Positions 1 through 64,000 of a DNA stretch of 64,000 nucleotides are shown in pieces. The DNA comes from Henckelia pumila (lineage: Eukaryota > Streptophyta > Magnoliopsida > Lamiales > Gesneriaceae): NCBI RefSeq assembly GCF_033568475.1, contig NW_027331831.1, positions 15,934,001 through 15,998,000 on the forward strand, in the 5' to 3' direction. The translations under genes were made by a program, and so were the position numbers. Each line of letters begins with the position of its first letter. The stretch's first letter is position 1. The notes under the pieces are model-generated. The model was given only the letters and a program-made list of their open reading frames with translations. It did no database searches and was not told where the DNA came from.

Positions 1-494
1 AGATGTTCTAGCACAGTGAAAATGAAATAAATTCTTCAGACGATATCTACCCTCGGCCACAATAAATTTTAAATCAGCGTGTTGCAAAACCCCTAATATA
101 ATGTTAGGAAAAAAACATTCGAAGCCTCAACAACAACAATAATCAAGTCTCTCTCAGTAAATAGAGTAGGCTAAATGAATTCTTGATATATCGTTATCTA
201 TATTTAAAAGAATTTATCCTATTTTATCGTTGCTAGCCAAATCTTCTTGATCTCCCTTTTTCCTTGGTTAATGTACGTATTTCTCATGGTCTCACGAAAG
301 AGATTCTAGGAAACCTTTCCATCCACCAATCCCAGGAACAAACTAGAGCTTATTTCAAATTTTAGCGCCTACTTTTCATTTCCATTTAAAAACACCAAAT
401 AGAACACATGTTCTTAAAAGGTTCTCACAACAGGCAATCAGTTCTTTGCTACCTTTCTCAACATATAAATGAATTAAATGGAAAAATAACAAAC
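1..494 (-). other. GSA intron 2 (runs off the left edge)
   Basis: Non-coding, AT-rich sequence downstream of the exon 2 donor of GSA. No open frame with GSA similarity was found here, so the next exon must lie outside the window. Nothing else was recognised. Confidence 0.7.
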
Positions 495-1566
495 CTCATC
501 ATCGGCATGCCCAATGATGGCTGGCCCCCAAGATCCAACATAGTCAATGTACTCGTTGCCATCTATATCCCACATGCGAGACCCCTTGACAGAGTCAATC
601 ACAATAGGCTGGCCGCCAACTGATTTGAAAGCACGTACAGGGGAATTCACACCTCCAGGCATCAGCTCCTGTTAATATTCAAAGTATACATGAATTTTTT
701 CATATCTAATCAAATACATACTTCAATAAAGGCGTATGTCATCCAAGTGTTTTACCCCTACCCTTACTGTGAGCAAAAATTATTCCTAACTTGTTAAACT
801 CTTCCATTCTTTGACTTAAGTTAATTGGGAAATGGATAAAGTAAGTTGATCATTAATTTGACTCATAAAACACTGAACCAATATATATTTGTTCGATGTC
901 ATATAAGAAAAAGTAAACCAAGATTAGTTTTTCCCTTCACCACCACCCAAATATGGAAGACACTGCCCAAATGCTAAAAGAAACTAAGATAAGCCTTTGC
1001 GAATCAATCTGAGCAGCAATGGCCTGGAATAGAAATCCATGAAAAACACGATCAAATCTGAACTCCAACATTTAAAAAGGTCTCATTTCGGTACTACAAA
1101 ATGCAGCCTTATCAATTGATCCCAATTTTTACTTTACTCCAAGCGAGCCATTTTTCACTCAGATAACAATCCACACTATAAGCATCATCGCGTTAAAGAT
1201 CTCTTGCACGTAATAAATTGCAACATATTAAATTTCGACCAACATCTAATCCAGAAAATCACGAGCTCCCAAAAGTTGAACTGTGACGCAATTGACTTCA
1301 ACTCACACAAGAATATGAACTCTAAACACATTTCCGAAGAATATTCAACGAGCGAATCGCAAACATTAGACGAGTACCTTGGCGGCGTTGAAAGCCTCCT
1401 CCGATTTCTTGAGAGTGAAAGTTTTCTTGCTTTCCTCGACGATGGAAGATGATGAGAGCACATTGACTCGGATGATCGAAGAAGATCGCTTAGGGCGGCG
1501 GGGAACAGAGGTTTGACTCAATTTTGAGGGACATGATAAACATACACCTGCAAATGCAGCCGCCAT
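495..1566 (-). CDS. GSA: Glutamate-1-semialdehyde 2,1-aminomutase, N-terminal exons (partial)
   Basis: Encodes the start of the plastid PLP enzyme that converts glutamate-1-semialdehyde to 5-aminolevulinate, the committed precursor of chlorophyll and haem. Exon 1 is 1378-1566: ATG at 1564-1566, 63 codons, a Ser/Arg-rich N-terminus typical of a chloroplast transit peptide, ending ..EEAFNAAK before a GT donor at 1376-1377. Exon 2 is 495-668: 58 codons, beginning [19 protein letters not shown] and including the motifs [17 protein letters not shown] and GHADDE, which I recognise as the conserved GSA N-terminal domain. It is preceded by an AG acceptor at 669-670 and followed by a GT donor at 493-494. 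Both introns are phase 0. Intron 1 (669-1377, 709 bp) shows no other feature. The rest of the enzyme, including the PLP-lysine region, lies beyond the left edge. No lesion is seen in these exons. The upstream region is interrupted by a hAT transposon. Confidence 0.95.
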
Positions 1567-1652
1567 GAAGAACGGTGGAGGACTTTCCGACGGCGCTGGC
1601 GCAAATTTCCAATTTTGAAGTGAAGCTTCACAACACAATCTTACCCACAGAA

Positions 1653-1671
1653 GATAAGAAAAAAAGATAAG
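1653..1671 (+). promoter_or_regulatory. Two GATAAG (I-box-like) motifs upstream of GSA
   Basis: GATAAG occurs at 1653-1658 and 1666-1671, within 105 bp of the GSA start codon and just on the gene side of the hAT insertion. GATAAG I-boxes are known light-responsive elements in photosynthesis-related promoters, which would suit GSA. They read as CTTATC in the direction of the gene. The motifs are short and may equally lie in the 5' UTR, so function is an inference. Confidence 0.35.
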
Positions 1672-1679
1672 AGTAGATA

Positions 1680-1701
1680 TAGACCTAGCCACGGTCCGGG
1701 T
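1680..1701 (+). repeat. Left terminal inverted repeat of hAT element
   Basis: It pairs with 4780-4801 with three mismatches. The target duplication AGTAGATA lies immediately outside (1672-1679). Confidence 0.9.
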
Positions 1702-1862
1702 CTGGGTCGGACCCGTCGGGTCCGGGTTGGCATTTAGCCAACCCTTAACCGGCCCGCCAATGGCCGGTTCCGGTCCGGGTCGGTGAACCGGAGGTTCCGG
1801 TCTGGGTCCGGGTCTGGGTCCGGGTCCGGTTAACCGCCGGTTCAGGGTCCGGGCTAACCGTG
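1702..1862. repeat. GC-rich subterminal repeats, left end of hAT
   Basis: Short overlapping units of the type GGTCCGGGTC / GGGTCGGACCC / CCGGTTAACCG are packed between the left inverted repeat and the AT-rich interior. Repeated subterminal motifs are the usual transposase binding sites of hAT elements. The CpG density is far above the surrounding sequence. Confidence 0.7.
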
Positions 1863-2083
1863 CCATTTAAAAAATAATAATAATAATTGCAGCGCCCAAC
1901 CTTCGAAATTTAATTTTTTTTAAATTTTTAAACAAATTTTTAATAAGACATATTCTTTAAATAATCTCAATCAAATATTTCATATTTTCATAATAAAAAT
2001 CTATTACATTTATTAAATAAACAATATATTAGAATTTCAACATCTTAATACCTTATGACTTAATATTACAAATCTATTACATT

Positions 2084-4297
2084 TTATTCTACTTCACTCG
2101 CATTTCCTCCTGTCGTAGTTCCGGATGTTCCTTCGGTATCATCTTGGTATTCTTCATCACTTTGAATATGTTGTGTTCGAGTAGCGGCTTTTGACCAATC
2201 ATTGAGCAAACATTGGGCTTCCAAGTTTTCCGGCCTTAAGCTAGAACGTCTCTCGTCCAATGTATTTCCTTCAATACTAAATGCTTGCTCCACTGCAACT
2301 GTTGAAACCGGACAAGCTAGAATTTCTTTTGCCATTATAGCCAAAATTGGATATATTTGTGTTTTTTGCGACCACCATCTCAAAATGTCGAAGTTTTCCT
2401 CATCTGTATCACTAAAATCAAAAGTAATGGTAAAATAATTCTCAAGTTCCTGACTGGAACTTGAGGATCCTCGTGGACGTTTCGTCCGTTCCCTTAATAA
2501 AAGTTGTGCTTTAGTAAGTTTAGAAGAAACATTACTAGTTGCAGTGGATTGTGTTTCATATAAAACAATTTGTCCACCATATTTGATGTTATATTCATTA
2601 TAAATATCAAGTAAATGAGTTTTAATATTAAACAAAATCAATGAGATAGAAGGAATCGTTTCCGCAATAGGCTCCAAAGATTCATAATATAATGTTAACA
2701 TGTCGCTTAAGCCATCTAATTTAAATCTAGGATCTAAAACAAAAGCACATAAAAAAATTTCAGGAATGAGCAAAAAATATTTTTCCCATTTTGCCATGAC
2801 GAGAATACATTGAGATAAAGCACTATCATTAGAATTAACATGTTCATGAAAAATATAAGCAATGTTGCAACAATGTGTTAAAACTAAATGTGAAGTAGGG
2901 TAATAAACACCGGATAATTGGTCACTAGCATCATTAAAAACTTTTAAAATTTCACAAATACTAGTGCATATGTTCCATTGGTTTGAAAACAAATAAATAT
3001 CACGAGCTTGAACAAATTGATGAAAAAATGTACATAATAAATCTTTATATTCTAAAGAGGATAATAACAATTTATATGTTGAATTCCAACGAGTTGGAAC
3101 ATCTCGTGCAAACCGCTTAGGCTTCATACCATTTACTCTACAAAATTTTCCTCATTGCTTCATAACTTGGGGGTGCGTCCATAAATAATGAATAGCGTTT
3201 CTAATTGGTTGAATATGTGTGCCTAAATTTTTTAGCCCATCTTGAACACACAAATTTAAAATATGACATGTGCATCTAATATGAAAAAATTTGCCACCTA
3301 GTGATGGTTTACATATTTCAATAAGCTCACTAATACTAGAAGTATTTGCACTAGCATTATCAAAAGACATTGAAAAAACTTTGGTAGTTAGACCATATTC
3401 TTCTAAAATAACAAATATAAGTTGCGAAATATTTTGTGCCGTGTGTGATTCGTTGAAACATCTATATGCAAGCAACCTTTTTTGAATGTTTCAATTATTA
3501 TCAATCCAATGACATGTAATACCCATATATGAACAACTTTGTCAATGATCACTCCAAATATCGGAACACAAAGAAACTTTATTATTCAAACTATAAAATT
3601 CCTTAATTAATTCTTTCTTTTGATCAATGACTAACTTTTTCATTGTGCGTTTGAGACTATTTCTTGGAATACGTCTAATAGAAGGATTTGCACTTGTAGA
3701 AAGCCAATTTTCAAAAGATAATTTATCGCTAAAACTAAAAGAAAGTTGTTCAACCGCACAAAATTTAGCCGTTTCTTCTCTAAATCTAGCTTCGTTATAT
3801 TTAAATAGTTGAGATTCATTACCCGATTGAGAAGAGAATGCCGGAATTTGAGTTTGACCACGATCAATACCAATTTCCACCGGATGATTTTTCTCGATAT
3901 GCCGCGTCAAAGTTCCATAACCACCTCCTTGTTTAAATTTGTAACATTTTGAAAAATATTTGCATTTGGCTTGCAAATCACCGGAGGGAAGCGTCACCTT
4001 GTCGAAGTGTTTGGTGAAGATATCGGATGTCGGGCGAGGCACCGCTCGAGTTTGTCTTTGAGAGGCCGCCGGATCGTTCATACTTTCTTGACTTGCATGA
4101 TGACGTGGTGGTGGTGGTGGTTGTTCAACTTGTTGTCTTTGTTGCGCCTCTTGTCGAATTTCTTGAATTTCATCATCGAAATATTCAAGATCAAATCCAT
4201 CGACATTGAATTGAGGATACTCGACCTCGGGTGGTATGATGCTTTTTTCCTTTCCTTTTCCTTTGTCACCCCTACGACTTGATCCCGCTCCGGACAT
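2084..4297 (-). pseudogene. hAT transposase (RICESLEEPER/Ac-like), three in-frame stops
   Basis: A single minus-strand reading frame of about 737 codons starts at ATG 4297 (MSGAGSSRRGDKGKG) and ends with TAA at 2084-2086. It is interrupted by TGA at 3542-3544, 3491-3493 and 3152-3154. Order: Gln/Pro-rich low-complexity N-terminus; BED-type zinc finger near residues 97-140 (LQAKCKYFSKCYKFKQGGG..TRHIEKNH); catalytic core with FDNASANTSSI and HIRCTCHILNLCVQDGL; then RWNSTYKLL; and the hAT C-terminal dimerisation domain (YPILAIMAKEILACPVSTVAVEQAFS). Where the BED finger usually has a second cysteine (C-x-x-C), this copy has phenylalanine (CKYF). The three stops fall where tryptophan codons are expected. 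The reading frame itself is otherwise conserved, so the decay is by point mutation. Confidence 0.92.
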
Positions 4298-4494
4298 TTG
4301 TAATTGTATAAATATGAAAATAAATCAACAATTGACAATAAACCAATAATCGAAACTTGATATTTTTGATAATTCAAGAAATTAAAAGGAATTGAGAATA
4401 GAGAGAATGAAGAGAGAATTGTGTAAACAAAATGAAAGGAGGTTGGGGATATTTATAGATAAAAAGTAGGTTTTTTTAAAAAAAAAAAATTGCC

Positions 4495-4779
4495 GGTTGA
4501 CCCGGCGGGTCGAGCGGGTCAACAACGGCCACAAGATCGTGGCCGTTGATCTCAACGGCCACAAAATCGTGGCCGTTGGATCTGGGCGCCCTGATGGGCA
4601 CCACGTGTCCAACCCGGCGGGTCGGACCCGTGCAACCCGGCGGTTTGACCCGTCGGGTCGTCGGTTTCCCTTAGGAAAACCGGGACCGGACCGCCTAGTG
4701 GCCGGTCCGGTCCCGGTTCCGGGTTGGGCCCGTTGATCCGGTTAACCGGCCCGTCGACCACGGGCCGGTTCCGGGCCCA
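4495..4779. repeat. GC-rich subterminal repeats, right end of hAT, with two tandem palindromes
   Basis: It contains the same CCGG/GGGTC-type units as the left end (for example GACCCGTCGGGTCG near 4650 and GGTTAACCGG near 4740). It also holds two 24-bp imperfect palindromes at 4524-4547 and 4554-4577 (arms AACGGCCAC and GTGGCCGTT, 30-bp period). These lie upstream of the transposase frame and may combine promoter and transposase-binding functions (inference). Confidence 0.65.
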
Positions 4780-4801
4780 ACCCGGCCCTTGGCCAGGTCT
4801 A
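4780..4801 (-). repeat. Right terminal inverted repeat of hAT element
   Basis: Inverted copy of 1680-1701, followed directly by the second target duplication AGTAGATA at 4802-4809. Confidence 0.9.
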
Positions 4802-4809
4802 AGTAGATA

Positions 4810-6420
4810 GTCCTTTGTCCGCAACTTGTCATTCAATTCCTCCGTGTAAAAATTTGGGGAAAAATTGTAATTGTTTTTTTTCTTCCAAAAATAAAATTGA
4901 ATCAAATATTACTATATGCCCCTGCTTGGATGGGTGGAGCAGGGATGGGTGGATTTGGGCTAATTTGGATTTTAAATCCTTAGCCCAAATCGGGTAGTTC
5001 ATGGATTTGATATTGTAAATCTGTTGAATTTGGTTCATTGATTTATGTCTTAAAAATTAACGGATTTGAATCCTTTATTTCGTCCGTTCATTTGAAATCT
5101 TATCAACTTGATCTCTTCTTTCGTTTCTTCTTCTGGCGGCCTCATCTTATTCACGGCGGCACCTCTCACCTCAGATGCAGGTATATGAGGGGATTTAGGC
5201 ACCGGTTTTTGAGTGAGAACGCGTCCAGTAAAGGAGAAAATAAGTTGATTCTCAAAAAATCGTGTCCACGTAAGTCTTTGTTTTTCCCTTTTGTTTCGAG
5301 TTCCTTTGTCAGTTCATCGTCACTCTCCTTCCCCTTCGTTTCTTGTGTCGATATCTTGCCGATTGTGGGAAATTTGGTGTAAAAGTGCAGAAAAAGTGTG
5401 AAAAAAATGGGTGTTGTTTTTTTCTTGGATTTAATGTTGTGGGCTTGATTTATTTAATGTTGTGGGCTTGATTTCCTTAATCACTTTGTGGAGACGGAGG
5501 TGGACTGTTTCTTGCATTTGGAATAGATTCTTTTTAATACAAAGTTGGTTAATTGGTATGTTTCTATGCGAGCTCAGGAATTTTCTAGTCATGATTCTTG
5601 TTGTTCGTGGTCCTATGGTGATTCATTTTGTTCTTGTATTATGTTTTTTGTTTTTTGTTTTTTGTTTTTTTGCTGTTCGTTAAGATTTTCTTTTGCATGC
5701 TTACATATGGATTTATGCACCATGATCAGAAGTTTGATCGATGGTAAATGAAACATATAATGGGTTTTGGTACTATTCATAACTCATTTGATGAAAAGAG
5801 TTTTTGAAAATTAATATATTTCTTAACTCAAAATCTCACTATTTCTTGCATTTGTCGTAGAGAACTTGTAACCGTATATTCTTGCCTATGATCTCCTGAA
5901 TAAACACAAATACAATTGTACAATTTGCTTCCTTCCTCAAAGATTGATGCTTCCATCCGTTTCTGACACTTTTGTCTGTAACATTTTCAGCCATCATTTA
6001 TCTTCCTGGAAATATATCTTTAAACAAGAGATACAGAATAAATGACTTAGAATTTAGAATCAGAGGCATTTTCTAAGTTAAATTTGTGAGTGTTCATTGT
6101 AGCGTTGACAGAACTAACCAACTGGAGGGAAGAATTGGTATGCATTAATGGTGATAATGAGGGTTGTTCACTAACCAATTGAGATTCCGGGAGAGGAAGA
6201 ATATTGTAGTTTGTTTTTAGTTTTTGCAAAATTCAGTATTGTCATGGTTTTATCATTTGTTATTTAGTTTAAACCAATGAGGCAAAATACTTGACTGGAC
6301 AATTGAAGGTAATTGAAGATTATTGAAGTATGTCTTAGCAGTTTCAAGATTTCAGTTTGTGACATATTATTGGTTTATATTTTGTTATAATGCATAAATA
6401 TTTCTTTTATAACTAGTAAG
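4810..6420. other. Intergenic region, distal GSA promoter side
   Basis: Before the hAT insertion this DNA abutted the GSA leader. A perfect 12-bp inverted repeat (arms GATTTGGGCTAA at 4952-4963 and TTAGCCCAAATC at 4980-4991, 16-nt loop) is present. The T-rich stretch at 5640-5680 is low complexity. Open frames at 5038-5382 and 5462-5751 are T-rich and show no family resemblance. No convincing TATA box was located. Confidence 0.5.
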
Positions 6421-6688
6421 ATCAAACTCATTAGATTCATCATCCAATAGAAGGAAGGAAGCGAAAAAAGATGATTTGGTTGAGGTTGTTGGCATGATCG
6501 CCACATCTTTTCAAGAGTTCGTGGCGAGCAAAAAGAAGGAAGGAAAACCAAGCGGTATTGAAATACACGAGGTTGTCTCTGGACTTACGGACAACGAAAG
6601 ATTTAAGGCGATCCAAAAATTGATGAATGGTGACGTTGAAAATTTTATATTATTAAAAGCACTTTCGGATGAGGGAAAAATAAAATGA
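6421..6688 (+). pseudogene. Myb/SANT-like protein C-terminal fragment (possible PIF/Harbinger-associated relic)
   Basis: An exon-like open frame continues from an upstream acceptor (AG near 6415-6420) to TGA at 6686-6688. It encodes about 88 residues with a basic stretch (RRKEAKKDD) then DLVEVVGMIATSFQEFVASKK, EIHEVVSGLTDNERFKAIQ and LMNGDVENFILL. The layout (basic linker, helical segment, then a short alpha-helical tail of the L-x-D-x-x-x-x-x-A-I-x-x-L-M type) resembles the C-terminus of plant Myb/SANT-like proteins, including those paired with Harbinger nucleases. No Myb domain exon was found upstream, so it is either the last exon of a degraded gene or a captured fragment. It is not recognised at gene level. 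Confidence 0.4.
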
Positions 6689-7772
6689 GTGCATTTTCTC
6701 ATCAACTCGTGATTATTATAGAATTTTATTTAAAAACTAACAAGTAAAATATTATATGTTTCTTTGTTGATGTTTTGGTGTTATGACTCATGACTATTCT
6801 ATAATTTCGATTTGATATTTTTTAGCTTATGAGGATGAATGCTACATCTATTTTATATGTTTGCTTTGTGAGAAAAATGTTAATACTTTGTTAGATGTTA
6901 ATTTATATAAATATTCTTGTCTATTTAAATAAATAATATATGAACTCTTTTGAGTTGGATATGGTTATTGTGTTATCATGGTACTTATTTTAATTTAAAA
7001 TATTATTTTTTTGAATATTGGATATGTGTTAATATAATTTTTTTGATTAATTTCCTCAAAAAAAAACTTTTTTGATTAATATATGTTACTAAAATTTGAT
7101 TTTATTGCAGAGTTATTGTATGAAAAATATTTTTTTATGTTACTAATATGATGAAAAAGAAATTGAAGCTTGATATTATAATAAGTTATATAATTGGTTT
7201 TTTAGAAAAACATAAATATTATATTTAAAGTTTATATATGTAAATTTAGTATTTAATCCAATTAAAATAAATAAAATTTAAATTTATATTATTTTAAATT
7301 TTAACATGATTATTTTGTGATCATAATACTAATTTTAATTTTAAAATATCTAAAGAATAAAGAATAATATATTAAACTTTTCTATTTTTTGAAATTATTA
7401 AAAATTTTAGCTAAGCAACTAATCAATTAATTTAAAATTTCACTTTGAAATTCCATGTTATTTCAAGCAAGAGATTTAATAAACACCTTCCGACCACCTT
7501 CTAATTTCTAACACCCTTGCTCGCGGTTTTAGGCCATCATCCGATCGAGAAACCGTTTTCAGCTCAACTAAGTACCCTCATCTTCAAGTCGGAATGGCCT
7601 CTTAGGTCGGCCAAGAGATCACATTTTCAAGACACAACTAACTTAGAATGGTGTATATTATATACTTATGTCTCTTTTTTTTTTTCCCACAAACTAAAAA
7701 ATTCACTAGAAATATCAATTATACTACAACTTTCCAGTTTTACCCTTTTATTTAATGAGTATATATACATAC

Positions 7773-7812
<40 letters not shown>

Positions 7813-8122
7813 GAGTGTTTAATAAAGTGGAACCTATAATCGCCACTCTTTAGTGCGTATCGCACAAACCTAAAGACTCATGTAATAGTCTGTAAATCAT
7901 ACTGGTCAGGTAAATAAAACCTTTTGTGTAATATACTCGTCCGAGAAGATGTTACAGAAAAAATCAAACTTTTGGCCACTAACCATATGCTCACCATTGC
8001 AAATAAGAATAAAAAAAATATTGTTAAATATGGATATCTATCATATAATCAGAATACAAAAAAAAATAATATATATAATTAAGACGAAAAAAGTACATTT
8101 ATAATATAACCAAATTTGCTTT
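6689..8122. other. AT-rich intergenic region
   Basis: Very AT-rich with no supported gene. The only structured feature is the TA microsatellite at 7760-7812. The last five bases before element A (8118-8122, GCTTT) are its target duplication. Confidence 0.6.
7760..7812. repeat. (TA)n / TATACA microsatellite
   Basis: Alternating TA with interspersed CATA units over about 53 bp. Likely length-polymorphic. Confidence 0.9.
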
Positions 8123-8953
8123 TGAAAGAAATGATGTACGTGGTTGTTATGTAAAATAAGGCAGTGTTGTACTTCATGTCGTAACATCAAAGACAACACA
8201 GTGTAGCAGAAATTTAAAGCAAAAATAAAACACAAGTAAATAATTTTGCACGAGTATAAAAACTCGTGCGGGTGCCTTAGGGCTAAATATTACTAGTAAA
8301 CGTAAGATCAGTCTTACAAAGCAATCCTAGTAATTTTACGAAAAGTCAATAAATCCTAAATTTCTCAACAAGTTGAGAAATCAAACTTGCATCCTAAATA
8401 AATCAGAGTAAAAATAATATATGCAACTCCCGTGGCCTAAATTTGAAGAGACACAAAATATCTTCGAACAACACTATTCCCACAGTGTTTTCTCTGATGT
8501 CTTCAACACGAACGACAACACGGGGACATGCAACAACGAAGGTTGCAAACATTGCTTCAGAGTTCTTCAAATTCTTCAACAGAATTCTTCAGAGTATGCG
8601 CTGTGAATTATACGTCTGAAGCCCCTTTTCTTTGTGCGTGAAAATCTTTTTTTATAGATAAGCATCCAAATCTTGAAGATTTTCTTTGATAGACTCCTAC
8701 ATGAATAAGAAAACAAATTTTAGTAGGAAATAAACTCTATCAAATCTTATAAATCAAATCTAGATAATATCGGTTTATATTATATCAACTAATCACCTTA
8801 TCAAGACATGATTTAAACTTGGCAAATATATAATTTAACATAATCGTGATATACACAATATATTTACCAAATATCTTAACTTGTCTAGAAAGCAAAATCT
8901 TTAATATTCAATTTATTAAGGACCGAAAATATCAAGGAATAACATTCCTTTCA
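8123..8953 (-). repeat. Element A 3' LTR (831 bp)
   Basis: It begins TGAAAGAAATG and ends CCTTTCA on the plus strand. It contains two copies of the spaced palindrome (8162-8203 and 8483-8524) and, on the minus strand, a TATA-like CTATAAAAAA at about 8647-8656. Relative to the other LTR it lacks about 35 bp near 8761. Confidence 0.95.
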
Positions 8954-9062
8954 ATCTCCCCCTTTTTGCTTTCTGGACAAAACATTTCACAAGTGTGAAA
9001 TAAACATAAAATCCCCCTGAGTTTAAAAATTCTTCTCCTCCTGAATTTTAAGTCTTCCCCTG
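8954..9062 (-). promoter_or_regulatory. Element A polypurine tract plus extra upstream tracts
   Basis: On the minus strand AAAAAGGGGGAGAT (8954-8967) directly abuts the 3' LTR, the expected plus-strand primer. Further purine runs occur at about 9013-9021 (CAGGGGGAT), 9030-9045 (CAGGAGGAGAAG) and 9054-9062 (CAGGGGAAG), and another inside the env-like ORF at about 9366-9377. Repeated polypurine tracts here are a known trait of Sireviruses. A 7-bp-arm palindrome TTTCACA-AG-TGTGAAA lies at 8985-9000. Confidence 0.8.
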
Positions 9063-9276
9063 AAGTGTTGTCCCTCGTGTCGTAACACGGTGGATAACAT
9101 AGGCAATAACACATGAGATTCTATAATTCATATATTTAGATCATAAGTGGGGTAGAAGATGTTAGTCTAGTTAAAGCATGTAAGAGCATTTGAGGCACAT
9201 AAATAGAACAACCAAAAAACACTTATATTGAAATCAAAATTAACAAATAATTTAAAGATGAGAGAAGAAGCAAATT

Positions 9277-11261
9277 CTAAATGTGATCACTATCGGATCC
9301 CTCTTGATCAGTAACTTCATCCTCATCATCTCTAGTCCCAGATGGACCAGCTTCAGCTTGTGCACTATCTCCCCCTGTTTGGCCAGAAATGCCAAGGTGT
9401 TTCCGAAAATCAGCCAAGACCATGCTGTAGAAGGCAATATCTTCTTGTGCTTGAGCAATTTTTTCTTCAGCACGAGTCATCAGCAGCTGAATAGTGGCAA
9501 AGGTGAATTCCAGGGAGGTAGGAGTATGCACAGTTTCTTCAGTGTTGTCTCCCGTGTTGGCAACATCGGGGGCAACACCAGCAATGTAAGCAGCAGGAGT
9601 AGGAGTGGCAGTCCAGTGTAAATCCAGTACACGATTTCCCTTTAGAAGACCAGCTGCTAACTTTAAAATCTCAGGTTGATCAGTGAGATCTTCTGTAATA
9701 TTGCGGATGAAAGCCTGAGATTCCAATATGCCGTAGATCAAAGAGGGAAATGGGAGCTTTGTAGACTTGAGTCCTCCATCAGCAAATTGGAGCACAGTCT
9801 TGAATACCATCTTTCCAAAATTAAAAGGACTCCCAGTCCTAATGGCATATAAAATGACCACCTGCGGTCTGGTGATAACTGTTGAATTGGATGAAGGAGT
9901 CCAATTCCTGACAGCTATCTTATGCAGCACAAAATAAAAGGAGGTGAGCTTGGCTGCAGAAAAATGGTCAGAGAACTTTTTGACCATACCACCAGTGAGA
10001 ACAGTAATCACTTCGTTGATCTCTGGAGGATTGCCTTCATCAACGTCTGGGGTGGAATAAAAAGAGTTGATCACGGCTGGAGTGAACTCGAACAGCCTAC
10101 CCCGAAGGTACACCAATCCATACTTTGCAGATTCTGGATCTTCAATTCTTGCAGTCAAGTTGGCGTAGAACTCCAGAATCACCCTCTTACAGTAGGGTAT
10201 CACAGCAACAACAGTAGAATATAGCTGTCGAAGCTTCAAAAAGTCAATTAAATTGTACCTATTATAGGAGCGAACATCTATGTTCCTCTCATCCAGAAGA
10301 CCTCTATGAATGAAGAGAGGCCAGACAGCAGCAGCATCACCAGAATAAAACATGAGGGAATGGGCAGCATCCATGTCATAATCCTCATCAACAGTATTGT
10401 CCGTGGTGTTGACGACACCAACAACAACACTGGCAGCAGGAGCAGAAACTTCCTCAGTCTCTAAAGCATCTTCATCAGCATCCATGCTGGAAATATCTTT
10501 AGAGTCTTCTTCTTTTCCAATATCAACACTCTTATCAGAAGAGTCAGCAGCAGAATCAGTAGAGGAAGAAGAGGAGGAAGAATCATTAGCTTGATGGGCT
10601 TTATTTGCAGCAAACTCCTCCATCATCTCAGCATCAGGCTCATCATCGGAGAGATGAGCAGTGGGAGGAACAGATAAAGAAGCCTTGCCTTGCTTAAGGC
10701 TTTTCAAAATTTGTGCCAAGGTGGCATCTTCATTGGAAACAACAAGTTCTGGAGGTACAGTAGCTGCGGGAGAGTCCTTAGGAGGATCAACATCACCAGA
10801 GGTGCTTGAATCATCACTCTCCGATGCAGACTCAACAATAGTAGCGGAGACAGAGGCAGCAGCAGAACCAGAGGGTTTCTTCCTCGCCACAAATTCGAAG
10901 TTGGCATCATCAGAATCGTCACCAGAGCTGTGATCTTCTTCAGCCATGGAGATGCGAGGACCCTTGTAAAAGACTGGGTGAAATCAGGGTTGTAACCTGC
11001 CTGTCTTTTTGATCGGCGTGCCATTGGTGGAGGAGGATTAACCCTATTCAAGACGGAGAAATCAGGAGGATTCTCCAAATCAATCGCATTCCCAGGTTCT
11101 CCAGGCATGAGAACAGCGAGAGGAACGGGTTCCATGGGAACTGGAACAATCGGCAGAGAAGACACCGTGGATGGAATTTCCGGTGTTGTAACACCAGCAG
11201 CAACATCGGGTTCTTTATGACCCATCTCGCTTCGGATGTCTTGTGGATCAAAGCCTGCCAT
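9277..11261 (-). pseudogene. Element A env-like ORF (putative plant transposon protein), frameshifted
   Basis: Located between pol and the 3' LTR, the place of the Sirevirus env-like gene. The N-terminal part starts at ATG 11261 (MAGFDPQDIRSEMG) and is proline-rich (PVPMEPVPLAV, NPPPPMARRSKRQAGYNP). Near 10980-10990 the frame shifts, and the rest is read in another frame to the stop at 9277. That part has an acidic Ser/Asp-rich linker (first internal ATG 10947, MAEEDHSSGDDSDD) and a globular region with RGLLDERNIDV, VILEFYANLTARIED, YLRGRLFEFTPAVINSFYS and a helical C-terminal part. Joined length would be about 660 residues. I see no signal peptide or convincing membrane segment, so calling it an envelope protein follows the literature, not this sequence. 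Three spaced-palindrome copies (9540-9580, 10392-10432, 11183-11208) lie inside the coding region. Confidence 0.8.
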
Positions 11262-12289
11262 TGAAGATTAAATTGAAAGTGAGAGAAGGGTAGGGTTAGC
11301 AGAAAACTCAATCGGGAACAAGGAATTTTGAGAAGATGATAAAGCCCGATAATCACGAGAAATCATATATATAGAACCCTTATTACAAACGGTAATAAAA
11401 TCCTAACAAACCCATAATTACCCTGATCCCTGATCTCCCTCATGTTCCAACGGTAACTTTCCTAACGGACGTGAATTAAAAGCCGAGATTTAAAGAGATA
11501 AAATCCCATAAATAAGGAAATAATCCGAGATAAATATTTCAGCCCAAATCTTCCAGTATTACCTTCACATCAGCGTAACTCTACTGAACCAAAAATCAAA
11601 CAAAAATTCAATTTTTAGTTAATAGGGTAAATCATCAAAATTCGTCTATTTAGAACCTTACCCAAAAACAGAACCCTATTAGCAAAAATGCATATGCATG
11701 GCCTATTTTATGCCTAAACAGAGTGTAACATAAAATAAAAATGCAATCACATGCAAGAGATATGTTTACAAGTGTAGTGTTGTTTCTCGCGTTGACAACA
11801 TCATCAATAACACCAAAGTTTTTCAAAAGTATTTGAATTCTGCACACTTGATTACCCTTGATAGATAAAATTTCAGAAGTGGTAGCCTGCACACTAATCG
11901 AACAGTCTTCATTGGACTCGATTAGGTAGCTTTTTCCATTTTCTTCCGATTTTGATAAAGTTTGTATTTATGACATTGGTCAACAAACTTCAAAAAGATT
12001 ATAACACTGAATGTGCGAAACCACCTTTCACATGGAACAAGAACATGGAATACACGTACATTCCTCAACTACTCGGTGGTTTAGTCAGAATTCTAAAGCC
12101 AAAAAGGGTCAGTGTGCCAAAAAGATTTTTGCAGAAAAACTTGGCATCAATTGAATCATTGTAACAGAAATTCAAGCACTATACAAAACAAAATGAGTGC
12201 AGAATACCTAAAATCCTAAAAATGCATGACAATAAAAACAACAGTGTTGTCGGTAGTGTGGTAACACCGCAGACAACACATGCAAAGGA
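11262..12289 (-). other. Element A spacer between pol and env-like ORF
   Basis: Non-coding in all frames. It holds two complete spaced-palindrome copies at 11775-11815 and 12242-12281, the latter just past the pol stop codon. It probably contains the promoter or splice acceptor for the env-like ORF, but nothing specific can be shown. Confidence 0.6.
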
Positions 12290-15200
12290 TTATAATGCAC
12301 ACATGCTGAGAGACCTCCGAAGAGTTGAAAATCTCTCATGATCTAATGCTTTAGTAAAGATGTCTACCAATTGGTTATTGGTTCCAACAAACTCCATTCG
12401 AATCATAACTTTTTCTACCAAATCTCGAATAAAGTGATGACAAATGTCAATGTGTTTTGTGCGTGAGTGTTGAACTGGATTCTTTGATATATCAATAGCA
12501 CTCGAATTAACACAATAAAAAATGGGGGGTTCATTCTTAAAATCATAGTCTTCAATCATTTGGTTCATCCAAAGAAGTTGTGAACAACAACTTCCGGCTG
12601 CCACATATTCAGATTCAGCAGTCGAAAGTGACACACAATTTTGCTTACGACTATACCATGACACCAAATTATTGCCAAGATAAAAACACCCACCCGTAGT
12701 GCTCTTTCTATCATTCACATCACCAGCCCAGTCAGCATCACTAAAACCTACAAGGTTAGTGTTGGTTTCCCTCGTATACCACAATCCCAAATCCAATGTA
12801 CCCGAAACATATTTCAAAATTCTCATAACAGCTTTTAAATGGGTAACCTTTGGATCAGATTAGTACCTAGCACATAAACACACACTGAACATGATATCAG
12901 GACGACTAGCAGTCAAATACAAAAGACTCCCTATCATGCTGCGATACATGGTGTTGTCAACACCAGCCGCAACACTGTCTTTTCCTAATTTTTCACTTGA
13001 GCCCATAGGAGTTTTCATGTTCTTAACATTCTCTTTGCAAAACTTTTTTACCAAATTCTTTGCATACTTATTTTGACAAAGAAAAATCCCATCATTTGTT
13101 TGCTTAACTTGCAATCCAAGGAAAAATGTTAACTCTCCTACCATGCTCATTTCAAAAGTAGAAGACATGCATTCAACAAAACTATCAACATGCTTTTGAG
13201 ACGAAGCACCAAAGATAATGTCATCCACATAGACTTGATAAATAAGAATTTCACCTTTGGCCTTTTGAATAAAAAGGGTTTTGTCAACCTCACCTCGTTT
13301 GAAGCCAATTTCGAGTAAATACTCGGTTCAACCTACCATACCATGCTCGTGGAGCTTGCTTCAAACCATAGAGTGCCTTTTTCAACTTGTAAACATGATC
13401 CAAGTGATGTGGATCCTCAAAGCCTTTGGGTTGCTTCACATACACTTCCTCATTCAAAATACCATTCAAAAAAGCACTCTTTACATCCATTTGGTAAAGT
13501 TTTATACCCATATGACATGCAATTGCAAGCAATAATCGGACAGACTCAATGCGGGCAACAGGAGCGAAGGTCTCATCAAAATCAACCCCCTCAACCTGAG
13601 TATACCCTTGAGCAACCAACCTTGCTTTGTTCCTTATGATGTTTCCTGATTCATCGGTTTTATTTTTGAAAATCCATTTTGTACCAATGACATTACCATG
13701 ATCAGGTGGTGGAACTAAAAACCAAATATCATTTTGGACAAATTGCTCAAGTTCTTCATGCATGGCATTTACCCAAAATTCATCATTCAAAGCATCATTG
13801 ACATTCTTGGGTTCAATATTGGAAATAAAACAGGAATGCATTACCTGTGAGTATACGGAACTCATTCATACTAACCCAACCATCTTGCGGTAGTCAACTT
13901 TGTCCTTAGCACGGGTTTGCCTTGTTCCATGAACATCTCCAATAATCTGAGATGAAGGATGATTCTTCTGTATCTTGCTTGGAATGTCCTTTACAGTAAT
14001 CATCTCAACTTTCTCATTTTCTTGCGAATTTTCCTCATGAACAGTTTCTGGAGGAACCAGTGTTGTGTTTGGTGTTGCAACATCAGGAACAACACTGTGT
14101 TCTTCGGAGGAAATTTCCAGCAAGCTTTCAGTATCATTTTCAGCAGTTTTTCCCTTGAGATCGGCACCATCATCAAAAACAACATTAATAGATTCCATCA
14201 TTGTTCTGGTTCTAAGGTTATACATCCTATATGCACGACTATTAGTAGAATAACCAAGGAACAAACACTTATCACTCTTGGAATCAAATTTTGCTAGGTG
14301 ATTTCTATCGTTCAAAACATAACACACACAGCCAAATATATGAAAATAATTAAGATTTGGTCTCTTTCCCATGAGGATTTCATAGAAAGTCATCGAAGAT
14401 CCACTTCTCAAATAAACACGATTGAAAATATGGCACGCTGTGTTCAATGCTTCTGCCCAAAATCTTTTGGAGATATTTTTTGAGCTCATCATCACCCTAG
14501 CCATCTCCTGCAACGTTCTATTCTTCCTTTCGGCAATTCCATTCCGTTGAGAAGTTTTTGGGGCAGAGAACTCTTGTGAGATGCCCTTCTTATCACACAA
14601 AGAAGAAAACAATGAGTTCTCAAATTCCTTTCCATGATCAGTTCTGATCCTTGCTACAGTCAAAGTATGTAGGTTAGTAATCTTGGTAAACAACTTCTTA
14701 AAAACACCAAAAGTGTCTGATTTTTCTCTAAGAAATCTTACCCATGTAAAACGAGAAAAATCATCAACACATACCAAAAAATATTTTTTACCTCCATAAC
14801 TTTCGACTTCCATGGAACCCATCAAATCCATGTGCAAAAGTTCAAGACACCGTGTTGTCCCACAGTGTTGTAACACGGGATGCGCAACACGGGTTTGCTT
14901 ACCTTTTTGGCATGAACCACAAACATATGGAACACCAGTCTTTAGATTTGGAAGACCTCTGACAGCTTCATACTTACTCAGATTCTTTAAGGTCTTGAAA
15001 TTCACATGTCCAAGTTTTTGGTGCCATAGACTAAACTCATCAACTTTTGAGTGTCTACATGCCAATTCTTCACCGAGTTGGTAGTAGTTATCAACTAATC
15101 TTGTACCTGTGATAACACAACGATTAGCATTATCAAAAACTTCACAAGTATTCTTACCAAACTTCACATGCAAGTCATCATCACACAGTTGACTAATTGA

Positions 15201-17303
15201 AATTAAATTTGTATTAAGTCCTTCAACGTGTAAGACGTTATGAAGCTTTGGAAACCCTTCCACATTGAGTGTTCCTTTGCCAATAATTCTTCCCTTTGCA
15301 CCACCTCCGTAGGTCACTCTACCACCATTTTGTTCAATGTAGTCCGTGAGGTGATCTTTCAAACCTGTCATGTGCCGAGAGCTTCCACTATCAAAATACC
15401 AATTACCTGCAGTGTTAGCTTTCAAGGAAGTATAAATAACAAAACATCTAATATCAGGCTTTTGTATCCAAACTTTCTTCACAGTGGGCCTCTTTCTGCC
15501 AGTGTTGCTCTTGGTGTTGGACAACACGGAGGGTAACACTTTCTTAGATTCCCACAAAATATAGTCATTTTTAAGCTTACGACAAAAAGGCCTGATATGA
15601 CCAGATTTGAGACAATAGTGACATACAAAAGGACGCTTCCATTGTTTTGGCTTAGGAACAGAAACATCCTTTTCAACAATGAGTTTCTTACCTTTCGAAG
15701 CAGTTGAAGGATGGTTCAAGGAATCATTTCCTTCCTTCACAAACACTGGTGTTTTGGAACATTCACCAGTCTTAAAAACACTTTCTTTAAAACCAAGTCC
15801 AAACTTATCATTCTTACCCATAGTCAAAATGGAATCAAGTTTGCTCGAACTGAAATTAAATTTATCAAGTGTAGTTTTTGCTCTTTCAAGTTCAGAATTC
15901 AGCAACCCTAATTCCAGATCTTTCTTACTCATGAGAATTTCCAGTCTAGCCACAACAGCTTTCAATTCAGTATTCTCTTTTGTAAGAGTTGTGTTCAACT
16001 GATTCCTCTTGTTCCAATCACTGTATAACTCTTCATAGAGTTTTTGAATACCTTTCAGAGTATAAGGATCAGCTACCTGTTCTTCATGATTGCTGAAATT
16101 TTCAAGGTTAGAAGCAACAAAACAAACAGATTTTTGAACAGTGTTGCGTCCAGGTGTTGCAACATCGGAGCCAACATCGAGAGGATTAATCTGAAAATTT
16201 TTCTTACTCTCCAGTAAAGCAGTAAAAGATATGAGATCTGCCTGTTCAACCTTTTCTTGTTCTTCTTCAGAATCATCATCACTTAGAGAAACATTCATAC
16301 CTTTCCGAAGGCGATTTGCGCATTTATAAGCATAGTGGCCATATCCCTTACATTCCCTGCATTGAACATTATCAAAATTTTTGCTTAAGGACTGATTCTT
16401 ACCTTCATACCTTTGACGAGGTCCTCGAGTAGCAGCAGATTTTTGAGGTTTCTCTGACGTAGGCAGTCTAGGAAACTTTGAGGGTTGTGCACTTTTCACA
16501 TCCTTCTTTTCTTTCATTACCTTGAGATAATCAGTAAATTTCTTCGAGATCAAGGCAATAGAATTTTCCTCAAGATCAGAATCCTTTACTTCCTGTTGAA
16601 CTTCAGCAAAATCATTGTAAACATCATTAGATACTTGAAAAGCAATAGACTTACTTTTCGAGTCATCTTCGGCTTCCAACTCCATCTCATAGGTGCGAAG
16701 AGAACTAATTAACTCATCCAAACCCATTATAGATGTATCTTTTGATTCATCTATAGCACAAACCTTGGTGTGAAATCTTTTGGGAACAGAACGAAGCACT
16801 TTCGATACAAGTCTCTCGTTCGAAATAGGATCACCAAGAATAGATGCTTCATTCGCAAGGCTCTTCAACCTTCCATTGTATTCCATGATGGTCTCTGATT
16901 CCTCCATTCTCATTTTCTCAAATTTTGTAGTTATGAGACGCATCCTTGTCTTCTTGACACTAGCCGAGCCTTCACATTGGGTTTGTAGTTTCTCCCAAGC
17001 ATCCCTAGCACAAGTACAAGTACCAATTAGATTAAACATGTTCATATCAACAGAAGTGAACATAGCATTAAGAGCTTTAGCATTATAAATAGCCGTTGTA
17101 TTCTCATCGGCTGTCCATTGTGATCTTGGCTTTGGTCCTGGTACATCATCATCTCTCATGGGTGGTGTCCAACCGTCAAGAACACGCTGCCAAGCCCTGG
17201 ACTCAATGGATTGAATATACATGCTCATTTTCAATTTCCAAGGGCCGTAGTTTGTCCCATCCAAAATAGGTGGACGAATTTCACTTGTGTACGGAGTGTC
17301 CAT
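12290..17303 (-). pseudogene. Element A gag-pol polyprotein (Copia, Sirevirus), broken
   Basis: Starts at ATG 17303 (MDTPYTSEIRPPILDGTNY), six codons after an upstream in-frame Met. Gag has the UBN2-like core (ILDGTNYGPWKLKM) and two zinc knuckles (CRECKGYGHYAYKC and CHYCLKSGHIRPFC). The rest follows in Copia order. Protease has WYFDSGSSRHMTG. Integrase has the HHCC finger, HMDLMG, RTDHGKEFEN and NGIAERKNRTLQEM. RT has [11 protein letters not shown] and YVDDII. RNase H (from about 12826) has STTGGCFYLG and STAESEYVAA. The C-terminal end is at 12290. Lesions: TGA at 13866-13868 between integrase and RT, a single-base frameshift at about 13325 inside RT, and TAA at 12860-12862 before RNase H. 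The 1151-codon 5' half (gag to integrase) is uninterrupted. Five spaced palindromes lie inside this gene. Confidence 0.93.
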
Positions 17304-17347
17304 AACTAACCTGTAACACAAACCAGGAACTCACTTAGTAAATTCAA

Positions 17348-17365
17348 GTGGTGGCTCTGATGCCA
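17348..17365 (-). promoter_or_regulatory. Element A primer binding site
   Basis: On the minus strand TGGCATCAGAGCCACC begins two bases inside the LTR edge at 17368. It matches the initiator-Met tRNA 3' end apart from C for T at position 4. Confidence 0.85.
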
Positions 17366-17367
17366 CG

Positions 17368-17660
17368 TGAAAGAAACGGTGTACGTGGTTGTTATGTAAA
17401 ATAAGGCAGTGTTGTACTTCGTGTCGTAACACCAAAGACAACACAGTGCAGCGGAAATTTAAAGCGAAAATAAAACACAAGTAAATAATTTTGCACGAGT
17501 ATAAAAACTCGTGTGGGTGCCTTAGGGCTAAATATTACTAGTAAACGTAAGATCAGTCTTACAAAGCAATCCTAGTAATTTTATGAAAAGTCATTAAATC
17601 CTAAATTTCTCAACAAGTTGAGAAATCAAACTTGCATCCTAAATAAATCAGAGTAAAAAC
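17368..17660 (-). repeat. Element A 5' LTR, first part
   Basis: Homologous to 8123-8417. It carries the better preserved copy of the first LTR palindrome (17407-17447). It is cut at 17660 by element B, and the LTR resumes at 26992. Confidence 0.95.
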
Positions 17661-19536
17661 TGAAAGAGTGGGTGCTCGGTTAGCCAACTTGTGGCTAAGG
17701 ACTTTTATGACTCTATGTAAAACAATCTTTTGTTTAATATAATTTACACTTTTATAATGGTATTGACTTTATCTTTCTTCATATTGTTATATTATGATAT
17801 AATATTGTTGTTTTGATAAAGACCTTGAATATACTATAGTGTATGTACGATGTGGTTGCACATGGGGATGGCTATCATGAAACACATTTTATAGTCACTG
17901 TATATTCTAAACTGTTCCTAGTCAATTGAGCCGTCCGCAAAAAAGGGATAAGGATCGCTCGAGATTGAGACTAGCATTTGCGATGCCGAGTACCACGTTT
18001 CATTGGTATGGAACATAGAGATGTTCAAAGCATGCAAATGGATATTCATATGATGAATGATCGAACTACCCTATTCGGACTTTTCAAGTGGTTATCACTT
18101 ATCGAGTGGATAAAGTCCGCGGTTTTGGTTGTACACCATTAGTCCTTATTACTTGAAACATCATTGAGACTCTATATGCTAGTACTGTACTTTGACTCGT
18201 TTACCGACTCTATTGGGGTCATCAGGTGTCGGGATTGGGTATAGTTATGACACATATAGGAGTCGATGCTTTGTTGTCAAGGATTCACCACATACTTGCG
18301 AGTGTGGATATCCTATGCGATCTGAGGAGATATTAGTGTGACGAATCTCTGGCCAGAGTACATGATGTGTTTTAAGTTAATTGGTTATCCTAGTAACACA
18401 TGCGATGTCACTATTTGATCTCCAAGATGTAATGCATAGTTATCGAATCTCGAACGACTCTCGATATACCAATGGTTGTTGATTCGATCGGGATATATGG
18501 ATGAAGGGACCGTACTGTACGCTAACCAAAATCTAGTGGTTCTTGCAGGCACTATCAGTAATACCTAGGGAATCATGGAGCGATGTTGCTAGGCGCTCTT
18601 ACCATGATTCGATGGGTAAGTCAGAAATTGTTGTTCCGAGTCACAAGGAGTTGTGAGCCCACGGCTAGCTGTATTCCTGAACCATTAAGGGTTACACAAG
18701 TAATGGATTACTAAAACCCCGTAGAGATAGTTAAATTTAAAGAGTTAAATTTAATGAAAGAGAAGTTGGACTTCTTAACTAAAGGGAGTGAGATTTTCTA
18801 AAATGACATAGGGATGGGCATTTTTGGAAATCACTGAATTCGGATTCAGAAAAATTATCTTGACTCTAAAAGATGCAGAAATGGTTTCTGTGCACATTGG
18901 TGAAATCAGTTTATCAATCGGAGTCACGATGAATTTTATATTAATTTCTATAACAACGGGCTTGGCTTGTTGGGCTTAAGTTATGGATTGTGGGCTTTAA
19001 GGAGTTAGAGTCTTGATACAATTATAACTAGAAATTATCTATAAATAGAAGTGTTGGGTTCGAAAATCAAATACATTGTGTCTTATAATTTTCGAAATTA
19101 CACTCTAAATATTTGAAGGGGATTTTCGAAATCCTCTGTCCCTTTCGGAGAAAATTCGGCTTGTGATTTTTATGAAAAATTACAATCTGAATTAACAGAT
19201 CATATCTGTTTATTCTCTACGCAAACTTCTAATTGATTTCTAGTGCAATAAATCAGAGGGTTTTGTTTTCTATTCGTGGACCTGATTGAAGAAACGTTCG
19301 TTCATCAGTTCCGGGGATATACAACAAGAGCAGATTAAATTCTGTTGGTGTCCATAATCTCGCTTCGAGATTTTAAGGTAAAATATTTAATTGTGATTAT
19401 TTATTTTACTTACACAATTTAATCGTAAAAGTTTTGATACCCAGATATGGAATCGTTCCATATTAATAAAATAAATTTTTAAACTTCCGCTGCACCGGGT
19501 ATCAATTCTAATTGATCTGAACACCGTTTTCCAACA
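17661..19536 (+). repeat. Element B 5' LTR (1876 bp)
   Basis: Starts TGAAAGAGTGGG and ends TTTTCCAACA. A TATA box (TATAAATAG) lies at 19040-19048, with an expected transcription start about 30 bp downstream. Confidence 0.96.
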
Positions 19537-21181
19537 GTGGTATCAAAGCCAGGTTGCTCAAATCAAACGATTAAATTAATCGATTGTACAAAATTTTTAA
19601 GCCTCGTTTTTGAAACAAAACAAATTTTTAAAAAATCAAAATTTTGACGGGCAAAACGCGGGCAGCGATCGGATCGCTGCCCAATGGGCAGCGACGGGCT
19701 GCCCAGCCCGAGCCCCGGTCGGGGCACGGGCTGCCCGGGATTGTCCCGGGCAGCCCGAAAAATTAAAATTTTAATTTTTTAAAAATTTTGAATTTTTGAA
19801 ATTCTTGTGTTTGATTCGATCGAAAATTGTTTTTGATTAGATCACGAGGCATCGGATCGAATTGTTCGAGTCCGAAATTTTTAAAATTGATTTTTGGATA
19901 AATTTGAATTTTTGGAAAATTTATAAATTTTATCCGTTAAATTAAATTTTATAAAATTAATTATTTTGGTACAATTGATGATAAGATATGATCTTATGGA
20001 TGGATAAGATAAAATATGATTTTATCTTTTAAATTATGATGCCATTGCATGTTTATCTAATTATTTAATTATTGAATTAATTAATGGATAAATGATGATC
20101 GATTGCCATGACCAATGTTTTAGGTGTATGTTAGGTGATTTACATTTGTCTTATTGTTGTTGGTGTTTATTAATGAGCTTGGTTTATAGCCCAATATGAT
20201 TGTCATATGTAATAAAAGTGGGCCTGGTTTATGGCCCGTTCCCACCCCTAAAAATGTATCCCATATTTGTCATCGAAATTTATTGTAAATTTATTAGACT
20301 TAGTGGGAGACAAAGATTTGAAGAAATGGTGGGCCCAGCAGACAATGAAGACCGAAAAAATGTAAATTGGAAGCACAATGTAATAGGATTGCATTGCATA
20401 CTTGCATAACACCTAGGATTGGACTTAGACTCGTGATTGGCAACCACGGGTCGAATAGTTAATGGGATCGATCATCCTTTAATAATATATGATATTATTG
20501 ATGTATGCATGTTTAGACTAAATTGTATGAATCCCGCAAGCATACATATATTTGCATGATGAGACAAATTTTCAAAAAATAAAATCCCTCATTTTAAATA
20601 TGATTTAAAATTGATATCAAGATAAACAAAAGGGAATTTTAAATATTGTTTAAATATTCCTACCTTCCATCAACGATCAATGTATGTGATGCTACCCGCG
20701 GATACGGTCCGGCTCATATTATTGGGGGGGCCCGTTCGTCGGAAAGCTGTACATTGGATCGACACATGTTGTAAGTTGGGTGGAACTCCCATGGGATTGG
20801 CTCATATTATTAGGGATCCACATGGCGATCGTCCATCACAACTTAATATTTATGGGTCATCTTGACATGTCACAATAAACGACGTCATATTATTGGGCCC
20901 TTATTGGACATGAGGTAAAAACATGGAGGTTGCTTTGGAAGCAATTGGGCTCTACCTTTTGAAAATTATGGTTGGCTGATATTATTCGGGACCATAGTTT
21001 GTCAATTGGACTCCAAGTTCCCACTAAAGAAAATGTTTCTCGTTTTCACTAGAGGGTAGTGAAATCGTCAAAATAGTGGGAGTGTAATTCATAAAATGAA
21101 ATTCGCCATATTTTATGTCTTAGTAAATTAATTAAACAAATAACTGATTATTGTCTGTTTCTTTTTCAGTATTTCATTACT
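19537..21181 (+). promoter_or_regulatory. Element B leader: primer site, hairpin array and repeats
   Basis: The primer binding site TGGTATCAAAGCC is at 19538-19550, one base after the LTR (initiator-Met type). A cluster of four perfect GC-rich hairpins occupies 19660-19757. Around 20715, 20813, 20886 and 20978 there are four degenerate copies of a CATATTATTGGG-like unit. No supported open frame precedes gag. A long leader that contains structured RNA is where packaging and dimerisation signals would be expected. Confidence 0.75.
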
Positions 21182-24100
21182 ATGAATTCGCGTAATCCAC
21201 TACTCTCAATTCTCGATCAAAACAAGTTGACTGGCGCTAACTATACGGAATGGTTCCGTAAGTTAAAAATCATTCTAAATTCGGAGAAGGCTTTCTACGT
21301 GTTAGAGAAGCGTCCTCCGAAGGAAGCCCTGACTAACACTAGTCCGGAAGAGTTGAAAAAGCTTGACGATTGGTGGGACCATGATGTCAAGGCAAAGAGT
21401 TATATGCTAGCATCAATGTATGATGAACTCCAGAGGCGATTTGAGGATGCGGTGAATGCTGCTTACATTCACAGCGCACTCAAGGAACTTTTTGGAGCTT
21501 AGTCAAGGGCCGAGAAATTTGCGACTGTCAAAGAGCTCATGACATGCCGCATGAGAGATGGGACTTCAGTCCGTGAGCATGGGGTACACATGATTGGGCT
21601 CATTGAAAAGTTGGTAAAACTCGAACTGACATTAGAGCATGAACTCAATGCGGACTTGTTGCTTCTTTCACTTCCTTCGTCGTTTGACGGCTTTGTGATG
21701 AACTTCAATATGAACAAGATAGAGGCCACCCTTGAAGAGATGGTCAATATGCTTGTGACTTATGAAGCCACACTAAAGAAGGATAAACCGGTACTCTTGG
21801 TTGGCTCCTCTTCTAACTCATAGAAAGGACCAAGTGGAAAGGGTAAGAAACGTTCTGCCCCGCCCAAGAAGATTGTACCAAATAAGAAGGAAAAGGCTAA
21901 AGCTTCAATTGGAATAAAAGATGAAAACGTTTGCCATTACTGCAAGAAACCCGGTCATTGGAAACGTAACTGCAAGGAATACCTCGAACAGTTGCGAACT
22001 GCAAAGGGTATGTTTTACATTGAAATAAATGTTTCTCTTAATACTTCTTCTTGGGTATTGGATATCGGATGTGGATCTCACATTTGCAATGATTTGCAGG
22101 TGATGACAAGAAGTCGTAAGCTAAGGATGGGTGAGACCCAGCTAAAGCTCGGGAATGGTTCTAGAGTCGAAGCCAAAGCTATAGGAGACATTTATTTAGT
22201 TTTGCAGAACAATTTTAAGTTATTTTTGAGAGATGTTTTATATGTTCCGGATTTGGTCAAAAACATTATATCTATTTCTATGCTTGATAGAGATGGTTTT
22301 TCTTGCAATTTTGTAAATGGGATTTGCAATATTTACAAGAATGAATGTTTGATTGGAAATGGACAACTTGAAAACGATCTATATAGCTTAAAATTAAAAG
22401 ACGTTCCAATTAATTATGTTGATAAATCGGTAACAACAATTAAAAGGAAGGACGATAGTCAAAACCCGGCAAACCTTTGGCATGCTAGGCTAGGTCATAT
22501 TTCCTCAAGGAGGATGAACAAGCTAGTGGGAGAGGGCATGTTTGATATGTCTGATATTAACTCTCTACCTACTTGTGAGTCCTGCCTAAAGGGAAAAATG
22601 ACTAAATCTCCTTTCAAAGGGAAACCTGAGCGTAGTCAAAATCTGTTGGATTTGATCCATACAGATGTTTGCGGTCCATTTAGGATTGGTACTAAATGTG
22701 GCAACACCTACTTCATTACCTTTACTGATGATCATTCTAGGTATGGGTATTTATATTTAATGAAATATAAGTCTGAAGCATTTGAAAGGTTCAAAGAATT
22801 CAAGGCTGAAGTAGAAAACAAACTAGGTAAAAGTATTAAGGCACTTCGATCGGATCGAGGTGGAGAATACTTAAGTACCGAGTTTTTGGACTATCTAAAA
22901 GAGAATGGGATTCTCTCTCAGTGGACTCCTCCTATGACATCTCAGCTTAATGGTGTTTCAGAGCGTCGCAATCGAACTTTGTTGGACATGGTTCGATCCA
23001 TGATGAGCTTCACTGAGCTCCCACCTTCGTTTTGGGGCTACGCGCTTGAAACGGCGCTATTGTTGTTAAACAACGTCCACACTAAAGCAGTAAATAAAAC
23101 ACCATACGAGTTATGGAATGGCAAAGCTCCTAAGTATTCTTACTTGAGGATTTGGGGATGTCCTGCTTACGTGAAGCAGACAGCGGGAGATAAGTTGGAT
23201 AGTCGATCCTCCTTATGTTATTTTGTGGGGTATCCGAAGAATTCAATCGGATATTATTTCTATCATCCTAATGAAACAAAAGTGTTTTTTTCAAGGAATG
23301 CCACCTTCTTGGAGAAAGAGTTCTTATTGGATAAGAAAGGCAAGATGATGGAACTCGAAGAAATTCGAGAAGAACCCGAGATACAAAATAGCGATCCTAC
23401 ACCTCAAGAACCATCACAAGACACGCCTACTACTAGGAGATCCGAGAGGACTTCTAGGCCTCCTATTAGATATGGTCTTCTTCTTGAAGGGGATCAAAGT
23501 GAACCCGACATTGGATGTGATCCAAGAAACTTCAAGGAAGAAATTTCTAATGCGGATTCAAATTTATGGCTTGAAGCTATGCAATCGAAAATAGATTCGA
23601 TGCATTCTAACCAAGTTTGGTCTTTAGTAGATCCTCCCGATGGAATTGTTTCAATTGGGTGCAAATGGATCTACAAGAAAAAGCTTGGGCCTGATGGAAA
23701 GGTATTGACCTACAAGGCACGATTGGTGGCAAAAGATTATACTCAAAGACAAGGAGTTGACCATGATGAAACCTTTTCACCAGTCGCAATGTTCAAGTAC
23801 ATAAGAATCCTTATTGCCATAGCAGCATGGTATGACTATGAGATATGACAAATGGATGTAAAGACTGCATTTCTTAATGGAAACATTAAGGAAGAGATAT
23901 ATATGACGCAGCCTGAGGGATACACATCCATGGGAAGCGAGCATAAGGTATGCAAGCTTCAGAGATCAATCTATGGTCTCAAACAAGCATCAAAAAGTTG
24001 GAACCAGAAATTTGATGAAACAATAAAGGATTTTGGTTTCATCAAAAACCCGGAGGAACCATGCGTGTACAAGAAAGTAGTTAAGGATGCGGTAACATTC

Positions 24101-25096
24101 TTAGTACTTTATGTTGATGACATTCTACTCATGGGAAATGACGTAGGGATGTTGCAGTCAACAAAGATATGGTTATCAAGTAGATTCTCGATGAAGGATT
24201 TGGGTGAGGCCTCCTATATTCTTGGGATACAGATCTATAGAGATAGATCTAAGAGAATGATAGGACTTACTCAATCAACCTACATCGAAACCATATTGAA
24301 AAGGTTTTCAATGGATGGGTCCAAGAGAGGACATCTACCTATGTGTCATGGAGTTTCTTTATCCAAGTCTATGTGTCCCAAGACTGACAAAGAGATAGAG
24401 AAGATGACACACGTACCATATGCGTCAGCCATTGGTAGTATCATGTATGGGATGATATCTACCAGACCGGATGTGGCCTATGCTCTGAGCGTCACGAGCA
24501 GATATCAAGCCAATCCCGGTCAAATACATTGGAAAGTCGTGAAGGATATTCTTAAGTACTTGCGAAGGACTAAGAATGTGTTCATGGTTTATGGAGGAAG
24601 AGAATTGAAGTTGGAAGGCTACACCGACTCTAGCTTCCCATGTGACGTGGATGACTCAAAATCAACCTCTGGATTTGTATTCGTGCTCAATGGCGGTGCT
24701 GTCTCTTGGAAGAGTTCCAAGCAAGACACCACAGTGGATTCCACCACTGAGGCAGAATACATTGCAGCATCAGCTGCTGCTAAAGAGGCGGTTTGGATAA
24801 GGAAATTCATCCAAGAGTTGGGTGTAATTCCTGAAGCTGTTGGTCCAGTCCCAGTGTACTGTGACAACACGGGTGCCGTTGCTCAGGCAAAGGAGCCAAG
24901 GTCTCATCAGAAGTCCAAACACGTACTGAGGAAATACCACATCATCCGAGAGATTGTGGAAAGAGGAGACATTAGTGTCGAGAGAGTGACCTCTACAGAC
25001 AATATCGCTGATCCGCTTACTAAGCCCTTGCCAGGACCATTGTTTGACAAACATCGCGAAGCAATGGGATTACGTAGTATGACTAGTTGGCTTTAG
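21182..25096 (+). pseudogene. Element B gag-pol polyprotein (Copia), three stops
   Basis: A single frame of 1304 codons starts at ATG 21182 (MNSRNPLLSILDQNKLTGANY). It is interrupted by TAG at 21500-21502, TAG at 21821-21823 and TGA at 23846-23848, and ends at TAG 25094-25096. Gag; one zinc knuckle CHYCKKPGHWKRNC (21932-21973). Protease has LDIGCGSHIC, where the catalytic DTG triad reads DIG. Integrase has WHARLGHIS..CESCLKGK, HTDVCGPF, RSDRGGEY and GVSERRNRTLLDM. RT has QMDVKTAFLNG and YVDDILL. RNase H has KSTSGFVFVLNGG and TEAEYIAA. No frameshift is present; all damage is single-base. The altered protease triad plus three stops means this copy cannot make its own proteins. Confidence 0.95.
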
Positions 25097-25110
25097 GGCA
25101 AGTGGGAGAT

Positions 25111-26986
25111 TGAAAGAGTGGGTGCCCGGTTAGCCAACTTGTGGCTAAGGGCTTTTATGACTCTATGTAAAACAATCTTTTGTTTAATATAATTTACACT
25201 TTTATAATGGTATTGACTTTATCTTTCTTCATATTGTTATATTATGATATAATATTGTTGTTTTGATAAAGACCTTGAATATACTATAGTGTATGTACGA
25301 TGTGGTAGCACATGAGGATGACTATCATGAAACACATCTTATAGTCACTGTATATTCTAAACTATTCCTAGTCAATTGAGCCGTCCGCAAAAAAGGGATA
25401 AGGATCGCTCGGGATTGAGACTAGTATTTGCGATGCCGAGTACCACGTTTCATTGGTATGGAACATAGAGATGTTCAAAGCATGCAAATGGATATTTATA
25501 TGATGAATGATCGAACTATCATATTCGGACTTTCCAAGTGGTTATCACTTATCGAGTGGATAAAGTACGCGGTTTTGGTTGTACACCATTAGTCCTTATT
25601 ACTTGAAACATCATTGAGACTCTATATGCTAGTACTGTACTTTGACTCGTTTACCGACTCTATTGGGGTCATCAGGTGTCGGGATTGGGTATAGTTACGA
25701 CACATATAGGAGTCGATGCTTTGTTGTCAAGGATTCACCACATACTTGCGAGTGTGGATATCCTATGCGATCTGAGGAGATATTAGTGTGACGAATCTCT
25801 GGCCAGAGTACATGATGTGTTTTAGGTTAATTGGTTATCCTAGTAACACATGCGATGTCACTATTTGATCTCCAAGATGTAATGCATAGTTATCAAATCT
25901 CGAACGACTCTCGATATACCAATGGTTGTTGATTCGATCGGGATATATGGATGAAGGGACCGTACTGTACGCTAACCAAAATCTAGTGGTTCTTGCAGGC
26001 ACTATCAGTAATACCTAGGGAATCATGGGGCGATGTTGCTAGGCGCTCTTACCATGATTCGATGGGTAAGTCGGAAATTGTTGTTCCGAGTCACAAGGAG
26101 TTGTGAGCCCACGGCTAGCTGTATTCCTGAACCATTGAGGGTTACACAAGTAATGGATTACTAAAACCCCGTAGATATAGTTAAATTTAAAGAGTTAAAT
26201 TTAATGAAAGAGAAGTTGGACTTCTTAACTAAAGGGAGTGAGATTTCCTAAAATGACATAAGGATGGGCATTTTTGGAAATCATTGAATTCGGATTCAGA
26301 AAAATTATCTTGACTCTAAAAGATGCAGAAATGGTTTCTGTGCACATTGGTGAAATCAGTTTATCAATCGGAGTCACGATGAATTTTATATTAATTTCTA
26401 TAACAACGGGCTTGGCTTGTTGGGCTTAAGTTATGGATTGTGGGCTTTAAGGAGTTAGAGTCTTGATACAATTATAACTAGAAATTATCTATAAATAGAG
26501 GTGTTGGGTTCGAAAATCAAATACATTGTGTCTTATAATTTTCGAAATTACACTCTAAATATTTGAAGGGGATTTTCGAAATCCTCTGTCCCTTTCGGAG
26601 AAAATTCGGCTTGTGATTTTTATGAAAAATTACAATCTGAATTAACAGATCATATCTGTTTATTCTCTACGCAAACTTCTAATTGATTTCTAGTGCAGTA
26701 AATCAGAGGGTTTTGTTTTCTATTCGTGGACCTGATTGAAGAAACGTTCGTTCATCAGTTCCGGGGATATACAACAAGAGCAGATTAAATTCTGTTGGTG
26801 TCCATAATCTCGCTTCGAGATTTTAAGGTAAAATATTTAATTGTGATTATTTATTTTACTTACACAATTTAATCGTAAAAGTTTTGATACCCAGATATGG
26901 AATCGTTCCATATTAATAAAATAAATTTTTAAACTTCCGCTGCACCGGGTATCAATTCTAATTGATCTGAACACCGTTTTCCAACA
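25111..26986 (+). repeat. Element B 3' LTR (1876 bp)
   Basis: Same ends and length as the 5' LTR. It follows the polypurine tract directly and is followed by the AAAAC duplication and the rest of element A's LTR. Confidence 0.96.
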
Positions 26987-26991
26987 AAAAC

Positions 26992-27564
26992 AATAGATGC
27001 AACTCCCGTGACCTAAATTTGAAGAGACACAAAATATCTTCGAACAACACTATTTCCACAGTGTTGTCTCTGATGTCTTCAACACGAACGGCAACACGGG
27101 AACATGCAACAACGAAGGTTGCAAACCTTGCTTCAGAGTTCTTCAAATTCTTCAACAGAATTCTTCAAAGTATGCGCTGTGAATTATACGTCTGAAGCCC
27201 CTTTTCTTTGTGCGTGAAAATCTTCTTTTATAGATAAGCATCCAAGTCTTGAAGATTTCCTTTGATAGAGTCCTACATGAATAAGGAAACAAACTTTAGT
27301 AGGAAATAAACTCTATCAAATCTTATAAATCAAATCTAGGGTTTATAGTTTTTCTAATTTCTTCTCTAGCCGAGTGAATATCGGTTTATATTATATCAAC
27401 TAATCACCTTATCAAGACATGATTTAAACTTGACAAATATATAATTTAAAATAATCGTGATATACACAATATATTTACCAAATATCCTAACTTGTCTAGA
27501 AAACAAAATCTTTAATATTCAATTTATTAAGAACCGAAAATATCAAAGAATAACTTTCCTTTCA
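26992..27564 (-). repeat. Element A 5' LTR, second part
   Basis: Continues the LTR after element B and its duplicated AAAAC (17656-17660 and 26987-26991). It contains the second LTR palindrome at 27059-27098. It retains about 35 bp (around 27340-27375) missing from the 3' LTR. It ends CCTTTCA, followed by GCTTT, so B lies in A's promoter-side LTR. Confidence 0.95.
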
Positions 27565-28776
27565 GCTTTCAGCTTTCAGCTTTCAGCCACAATTTAATAA
27601 GCAGCAACATAGATGGAAGTGCTGCGCCAATTCGAGGCATAGCCACAGGTGAGGATTCACTTATGCCGTGGACCCACTGCGCCAATATTGAATGAACCTC
27701 CCACACTTCACCAATTGAGGTTCACGTTGTTCCTTCAAATCTTCTCATGCATTTCATTGTCATTTTCTTTTACCATATAAACAAACATCAAATCAAGATA
27801 TTATCAACACTGGCATGGATTTTGGAAACGTCAATTTTTTTAATTCAAAGGATATTCCGAGCATCAATATATTGTTTCATTTGGTTCATTGTATGATCAT
27901 TTGTTCGACTTGTTATTAATCAGCGCACAAAGGATAATGCATAAATTTTTTATATCAACAACTGTTTTGATCAGCGAATTCATGTTAACAATAAAAATTA
28001 ATACTCTCATGCAAACTCCAAGAGTCCAAAGTTGATGTGAACTTGTGACGTTCATAAAAATATACGACGATACATGATTTAAATTAAAATTGAACTGTTG
28101 GTTGTAACATGAAAATAAAACTCTTTTACTGGCACGTATCATCCATGTTGTTATCACTTATATTATATATAAAAACATCTTATGTCTCTTATATTATTAT
28201 TTTATAAAATTAAATACGATGATGACATGAGAATCTTCGAACTAATCTCGAACTAATATAAAATCATACGATAAGGAATATAAAACACGTGGTTCCAATG
28301 AAATTTACCCAGACGGCGGTGGGCTGGTCAGCTCTGATTCTCCGACCCATAAATTAAATTGAAGTCTGCGGCCGACCACATTTTCCACGAACCGTCCACG
28401 TTTTCAGCCCACCTGTTCCTGCCCAATTACCGGTTTTTGTTCGTTTCCCATTTTTTTTTTAATTTGTGTGTTCCCCAATTTTTCTTCGGAGTTCAAACCA
28501 AAATTCTGCACGAATTTGTGATAATTCATACCAGTGTTTGCTCGTGATTTCTGTTCGATTTGTTGGGTGTGCAGGAGAAGTTTCTTGATACGGGATTTGC
28601 GGAAACATCGCCAACTGTGTCATATTTCTAGCTCGAAGAGGAAGGAATAAAGGGATTAAGGGAGGCGCAATTACTGGATGTTCTGAATTTATTCATGTTT
28701 CCCGATTATAGTGGCCACGTAGGAGTTGGAAATTGTTGTTGTTTTGAGGTTGTGGTGATTGGGAACTCGTGATTTA
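27565..28776. other. Intergenic region and promoter/5' UTR of the NTMC2T5-like gene
   Basis: It begins with the GCTTT duplication of element A and a short tandem run of GCTTTCA (to about 27590). The remainder is AT-rich. The last about 400 bp before the ATG at 28777 become GC-richer and are probably 5' UTR. No clear TATA box was assigned. The only feature after the tandem run is an ordinary plant intergenic composition. Confidence 0.5.
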
Positions 28777-31700
28777 ATGGTTTTGCAGTCGGGTTCCAGT
28801 GCTTCACCACTTAGCTCCTGTGATTTCTCACGGAAAAGCCTCGTCTTGCCTTCTGTTTCCCAATCACACCGCAAGAGGCGAGAGAGATTAGTTTTATTTA
28901 AAAATGTGAGATGGGTTCTCCTTCAAGCTCAAGCCTGCATCAATGGCGGGAACGCCCAGCACCACCATTTGGGCGCGGCCACCCGGAGGGGGGCCAATAA
29001 CATTGTCTTGAAGCGATTTTCTGATGGCCGAGATTTAGATTATGCTTCTCTTTCCAGGTTTGATGGCAGTAATAACTACTATAATTCGACTTTTGGGCAA
29101 GATCCTATTGTAGATAAGTTGAGGAGTCAGCTGGGGGTGATTCACGCTATTCCCTCTCCAACTCAGATAAACAGTTCCATTTTTGGTCTATTTGCCTTCT
29201 TCTTTTTTGTGGGAGTTGGTTTTGATAAGCTGTGGACCTCAAGGAAGAGGGATGCTGGCAGCAAGCCGGAGAATCGGCTGCAGGTGCCGACTACTCTGTC
29301 GATGATTCTTGAGAAGGATTTGCAGAGGAAAGAGTCGGTGGAGTGGGTGAACATGGTGTTGGGGAAGCTTTGGAAAGTTTATAGGAGTGGGTTTGAGAAT
29401 TGGATAATTGGTTTGCTGCAGCCAGTTATCGACAATCTCATGAAACCGGATTATGTTCGGAGGGTTGAGATCAAGCAGTTCTCATTGGGAGATGAACCAT
29501 TGTCTGTGAGGAGCGTGGAGCGCCGGACTTCCCGTCGTGACAACGACTTGCAGTGAGTTTTATTTTCCTTCAGTGTTGCTTCACTTTTCTGTGATTTCAT
29601 CACTTGATTTTCATTTAATTTATATTATTGGCCCACGAGTGGACCGAGGATGTGACTCACGAAATAGCAAGCAACAAGAGATAATATAGCTTGATTGTTA
29701 GAACAACAGTGTGATATTTGGAATGAATTTTCAAGTCGTCGCCAATCCATCAGATAATGGTGATATCAGCATTTTGATTTTGTAGTAAATATAACCTACA
29801 CGTTGAGTCATCTGCTGGTTGCAGTTGGAGAACGCCATTCTATATCAATCACAGTTATTCATTTTGGAAAACATGCTGTAGTGGTTTACTTCAATGTAGG
29901 GTGCCATTGAATTCAGAAAAGATTCAGAAAATAGGCTAATACCGAAGCACCATCCACTCTTTAATCCCTGAAAATAGATTTTAATATGTCCGTGCTTCTA
30001 TTGAAGAATATAACCTGTCTTAAAATTATTTCATTAGAATAATCTATGTTGTGGTACAACCAGTACTTTGGTTTGTGACAATTGGATACCTTCTTTTCTA
30101 TGCCTGCACTGCTGCACATACTTGTAATGGACATTCATTCAATGGATCAACTGAACTGTGAAACACGAACCTTGAAAACATTCTTCACCTTGATTCTATT
30201 TACAGAGGATCTATGGGCATTCCTTTTCTCAGTGTATGAGATTTTATGTAATTCATGGAATGGAAGATATTTCCGATGGATCAATTCATGTCATGAGTTG
30301 CTATCTTGGAACACTCTGATTATTTTCCTTGATAGTAGTGTGGACCACATAATCATTTTCCAATCATTTGCTGCTGACTTTGTTCACGTCTTTTTGGAAT
30401 GCTTACCAGTTTTCTTGCCCATTTTAAGTTCTATCATTTGCAACGTTCACAAAATTATTATCTAGAGGCTGGTGCTCTCGTATGGCAAGAGTAGCATTGT
30501 TACAATGCATTATATTATAATTTTTTTTCACCTAATGCTCTACGAGCAATTTATCGTAGTTCAGAGTTGTATGGAACTTAATAAATGATAATTTTCTTGC
30601 TACCAAGGTATCTGATAGGTCTCCGCTACACTGGTGGTGCACGTATGCTCTTGAGTGTGTCACTAAAGTTCGGCATAATTCCCGTTGTCGTGCCAGTTAG
30701 AGTGAAAGACTTTGACATTGATGGTGAACTGTGGGTCAAACTGCGATTGATTCCAACAGAGCCATGGGTGGGGGCTGTTTCTTGGGCCTTTGCTTCTCTC
30801 CCAAGAATAAAGTTTGAGTTGTCACCATTTCGCTTATTCAATCTAATGGGTATGCTCACACCTTTTTTTGTTGGGTTCTCTTTTTCAGGGCGTTTGACTA
30901 AAGTATCAGATTTACCATCTATTTTATGCAAGGAAAGCCAAAAGTATTGGTGGAAAATATGAAAATGGAAAAAGCAAATGAAAATGATCGAGAATTATTT
31001 TAATAAAGTTATTGAATGTAAACTGTGAGCTGAGGAAAGATGTTTTCTGCTCAATTTGTTCACCCTTTTATTTGTTATCTGTTAAGTCCTTCGGAATGTA
31101 TATCCCTGTTCTTCGTTTAAGTATTGCAAAATTTAAGTTTTCTGTGTTTTTTGTTTGAAATGTAGCAGGATCCTCACAAATCTTGAATCATGTAAAAAGT
31201 GTGATGTTTGAAGGATTATCTAGAATTGTTTGGTTCGTGCTGTGATGTTTCCTGAATCTAATTAACATGCTGCGATTGATTTTTATCTGATTTTATTCAA
31301 TCATCTACTTCTAGAATGTTCTCGCACAATTCAGGTTACCTGCACAATTATTTGTTTTCATATATTCGGAGAATCCTACTGATTTTTTATTATTATTATT
31401 TTGTTTGTTTTTCATGTGGGCTGGTGACACAGCAATTCCTATCCTCTCAATGTAAGTGATATCTCCTGGCTATTCATATATTTCGTGGGCGTTGTCTTTA
31501 AACATGTGACTGGATTCATCTTTTTTTATATATAAGAAAAACTTTCATTGATTATATTATATTCTACATTCTCACTAATCTGTTGAGAATTTAAGTCATA
31601 TTTTATTTTCAATAGGATATAACCCAGAGGCTGTTGGTTTATTTCTCTTCAGGTTTTTGACAAAACTGCTCACTGTGGATTTGCCTCAGCTATTTGTGCG

Positions 31701-33551
31701 ACCAAAAAAGATAGTTCTTGATTTTGAGAAGGGAAAAGCTGTTGGGCCTGTTCCAAATGATTCAACATCTGGAGAAATTCAAGAGAGAAGTAATAACTTT
31801 GCTGGAGAATTGTCAGTGACTCTTCTAGATGCACGCAAACTCTCTTATATATTCTATGGTATTAATTTTACTTCTTTTACCATCTGTGTTTCTACGTGGC
31901 ATTTTGAGAGTGCCAGTTCGCTTAAGACGCAATGTCGGGCTTATCTGCCAATGCTTCTGATTTACATTGATTTCTCCTGACGTAGTGCCTTGACTGTTTG
32001 ACACAATTACCATCATCTCATATTCAGGCAAAACAGATCCATATGTAATTTTAAGATTGGGAGATCAAGTAATACGAAGTAAGAGAAACAGCCTAACTAC
32101 TGTCATTGGACCTCCTGGAGAGCCAATTTGGAATCAAGTGAGTTTTTTTTCCAATTGTGTGAGTTTTTGAACTCACATTGTTTCATGAATGGAGGTTGAT
32201 ACCTGCTGCTAATCATAATTTTTTTACCTTTTAGGATTTTCATTTGTTAGTCACAAACCCAAAGAAAGAAAAACTATGTATTGAAGTAAAGGACACGCTC
32301 GGAATCACAGATTTGACAGTTGGTACTGCAGAGGTGAGATATCTCAGATCTGCTAATATTGCTTGGAAATCCCCCCACCCCCCTTTTTTGGCTGTTTTCT
32401 GGAAGTGATTTTACATGTTTTTGTTGTTTTATTATTCCATCCTCTCGAAATTTAAATGATTCCTTACCTCAGAAAGTGGTAAGTTATCTAAGATTATTCC
32501 ATGTTTTGAGTTCTTCTATTTATATCTATTTCTTAAAAGTTCAAAAGAATATATACAAGGTTTTTCAATTGAATCATGATCATGGAAAAGGGGAAGCTGT
32601 CCAGCTTATCGGGAAAGGCCCCACTGATGGCTATCAATAAAATGCCAAGGCAGATTGCAGAGTGATCCCATTGAGAACCACGGGGCTGGATCTCTGCTGT
32701 AGTATTTTCTGCTTCTACCTATCACTTGTTAAGCAGTATTTTATGAAAGAAATCATCGTTGCCAGTATGTTGTTAATATTAAGTTAACTGCCGTGATCTC
32801 CAAACGAACTGTCTATGTGCACTGAGTTCATGTGTACTTTAATTATTTGAACTGTCAAAAGCTCCTAATTACAGTATAACCTACAAACAAAAACAATTGC
32901 AAACTTTAAGCATCATCCTCATGAAGAACTGTTTTCAGGTTGATCTTGCATCTCTGAAAGATACTGTTCCAGCAGATAGGATAGTGGTACTCCGAGGTTG
33001 GGGCCTGTTTGGAAAGGGGTCTGCTGGAGAAATTTTACTGCGATTGACATACAAAGCATACGTTGAGGATGATGAAGATGAAAGGCTTGAAAAAGTCTAC
33101 ATAGATACCGGGGCATCAGATTATGAGTTCTCTGATTCTGAAGAATCATATGCTGGGACGTCTGAGCTGCCTAAAGAATCTTTCATGGATGTTCTATCAG
33201 CATTAATGTTAAGTGAGGAATTTCAAGGGATAATGACATCTGAAACAGTAAATACCAAGTCTTCAGATGCTGGCACGGGTAGAGACACTCCAGACGTGAA
33301 TGGGCGTGCTGTTGGATCCATCCCACAAAGTACTGGAAGTAATACTGGCGGTTCTAGAGGTATACTTCTTCGAGTTTCCGAATAAGTAGTCCTTGTTTTG
33401 GAATTTTTTTTTTGAGCTACCCAAAGTCGTTATAATTTTCAACGAGGATATCTAATTTGCAGGATCAGCCTTATTTTGGCTTACTTTGATTACGAGTATT
33501 TCGGTCCTTATAGCTATCAATATGGGCAACTCAGGTTTATTCAATCCTTAA
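28777..33551 (+). CDS. NTMC2T5: NTMC2T5-like protein (TM-SMP-C2 tricalbin/synaptotagmin-like membrane tether)
   Basis: Eight coding exons, all with GT-AG introns in consistent phase: 28777-29552, 30608-30849, 31433-31451, 31653-31858, 32028-32137, 32235-32333, 32939-33359 and 33463-33551 (TAA at 33549-33551), giving about 653 residues. Order: basic Ser-rich N-terminus; membrane segment near residues 133-152 (IFGLFAFFFFVGVGFDKLW); SMP lipid-transfer domain from about 185 (ESVEWVNMVLGKLWKVYRSG) to about 370; C2 domain about 390-510 (GELSVTLLDARKLSYIFYG, then KTDPYVILRLGDQV); acidic linker; C-terminal membrane segment about 626-645 (SISVLIAINMGNSGLFNP end). The family tethers membranes at contact sites and moves lipids. 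The type 5 members are, as I recall, placed at plastid/ER contacts. The start is chosen because upstream sequence lacks homology and this ATG opens the conserved exon. No lesion was seen. Confidence 0.93.
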
Positions 33552-35010
33552 TATGACGTGAGTCACACGATCTTGCTCAGGATGGACCACCCTATACTCT
33601 TATATTATGTAAGAATCCTAATTCTTGAGTTTGTTCATCTTCCAGGAGTCCACAACGAAAGTTCATATTCAATCTTCAGATCATATTTGATAGGTATGTT
33701 GTTATTCATAAGAATGATTTTGATCTTCACATTCTTGAACATTCTTTTATTGCAAAATGATTGTCTAAGTTATGGGGATTTCATTCCATTCTGCCATTTC
33801 GTTTCTTTTTCTTTTTATATTTAAAATTTTAGTTCCCCATCAATGTAATTTGACAGGCACTAAATTGTTGCACCAGCTTGTCTCCCCGATGGTTGCCTCG
33901 AATAGATGGATTAACATTTCACCGTATGAGGTTGAGAGAAGGATACGAGATGTTTACTTGAATCCTTCACCAGATCAACGTCACGAGATAAATTTTTTCA
34001 TTTCGGCCACAAAATTTTGAGCTTTCCTCTCTTCTCAGAAGGTGTCATTTGCTGTCTGTAATTAAACCTTGTGCAGCTTGGTTCCATTTGACGATGTATT
34101 AATCCAACTGAAAAGGGTTGCGCACCGCAGTGCTTGGATTTGCCCCCGAAAGTACACGAAGTTGATACAAATAAGTAACTGGAAGCATGTTGATAATGTA
34201 ATTAGCTGTAACATTTTGATTTTATTTATCCAAAATTTTCAATTTATTTTCAACTGTTTGGAGATGGCCGTAAAGATCCATTCGTTCCTATTTAGTTTTT
34301 TCCTTAATGGTTTGTATAGTTAGTTGGCCAAATAATGTATGTATTAAACATGGCTAATTGCTCATATGTAACATGTCCTTGGCCTAGTTAAAGTGTGGAT
34401 AGGAGGAAGTGTTTTCTAATTGGGAAATATCAAATTTATCCTTCAAATGCTTATTTCTTCCCATGATCTAGTGACAACAATGCCATTTTACACTTGATCA
34501 CACAATTGGCAATTAAAACTTTACTAATTGTTAAAATTCAATTCTATATGGAATACAAGATTAGTGGTTAATTATTGCTGGGCTCTTATGTTTACAACTT
34601 ATGGTCATCATGATTGTATTTTAGTGCAATAATAATGGTACTAATAATTTGCTCTAGATATGGATCGAGTTACATCGTGTCACGAAATATAGATTTGTGA
34701 CATTGATATCTCATATTTATTAACGACCTCTTCTTTTTGGAGGATTCAAAAGCTAGGTCTTACACTAGCTAAAACATAAGTCTCGCCCATTGATCCTGTA
34801 ATCGAAATCAACATTAATTGGCATTTCGTTGGTTACTGTCTCATTTCTTGCTATTTCTACATAATAGTTTTCATAATTTATTTTTAAAAATTGTTGGTGG
34901 AAAAATTTCAACACATCATGTATTCATCCTCATCATTCCATCTCTATTAATTCTTTGATTATTTATTTTCCTACTATTAGGGCATGATTTTTTTTTTGCC
35001 GATACTATTA
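33552..35010. other. 3' flank of NTMC2T5-like gene and AT-rich spacer
   Basis: The first few hundred bases probably hold the 3' UTR. Open frames at 33558-33824, 33772-34020 and 34069-34323 have no recognisable domain. From about 34350 the sequence is AT-rich. The TTA at 35008-35010 is the putative target duplication of the adjacent Tourist-like element. Confidence 0.45.
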
Positions 35011-35574
35011 GGGCATGATTGGTAGGTAGAAAAAGAATGATGTAGGAATGAAATAAATATTTATATCTCATTCTCTATATTAATGTTTGGTTTGACTTTG
35101 AAATAAGAATGTCCATTGAAATGACTATTCTCATATTCATTTTCATCCATTTTGGATGAGATGGTCATTCTCATTCCTAATTTTTCTCTATTTATAAAAT
35201 TCTTCCCTTATTTAATCTAATAAAATACCTAAAATAATAATCATAAAAATAATAATGTTATCAAATTAAATCACTATCAATATTTATTTTGCTACTATTA
35301 GGGCATGATTGGTAGGTAGAAAAGGAATGATGTAGGAATAAAATGAGTATTAATATTTCATTCTCTATATTCATGTTTGGTTTGACTTTGGAATAAGAAT
35401 GTCCATTGGAATGACTATTCTCATATTCATTGTATCCATTTTGGATGGAAATGAGAATGATCATTCTCATTCCTAATTTTTCTTCATTTATAAAATTCTT
35501 CCCTTATTTAATCTAATAAAATACCTAAAATAATAATCATAAAAATAATAATGTTATCAAATTAAATCACTATC
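35011..35574. repeat. 290-bp tandem duplication
   Basis: Unit 1 runs from 35011 and unit 2 from 35301. Both begin GGGCATGATTGGTAGGTAGA and end near ATGTTATCAAATTAAATCAC, with only scattered mismatches and small indels between them. Confidence 0.85.
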
Positions 35575-35929
35575 ATTTATAAATATAAAATTATGACAAT
35601 TGAATAATGATGATAATATTAATGACTAAATAAATAAAACAATAACTTAATAATCACGTATATTATAAAAATATACAATATAATAAAATAATTATTTAAT
35701 AATAACTATCATAATATTTTATTAAAAGATACTTATTTTAATAAATAAAATACTAATAATAATTACTTAATTAATATTAATAGTTATATTAGTTTTATTA
35801 TAAAGATAATTTTATCATGATTAATAAACTTTTAATAGTTATAATTTTTTTTATTGTTTTAAAATAATAATTATAATAAATATTTTTAAAATCTATAACA
35901 AATATTTTTGAGTAGATATTATTTTGAAT

Positions 35930-36548
35930 TTTTTTTTGACACTTAAACTTGTAAACTTTATTACGTATTAGTGTAAGTCACGAATTACAAGATTAATCAA
36001 CGAACTAAGAAAATTCTCAGGCACCCAAGAGAATAATGCAGGGGAAGAAAAAAACAAATTCAGCTAGAGAATGTGCCACAACATTGGCCTTTCTACTAGC
36101 ATGACTAAGAGAAACAATATTCAATTCAGAGATCAAATCTCTAACTTCAAGTGCACAATGACCAGTATAGCTCAAATCACATATTGACTCCGTGACTGCT
36201 TGCACTGCCAAGAGTGATTCTGAAAAAGCGAATATATGGGAAAGTAGTTTATCTTTAAACACCTGCAATCCTTCCCGTATAGCTAGAAGTTCCCCCATAA
36301 CAACAGAACCAGAAATTTGAATACCTTTACCAAAGGCAACCATAACATGACCTCGATGATTCCGAACAACCCTGCCTAATCCTCCACTTAGTTTCCTGAT
36401 TGAAACTTGCATCCACATCCAGGAGTAAGCAATTATCCGGGGAGGCCTGCCACTGATAAGGAGACTCAACTTGTACATTGGATCGAGTATGAATCAAAGC
36501 TCTGTTAAAGTTCTGATAATCATGGAGGAGCAGAATAGCGCTACTCAA
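35930..36548 (-). pseudogene. LINE (non-LTR retrotransposon) 3' fragment with RNase H domain
   Basis: On the minus strand an RNase H-like frame carries LLLDVDASFNQET, then after a frameshift near 36400 GRVVRNHRGHVMVAFGKG, VVMGELLAIREGLQVF and ASRKANVVAHSLAEF (ORF 36017-36478). These match the plant LINE RNase H C-terminal domain, including the first catalytic Asp and the GELLAI glutamate helix. A short 3' UTR leads to a run of A residues on the minus strand (35930-35938), the expected LINE tail. The copy is 5'-truncated and lies inside the Tourist-like element. Confidence 0.75.
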
Positions 36549-36989
36549 AGTTATTTGATAACTAAAAAATAATTTTATTTCATTCTTGTTTTATTTTTCC
36601 GATACCAATTATTTGAATTGAATTGACTTATCATTCATTTCTATTCTTATTTCATTCCAAAGTTGATTTCATTTCAACTCTATTCTAATCAAACATACGT
36701 ATCAATCATGCCCTTAGTTTCTATTAATTTGTTCAAGAAAACGAATAGCCTTCAATTGCATTATGTAATCAATGATCATTAAAACTGACATTATAAAGGG
36801 ACTGACAGGTGCAAATAAATATTTGTCATATTTAACGTTTGAATGGATCAATAAAGCAGAAACTGAAATAGTCAGCACTTTTCAAACTTGTCATAGAATT
36901 AAGCTAACTAAAAATTAATATAGAAGATGTCATACAGTCGAATTAGAAAAACGAAGAAAATACCAGAATAAATGTTTTCAACAAATGGC

Positions 36990-37936
36990 AGGTTTTCAAC
37001 CAAAGCTTCCTGGGAGTTGGTGAGGGCTCGGAAATCCAATGTTGGGTGGTTTAATGGCTGTTAGTCGAAGCTCCTTAGACCATCAATATCGATATTCTGC
37101 TGGCGGTGGTTTTATAAGAAGATTCCAGTTGATGATATTCTCCAGTCTCGTGGGCTGACTTTAGCATCTATCTGTCAGTGTTGCCGGGGTCAGGAGTCTT
37201 TTGATCATTTATTTCGCTCAAGTGCCCCGGCCGATTCTGTTTGGCACTTTTATGTTCGTATATTTGGAGTTCAGAATCCTCATATTAATCACTGGAAGGT
37301 GGATCTGGATTGGTGGAAAGAGGGAAACGTCAGGGAATTGATTTCGTTCATTGTTATCTGGTTCCTTTGGAAGGCCAAAAACGATCAGAAACACAGGGGA
37401 GTGCGTTTACAGTCGGCCAAGATCATTCAAAATATTAGTGAATACATGTTATCCCTTGCCCATGTGGGGTCCTCAAGGCTGACCATTGGTTTGGGTATGG
37501 TCATGTGGCAAATTTGTTGGGTTTGGAGTATCATATCACACACTCTACCATCATTAGAGTGGTACGATGGTTCCCACCTCCTCCAGGTTCTTTCAAACTT
37601 AACTCGGACGGGTGCCCAAAGGGGACGGTGAGTCTGGAATTGGAGGTATCATTAAAGATCATACATACAACCCTATTATTTCTTTCCACGATTCCATTGG
37701 CCTAGGGACGAACACCAGGGCAGAATTATATGCTATCTTCAAGAGGTTGCCATATTGTATTTACAATCTGTTCCCTATATGGCTTGAAGTTGATTCCACC
37801 GCGGCTCTAGCTATCATTGACGGGGGTACCACTAGTTGGGAATTCAACAATAGCTCTCATATTTTTAGGGAAGCCAACACTGCTGGGGATGAACTGGAAA
37901 ATATGGGGCTCGTGTTTTGTAATAAACCAGATTCCA
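36990..37936 (+). pseudogene. Second LINE fragment: zf-RVT region and RNase H domain
   Basis: The plus strand first shows a zinc-binding RT-associated motif (PVDDILQSRGLTLASICQCC..ESFDHLF..VWHFY, about 37120-37260). A linker frame follows (37299-37631). Then, in a different frame, an RNase H domain has SFKLNSDGCPKG, GGIIKDHTYNPII, TRAELYAIF and LEVDSTAALAI (37505-37947). The upstream RT is absent and at least one frameshift is present near 37610. It is a different LINE family from the preceding minus-strand fragment. The C-terminal tail appears cut by Gypsy element C. Confidence 0.75.
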
Positions 37937-38550
37937 TGTTAAGATAATAATATGTTAAACATGATTAAGAGTTAGTATTTAACCAAATAAAGGGCTTAAT
38001 TGGGCTTCATAAGCAAGAATTGGACTTCCAAATATGGACAAGATCGGAAGCTCCGAACCCTGCAGATCGGAATCACCGAAAAGAGGCCTGATTACTTCGG
38101 AACTAAGGCAGGATCGGAAGCTCCGATCTCCAGCTGCCAACAATGCTCGATGAATTAGCCACGAATTTTGACAAGTGTTGGGCATGCACGAGATCGGAAG
38201 CTCCGATCCAGGATTGAAAGTTCCAATCCCAATGTGTCACGCATACATGCATCGATCTGGATCGGAAGATCCAATCCTGAGATTGGAAGCTCCGATCGTC
38301 ACCGGATTTTTTCCCTATAAATAGGGGTCTTCAGATTTATTTCTGAATACGAATTTCCGAGTTTCCTTCTTCAGTTATATATGATGTGAGGTATACACTT
38401 GAGGGGCTTATCGGTTAATAGAGAGGTTTTGGAATAACAAGGGTGTTGTTATAGTCCTTCAGAACGAGCGACTCCAAAGGGCTTACTATGAAAGAAGGTA
38501 TGGTCTGGAAATCTTATTAAGTTTTAGGAGTATTTATTAGCTTAATTAAG
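37937..38550 (+). repeat. Element C 5' LTR, U3 part with palindrome cluster and TATA box
   Basis: At least seven copies of GATCGGAAGCTCCGATC or close variants lie at 38041, 38064, 38111, 38191, 38211, 38259 and 38280. They end just before a TATA box in the palindromic setting CCCTATAAATAGGGG (about 38311-38325). The last five bases (38546-38550, TTAAG) are the target site of element D. The LTR resumes at 47778. Confidence 0.85.
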
Positions 38551-41274
38551 TGTGGGAACCTCGAGTGCTAATCTCAATTATTAAACACCTTCAATAATAA
38601 TGTGCACAAGTATACAAAAAAATCACACAACTCAAAAAAATTTTTATTTTTTTTTAAAACAAGGTGCCTCGCTCGAGCGACCTCTACATGCGCTCGAGGG
38701 AGAGCAGCTCTGGCCGAACACATGAACACAGAATTTGGAAACATGATCAACATGAAAGTTGTAGATCTCTGTCTTAGATTTCCAATTCCGTCAACCTCAC
38801 TTGAATCGGAATTTTCAATAAAACGTTATGCTCATTCTCCCAAGATGGGTCGGTGCAGAAATTTACAAAAGTTACCAAAGACTACAACAAAGTTCAAAGT
38901 TACTAGCATGTTAAAAAGAGTTGTCCCATGCATTTCTGATGTGTACCCACATTTAATCATCTCAAATCAATTCTAAGATGAGCTAAAAACATGATTCAAG
39001 GTAGAACATAAAGCTCAAAGAATCAGAATCTTATACATGTTTGCAAAGTGCAATATAACAAGAAGTTCAAGAATAGTTTCAAATCTTAAGTAATCTAACA
39101 TCTTCTAAACTTCTTCTAAACATGTATTTGACAGCAAAATCTAGTTCTTAACCCGAGTCACCACATCTAATCATTCAATCTCGAGCTATCCCTGTCAAGT
39201 CTGACCAGCTCCTGCCCAATCTGATGCAATGTACACATACAAACAAAGCAACAGCCGGATAACTCCGGTGAGAAATACATCTCAGTATGAACAACATGCA
39301 TATACATCATTTAAGCATATTGAATCTATATGCCATAATAATATTAAGTTACAAAACATGTAATAACATGTAAATCATAAAAGCATAATCGATTCTTAAC
39401 GTCTTATAGCATATCTGTTCATTTATGGCCATATCATACCAATCATACAAACACATTCATATCTTGAATGACATATAATAACATGCTAGAATTTATAAAC
39501 GCATATTCTAAACCATAGAAATCTCTAGGTTAATGCATAATTGCAATGCATGTTTCAAGGAATAGACTATCAAGTCTGATAACAATCAAATCTTGGTTCT
39601 TGGGATCATGGGAAATAAAATCTTTAACTAACCACCGACTCTCCCAATCGACGTGGCGTTAAATATCTTAATTCCCCTTACTTTGGTGCAACTATAGTGA
39701 GTCATCTAGCTCTGGAAGCGAATCTACAATCCATGCCATCAACTATAGTTCTCCAAACGTCATTTCGCAATCTAGGCCAATCTGCCCTCTATGCTTTTCA
39801 AGGTAGGGTTCAAGATGAATGAAACATAATCTTGATGCATTAAATCATACTAATACCGATAAACATCTTGAACACACAATTCAATAATCATTTATAGCAA
39901 CAATAGCAAGTAAATCACATAAGAGCACGTAAACAGATAAGTATGTGATTTTAGGAAACTCGATAATCAAAACGATCTCGAGTTGTTCTTCCCATATTAG
40001 TTAATGTCTATTCATAACTTTCGATCTTAGTTGTGATATATTCAAACATGCTTGCGTCAAATCTGATGGCAGATCTAAACTTTATTCATTCCACGCTTGC
40101 TCATCGAAGGTGATAGTTGATCGAATTCTTGATTCAACTTTGATTGTTCAAAAGGCTCGAACTCGTCGATTCGACTTCGATAACTTCAATTCCCAACTGA
40201 AATTAAGTTTACAATATGCTTAATATCATTCTCAAGTCTGATATTCATTGCTAAGGTCAATCTATAGCTGACATCGGATTACATTACGAACCGGCGGCGT
40301 AACAGTTCAAAGTCGATAATTCCGAAAGCGCAAACATCATTCATACCATCATTTCAACATTATATCATCACCAATTCTTAAATTAATAAACGTGACCAAC
40401 AGATCACAAGAATCAGAATTCTGAAAATATTGCTAAAAATCGAAAACATGTTTAAACGACGATCTTTTCGCGATCCATCTTAGATATGCTATCGTCGTAT
40501 ATACTAGAACACGTTTATACAATCAAATCTTAATTCTAACAACATCATAAAATTCAAACATGGTAGAACTTCATAAAACTTATGTCAAAACGAAGCCGTC
40601 GACGCCAGGATCGCAAAGATACGATCAATCAAAAATTCTACCGGGCGGATTAATTTTTACCGGAGTTTGAAAGGTTGAAAATGGACTTGGAACCCTTCTC
40701 CTCCTTCTCTCGGTTTTCTTGGCTGAGTGGGCTGAGATTTCTGATGAATTCCACACACTACACGTATATACATAGCAAGTTGCAAGGAAATTGCACTTTG
40801 GTCTATGAACTTTGGCATAATTGCAAATCAGTCCCCGGACAAGCGATTTAATTCAATTTCAATCCTAAATAATTTAAGAATAGTAAATTTAATTCTAAAC
40901 TCTAAATATTCTCAAATTAAATATTCTCGGATTAAAATTAAATACTTTTGGACCTTATCGCATTTTAGTCCTTGAACTTTTCAATATTTGCAAGTCGGTC
41001 CTTCTTCAATATGTTTCTTCAAATGAAATTCTTCTTATTTCTAATCTCGAAATTTACATCTTAAATCCCATAAATATTAAAGTCAAATATTTTATTCTTT
41101 TAGTTCAAGAATTTCGGATATTAAAATCTTACAATCCAAAAATCCTCAAATTAAATATTTTCGACCCGAAATTAACTGTCTAATTTCTTAAATGCTTCAA
41201 ATTAATATTTTCTCATATTCAGAATTTAAATCTCAAATTTCATAATTAATAACTTAATATTTTCGGGCCTTACA
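38551..41274 (-). repeat. Element D 3' LTR (2724 bp)
   Basis: Starts TGTGGGAACCTCG and ends GGGCCTTACA. It carries the palindrome TCGCTCGAGCGA at 38669-38680 and a decayed partner at 38691-38700. Confidence 0.9.
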
Positions 41275-44200
41275 ATTCCTCCCCTCTAAGGAATGATTTC
41301 TTCCTCGAAATCGCATTCGATCTTACTGCTGAATCTCATAAGCTGTATAGCTGACTGAAGTAATACTTACTTCAATTCTGTAAGCTTTAGATATCTATTA
41401 TGATATCTTTTCTTATTCTTTTATCTGATCGCTTCTTGAATCATAACTAATCCATTGTGTTGTAATCACTGAGTCAACTTATATCTGAGCTACTATTTCT
41501 CTTGATCAAAATCTGCATCCACTATTTTGCTTAGCTTCAAATCTTTTCGGCTTCTGCTTTATCTGATTGAATTCACATAACATATTCTAGCTGATGTTCT
41601 TCAGCTTATGCATATGAATCACATTTCGTATATCTGATGAATATTAATCAATAAGATAGATTCAATACTCACAAGAATCAATTATTGATTCGCTTCTGAA
41701 ATCTCTCTCTGAATTAGATAGTGCTCTAAGACAAATTGTCTTGCGGATCTTTCAGTTCACAGATCAAAATCTGTATCTGTTATTCTTCTGCTATCTCTGT
41801 TTATTCTGCTTTGTTCTTGTTCTGTTCGAATAAATCGTCACATTCTCTATCTTTTCTTGAATCATATTTGATCTGATAACTGATACTTCTGAAATATCGT
41901 TTCAATATAAAGACAATTATTTTTTTTTCTTATCATCTGATAAATAAAACACTGTCTCTATATTTATCAGCTCGGAATTATAGTAATCAAGTGGCAAATA
42001 ATCAATCAACTAGTACCGAATCTAGTACTATAATTCTGAGTATATACTCGAAAATCTGGATAGTCACATCTGACAGTCCATGAATCAGAGAATGGTATAA
42101 TGAAATCTCATACAACCAAACACTCAAAGCAACTGACAATCAGTGCCACAATCTAGAAAACAAATCTAAAGTCTCTATCTTGACAATAGATTTCAATAAT
42201 TCCTGTAATCGTATCATCTTGTTAACTTCTTAACAACTATCTCTTTATGTCTGTATCATATCTAATACAGCATATTCTTGAAACTGTTGAAATCTACTAC
42301 AATCTAAATCGCAAAATCATGACGATTTTAGTAGTTTCGCATTAAAATTCTTCGAAAAATTGATATTATTTCGGCTGTTAAGTAACTAATCTGTTACATA
42401 AACCATCCGTTTTGTTATTTTTTGTTTCTTCTACTGGAAATTTAGTATTGGGAATTTCAATTCTGTTGTATTTTCTTGCATTTTCTTTCACCAATACTAC
42501 TTTTCAAGTAATTCATATATTTTCAAATAACGGAATGGATATAAAATCTGTTGTAATATGCCTCTTTCAGAATCTGATATTATATTTCTAGAATATCTGG
42601 CACAAGACAACGATTGTTCATCGCAAAATTCATCTACTCTGATCTGCTTTATTGTCTTATATCTAAATCTGGCATTCTCAATCTACTTCTAATTGCTTGA
42701 TCTCATATCGATGTTGCTTTCATCTTTCTAAACCAATCTGGTTTAGCTGGAATTGCAACAATTCTAATTGTATGAGTATCTATCTAGAAACTCAAGTACA
42801 AACAATACAGATCTGTACTCAATCGATCAAGCAGTCATCTAATTCTTCTTTCTATGTCCCAATACTAGCAAATCATGCAATCAACCCATAAATCTTGCTG
42901 GTACTCTATATCCAAATTTCTATCAGTTACAAGCCAAAACTTCAAAATACACTGAATATGTACATTAAATGATAAAAAATTCTCGAATCTCGACTCAAGG
43001 GAACTTTCTCAAATCAAGATCATCCAAAATTACATATTCTGAATGACAAAATCTGCTAAGTGATACCAACTCACTTGCATCATAAAACTCAAGAAAAATG
43101 AATCAAATCAGACTCTAGCAAAGAAATAAGATTCAATCAAGATCGATCGACGTCTAATAACAAAAACCTCATAATCAATATCAAGTGATTCAAGAATCAT
43201 GATTTCTATAATGTAATAGCTTCAGCAAAATTGAAGAGAAGACTCAACTGTAACTGATTTTTCTTATTTTCTATTGATATGAGTTTATCTATTAATTCTC
43301 AATAGACAATAGTCGACTATCATCTTTTTGACTTAACTTATTGTCGTAGAATTAATAATCACTTCGGTACTAGGATAATTTTTTGCTAATCATTATTCTG
43401 CTGTTTATGGAGTTCTTCAGTTCAAGTAGTGCTCTTCTATATGAGTTGTCATAAGACCTTCGTACTAGACACCACTCTATATAGAACTTTATTCATGTCG
43501 TAGAAAGGTATCTGAATAATTTCTGTATAGTCTAACCACTGACAGATCTGTCAATTCTAGGTTAGTTCTATACTGATCTAGTACCTCTACTAGAATTCTT
43601 CCGACACTCTTCTACATTAATCTTGATATAACCAGTACCGAATACAAGGAATCATATTTTCTGAAACTCATATCATAAATCTCTAGTCATTTCTATTGCT
43701 GATCATTGCACAGTTACAATCGACTATTAACTGATACTCAGTTGTTGAATTAATATCTATAATGCATGCTAGCTTAGTACCCTAAAATGTTAATGATCGA
43801 ATTCAATCTTATTTCCTCAAATCTATATTTTATCTTTTCTGACTACGCTTATAAATGCGTTCCATCTACTCAAAGGCAAACTCTCATCAAATACAATTAA
43901 TAAAGGCTCAACAGATAAAGATTGTAGCATAACAAATCACTATTCTATGAATGTATGCAATCCAATCAATATATAAGAAGATTAATTAGATTACTCAATT
44001 ACCTGCAATCTCATTATCTGGTGCAGCTTGATCCTAATCTTCTGTATTTGCTAATTGTCGATGAGATTATTCTATATGCAAGTGTCCTCTTAATCTGCTT
44101 CAGCTAGTCTCTTATGTCTTAAAATACTGGCTCTTAGATTGAATCGATCTTTGATGTTGTGGTCACTATCTCTTGCTTCATAGCTATACTGCTATGAAAT

Positions 44201-45050
44201 CTGCAGTGAAGGTTATGATTATAGTTTTCTCAACTACAGAGGCGTGAATAAAACTCCACTCTGCCTCATATAACTGAGTCATGGTTTCTTTGTTCTATCA
44301 ATAACTTCAATCAACCCATTCAAGTTGCTATGCTTCTGTTTTGCTCTATCAAATACATCAAGAAACATTTCTGTTTACTTACCTGCCAAACCATTTCAGT
44401 ACGTCTGCTCTTCAACAAGATTTTCTGTACAATTCACCAACTTCGTGCTAAGCCATGGAGTTGAATAAAAATCAGGCTGGTTATATGTTCATCTGAATAT
44501 TCTTCACTTGAACAACTAATCCAGCTTTTCAAATCAACCCCTTTCTAGACATAGCATATTTTGTATCTTTCTGAGTTGTGCTTAATACCTCTGGAGTTGT
44601 TCATCTAACATCCTCCTTAGTGCAATCATTGTATCTATCGGTTCAAAACGTACCATAACACTGCTCTGTTCTATCTGGGGTTCTCATTCTGTCTGTAAAA
44701 TATGTCTTCTTCTAAAATAGAAGAAATATATAATGCATAGATTATAAAATACAATTCAGTATAACATACATATAATCTCATGCTTCTGCATATAACACAT
44801 GCTTGCTAATTCTCATGCTTTTCAAACAATACATTCTTGCAACAAATTCACTTATTCAGATAAATTCAATAAATCATGCCTTCTTATCAGCATATAAGCA
44901 TGTAATTCTCTTATCAGTAAAGCAAGCAGTGTTCAATCATTCTTCAAATCAAGTAAAGCATAATCATGCAATACAATAAATGCATGCGACTCAATCTACC
45001 CCGCTCAACTTCTTTCTTAGTCCAAGACTTTACGCTTTGATACCACCTGT
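41275..45050 (-). other. Element D internal non-coding region
   Basis: Bounded by the polypurine tract and the primer site. It is strikingly poor in G on the plus strand, with frequent ATCTG/TCTGA words, and no open frame above 64 codons (42697-42891, which shows no family resemblance). No gag, protease, RT or integrase motif was found on either strand. Confidence 0.7.
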
Positions 45051-47772
45051 TGTGGATACCTCGGGTGCTAATCTCAATTATTAAACACCTTCAATAATAA
45101 TGTGCACAAGTATACAAAATAATCACACAACTCAATTTTTTTTTTTTTTTTAAAACAAGGTGCCTCGCTCGAGCGACCTCTACATGCGCTCGAGCGAGAG
45201 CAGCTCTGGCAGAACACATGAACACAGAATTTGGAAACATGCTCAACATAAAAGTTGTATATCTCTGTCTTAGCTTTCCAATGCTGCCAACCTCACTTAA
45301 ATTGGAATTTTCAGTAAAAAGTTATGCTCAATATCCCTAAATGGGTCGGTGCAGAAATTTACAAAAGTTACCATAGACTACAACAAAGTTCAAAGTTACT
45401 AGCATGTTAAAAAGAGCTGTCCCATGCATTTCTGATGTGTACCAAACATTTAATCATCTCAAATAAATTTTAAGATGAGCTAAACACATGATTCAAGGTA
45501 GAACATAAAGCTCAAAGAATCAGAATCTTATACATGTTTGCAAAGTGCAATATAACAAGAATTTCAAGAATAGTTTCAAATCTTAACTAATCTAACATCT
45601 TCTAAACTTCTTCTAAACATGTATTTGACAGCAAAATCTACTTTTTAACCCGAGTCACCACATCTAATCTTTCAATCTCGAGCTATCCCTGTCAAGTCTG
45701 ACCAGCTCCTGCCCAATCTGATGCAATGTACACATACAAACAAAGCAACAGCCGGATAACTCCGGTGAGAAATACATCTCAGTATGAACAACATACATAT
45801 ACATCATTTAAGCATATTGAATCTATATGCCATAATAATCTTAAGTCACAAAACATGTAATAACATGTAAATCATAGAAGCATAATCGATTCTTAACGTC
45901 TTATAGCATATCTGTTCATTTATGGCCATATCATACCAATCATACAAACACATTCATATCTTGAATGACATATAATAACATGCTAGCATTTATAAACACA
46001 TATTCTAAACCATAGAAATCTCTAGGTTAATGCATAATTGCAATGCATGTTTCAAGGAATAGACTATCAAGTCTGATAACAATCAAATCTTGGTTCTTGG
46101 GATCCCGGGAAATAAATTTTTTACTAACCACCGACTCTCCCAATCGAGGTGGCGTCAAATATCTTAATTCCCCTGAATTTGGTGCAACTATAGTGAGTCA
46201 TCTAGCTCTGGAAGCGAATCTACAATCCATGCCACTCAACTATAGTTCTCCAAACGTCATTTCGCAATCTAGGCCAATATGCCCTCTATGCTTTTCAAGG
46301 TAGGGTTCAAGATGAATGCAACATAATCTTGATGCATTAAATCATACTAATACCAATAAACATCTTGAACACACAATTCAATAATCATTCATAGCAATAA
46401 TAGCAAGTAAATCACATAAGAGCACGTAAACAGATAAGTATGTGATTTTAGAAAACTCGATAATCAAAACGATCTCGAGTTGTTCTTCCCATATTAGTTA
46501 ATGTCTATTCATACCTTTCGATCTTAGTTGTGATATATTCAAACATGCTTGCATCAAATCTGATGGCAGATCTAAACTTTTATTCATTCCACGCTTGCTC
46601 GTCGAAGGTGATAGTTTATCGAATTCTTGATTCAACTTTGATTGTTCAAACGGCTTGAACTCGTCGATTCGACTTCGATAACTTCAATTCCCAACTGAAA
46701 TGAAGTTTACAATATGCTTAATATCATTCTCAAGTCTGATATTCATTGCTAAGGTCAATCTATAGTTGACATCGGATTACATTACGAACCGGCGGCGTAA
46801 CAGTTCGAAGTCGGTAATTCCGAAAGCGCAAACATTATTCATACCATCATTTCAACATTATATCATCACCAATTCTTCAATTAATATACGTGACCAACAG
46901 CTCACAAAAATCAGAATTCTGAAAATATTGCTAAAAATAGAAAACATGTTCAAACGACGATCTTTTCGCGATCCATCTTAGATATGATATCGTTGTATAT
47001 ACTAGAACACGTTTATACAATCAAATCTTAATTCTAACAATATCATAAAATTCAAACATAGTATAACTTCATAAAACTTACGTCAAAACAAAGCCTTCGA
47101 CGCCAGGATCGCAAAGATACAATCAATCGGAAATTCTACCGGGCGGATTAATTTTTACCGGAGTTTGAAAGGTTGAAAATGGACTTGGAACCCTTCTCCT
47201 CCTTCTCTCGGTTTTCTTAACTGAGTGGGCTGATATTTCTGATGAATTCCACACACTACACGTATATACATAGCAAGTTGCAAGGAAATTGCACTTTGGT
47301 CCCTAAACTTTGGCATAATTGTAAATCAGTCCCCGAACAAGCGATTTAATTCAATTTAAATCCTAAATAATTTAAGAATAGTAAATTTAATTTTAAACTC
47401 TAAATATTCTTAAATTAAATATTCTCGCATTAAAATTAAATACTTTCGGACCTTATCGCATTTTAGTCCTTGAACTTTTCAATATTTGCAAGGCGGTCCT
47501 TCTTCAATATTTTTCTTCAAATGAAATTATTCTTATTTCTAATCTCGGAATTTACATCTTAAATCCCATAAATATTAAATTCAAATATTTTATTCTTTTA
47601 ATTCAAGAATTTCGGATATTAAAATCTTACAATCCGAAAATCCTCAAATTAAATATTTTTGATCCGAAATTAACTGTCTAATTTCTTAAATGCTTCAAAT
47701 TAATATTTTCTCATATTCGGAATTTAAATCTCAAATTTCATAATTAATAACTTAATATTTTCGGGTCTTACA
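45051..47772 (-). repeat. Element D 5' LTR (2722 bp)
   Basis: Direct repeat of 38551-41274. Palindromes TCGCTCGAGCGA (45165-45176) and CGCTCGAGCG (45187-45196) are intact here. Confidence 0.9.
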
Positions 47773-47777
47773 TTAAG

Positions 47778-48221
47778 GCTTATAGAACTTGTGAAGTGAT
47801 ACAGTGAACTTTTGGTTATAGGCTTGGAACCTAGGTCCTACTAGACGCGAACTAGCTTAGAGGTACGTAAACATTGACTGAGATTGTCAGCGAGTATACA
47901 TGTTTATATGTTGCATTTACTTGACATTATTATGTGGCATGATGTATGTTTTACTTCTTTCTATATTCATATGTCATGTGTACATATACGTTGAGCCTAT
48001 ACCTTGTTATACCCTGATTATAGAGTCGCTCAGCTCTATACTTGTATATAGTCTATCACTTGGAGTACCGCGACGGCGGGGACATGTATGTCTGATTACT
48101 TCGGTGTACTAGACGAGTGTGTTGTACCCAGTGGTTGATCCCCGAGGTTGCAGCACTCATGTGGCACCTGTACTGAGCATGAATTATCAGATGACCCATT
48201 ACCAGTCATCACGATTGCATG

Positions 48222-48254
<33 letters not shown>

Positions 48255-48625
48255 CTCATTTTTATGTACTGGGCGTTAGTCGCTCACGTCCTAGTTCTTG
48301 GACACCCTATTCCATGGGGCAGGTCGCAGGATGGACGGAGCTGGGAGTTCGAGGCAGGACTGGGGAGCAGGATCCATCGGTGGATATTTTATACAGTAGG
48401 ATTCAATATACTTGTATAATAATGTTTTAGACTGTTTTATTTTAAGTATTTTTGATATTGTTGTATAACTACTTAAGTTTAAGTTTTGAATTACTGCTCT
48501 AAGTTGATATGTAAATTATGGGTTATGTTTCCGCACGTTTTACTCTGTTAAGTACTTATGCTTTAATTAAGATTAATGCATGCTATAGTTGCCAGTTAGT
48601 AGGTGATTCAATGCAGGGTCACTAC
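47778..48625 (+). repeat. Element C 5' LTR, remaining part
   Basis: Continues after element D and its TTAAG duplication (47773-47777). It contains a TA microsatellite (about 48226-48254) and a stretch GGACACCCTATTCCATGGGG near 48300 that also occurs, inverted, in element E's LTR. It ends GGGTCACTACA, directly before the primer site. Confidence 0.85.
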
Positions 48626-48730
48626 ATTTGTGGTACCAGAGCATGCATAGATTTTGGGATTAGTACTTGGGATTTAGTCTAGAGTAATTATTGCGTATTT
48701 GGGATTTTATTGTGCATATATTTTTCAGAT
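48626..48730 (+). promoter_or_regulatory. Element C primer binding site and short leader
   Basis: TGGTACCAGAGC at 48631-48642 differs from the initiator-Met tRNA complement by one base (C for T). The leader of about 100 bp ends at the gag ATG at 48731. Confidence 0.8.
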
Positions 48731-51700
48731 ATGGCTGAAAGAGGTGACAAGAGCCATGGTAGTGTTGGCCAGGAAGGAGGCCATCATCATCATCATCGCC
48801 ATCACCAAGAGGGTAGACATCGCTATTCTATTAATAAATTTCTTCAGGTAGGACCGAAACCTTTGATGGGAGGCGAGAATCCTGATGAGGCAAAGAAATG
48901 GATGACCAAGATCGAAAGTGATTTTCGAGATTTCGATTGTACTGAGGAGCAGAAGCTGGAAGTTCTTTATTTTGTTCTCGATGGACAAACACGCTTATGG
49001 TGGGACTCAAAGGCTGCTCAGACGCGTACTGAGAGAGGACGGGTGACTTGGGAGGATTTCCGTCAGCAGTTTCAGAGACTTTATTTTCCTCCAGCTGTCC
49101 GTCAGGCACGATCTATGGAGTTGCTTACGCTGAGGTAGGGATCCACGACTATTGATGAATATCAGCAACGATTCATTGATCTGCTACCTTACAGTCCTCA
49201 TATCAATGAAAGTGATGCGTCCAAGTATGATATCTTTATGCAAGGCCTCAATCAGGATATTTATTCACAGGTGGTTGTTTGTGATGATCCGACATCATAT
49301 GAGACTCTGGTTAATCGGTGCCGTCAAGTAGAGAACAGAAATAGACGGGCACAACTGATGATGTCAGAACAACCTAGTGGATTTCTTGGGCCTAGGGCTC
49401 AATCTGTTGTGCAATCAGGTACTACATCTTCTTATTCTACTACTTCGTCTGCTTATCGAGGCATGTTCCGATTTGGGAAGAAGAAGAAGAATGACCGTTG
49501 TAATCACTGTGGTGGGAAGCATCCTACTGCAGCCTGTCGGAAGGCATCTGGTGCTTGTTTTATTTTCGGGTCTGCGGAGGGATTGTCCTACTCATATGGG
49601 AGATGCTAGTGGATCGAGATCACAGGCTGGATCTTAGGCTTCTACTCATCCATGTCAACCGCCAGCACCACCTAGTTCTTCCAGTCTTCGCCCACGTACT
49701 CAGGGGTAGGTGTTTGCTCTTTCTTAGGATCAGGCTACGGAGGGAAGCGATCGCATATTGGCAGATAACTTTTTGTTATGTGGTATTCCTGTACTTGTTT
49801 TAATTGATACTAGAGCATCACATTCCTTTATTTCTAGCCGTTTTGTTAAGAGACATAGATTTCCTTATGTATCATTAGACCTGGATTTAGTTGTATCTAC
49901 TCCGCTGGAGCAGGAGGTAGTAATTAAGAGTCTAGTGATGGGTTGCCTTCTGGAGTTTGAGGGTCATGTGTTTTCTTCCAATATGATGATTCTAGCGATG
50001 ACATATTTTGATTGTATTTTGGAAATAGATATGCTGACTTTATATCACACTACTGTGGATTGTTATCATCATCTGATACAGTTTTATCCGGATGAGGGTG
50101 ATAGCTGGTAATTCTATGGTGAGGGAGCACGACCTCCGATGCCACTTGTATCGGCTCTGAAGGCATGTCATGTCTTAGAGTCAAGTGGGGAGGGCTACCT
50201 AATATATGCAGTTGATATGTCCACGAGTAGTCAGGGTATTGATCAGTTACCTGTGGTCGGTGAGTTTCATGATGTATTTCCTGACGAGATTTCTGGTTTT
50301 CCTTTGGTTCGAGAGGTTGAATTTGGTATTGATCTAATACCAAGAACAACACCTATATCCCGAGAACCTTATCGTCTGGATCCGTCAGAAATGAAGGAAT
50401 TGAAGGAGCAGTTGCAGGACTTTCTTGATAAGGGATATATACGTCCGAGTGTTTCTCCGTGGGGAGCACCTGTATTGTTCGTTAAGAAGAAGGATGGATC
50501 GATGCGGTTGTGTATTGACTACAGAAAGCTGAACCGTGTCACCATCAAGAATAAGTATCCTTTGCCACGAATTGATGATCTGTTCGATCAATTGCAGGGT
50601 AATTGTGCTTATTCCAAGATAGATATGAGATCAGGATATCACCAGATGTGGGTACGAGACTTAGATATTTCTATGACTGCTTTTAGGACCAGATACGGGC
50701 ATTATGAATTTCTGGTGATGCCATTCGGTTTGACGAATGCACCGGCAGTCTTTATGAAACTGATTAATCAAGTATTTAGAGAATATCTGGATAGATTTGT
50801 CATCGTATTCATTGATGATATTCTTGTCTATTCTCACGACAAGGATGAGCATGCACAACATCTGAGAATTGTTTTATAGACTTTACGGGAGAAGCAGCTG
50901 TATGCGAAGTTGATCAAGTGTGAGTTTTGAATTGATCGGGTAGTGTTTCTCGGCCATGTGATTTCTAGTGAAGGAATATCTGTGGATCCAAGAAAGATCG
51001 AGGCAGTGCTGAAATGGTCTTGTTAAAAGACGGTTGCTGAGATCCAAAGTTTCTTGGGTCTAACTGGTTATTATCGTCGGTTCATCGAGAATTTTGCACA
51101 GTTGGTCAGGCCTTTGACACAGCTTACACGAAAATATGTTGCCTTCACATGGTCCTTGGATTGTGAGGAATCATTTCACGAGCTGCGTAGACGTCTTACT
51201 ACTGCACCTATGCTAGTTCTTCCTTTTGGACCAGGAGGTTACATTGTTTATACTGATGCATCTGGTCAGGGGCTAGGATGTGTTTTGACACAGCGTGGAC
51301 ATGTTATTGTTTATGCTTATAGGCAGTTGAAGACGCATGAGATGAATTATCCAGTGCATGATCTCGAGTTAGCCTCCATTGTATTTGCACTCGAGATTTG
51401 GAGGCATTATCTATATGGCGAGAAGTTTGAGATATTTACGGATCACAAGAGTCTGAAATATTTATTCACTCAGGCAGAGTTGAATATGCGACAAAGACGT
51501 TGGATGTATTTAGTGAAAGATTATGACTGCGAGATTAAGTATCATCCAGGTTCTGCCAACCTTACTGTTGATGTCTTGATTCGGCAGGTGAGACTTTCTG
51601 CACTTCAGACTAGTGATTTATCTCATATGATTCAGAAATGCTGTTCACTGAGTTTCACACTCAAGCACAAGAAAGGAAGAGATGGAATTCGTTTGTATAC

Positions 51701-52746
51701 AGTCTTATCTGAGCCAAAATTGTACTCTCGGATCAGAGATGCTCAGATATCTGATGTTAAGACTCAGCGTTTGGCACATCTAACCAATGGAGTTAATACA
51801 TCTGGATTGTATTATCAGGCAGATGGTTTATTATGCTTATCGAATCGAGTGGTTGTACTTGATGATGCGGAGCTCAGGAATTATATTCTATCTCAAGCTC
51901 ACATGAGTCGACTGTCAGTTCATCCTGGAAGCATGAAAATGTATAAGGACTTGCGAACTAGATTTTGGTGGAAAGGGATGAAACAGAGTGTATATCAATT
52001 TGTTTCTCGATGTCTTGTTTGTCAACAGGTCAAGGCTGAACACTGACAACCAAGTGGTTTGTTGCAGAATCTTAAAATTCTCAAATGGAAGTGGGAGCAC
52101 GTGACTATGGATTTTGTCATCCACTTGCCTATGACTTCACGTCAGTGTGATGCTATCTGGGTCGTTGTTGACAATTTTACAAAATCAGCACACTTCATTC
52201 CTTATAACAGGGAGTATTCTTATAATCGCATGACATGCTTATACATCCAGGAGATAGTGCGATTGCATGGGGTTCCAGTGAGCATAGTCAGTGACAGAGA
52301 TCCGCGGTTTACCTCACGTTTTTGGGGTAGTTTGCAGCAGGCGTTGGGTACCACTTTGAGTTTGAGCATTTCATATCATCCGGAGACTAATGGTAAGTCG
52401 GAATGGATGATACGTATACTTGAGGATATGCTACGTGCTTCTACGATGGATTTCGATTTATCTTGGCAAGATCAGTTACCTTTGATTGAATTTGCCTACA
52501 ATAACAATTATCACAACAATATTGATATGACACCCTTCGAAGCTTTATATGGTCGACGATATCGTACTCCACTATTCTGGGATGAGGTGGGCGAATGACA
52601 GATGGAGGGTCCAGAGTTGGTACAGCAGATTGTAGACAAGGTAGATTTGATCAAGAGGAGAATCAAAGCTGCTCAAGATAGACAAGCCAGTTAAGCTAAT
52701 ATTCACCGCAGACCACTTCAATTCGAGCCTGGTAAATATGTATTTC
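48731..52746 (+). pseudogene. Element C gag-pol (Gypsy), multiple stops and a frameshift
   Basis: Gag starts at ATG 48731 (MAERGDKSHGS) with an unusual His-rich N-terminus (GGHHHHHRHHQEG). It has the retrotransposon gag core (EAKKWMTKIESDF, QTRLWWDSKA) and zinc knuckle CNHCGGKHPTAAC. A stop occurs at 49136-49138 and a frameshift at about 49580. Protease has LIDTRASHSFIS, where the DTGA motif reads DTRA. RT has [18 protein letters not shown] start, [35 protein letters not shown] and FIDDILVYS. RNase H has YTDASGQGLGCVL. Integrase has a zinc finger, TMDFVIHLP, VSDRDPRFTSRFW and YHPETNGKSEW. In-frame stops: 49635, 50109, 50877, 50928, 51024, 52044, 52596 and 52692. The gene is cut at 52746 by element E before any chromodomain. 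It is the most decayed polyprotein here. Confidence 0.92.
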
Positions 52747-53395
52747 TGTAGTGACCCTTACCGAGATCACCTACTAAACAGAACTTAGGCATGAAATTAA
52801 CTTAATCAAACAGTAAACCAGAAATAAGCTGCGGAAACAATAAACATTAATACAATCCCAAGGAAAGGAATCTGTAATTATCCAAATAGTTATACAACCA
52901 AATCGAACGTTGTATCAACCCAATACAATAAGAATAACCCTAGGCGAAGCTCCAGCTGGCCAACCACTGCCTAGCCCCTCTTGGATCCACCCGCCTCATC
53001 CAATCGCAAACCTGCCCCATGGAATAGGGTGTCCAGAAACACAGAGAACGAGACATGAGCATAAAATGCTCAGCATGAGAGTATGAGTATACATGAATGC
53101 AATTTTACTGTCTACTGACTAGAGGTCAAGAATCAGATAACAAAGACAGACCGGGCCTTGGTATGTAGCACGCTGTGCCGTCGCTTCAGGAGGTGGCTCA
53201 CATACCAAAATACTAGTGGATACGCCGGACCCAAATCGATGGAAGTCCAACCACTAACAGGATAGGGTAAAATCCTACTAACAGACTTCTCAAAAGAGAT
53301 CGCTCAAGATGCAAATGTATGCAGCATAAAATCATGTCATATAAATCATGCAGTCATATAATACATGCATAATCAGTCAAGATATCTCGAACAGT
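52747..53395 (-). repeat. Element E: minus-strand Gypsy LTR, first part
   Basis: It begins TGTAGTGACCC, the reverse complement of element C's LTR tip, and contains inverted CCCCATGGAATAGGGTGTCC at about 53014-53033, also shared with C. E is therefore a related but distinct Gypsy family member in opposite orientation. It is inserted in C's pol gene after 52742-52746 (ATTTC, presumed target site). It is interrupted at 53395 by element F and resumes after 63752. Confidence 0.8.
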
Positions 53396-54675
53396 TGGTA
53401 GCGCTTAATCGTGTCACGTCCAAATTACCCAACTCAAGCAGATAATCACTAAAAATGTAGTAGTGTGAGTAGGGATCGTTCCCACGAGAAAAGGAAAATT
53501 TAATGTGTCCTAAGTAAACAAAAGGGGATTTTGAGATTAACTACTAAAATTTTAAACAATTAAATATTCAAATTATCACCATCATGCAAGATTGAAAATT
53601 AAACTAGAGAAATCAATAAGAGACAAGACTTGGTATCAGTCGACTACACCCTTGATATTCATTCATTCAATCATCGATTCCCTAAAAATAATTAATCCTA
53701 TTAAATATTCGTCATTGAAAATCAAATTCATCTTTCACCTTAATTTTAGTTAATTAGAAAACAACATTCTAAATTAACCCTTACCAGTAAATTAACCCAG
53801 ATAACAGCAATCTAGATTTAAATCCACGGTAGTATTCAAACTAGTAAAACTGATGAACCTAGACAACACAAACACCAACGGTTGTATTTAGCCTAGTCAA
53901 TAATTGATCCTACAATTTAATAAATTCAACAGCAGAAAATATCAAACGTAGTTGCTTCGCAAATTAGTTCATTCAAACAATTACGGATTTGAATTCTAAT
54001 TTAGCTATAGCTTGCAAAACAAAATCCTAAGATGGCCAATCCTAAAATCTCGCATACAAACATGAAATAAAACAAATCAGTTATTGATACTTAACAAGAA
54101 TTAAACACTATGAATCGAATCTCATGAATAAAATATATCAAGGTTTCGTCTCCCTCAACCAAGTATAAAAGGTTTAGCTACAACGATTCATCACCAAATC
54201 AATAAAAATTCAAAAGAAAAGAAGAAAACTAAAGAGAAAATTGAAGAACAAAACCTAGCCTCCAAGAAAGATTCTCCAAAATCTGATAATAATCCTCAAA
54301 AACGGAATTAAGAGTCTAATAAAGCCTAGAGTCCAAAATAACAAAATTATAAAATTATTCCCGAACAGGCTAGCACGCTCGATCGCATTGAGTACGTCCG
54401 ATTGAGCGCGCAATAATATGCAATTCACTGCCTTGAAATTCCTCGGCCCACGCTCGATCGCCTCGAGTTCGTCCGCTCGAGCGCATGGAAAATGGCCAAT
54501 ATTCTGCCTTCATTTTCTTCAACTTGAAATCTCCTACACATTAAACCCGGGAGTATGTTATGAATGTAAATGCATGCAAAAGACAAAACTAAGATAAAAC
54601 ATGAACAAACCAATAAAATGTATGCAAACTAATAAAAAAATAACAACAAAATATGCAAACAAAACAAGACTATCA
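53396..54675 (-). repeat. Element F 3' LTR (1280 bp)
   Basis: Full-length LTR with two inverted-repeat modules (about 54375-54411 and 54451-54483). It retains the 306-bp block (about 53662-53967) lost from the other LTR, bounded here by two copies of TTCATTCAA. Confidence 0.93.
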
Positions 54676-55922
54676 AATACTCCCACACTTAATCCTTGCT
54701 CGCCCTCGAGCATGTTATGCAAAAACAAACTAAAACAAACAAACAAATACATAAGTAAGGATGATCATGCTTAAAATAGCCTCAGAGAACCCTTTTATTA
54801 AAAACAAGATCATAGCAACTCTCAATCATCAATGATATGCCTTCACTCGAATGCGAACGTGTGTGTGTGCCATGTTACCCCAGTTACATGCAACTTCAAA
54901 AGACAAGGTTTCAAGACTGTTCGCCGACCTAAAAACAATTCAGTGTAAGCTTCACAATCAAGAACTCTCCTCTCAACAATCCATCAACAAAACACAACTC
55001 TCTCAAGCTAACTAAGCACTACTTTGCGATTTCTTTTGCAGTCCCAATAATTACCCGCATACTTAGCTATGAAATAGTGAATAGGATTTCAAACACATTT
55101 CAAGCCCGGATGGAACTGATGCCTTACTAATTTATTTTTTTCAAGGCTAAACCCCATTTTATTTTTTTCCGCAGACTTAGCCACAAACAAGATGAGTAGG
55201 ATTTCAAACATCTTGCTTGCAACCCGGATGGAGTTGATTACTTCATAAACAGGCTATAAAAGCTGATTTTTTTCTTTTCCTACTTCTAAAAATACCCAAG
55301 AGAGTAAATTCTAAATCAACAGGATCATCAAGACTTAAGAACCATCAAGTTCCACAAAAACCTATTGTTGTGCAATGGTCCAACAGACATCCACAATATC
55401 TAATACATCGCTACACTTCACCGGTTAAACATGCGTGCTTAAGAATATTCAACAATCAACCTACGGTTTCTCAAATCCAATCAAGAGTAAAAATTTTCAA
55501 AAATTCATTTTTCAACTACCTCGTCATAGGCTAACAATTTCATCCTCAACTCATGCATTTGGACAACACAAAATACAACAACAACATCATGCAAAAACAA
55601 CACAAGAAAATGCAAAACAAACAAAGGAAACAAAATGCATGTAATGCAAACCCCCCCCCCCCCCCCCATACACACACACACACACACTTAAACTAAGCAT
55701 TGTCCCCAATGCATCCCAACACAAAACACAACTAAACAACATAAACACAAAGCTATGCGAAAAAGGAAAAACAAAACTCCCCTTGGTTCATTGGTCGGCG
55801 TCGTCTTCCTCTTCATGCTCAGAAGGAAGGACAGGATCGGCGCCGGGAAAGTCGGAAGGCTGTGGAAATGGGGTAGCTGGTGGTAGCATGGTGGGGTCGA
55901 TCCCTAGCCGCTCTTAAATGCC
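54676..55922 (-). other. Element F 3' non-coding region
   Basis: On the minus strand a purine-rich AAGTGTGGGAGTATT directly abuts the 3' LTR and probably serves as polypurine tract. A poly-C run followed by (CA)n at about 55650-55687 is low complexity. Repeated phrases near 55080-55110 and 55180-55230 (ACTTAGC.., ..CCCGGATGGA) form a degenerate direct repeat. No coding frame is supported. Confidence 0.55.
55650..55687. repeat. poly-C / (CA)n simple repeat
   Basis: A run of about 19 C residues is followed by about eight CA units. Confidence 0.9.
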
Positions 55923-56914
55923 TCAACAAATATAGTCCAAGGCCTGAAAATTCGAGGCCACCGCTGCATTGAAAGCATTCTGATATTGGGCTTGATTGGC
56001 CAACGCTCGAACCGTGACAGTAGTGGTTCGACGAGGAAGCGGAAGAGGGCGGAAGGGATCGGGGACCGACACGAATTGATCATCCACCGTGAATTGGCTC
56101 ATCCGATAAGCACGCTTGGCATTGATAGTCGCACCATCAATAGGGCGCATGGGTGGCAGCCATTCCTCGTCGGGACGATGAGGCACACCGGCACACAAGC
56201 ATAGCTGCATAATGATCATCGGAAAGAAGAGACCCGATGTCCGTGTAGTGATGGAGTGCCGCATCTGTGTGTGAATCACGCGCCCCACATTCACCGGTAT
56301 CTGAAGATCAAGAGCATAAAGTAGGACGGCCCTTTCAACATGGACTTCACTTGTGTGTGAAATAGGCATGAGGCGGCGGGCTGCAAAAATATACCAGGTT
56401 GCTGGATCCATCAACAGATATTTCTCCTTGAAGCACTTGAAAGTAACTGGATCGTGCCAAGCGGCCCCTGCCATGCAAAGTTGCTGAATGACCTCGTGCA
56501 AATCTGGAGCGAATGCTATGCTCTGGTACAGACTATCATCGACGTCGGGCGTCTCCAAAAGGCTATTTAAATCCTTGGGTGCATAGGAGACCAAGATGCC
56601 TCAAACGAATGCCTTATTGTCAGTACGCTCCGCGGCATTAGCGTAGAATTCCCTCACAATAGGAACAATAGCCGGGGTCGGTTGTTGAGAAAATGGTCCC
56701 CATCCACGATTCAAGAGTTGGGTAGCCACAGTGCTGTCGTAGGGCTGTATATCAAAACCCCTTTCAGTGATAGGGGAGCGATGGGTCTTCGCATAATCGT
56801 ACCATTATCGAGCCGCTTGGTTGACGAATCGGCCGGAAAGGTTGGGCGAATTGTGGTATCTCTGGTTCCTTGGCGAGAAGATTCGCCATGCTCTCGAGTG
56901 CGTTTTGGGCCCAT
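55923..56914 (-). pseudogene. Element F env-like ORF (putative plant transposon protein), broken
   Basis: Lies between integrase and the 3' LTR. The start is taken as ATG 56914 (MGPKRTREHGESSRQ, basic and polar). A frameshift lies near 56770 and an in-frame TGA at 56601-56603. The main open part (56594-55923) carries VSYAPKDLNSLLETPD, ALDLQIPVNVGRVIHTQM and GLFFPMIIMQLCLCAGVP. Just upstream in the same frame is IVREFYANAAER. The arrangement EFYAN, then RG.L..P..LNS....PDVD, resembles element A's env-like ORF, although A is Copia and F is Gypsy. No signal peptide or clear membrane anchor is visible. Function unknown. Confidence 0.75.
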
Positions 56915-57568
56915 AATGGTGTAAGAAGAGCAAGAAACTTGACCGAATCAATTTATCGAACACTTGGCGAGCACTAAGAATTCCGGCGTTTCTGAGCAAA
57001 TTTGGGTGCTTGAGAAGTAGAGAAGAGAGGAAGGATGATGATTGCACTCCCTGGAATGATGCCTGCAATGGATGAAGAGAAATTGGTGAAGATTTGGAAA
57101 ATTTGAATTTTTGGGGGTTAGGGTTCTAATGTAACCAAGAGGGGAAAAGAGAAAGTGAAGGGAGAAGGGGAGAAAAAAAGTTAAGTAAACGGGCACAGGG
57201 GAGCGCGCTCGATTGTATTGAGTTCGCCGCGATCAAGCGCGCCTCGTAAATAAGGGCAAAGAACTGGGGTAAAAACATTCGCTTGATCGCGTGAATTCAA
57301 TGCGATAGAGCGAGCCCTTTAAAAATTACGGACAGAGAACAGGGGGAAAACGTGCGCTCGATCGCGTGAACTCAATGCGATCGAGCACATAAAACTAAAA
57401 AAAAAGATTTATTTTTGAAATTTTTCAAGATTCCGAAAAAAACAAAATAAAGCAAAAATAAACCAAAACAATAAAAGCAAGTAAAAACAAAAGGGAAAGA
57501 AACACTGGGTTGCCTCCCAGTCAGCGCTAAATTTACAGTCAGTCTATAGCTCGACTGCATGCCGCGAT
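56915..57568 (-). other. Element F spacer between pol and env-like ORF, with three inverted-repeat modules
   Basis: Three copies of a GCGCTCGATCGC-type inverted repeat lie at 57203-57242, 57279-57315 and 57353-57389, the same family as the pairs in each LTR. Their position just upstream of the env-like ORF would suit a promoter or regulatory role (inference). Frames at 56948-57196 and 57372-57560 have no recognisable domain. Confidence 0.6.
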
Positions 57569-60500
57569 CTAATCGACAGTTGGCAGAGAATCAAGAGTGA
57601 TATCATGCTCTTCCTCTCCTACGTTCACTTGGACGCCTTCATAGTAGTGCTTCAGCTGGTGGCCATTCACCTTGAATGTTTTGGACGTGCCCAAACTTTG
57701 AATTTCGGCTGCACCATGAGGAAAGACATTAGTAATAACAAATGGTCCATTCCAATGTGAACGTAACTTACCTGGAAACAACCGAAGTCGTGAATGATAG
57801 AGCAGCACTTTCTGACCGATTTGAAGTTCCTTCTAGAGATCATCTTGTCGTGGAAGGCCTTTGTCTTGTCCTTGTAGATCTTAGAGCTGGCATAAGCATC
57901 ATTGCGGATTTCTTCTAATTCTTGCAACTGTAGCTTCCAGTGCTCCTCGCTCTCAGCCATTTGCATGTTGAAGTGTTTGATTTCCCAATAGGCTCTATGC
58001 TCCAATTCCACCGGCAAATGACATGGTTTCCCAAAAATCAGCCGATATGGAGACATTCCAATCGGTGTCTTGAACACAGTTCTGTACGCCCATAAGGCAT
58101 CATCCAAACGCAAGCTCCAATCCTTTCTAGTAGGATTCACGGTCTTTTCCAGGATAGATTTGATCTCTCTGTTCGATACCTCAGCTTGCTCGTTGGATTG
58201 TGGATGATATGCAGTGGAGATCCTGTGCGTCACATGGTACTTTTTAAGCAAACTCGCCACAGTTCGGTTGCAAAAATGTGTTCGTCTATCACTGATGAGA
58301 GCTCTCGGAATGCCAAACCTAGAGAAAAGGTTATGATTGATAAACTCTGCAACAACTTTCGAATCGTCAGTCTGGGTGGCCTTTGCTTCCACCCACTTCG
58401 AGACATAATCCACAGAAAGCAATATATAAATGTATCCATAAGAACTAGGAAAAGGTCCCATGAAGTCGATTCCCCAAACATCAAAGATTTCACAAACTAG
58501 AATAGGTTGCTGGGGCATCTCCTTTCGTTGGGAGATATTACCTGTTTTTTGGCATTGAGTACACGACTTACAGAACATGTAAGCGTCTCGAAACAGGGAG
58601 GGCCAAAAAAATCCGCTTTCCAACACCTTCCTTGCTGTCCATTTCGCTCCAAAATGGCCACCACATGCATAAGAATGACAAAACATGATGATAGGGATTA
58701 CCTCGCTCGCGGGTACACATTGACGTATCACTTGATCCGCGCAGTGTTTCCACAAGTATGGATCATCCCACACATAATATTTCGCATCGCTCCTCACCTT
58801 GTCCTTTTGAGCCCTTGAAAATTCAGAGGGAAACCCATTAGTAACTAAATAATTCACAATTTTTGCGTACTAGGGTAATTCGGCGCTTGCTGAAAATAAT
58901 TGCTCATCAGGAAATTCTTCTTGCAAATTCAGCTCCTCATCAACATGAACTAGGCAACTCAAGTGGTCAGCGACTTGATTCTCGGTCCCTCTTTTTTCTT
59001 TGATTTCTACATCAAATTCGCTCATAAGTAGTATCCATCGGATCAGCCTTGGCTTTGCCTCCTTCTTCGCCATCAGAAAACGAAGAGCTGCATGATCAGA
59101 GTAAACAATAACTTTAGTACCAAGTAAATAAGAGCGAAATTTTTCTAATGCAAAGACCACAGCTAAAAGCTCCTTTTCAATGGTGGAGTAGTTTCATTGG
59201 GCATCGTTCAGGATACGCGAAGCTTAGTAGATAACATGCGATGCTTTCCCAACTTTTTGTCCTAAAACAGCGCCAACTGCATAGTCACTGGCATCACACA
59301 TGATCTCGAATGACTTGCTCCAATCCGGTGGCTGGATTATTGGTGCAGATGTCAAGGAATCTTTGAGTTGATCAAAAGATGTTTTGCATGGTGCATCAAA
59401 TTAAAACGGAACGTCTTTTTGCAAAAACTTGCACATGGGGGATGCTATCTTGGCGAAGTCCTGAATGTATCTCTTATAGAAACCTGCATGGCCAAGAAAA
59501 GAACGCACTTCCCGCACACATGTGGGATAAGGGAGAGACTGAATGATATCGATTTTAGCCTTATCTACCTCTATTCCCTTAGATGAAACGACATGACCCA
59601 ATACAACACCTTGCCTAACCATAAAATGACATTTTTCAGAATTTAAAACCAAGTTGGTTTCGACACACCTTTTAAGGACAAGTGCAAGGTTAGACAGACA
59701 GGTTTCGAATGAATCACCATAGACAGTAAAATCATCCATGAAAACTTCTAAGATATGCTCGATGAAGTCCGAAAAAATACTAACCATACACCGTTGGAAA
59801 GTGGCCGGTGCATTGCAAAGTCCAAAGGGCATCCGTCGATACGCAAAGGTGCCAAACGGGCATGTGAATGTCGTCTTTTCTTGATCCTCTGGTGCAATAG
59901 CAATCTAAAAATAACCAGAATACCCATCAAGAAAACAATAATAAGGATGACATGCTAAAAGTTCAATCATTTGATCAATAAATGGCAAAGGAAAGTGATG
60001 CTTTCGGGTTCCCGCATTTAACTTCCTATAATCTATACAAACCCTCCACCCGTTTTGAATGCGGGTGGAAACCAATTCATCATACTTGTTTTTCACCACA
60101 GTTATCCCAGTTTTCTTGGGTACTATTTGTACTGGGCTGACCCACTGACTGTCAGAAATTGGGTAGATGACTCCAACTTCAAGTAGTTTCAAAATTTCAG
60201 CCTTGACCACCTCCATCATCGTTGGATTCAACTTCCTCTGTGGTTGACGTGAGGGGTTTGCTCCATCCTCCATCAAAATTCGATGCATGCATGTGGACAG
60301 ACTAATTCCCTTGATGTCTGCTATAGTCCACCCAATAGCAGTTTTGTGCTCCTGTAGTACCTTGACTAGTTGCTCCTCTTGGTCGGCTTCCAAACTATTG
60401 GAGATTATGACTGGTAATGTTTCTCCTTCACCAAGGAAAACATACTTCAGATGGGTTGGAAGTGTCTTTAGTTCGACCACTGGTGCCTGCAAAACAGATG

Positions 60501-62649
60501 GAAGCCGCCCAGTGAGTGTGCCACTGTGAACATCAATTTTGGTCATGGATGTTTTCAAAAATGGTCTGCCTAACAAAATAGGACTATTATGATCTCCGTT
60601 TTCCATGTCTAGCACATAAAAATCTGCAGGAAACACCAAGTCATTCACTTGCACTAACACATCTTCTACTACTCCCATAGGGTATGCATTAGACCTATCT
60701 GCTAAATGAATAACAATTCCAGTTTTGTTCAATGGACCAATTTTCAAGGATGAATAGATAGAATATGGCATAACATTGATTGATGCTCCTAGATCCAACA
60801 TGGCCTTTTCAAGTCTAACATTCCCTATAGTGCATGAGATAGAAAACATACCTGGATCCTTGCATTTTGCGGGAAATTTTCGTTGGATCACAGCAGATAC
60901 GTTCTCACCAAGTTCCACTTTTTGACAACCCTTCAGTGTCTGCTTCCTCTTTGCTGTGCACAATTCCTTCAAAAACTTTGCGTATCGAGGTACTTGCTTA
61001 ATGGCATCTAACAACGGAATATTCACCTCACATCTACGAAAAGTCTCATAAAGATCCTTTATCCCTTCATCTTTTTTAGACTCTTTTAATGCTAAGGGAA
61101 AAGGGGCGACAGGCTTATATTCAGAAAGTGGAGGAAACTTACCTCTTGGCGCTTCTTCCTTGGTTGCTTCACCATCAATCGCCTTTGGTTCTTCTTGTGG
61201 CTTCTCCTTGGTTGAAGCCTCCACTTATTTTTCCTTGATCTTCAACTCCTTCCCATTCCGTAGAGTGATTGCACTTGCATTTTCTCTTGGGTTTGAAATT
61301 GTCTGAGATGGTAAAGCATTGGAGTGCTGTGCTTCCAGCTTATTGATGGCGGTGGCGAGCTGTCCCATCTGGGTATTCAAGTTTTGAATACTTGTTCTAG
61401 TTTTCTGTTGAAAAACTACAATGTTAGTAGCAAGATCTTTAACGATATTTTCAAGAAACTCACCTGGATTTGGAATTTGAGGACGCTGCTGCTGTTGAGG
61501 ATACGGCGGCCTATAAGTTTGATTGTGCGGTGGTGCTTGAGGTCCCGATTGATTTGCTTGAGGGTTCCCATACCTCAGATTTGGATGATCCTTCCAACCA
61601 GGATTGTATGTGTTGGAATAGGGATCATATTTCCGCTGTGGTGGTCAAGGGAATCCTTCAGTAGCATTGACTTGTTCAACCGAATCTTCTTGAAGTGTGG
61701 GACACATATCAGTAGCGTGTCCCACTGAAGCACAAATTTCACATGCCTTTGCAGTCTGTCCATTCCCTACAGCCATCTGACGCACAAGAGACATCGATTC
61801 AATTAATTGTTGTTCAAGGGAAGAGACATTTACCTCGTTTTTCTTCCTTGGTGGATGCTCATTCCTGATGGTGCCAAATTGTTGAGAGTTGACAGCCATA
61901 CTCTCTATCAAAGTCCTCGCTTGTACTGGCGTTTTGTCCACAAAAACGCCTCCACTGGCTGCGTCTAGCATACTCCTATCATGAGGTAACAAACCTTTAT
62001 AGCAAAATTGTATCAATTGATTTTCACTTATCTGGTGTTGCGGACAGCTAGCACAAAACTTCTTGAACCGCTCCCAGTATTCATGCAGTGATTCCCCGGA
62101 GTATTGCTTGATACCATAGATTTCCTTCCGGATGTTCGCAGCTCTAGAGGCTGGAAAGTATTTTTCCAGAAAGGTTCTTTTCATCTCCGTCCAAGTTGTG
62201 ATGGAGCAAGAGGGCAAGTAATATAGCCAATCCTTAGCAGCACTCTTCAAAGAGAAAGGAAAAGCTCTCAGCTGAATCTGTTCCTCTGTCACTCCATGGG
62301 GTTTCATACTCGTGCAGACCACGTGAAATTCCATCAAGTGTTTATTTGGATCCTCACCTGCAAGACCATATAAGGAAGGTAGTAAGTGAATTAATCCAGA
62401 CTTAAGCTCAAAAGTAGCATTATTTTCTAATGTAGGAAAAGTAATGCATAAAGGTTGTTGATTGGGATCAGGAGTGCCCAATTGTCTTAGACTCAGGTTA
62501 GCATTGACAGCCATCTCTTCTTCTGGAAAAGCAGCTCGAGCAGCGGCTTCTTGTTGTTGCCTTCGGAGTTCTCTCCTTCGCCAATGCAAAGTTCTTTCAA
62601 TCTCCGGATCGTAGAGAAAGTCTTCTTCAGCAAAATCACCTGAAAGCAT
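57569..62649 (-). pseudogene. Element F gag-pol (Athila Gypsy), seven stops and a frameshift
   Basis: Gag begins at 62649 (MLSGDFAEEDFLYDPEIERT). It has the Athila gag core and a zinc-knuckle-like CEICASVGHATDMC. Protease has AMLDLGASINVMPYSIY. RT has [39 protein letters not shown] and VFMDDFTVYGD. RNase H has SDHAALRFL and [11 protein letters not shown]. Integrase has [45 protein letters not shown] and [19 protein letters not shown]. The Asp-Asp-Glu pattern appears present. In-frame stops: 61645, 61225, 59905, 59401, 59224, 59194 and 58870. A frameshift near 57830 leads to the last segment (57808-57569), which continues the integrase C-terminus. The frame is otherwise colinear over 5 kb. Confidence 0.93.
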
Positions 62650-62741
62650 GAACTAGATAGAACTAAAAACAAAGAAAAGAGAAGAGAGTGAGATTAATCA
62701 AAATAAAACAAAAAAAAATGAACACAATAAATTAACACCGT

Positions 62742-62759
62742 TCCCCGACGACGGCGCCA
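62742..62759 (-). promoter_or_regulatory. Element F primer binding site (tRNA-Asp type)
   Basis: Read on the minus strand from 62759: TGGCGCCGTCGTCGGGGA, five bases from the LTR edge at 62765. It matches the tRNA-Asp 3' end used by Athila elements except for one or two bases. Confidence 0.85.
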
Positions 62760-62764
62760 AAATT

Positions 62765-63747
62765 TGGTAGCGCTTAATCGTGTCACGCCCAAATTACCCA
62801 ACTCAAGAAGATAATCACTAAAAATGTAGTAGTGTGAATAGGGATCGTTCCCACGAGAAAAGGAAAATTTAATGTGTCCTAAGTAAACAAAAGGGGATTT
62901 TGAGATTAACTACTAAAATTTTAAACAATTAAATATTCAAATTATCACTATCATGCAAGATTGAAAATTAAACTAGAGAAATCAATAAGAGACAAGACTT
63001 GGTATCAGTCGACTACACCCTTGATATTCATTCATTCAAACAATTACGGATTTGAATTCTAATTTAGCTATAGCTTGCAAAACAAAATCCTAAGATGGCC
63101 AATCCAAAAATCTCGCATACAAACATGAAATAAACCAAATCAGTTATTGATACTTAACAAGAATTAAACACTATGAATCGAATCTCATGAATAAAATATA
63201 TCAAGGTTTCGTCTCCCTCAACCAAGTATAAAAGGTTTAGCTACAACGATTCATCACCAAATCAATAAAAATTCAAAAGAAAAGAAGAAAACTAGAGAGA
63301 AAATTGAAGAACAAAACCTAGCCTCCAAGAGAGATTCTCCAAAATCTGATAATAATCCTCAAAAACGGAATTAAGAGTCTAATAAAGCCTAGAGTCCAAA
63401 ATAACAAAATTTCCAAAATTATAAAATTATTCCCGAACAGGCTAGCGCGCTCGATCGCATTGAGTACGTCCGATCGAGCGCGCAATAATATGCAATTCAC
63501 TGCCTTGAAATTCCTCGGCCCGCGCTCGATCGCCTCGAGTTCGTCCGCTCGAGCGCATGGAAAATGGCCAACATTCTGCCTTCATTTTCTTCAACTTGAA
63601 ATCTCCTACACATTAAACCCGGGAGTATGTTATGAATGTAAATGCATGCAAAAGACAAAACTAAGATAAAACATGAACAAACCAATAAAATGCATGCAAA
63701 CTAATAACAAAATAACAACAAAATATGCAAACAAAACACGACTATCA
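62765..63747 (-). repeat. Element F 5' LTR (983 bp, internally deleted)
   Basis: Lacks 306 bp present in the 3' LTR. The deletion joins at TTCATTCAA near 63031-63039. It contains the best preserved inverted-repeat modules: 63445-63483 (perfect 13-bp arms, 13-nt spacer) and 63522-63556 (11-bp arms, one mismatch, 13-nt spacer). Confidence 0.93.
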
Positions 63748-63752
63748 ACAGT

Positions 63753-64000
63753 ACTTTCGTACCTCAAATACTAGACCCGCTCTACCAGCTCTAAGTCCAC
63801 GCCTATAATCCGCACTACAATGCCAAATGATACTAATATCATTAAAGTGCTCTAAAAGCCTTAACTAAGCTATTGCATACTCCTAAATATTTTTAGGAAG
63901 CAAAAGCTATACATGCGTCCGTCGTTAGCCCGTTACTGTCACTTGCTTCAAAACTAGGCCACAGCTCCGCTACGACGCCTGGATCGCTACGCCACTTTCG
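63753..64000 (-). repeat. Element E: LTR or internal continuation to the right edge
   Basis: Follows element F's second ACAGT duplication (63748-63752) and is taken to be the direct continuation of 53395. No open frame was recognised. The other end of E is outside the window. Confidence 0.6.

Follow-up and report, generated by a model that had tools for sequence, protein, structure and literature searches.

The two described systems closest to the locus studied here are the palindromes of Sirevirus LTRs and the VANC motifs of VANDAL transposons. The former, termed RM palindromes, are simple and element-specific, 10–20 bp long, with no fewer than 8 copies in each element; in the excerpts of Bousios 2010 (PMC2829016) on which we draw, a CGG-CCG core occurs in 12 of 13, the palindromes are clustered in LTRs and, for the most part, directly upstream of env, and those outside the LTR are confined to nine env-bearing elements of 13. 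The same source calls the function of the env-like protein in plant retrotransposons "unproven and highly controversial." VANC motifs, as presented in the portions of the two reports cited, are short and repeated over one VANDAL family, where they are densely packed in a single orientation, as tandem repeats that lie mainly in non-coding regions of these DNA transposons (Hosaka et al. 2017, PMC5735166; Sasaki et al. 2023, PMC10398659).

We analyzed a 64,000-nt window of the Henckelia pumila (Gesneriaceae) genome (contig NW_027331831.1, positions 15,934,001 to 15,998,000). It contains element A, a minus-strand Sirevirus at 8123–27564; a second copia element interrupts its 5' LTR. Domain order (gag-IN-RT), the GGGGGAGAT/TG junction of the polypurine tract (PPT), and additional PPT-like tracts place A among the Sireviruses (Ty1/copia), and AAAGC adjoins both of its ends, consistent with a 5-bp target duplication. 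The env-like ORF that is optional in Sireviruses is present between pol and the 3' LTR; what appears to be its start is in a different frame (10704–11267), so that the ORF of this copy is broken. The parts of the element are as follows:

8123..8953, minus strand: 3' LTR, adjoining the AAGGGGGAGAT/TG polypurine tract
9277..10983, minus strand: env-like ORF in its present form, 568 aa, PF20167
12290..13865, minus strand: RT region in three open pieces, two with PF07727; the third (12290–12859), in which no Pfam match was found, we take to be RNase H from its position and a familiar motif
13866..17330, minus strand: gag-integrase ORF with PF14223, PF22936, PF13976, PF00665, and PF25597
17368..17659, minus strand: 5' LTR, inner part, the remainder lying beyond the nested element
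17661–26986: nested copia element inside the 5' LTR
26986..27564, minus strand: 5' LTR, outer part

Dispersed over A is a module built from four half-sites that approximate (Y)AGTGTTG(Y), arranged as a direct-repeat pair at 12-bp pitch followed by an inverted pair, with a center gap that is mostly 0–2 bp (0, 1, 2, and once 3 across the element). The original prediction of at least 15 copies, 11 internal and two per LTR, was borne out: all 15 are present. The two in the 5' LTR flank the nested insertion, and the outer unit is weak or missing in the copies at 11169, 12937, and 16139. Scores below are matches out of 28 defined positions:

8162..8201: 3' LTR copy a, 23/28
8483..8523: 3' LTR copy b, 23/28
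9063..9102: interval between env-like ORF and 3' LTR, 22/28
9540..9580: env-like ORF, C-terminal part, 25/28, peptide GVAPDVANTGDNT
10392..10432: env-like ORF, middle, 26/28, peptide SVVVGVVNTTDNT
11169..11208: weak module at the start of the env-like gene, 19/28, lacking an outer arm
11775..11815: pol-env spacer, 22/28
12242..12281: immediately downstream of the final pol ORF, 24/28
12937..12977: reverse transcriptase, 22/28, peptide SVAAGVDNT, lacking one outer arm at the point that encodes YRSMIG
14058..14097: integrase-RT linker, 27/28, peptide SVVPDVATPNTT
14850..14892: integrase, 43 nt with a 3-bp center, protein length as in distant plants
15500..15541: interval between the gag and Pol_BBD domains, 26/28
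16139..16178: downstream of the gag domain, 21/28, peptide DVGSDVATPGRNT
17407..17446: 5' LTR copy a, 25/28
27059..27099: 5' LTR copy b, 24/28

Steps between modules measure 0.3–1.3 kb over the whole element, and the gaps between internal copies (467–1121 bp) are more regular than expected by chance (CV 0.42, ends included; P = 0.0012). Over 8123–17659, 11 sites score at least 22/28 and 13 at least 20/28, against means of 0.000 and 0.015 in 200 first-order Markov simulations. The nested element (17661–26986) has no site of 18/28 or more, and the rest of the window has three, all exactly 18. Pairs of TGTTG peak at exactly 12 bp, with 10 in A, none in the nested element, and one in the rest of the window. 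Codon-preserving shuffles (five ORFs of A, 500 each), in which similar counts would have pointed to chance, gave a divided answer. The gag-integrase ORF exceeded them, its best score of 27 surpassing all 500 and its count of sites at or above 20 being reached in none, but the count in the env ORF was not significant (0.526 at ≥20; 0.058 at ≥22), one RT piece was marginal (0.014 at 22), and two of the five ORFs had no site. This comparison is a weak one here because the amino acids themselves suit the motif.

Genome-wide, perfect four-unit modules number 1284 in 885 Mb, while controls with an 11-bp pitch, the reversed pattern, or the same pattern with N6 spacers each gave 0. The same perfect module occurs in two contigs of IMG/VR. 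All 33 module-bearing loci that we fetched, a sample chosen by the module itself from listed places on one chromosome, match element A. That each is a Sirevirus, in a sample so chosen, speaks against the modules being sites of a host transcription or chromatin factor recruited along the length of the element, as does their presence through gag, integrase, RT, and env, distant from the promoter; nor would an element keep the site of a factor that silences it. RAV1-type AP2 proteins recognize a CAACA box, which the AGTGTTG/CAACA-like cores resemble, and a motif common to several Sirevirus families of one host is what a shared factor would favor. Palindromes in retrotransposon LTRs are, moreover, often discussed as host factor sites in the text of Bousios 2010 consulted (PMC2829016). 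On balance we regard a host factor as an unlikely explanation of the array, albeit one of some weight.

The modules lie at equal coding positions in three element families of the host that are about 30% diverged. Absence of the copies from close relatives, named in advance as a sign of chance or recent spread, was not what we observed: relatives mostly 84–97% identical to A keep them at the same places, and so do families only about 68–74% identical. Among codons with unchanged amino acids, third bases are conserved at 380/401 half-site positions in family 1, compared with 11903/13772 elsewhere and 233/284 in spacers. The corresponding fractions are 130/163, 3274/5831, and 61/103 in family 2 and 29/34, 393/682, and 6/15 in family 3; these totals include the sites used to find loci (14058, env 10392, and gag 16139), family-1 and family-2 loci having been located by exact module matches. 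Excluding those sites (14058 and env 10392 in family 1, 14058 and gag 16139 in family 2), a mask-shift null gave P = 0.0014 for family 1 (5000 shifts) and P = 0.034 for family 2 (3585 usable shifts). The footprint is uneven. In family 1, LTR copy a falls below its flanks (86.8 vs 91.7%) and the gag copy at 16139 does no better than its own (92.1 vs 93.0%); in family 2, where site-by-site footprints cover 4 alignable sites and 14058 comes from a single locus, half-sites of the integrase copy at 14850 are lower than spacers (76.8 vs 85.8%). Synonymous conservation resides in half-sites and not in spacers, which upholds the claim of a doubly symmetric module with free spacers running through coding sequence. 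In these alignments half-site letters are more conserved than the protein requires, and the DNA sequence itself appears to be kept by selection.

The reverse-transcriptase copy illustrates this constraint. In other plants the usual residues at this site are V-D-Q-S/T. Genome-wide in the host, 733 places encode the module's V-D-N-T and one encodes V-D-Q-S/T, with the reversed control for the latter also returning one; the two patterns detect only these residues, and Sireviruses with others at the site are missed. In the 100 V-D-N-T places listed, a count by eye gave GTT 100 times, GAC 97, and AAC 94, compared with 71/142, 24/140, and 28/111 outside modules in A. V-D-N-T is mostly written in codons that A seldom employs elsewhere. 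If selection acted instead on a recurrent peptide, S-V-x-x-G-V-x-N-T-x-x-N-T, with DNA similarity as its by-product, this would fit the shared reading frame of six of eight coding copies. This reading, to which we give hardly any credence, is contradicted by the two coding copies in other frames and center gaps of 0–3 that throw the right half out of frame, by copies in LTRs and spacers, and by synonymous third-base conservation in half-sites; the uncommon codons at the RT site also tell against it.

We compared the proteins with those of other plants by aligning 38 hand-chosen among 120 listed. At four sites the Primulina proteins have retained peptides compatible with the module, which most distant plants do not have. 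The gag module sits in a stretch absent from most distant plant proteins, as expected if a small mobile or microsatellite-like insert had spread within the element and were now inherited by descent. At the integrase and RT sites, however, protein length is that usual in other plants, and the modules replace conserved residues with length unchanged; such equal-length substitution argues against insertion and contradicts this account at both sites. Because spacers also differ from copy to copy and half-sites outlast spacers between families, we consider insert spread very improbable.

A further alternative is that the modules act as RNA hairpins of the genomic transcript, serving as packaging, translation, or dimerization signals. 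Many of the 13 copies tested fold stably (z of about 0 to −5), most of them alike in context. Complementarity between spacers shows a slight rise in family 2 (0.389 vs 0.326, sd 0.035) and no significant one in family 1 (0.414 vs 0.394, sd 0.017). A hairpin would not require the inner arms to repeat the sequence of the outer ones, as they do here, and the inner gap of mostly 0–2 nt is too short for a loop unless bases unpair. Analyzed as a structured RNA element, the module stems show no excess of compensatory base changes: the arms deviate independently, deviating pairs are still paired in 26.4% of cases vs 27.1% when shuffled, and wobble-type changes account for a larger share of deviations in the left arm (128/166) than in the right (108/263), the reverse of what a hairpin predicts. 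These arm statistics disfavor RNA hairpins, which we judge improbable.

We favor an explanation in which the module is the DNA recognition site of a protein that marks the element; taken whole, its chances seem to us evenly balanced. That a protein binds the module is, judging by sequence, very probable, and an arrangement of four half-sites would be well matched to a sequence-specific DNA-binding protein acting as a dimer of dimers. Form and signs of selection agree with the original prediction of a site for a multimeric DNA-binding protein, whereas the env-like protein, one of its two candidate partners, and a VANC-like role remain proposals. The binding protein might as readily be encoded by the element as not, and the env-like PF20167 ORF would be the first candidate. 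A hint that the env product is the partner comes from the nine env-bearing elements of 13 to which palindromes outside the LTR are restricted in the part of Bousios 2010 cited above. Binding along the full length would mark the element for itself, and such marking would most likely keep it open to transcription, as VANC does for VANDAL, a role that we advance tentatively and by analogy; packing or tethering of the element's cDNA or chromatin would be an alternative one. The array looks like a tagging system that makes the whole element recognizable to a DNA-binding protein. In the fullest version, its own env-like protein would bind regular modules across the retrotransposon genome, coding sequence included, and protect it from silencing, and selection would have held the target sites in place in spite of protein and codon constraints. 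We think such a self-recognition code doubtful as a complete account; it would be, to our knowledge, the first in a retrotransposon.

Comparisons with VANC did not strengthen the proposed analogy with VANDAL anti-silencing. The env-like domain scored an hhalign probability under 1% against VANC's DUF1985, with no profile match, and DUF1985 was found in none of five scanned ORFs of A. AlphaFold models of the domain are weak (pLDDT 47 and 60), and a Foldseek search with the second returned 71 matches at E up to 10 and none at E up to 0.001. Kinship of the env-like ORF with DUF1985 was set aside, none having emerged from the profile comparisons, and the Foldseek search linked the domain to no solved fold. 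Nor did a crude test of CpG decay by distance from modules (0.40, 0.39, 0.44, and 0.37) reveal a gradient or lower decay nearby. Known VANC motifs in A amount to one YAGTATTAY and no AGTTGTCC/AC, and CGG-CCG within 0–8 bp is absent from 8123–17659 and from the outer 5' LTR part.

What the env-like protein does in plant retrotransposons is an old question, and an array of cis sites common to several Sirevirus families of one host offers a direct test of it. In both an integrase and a reverse transcriptase, selection at the DNA level appears here to have prevailed over codon bias and conserved residues, which cautions that strong selection can act on synonymous sites in transposons. In the open-licence PMC literature, judged from titles and abstracts, we found no palindrome array running through the coding sequence of a retrotransposon. 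The extra ORF of Athila carries PF20167, as does the env-like ORF of A, and the portion of the report cited describes no DNA motif or DNA binding for it (PMC11728184); PF20167 occurs too in a Sirevirus-like polyprotein of Trifolium pratense (P0106), whose RT has V-D-Q-S, a point against the favored explanation. Compared with RM palindromes as characterized in the excerpted source, the modules of A are likewise palindromic, with 15 copies (RM palindromes having at least 8) and two per LTR, but they are 40–43 bp AGTGTTG modules of four half-sites, dispersed inside gag, IN, RT, and env and not confined to the LTR and the env linker. Compared with VANC motifs as given in the cited portions, the outer half-site YAGTGTTGY is two A-to-G changes from the VANC21 motif YAGTATTAY, and the VANC6 motif AGTTGTCC has GTTGTC in common with AGTGTTGTC; the sites of A differ in being palindromic tetrads within retrotransposon coding sequence. 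As far as these partial accounts extend, the four-half-site array across coding sequence sets element A apart from both nearest known systems.

The palindrome array that the original prediction placed throughout element A, a minus-strand Sirevirus, is real and element-wide: 15 copies of a DNA module extend across the element, coding regions included. All 15 share four AGTGTTG-like half-sites, two direct at a 12-bp pitch and then two inverted, with spacers of free sequence. Internal copies are more evenly spaced than random. The commonest distance from one TGTTG to another in A is 12 bp (10 pairs), ahead of 13, 15, and 27 bp (2 pairs each), and the rest of the window shows no such peak. Six of the eight coding copies (9277-16178) use the same reading frame. 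The parts of the element are as follows.

8123-27564, minus strand: element A
8123-8953, minus strand: 3' LTR of A
17368-17659 and 26986-27564, minus strand: 5' LTR of A, in two parts with a nested copia element between
17661-26986: nested copia element inserted in the 5' LTR of A, with LTRs of 1876 bp that are 98.6% alike

AAAGC adjoins both ends of A. The PPT junction of the element reads AAGGGGGAGAT/TG, and additional GGGGGA tracts lie at 9375 and 9017. The genes run gag, integrase, reverse transcriptase (RT), and env-like ORF (Pfam PF20167) in a degraded copy, with pol split into several pieces and the env-like start in a different frame. The LTR (8123-8953, 26986-27564) has a CpG observed/expected ratio of 0.93-0.95, compared with 0.50 over 8123-17659. 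The nested element holds no site of at least 18/28 by module score, and thus serves as a useful internal control. The window also contains a hAT transposase fragment at 2084-3151 (PF05699, PF14372) and 2.7-kb direct repeats (38551-41274 and 45051-47772; 95.8% alike, no 200-aa ORF between) that are perhaps a large non-autonomous LTR element.

Across the 885-Mb Henckelia genome, in which the window lies on contig G000:C77, CAGTGTTG-N24-28-CAACACTG matches 413 times and the reversed pattern 0 times; the perfect four-unit module matches 1284 times versus 0 reversed, and a perfect module with a pitch one base shorter yields no match genome-wide. Among the matches listed, from one chromosome, all 33 module-bearing loci that we fetched match element A. 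A chance origin of the array is excluded. On contig G000:C1, the distance between an env-type and a linker-type module is ~13.2 kb rather than 3.6 kb in several cases (e.g., 3028240/3041490 and 83412817/83426073), a pattern that fits nested insertions or tandem elements; alignment blocks in L005-L006 and L008-L009 are fragmented. In IMG/VR, a single perfect four-unit module occurs in each of two contigs (L046, 6962-6997; L047, 1280-1314).

The Sirevirus families observed in the Henckelia genome all carry the array. Close relatives (family 1), whose lack of copies at the same positions had been named as the sign of a chance or recent array, retain them: the eight with at least 6 kb aligned (L005, L007, L010-L013, L016, and L023) each have 7-12 sites at ≥20/28, at positions matching A. 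Family 2 (L014, L017-L019, and L025-L029) is 68-74% identical to A by weighted identity. Its modules lie at 15502-15541, 14851-14890, 14058-14097, 12938-12977, and 16140-16176 and inside the env-like gene, with individual loci lacking some of these sites. In family 3 (L042-L045; main blocks 69-72% identical to A), L044 bears a perfect integrase module where that of A is imperfect, L043 has a module at 15500, and further modules occur. Family 1 uses (Y)AGTGTTG(Y) as outer and GRTGTTG as inner half-site, and family 2 uses AGTGTTG as inner half-site. Within the scanned range of 0-2 bp, centre gaps of 0/1/2 bp occur in 50/38/5 of 93 distinct family 1 modules (14 loci) and in 2/15/1 of 18 family 2 modules (9 loci).

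Half-sites are 92.5% identical to A in family 1 and 84.2% in family 2, compared with 84.3% and 68.6% for spacers and 88.7% and 72.5% for flanks, with some single sites deviating. In each of the three families, codons that keep their amino acid retain the third base more often inside half-sites than outside them, and retention in spacers is near or below background. With the sites used for locus finding removed and masks shifted randomly, P = 0.0014 for family 1 and 0.034 for family 2; Fisher values overstate significance because loci within a family are non-independent. This is good evidence at the sequence level that selection acts on the module DNA.

At the RT site, 45 of the 50 relatives in which the motif preceding Y-R-S could be located (non-Gesneriaceae or of unstated source species, many of them near-identical Trifolium proteins) have D-Q-S/T there, and the only Primulina protein covering the position has V-D-N-T. 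Our search of the Henckelia genome for two residue patterns found V-D-N-T encoded at 733 places (reversed control, 0) and V-D-Q-S/T at one, which is noise level given one in the reversed control and resembles a V-D-N-T copy altered by a point mutation. In 100 of the 733 places, those listed, we counted by eye GTT in 100, GAC in 97, and AAC in 94; outside its modules, element A uses these codons at 71/142, 24/140, and 28/111, respectively. GTT-GAC-AAC spells TGTTGACAACAC, the inner dyad of the module. At least four sequence types have TGTTGACAACAC here (copies within a type being non-independent), and the site therefore does not reflect a single recent burst. RT-site and integrase-site residues equal other plants' proteins in length, so these sites arose by substitution.

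Palindromes in general tend to fold as RNA, and many modules do form RNA folds. Against an RNA hairpin, mirrored positions deviate independently, with 26.4% of deviating pairs still paired versus 27.1% when shuffled, and both arms changed alike in 15 cases versus 14.7 in shuffles. Nor does the right arm show an excess of wobble-compatible changes. Spacer complementarity is slightly raised in family 2 (0.389 versus 0.326, sd 0.035) and not significant in family 1.

Beyond Henckelia, we asked how well each protein's residues permit a module by synonymous coding. The best score falls in the protein's own top 1% in 25/25 site-protein cells for Henckelia (7 proteins), 50/54 for Primulina (15 proteins), 5/27 for other named plants (10 proteins), and 7/17 for sources without a species name (7 proteins), each cell taking the highest score over several start positions, which raises the chance expectation above 1%. 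At the middle env site, the Primulina tabacum env-like protein P0006 reads V-A-D-T-S-D-N-T, and P0007, an env-like protein of unstated species, reads V-A-N-S-Q-D-N-T. Judged by these peptides, from which its DNA letters are inferred, Primulina appears to share the array, suggesting that it is older than the Henckelia-Primulina split.

In Bousios 2010 (PMC2829016), palindromes occur outside the LTR in 9/9 env-bearing elements and 0/4 without env, and 77/79 non-LTR palindromes lie upstream of env. Because only the env-bearing elements there have non-LTR palindromes, the env-like ORF product is by analogy the first candidate for binding the module; its predicted folds are too poor for use. The CGG-CCG cores of those repeated-motif (RM) palindromes do not occur in element A, where the module may therefore substitute for them. 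There is also a resemblance between the half-site YAGTGTTGY and YAGTATTAY, the motif of VANC21, one of the anti-silencing proteins of VANDAL transposons (PMC5735166). This likeness is suggestive only, with chance at a few per cent by our own uncomputed estimate and two VANC motifs compared. PF20167 shows no kinship to a profile of the VANC domain DUF1985 (PF09331) built from ten Henckelia sequences, and local CpG decay near modules gives no sign of demethylation. DUF1985 itself is abundant in the Henckelia genome (150 scored matches of 440 candidates), where DNA transposons may carry VANC-like genes. The array looks like a self-recognition or tagging system with putative binding; it differs from the RM and VANC families in their defining features and is by these a member of neither.
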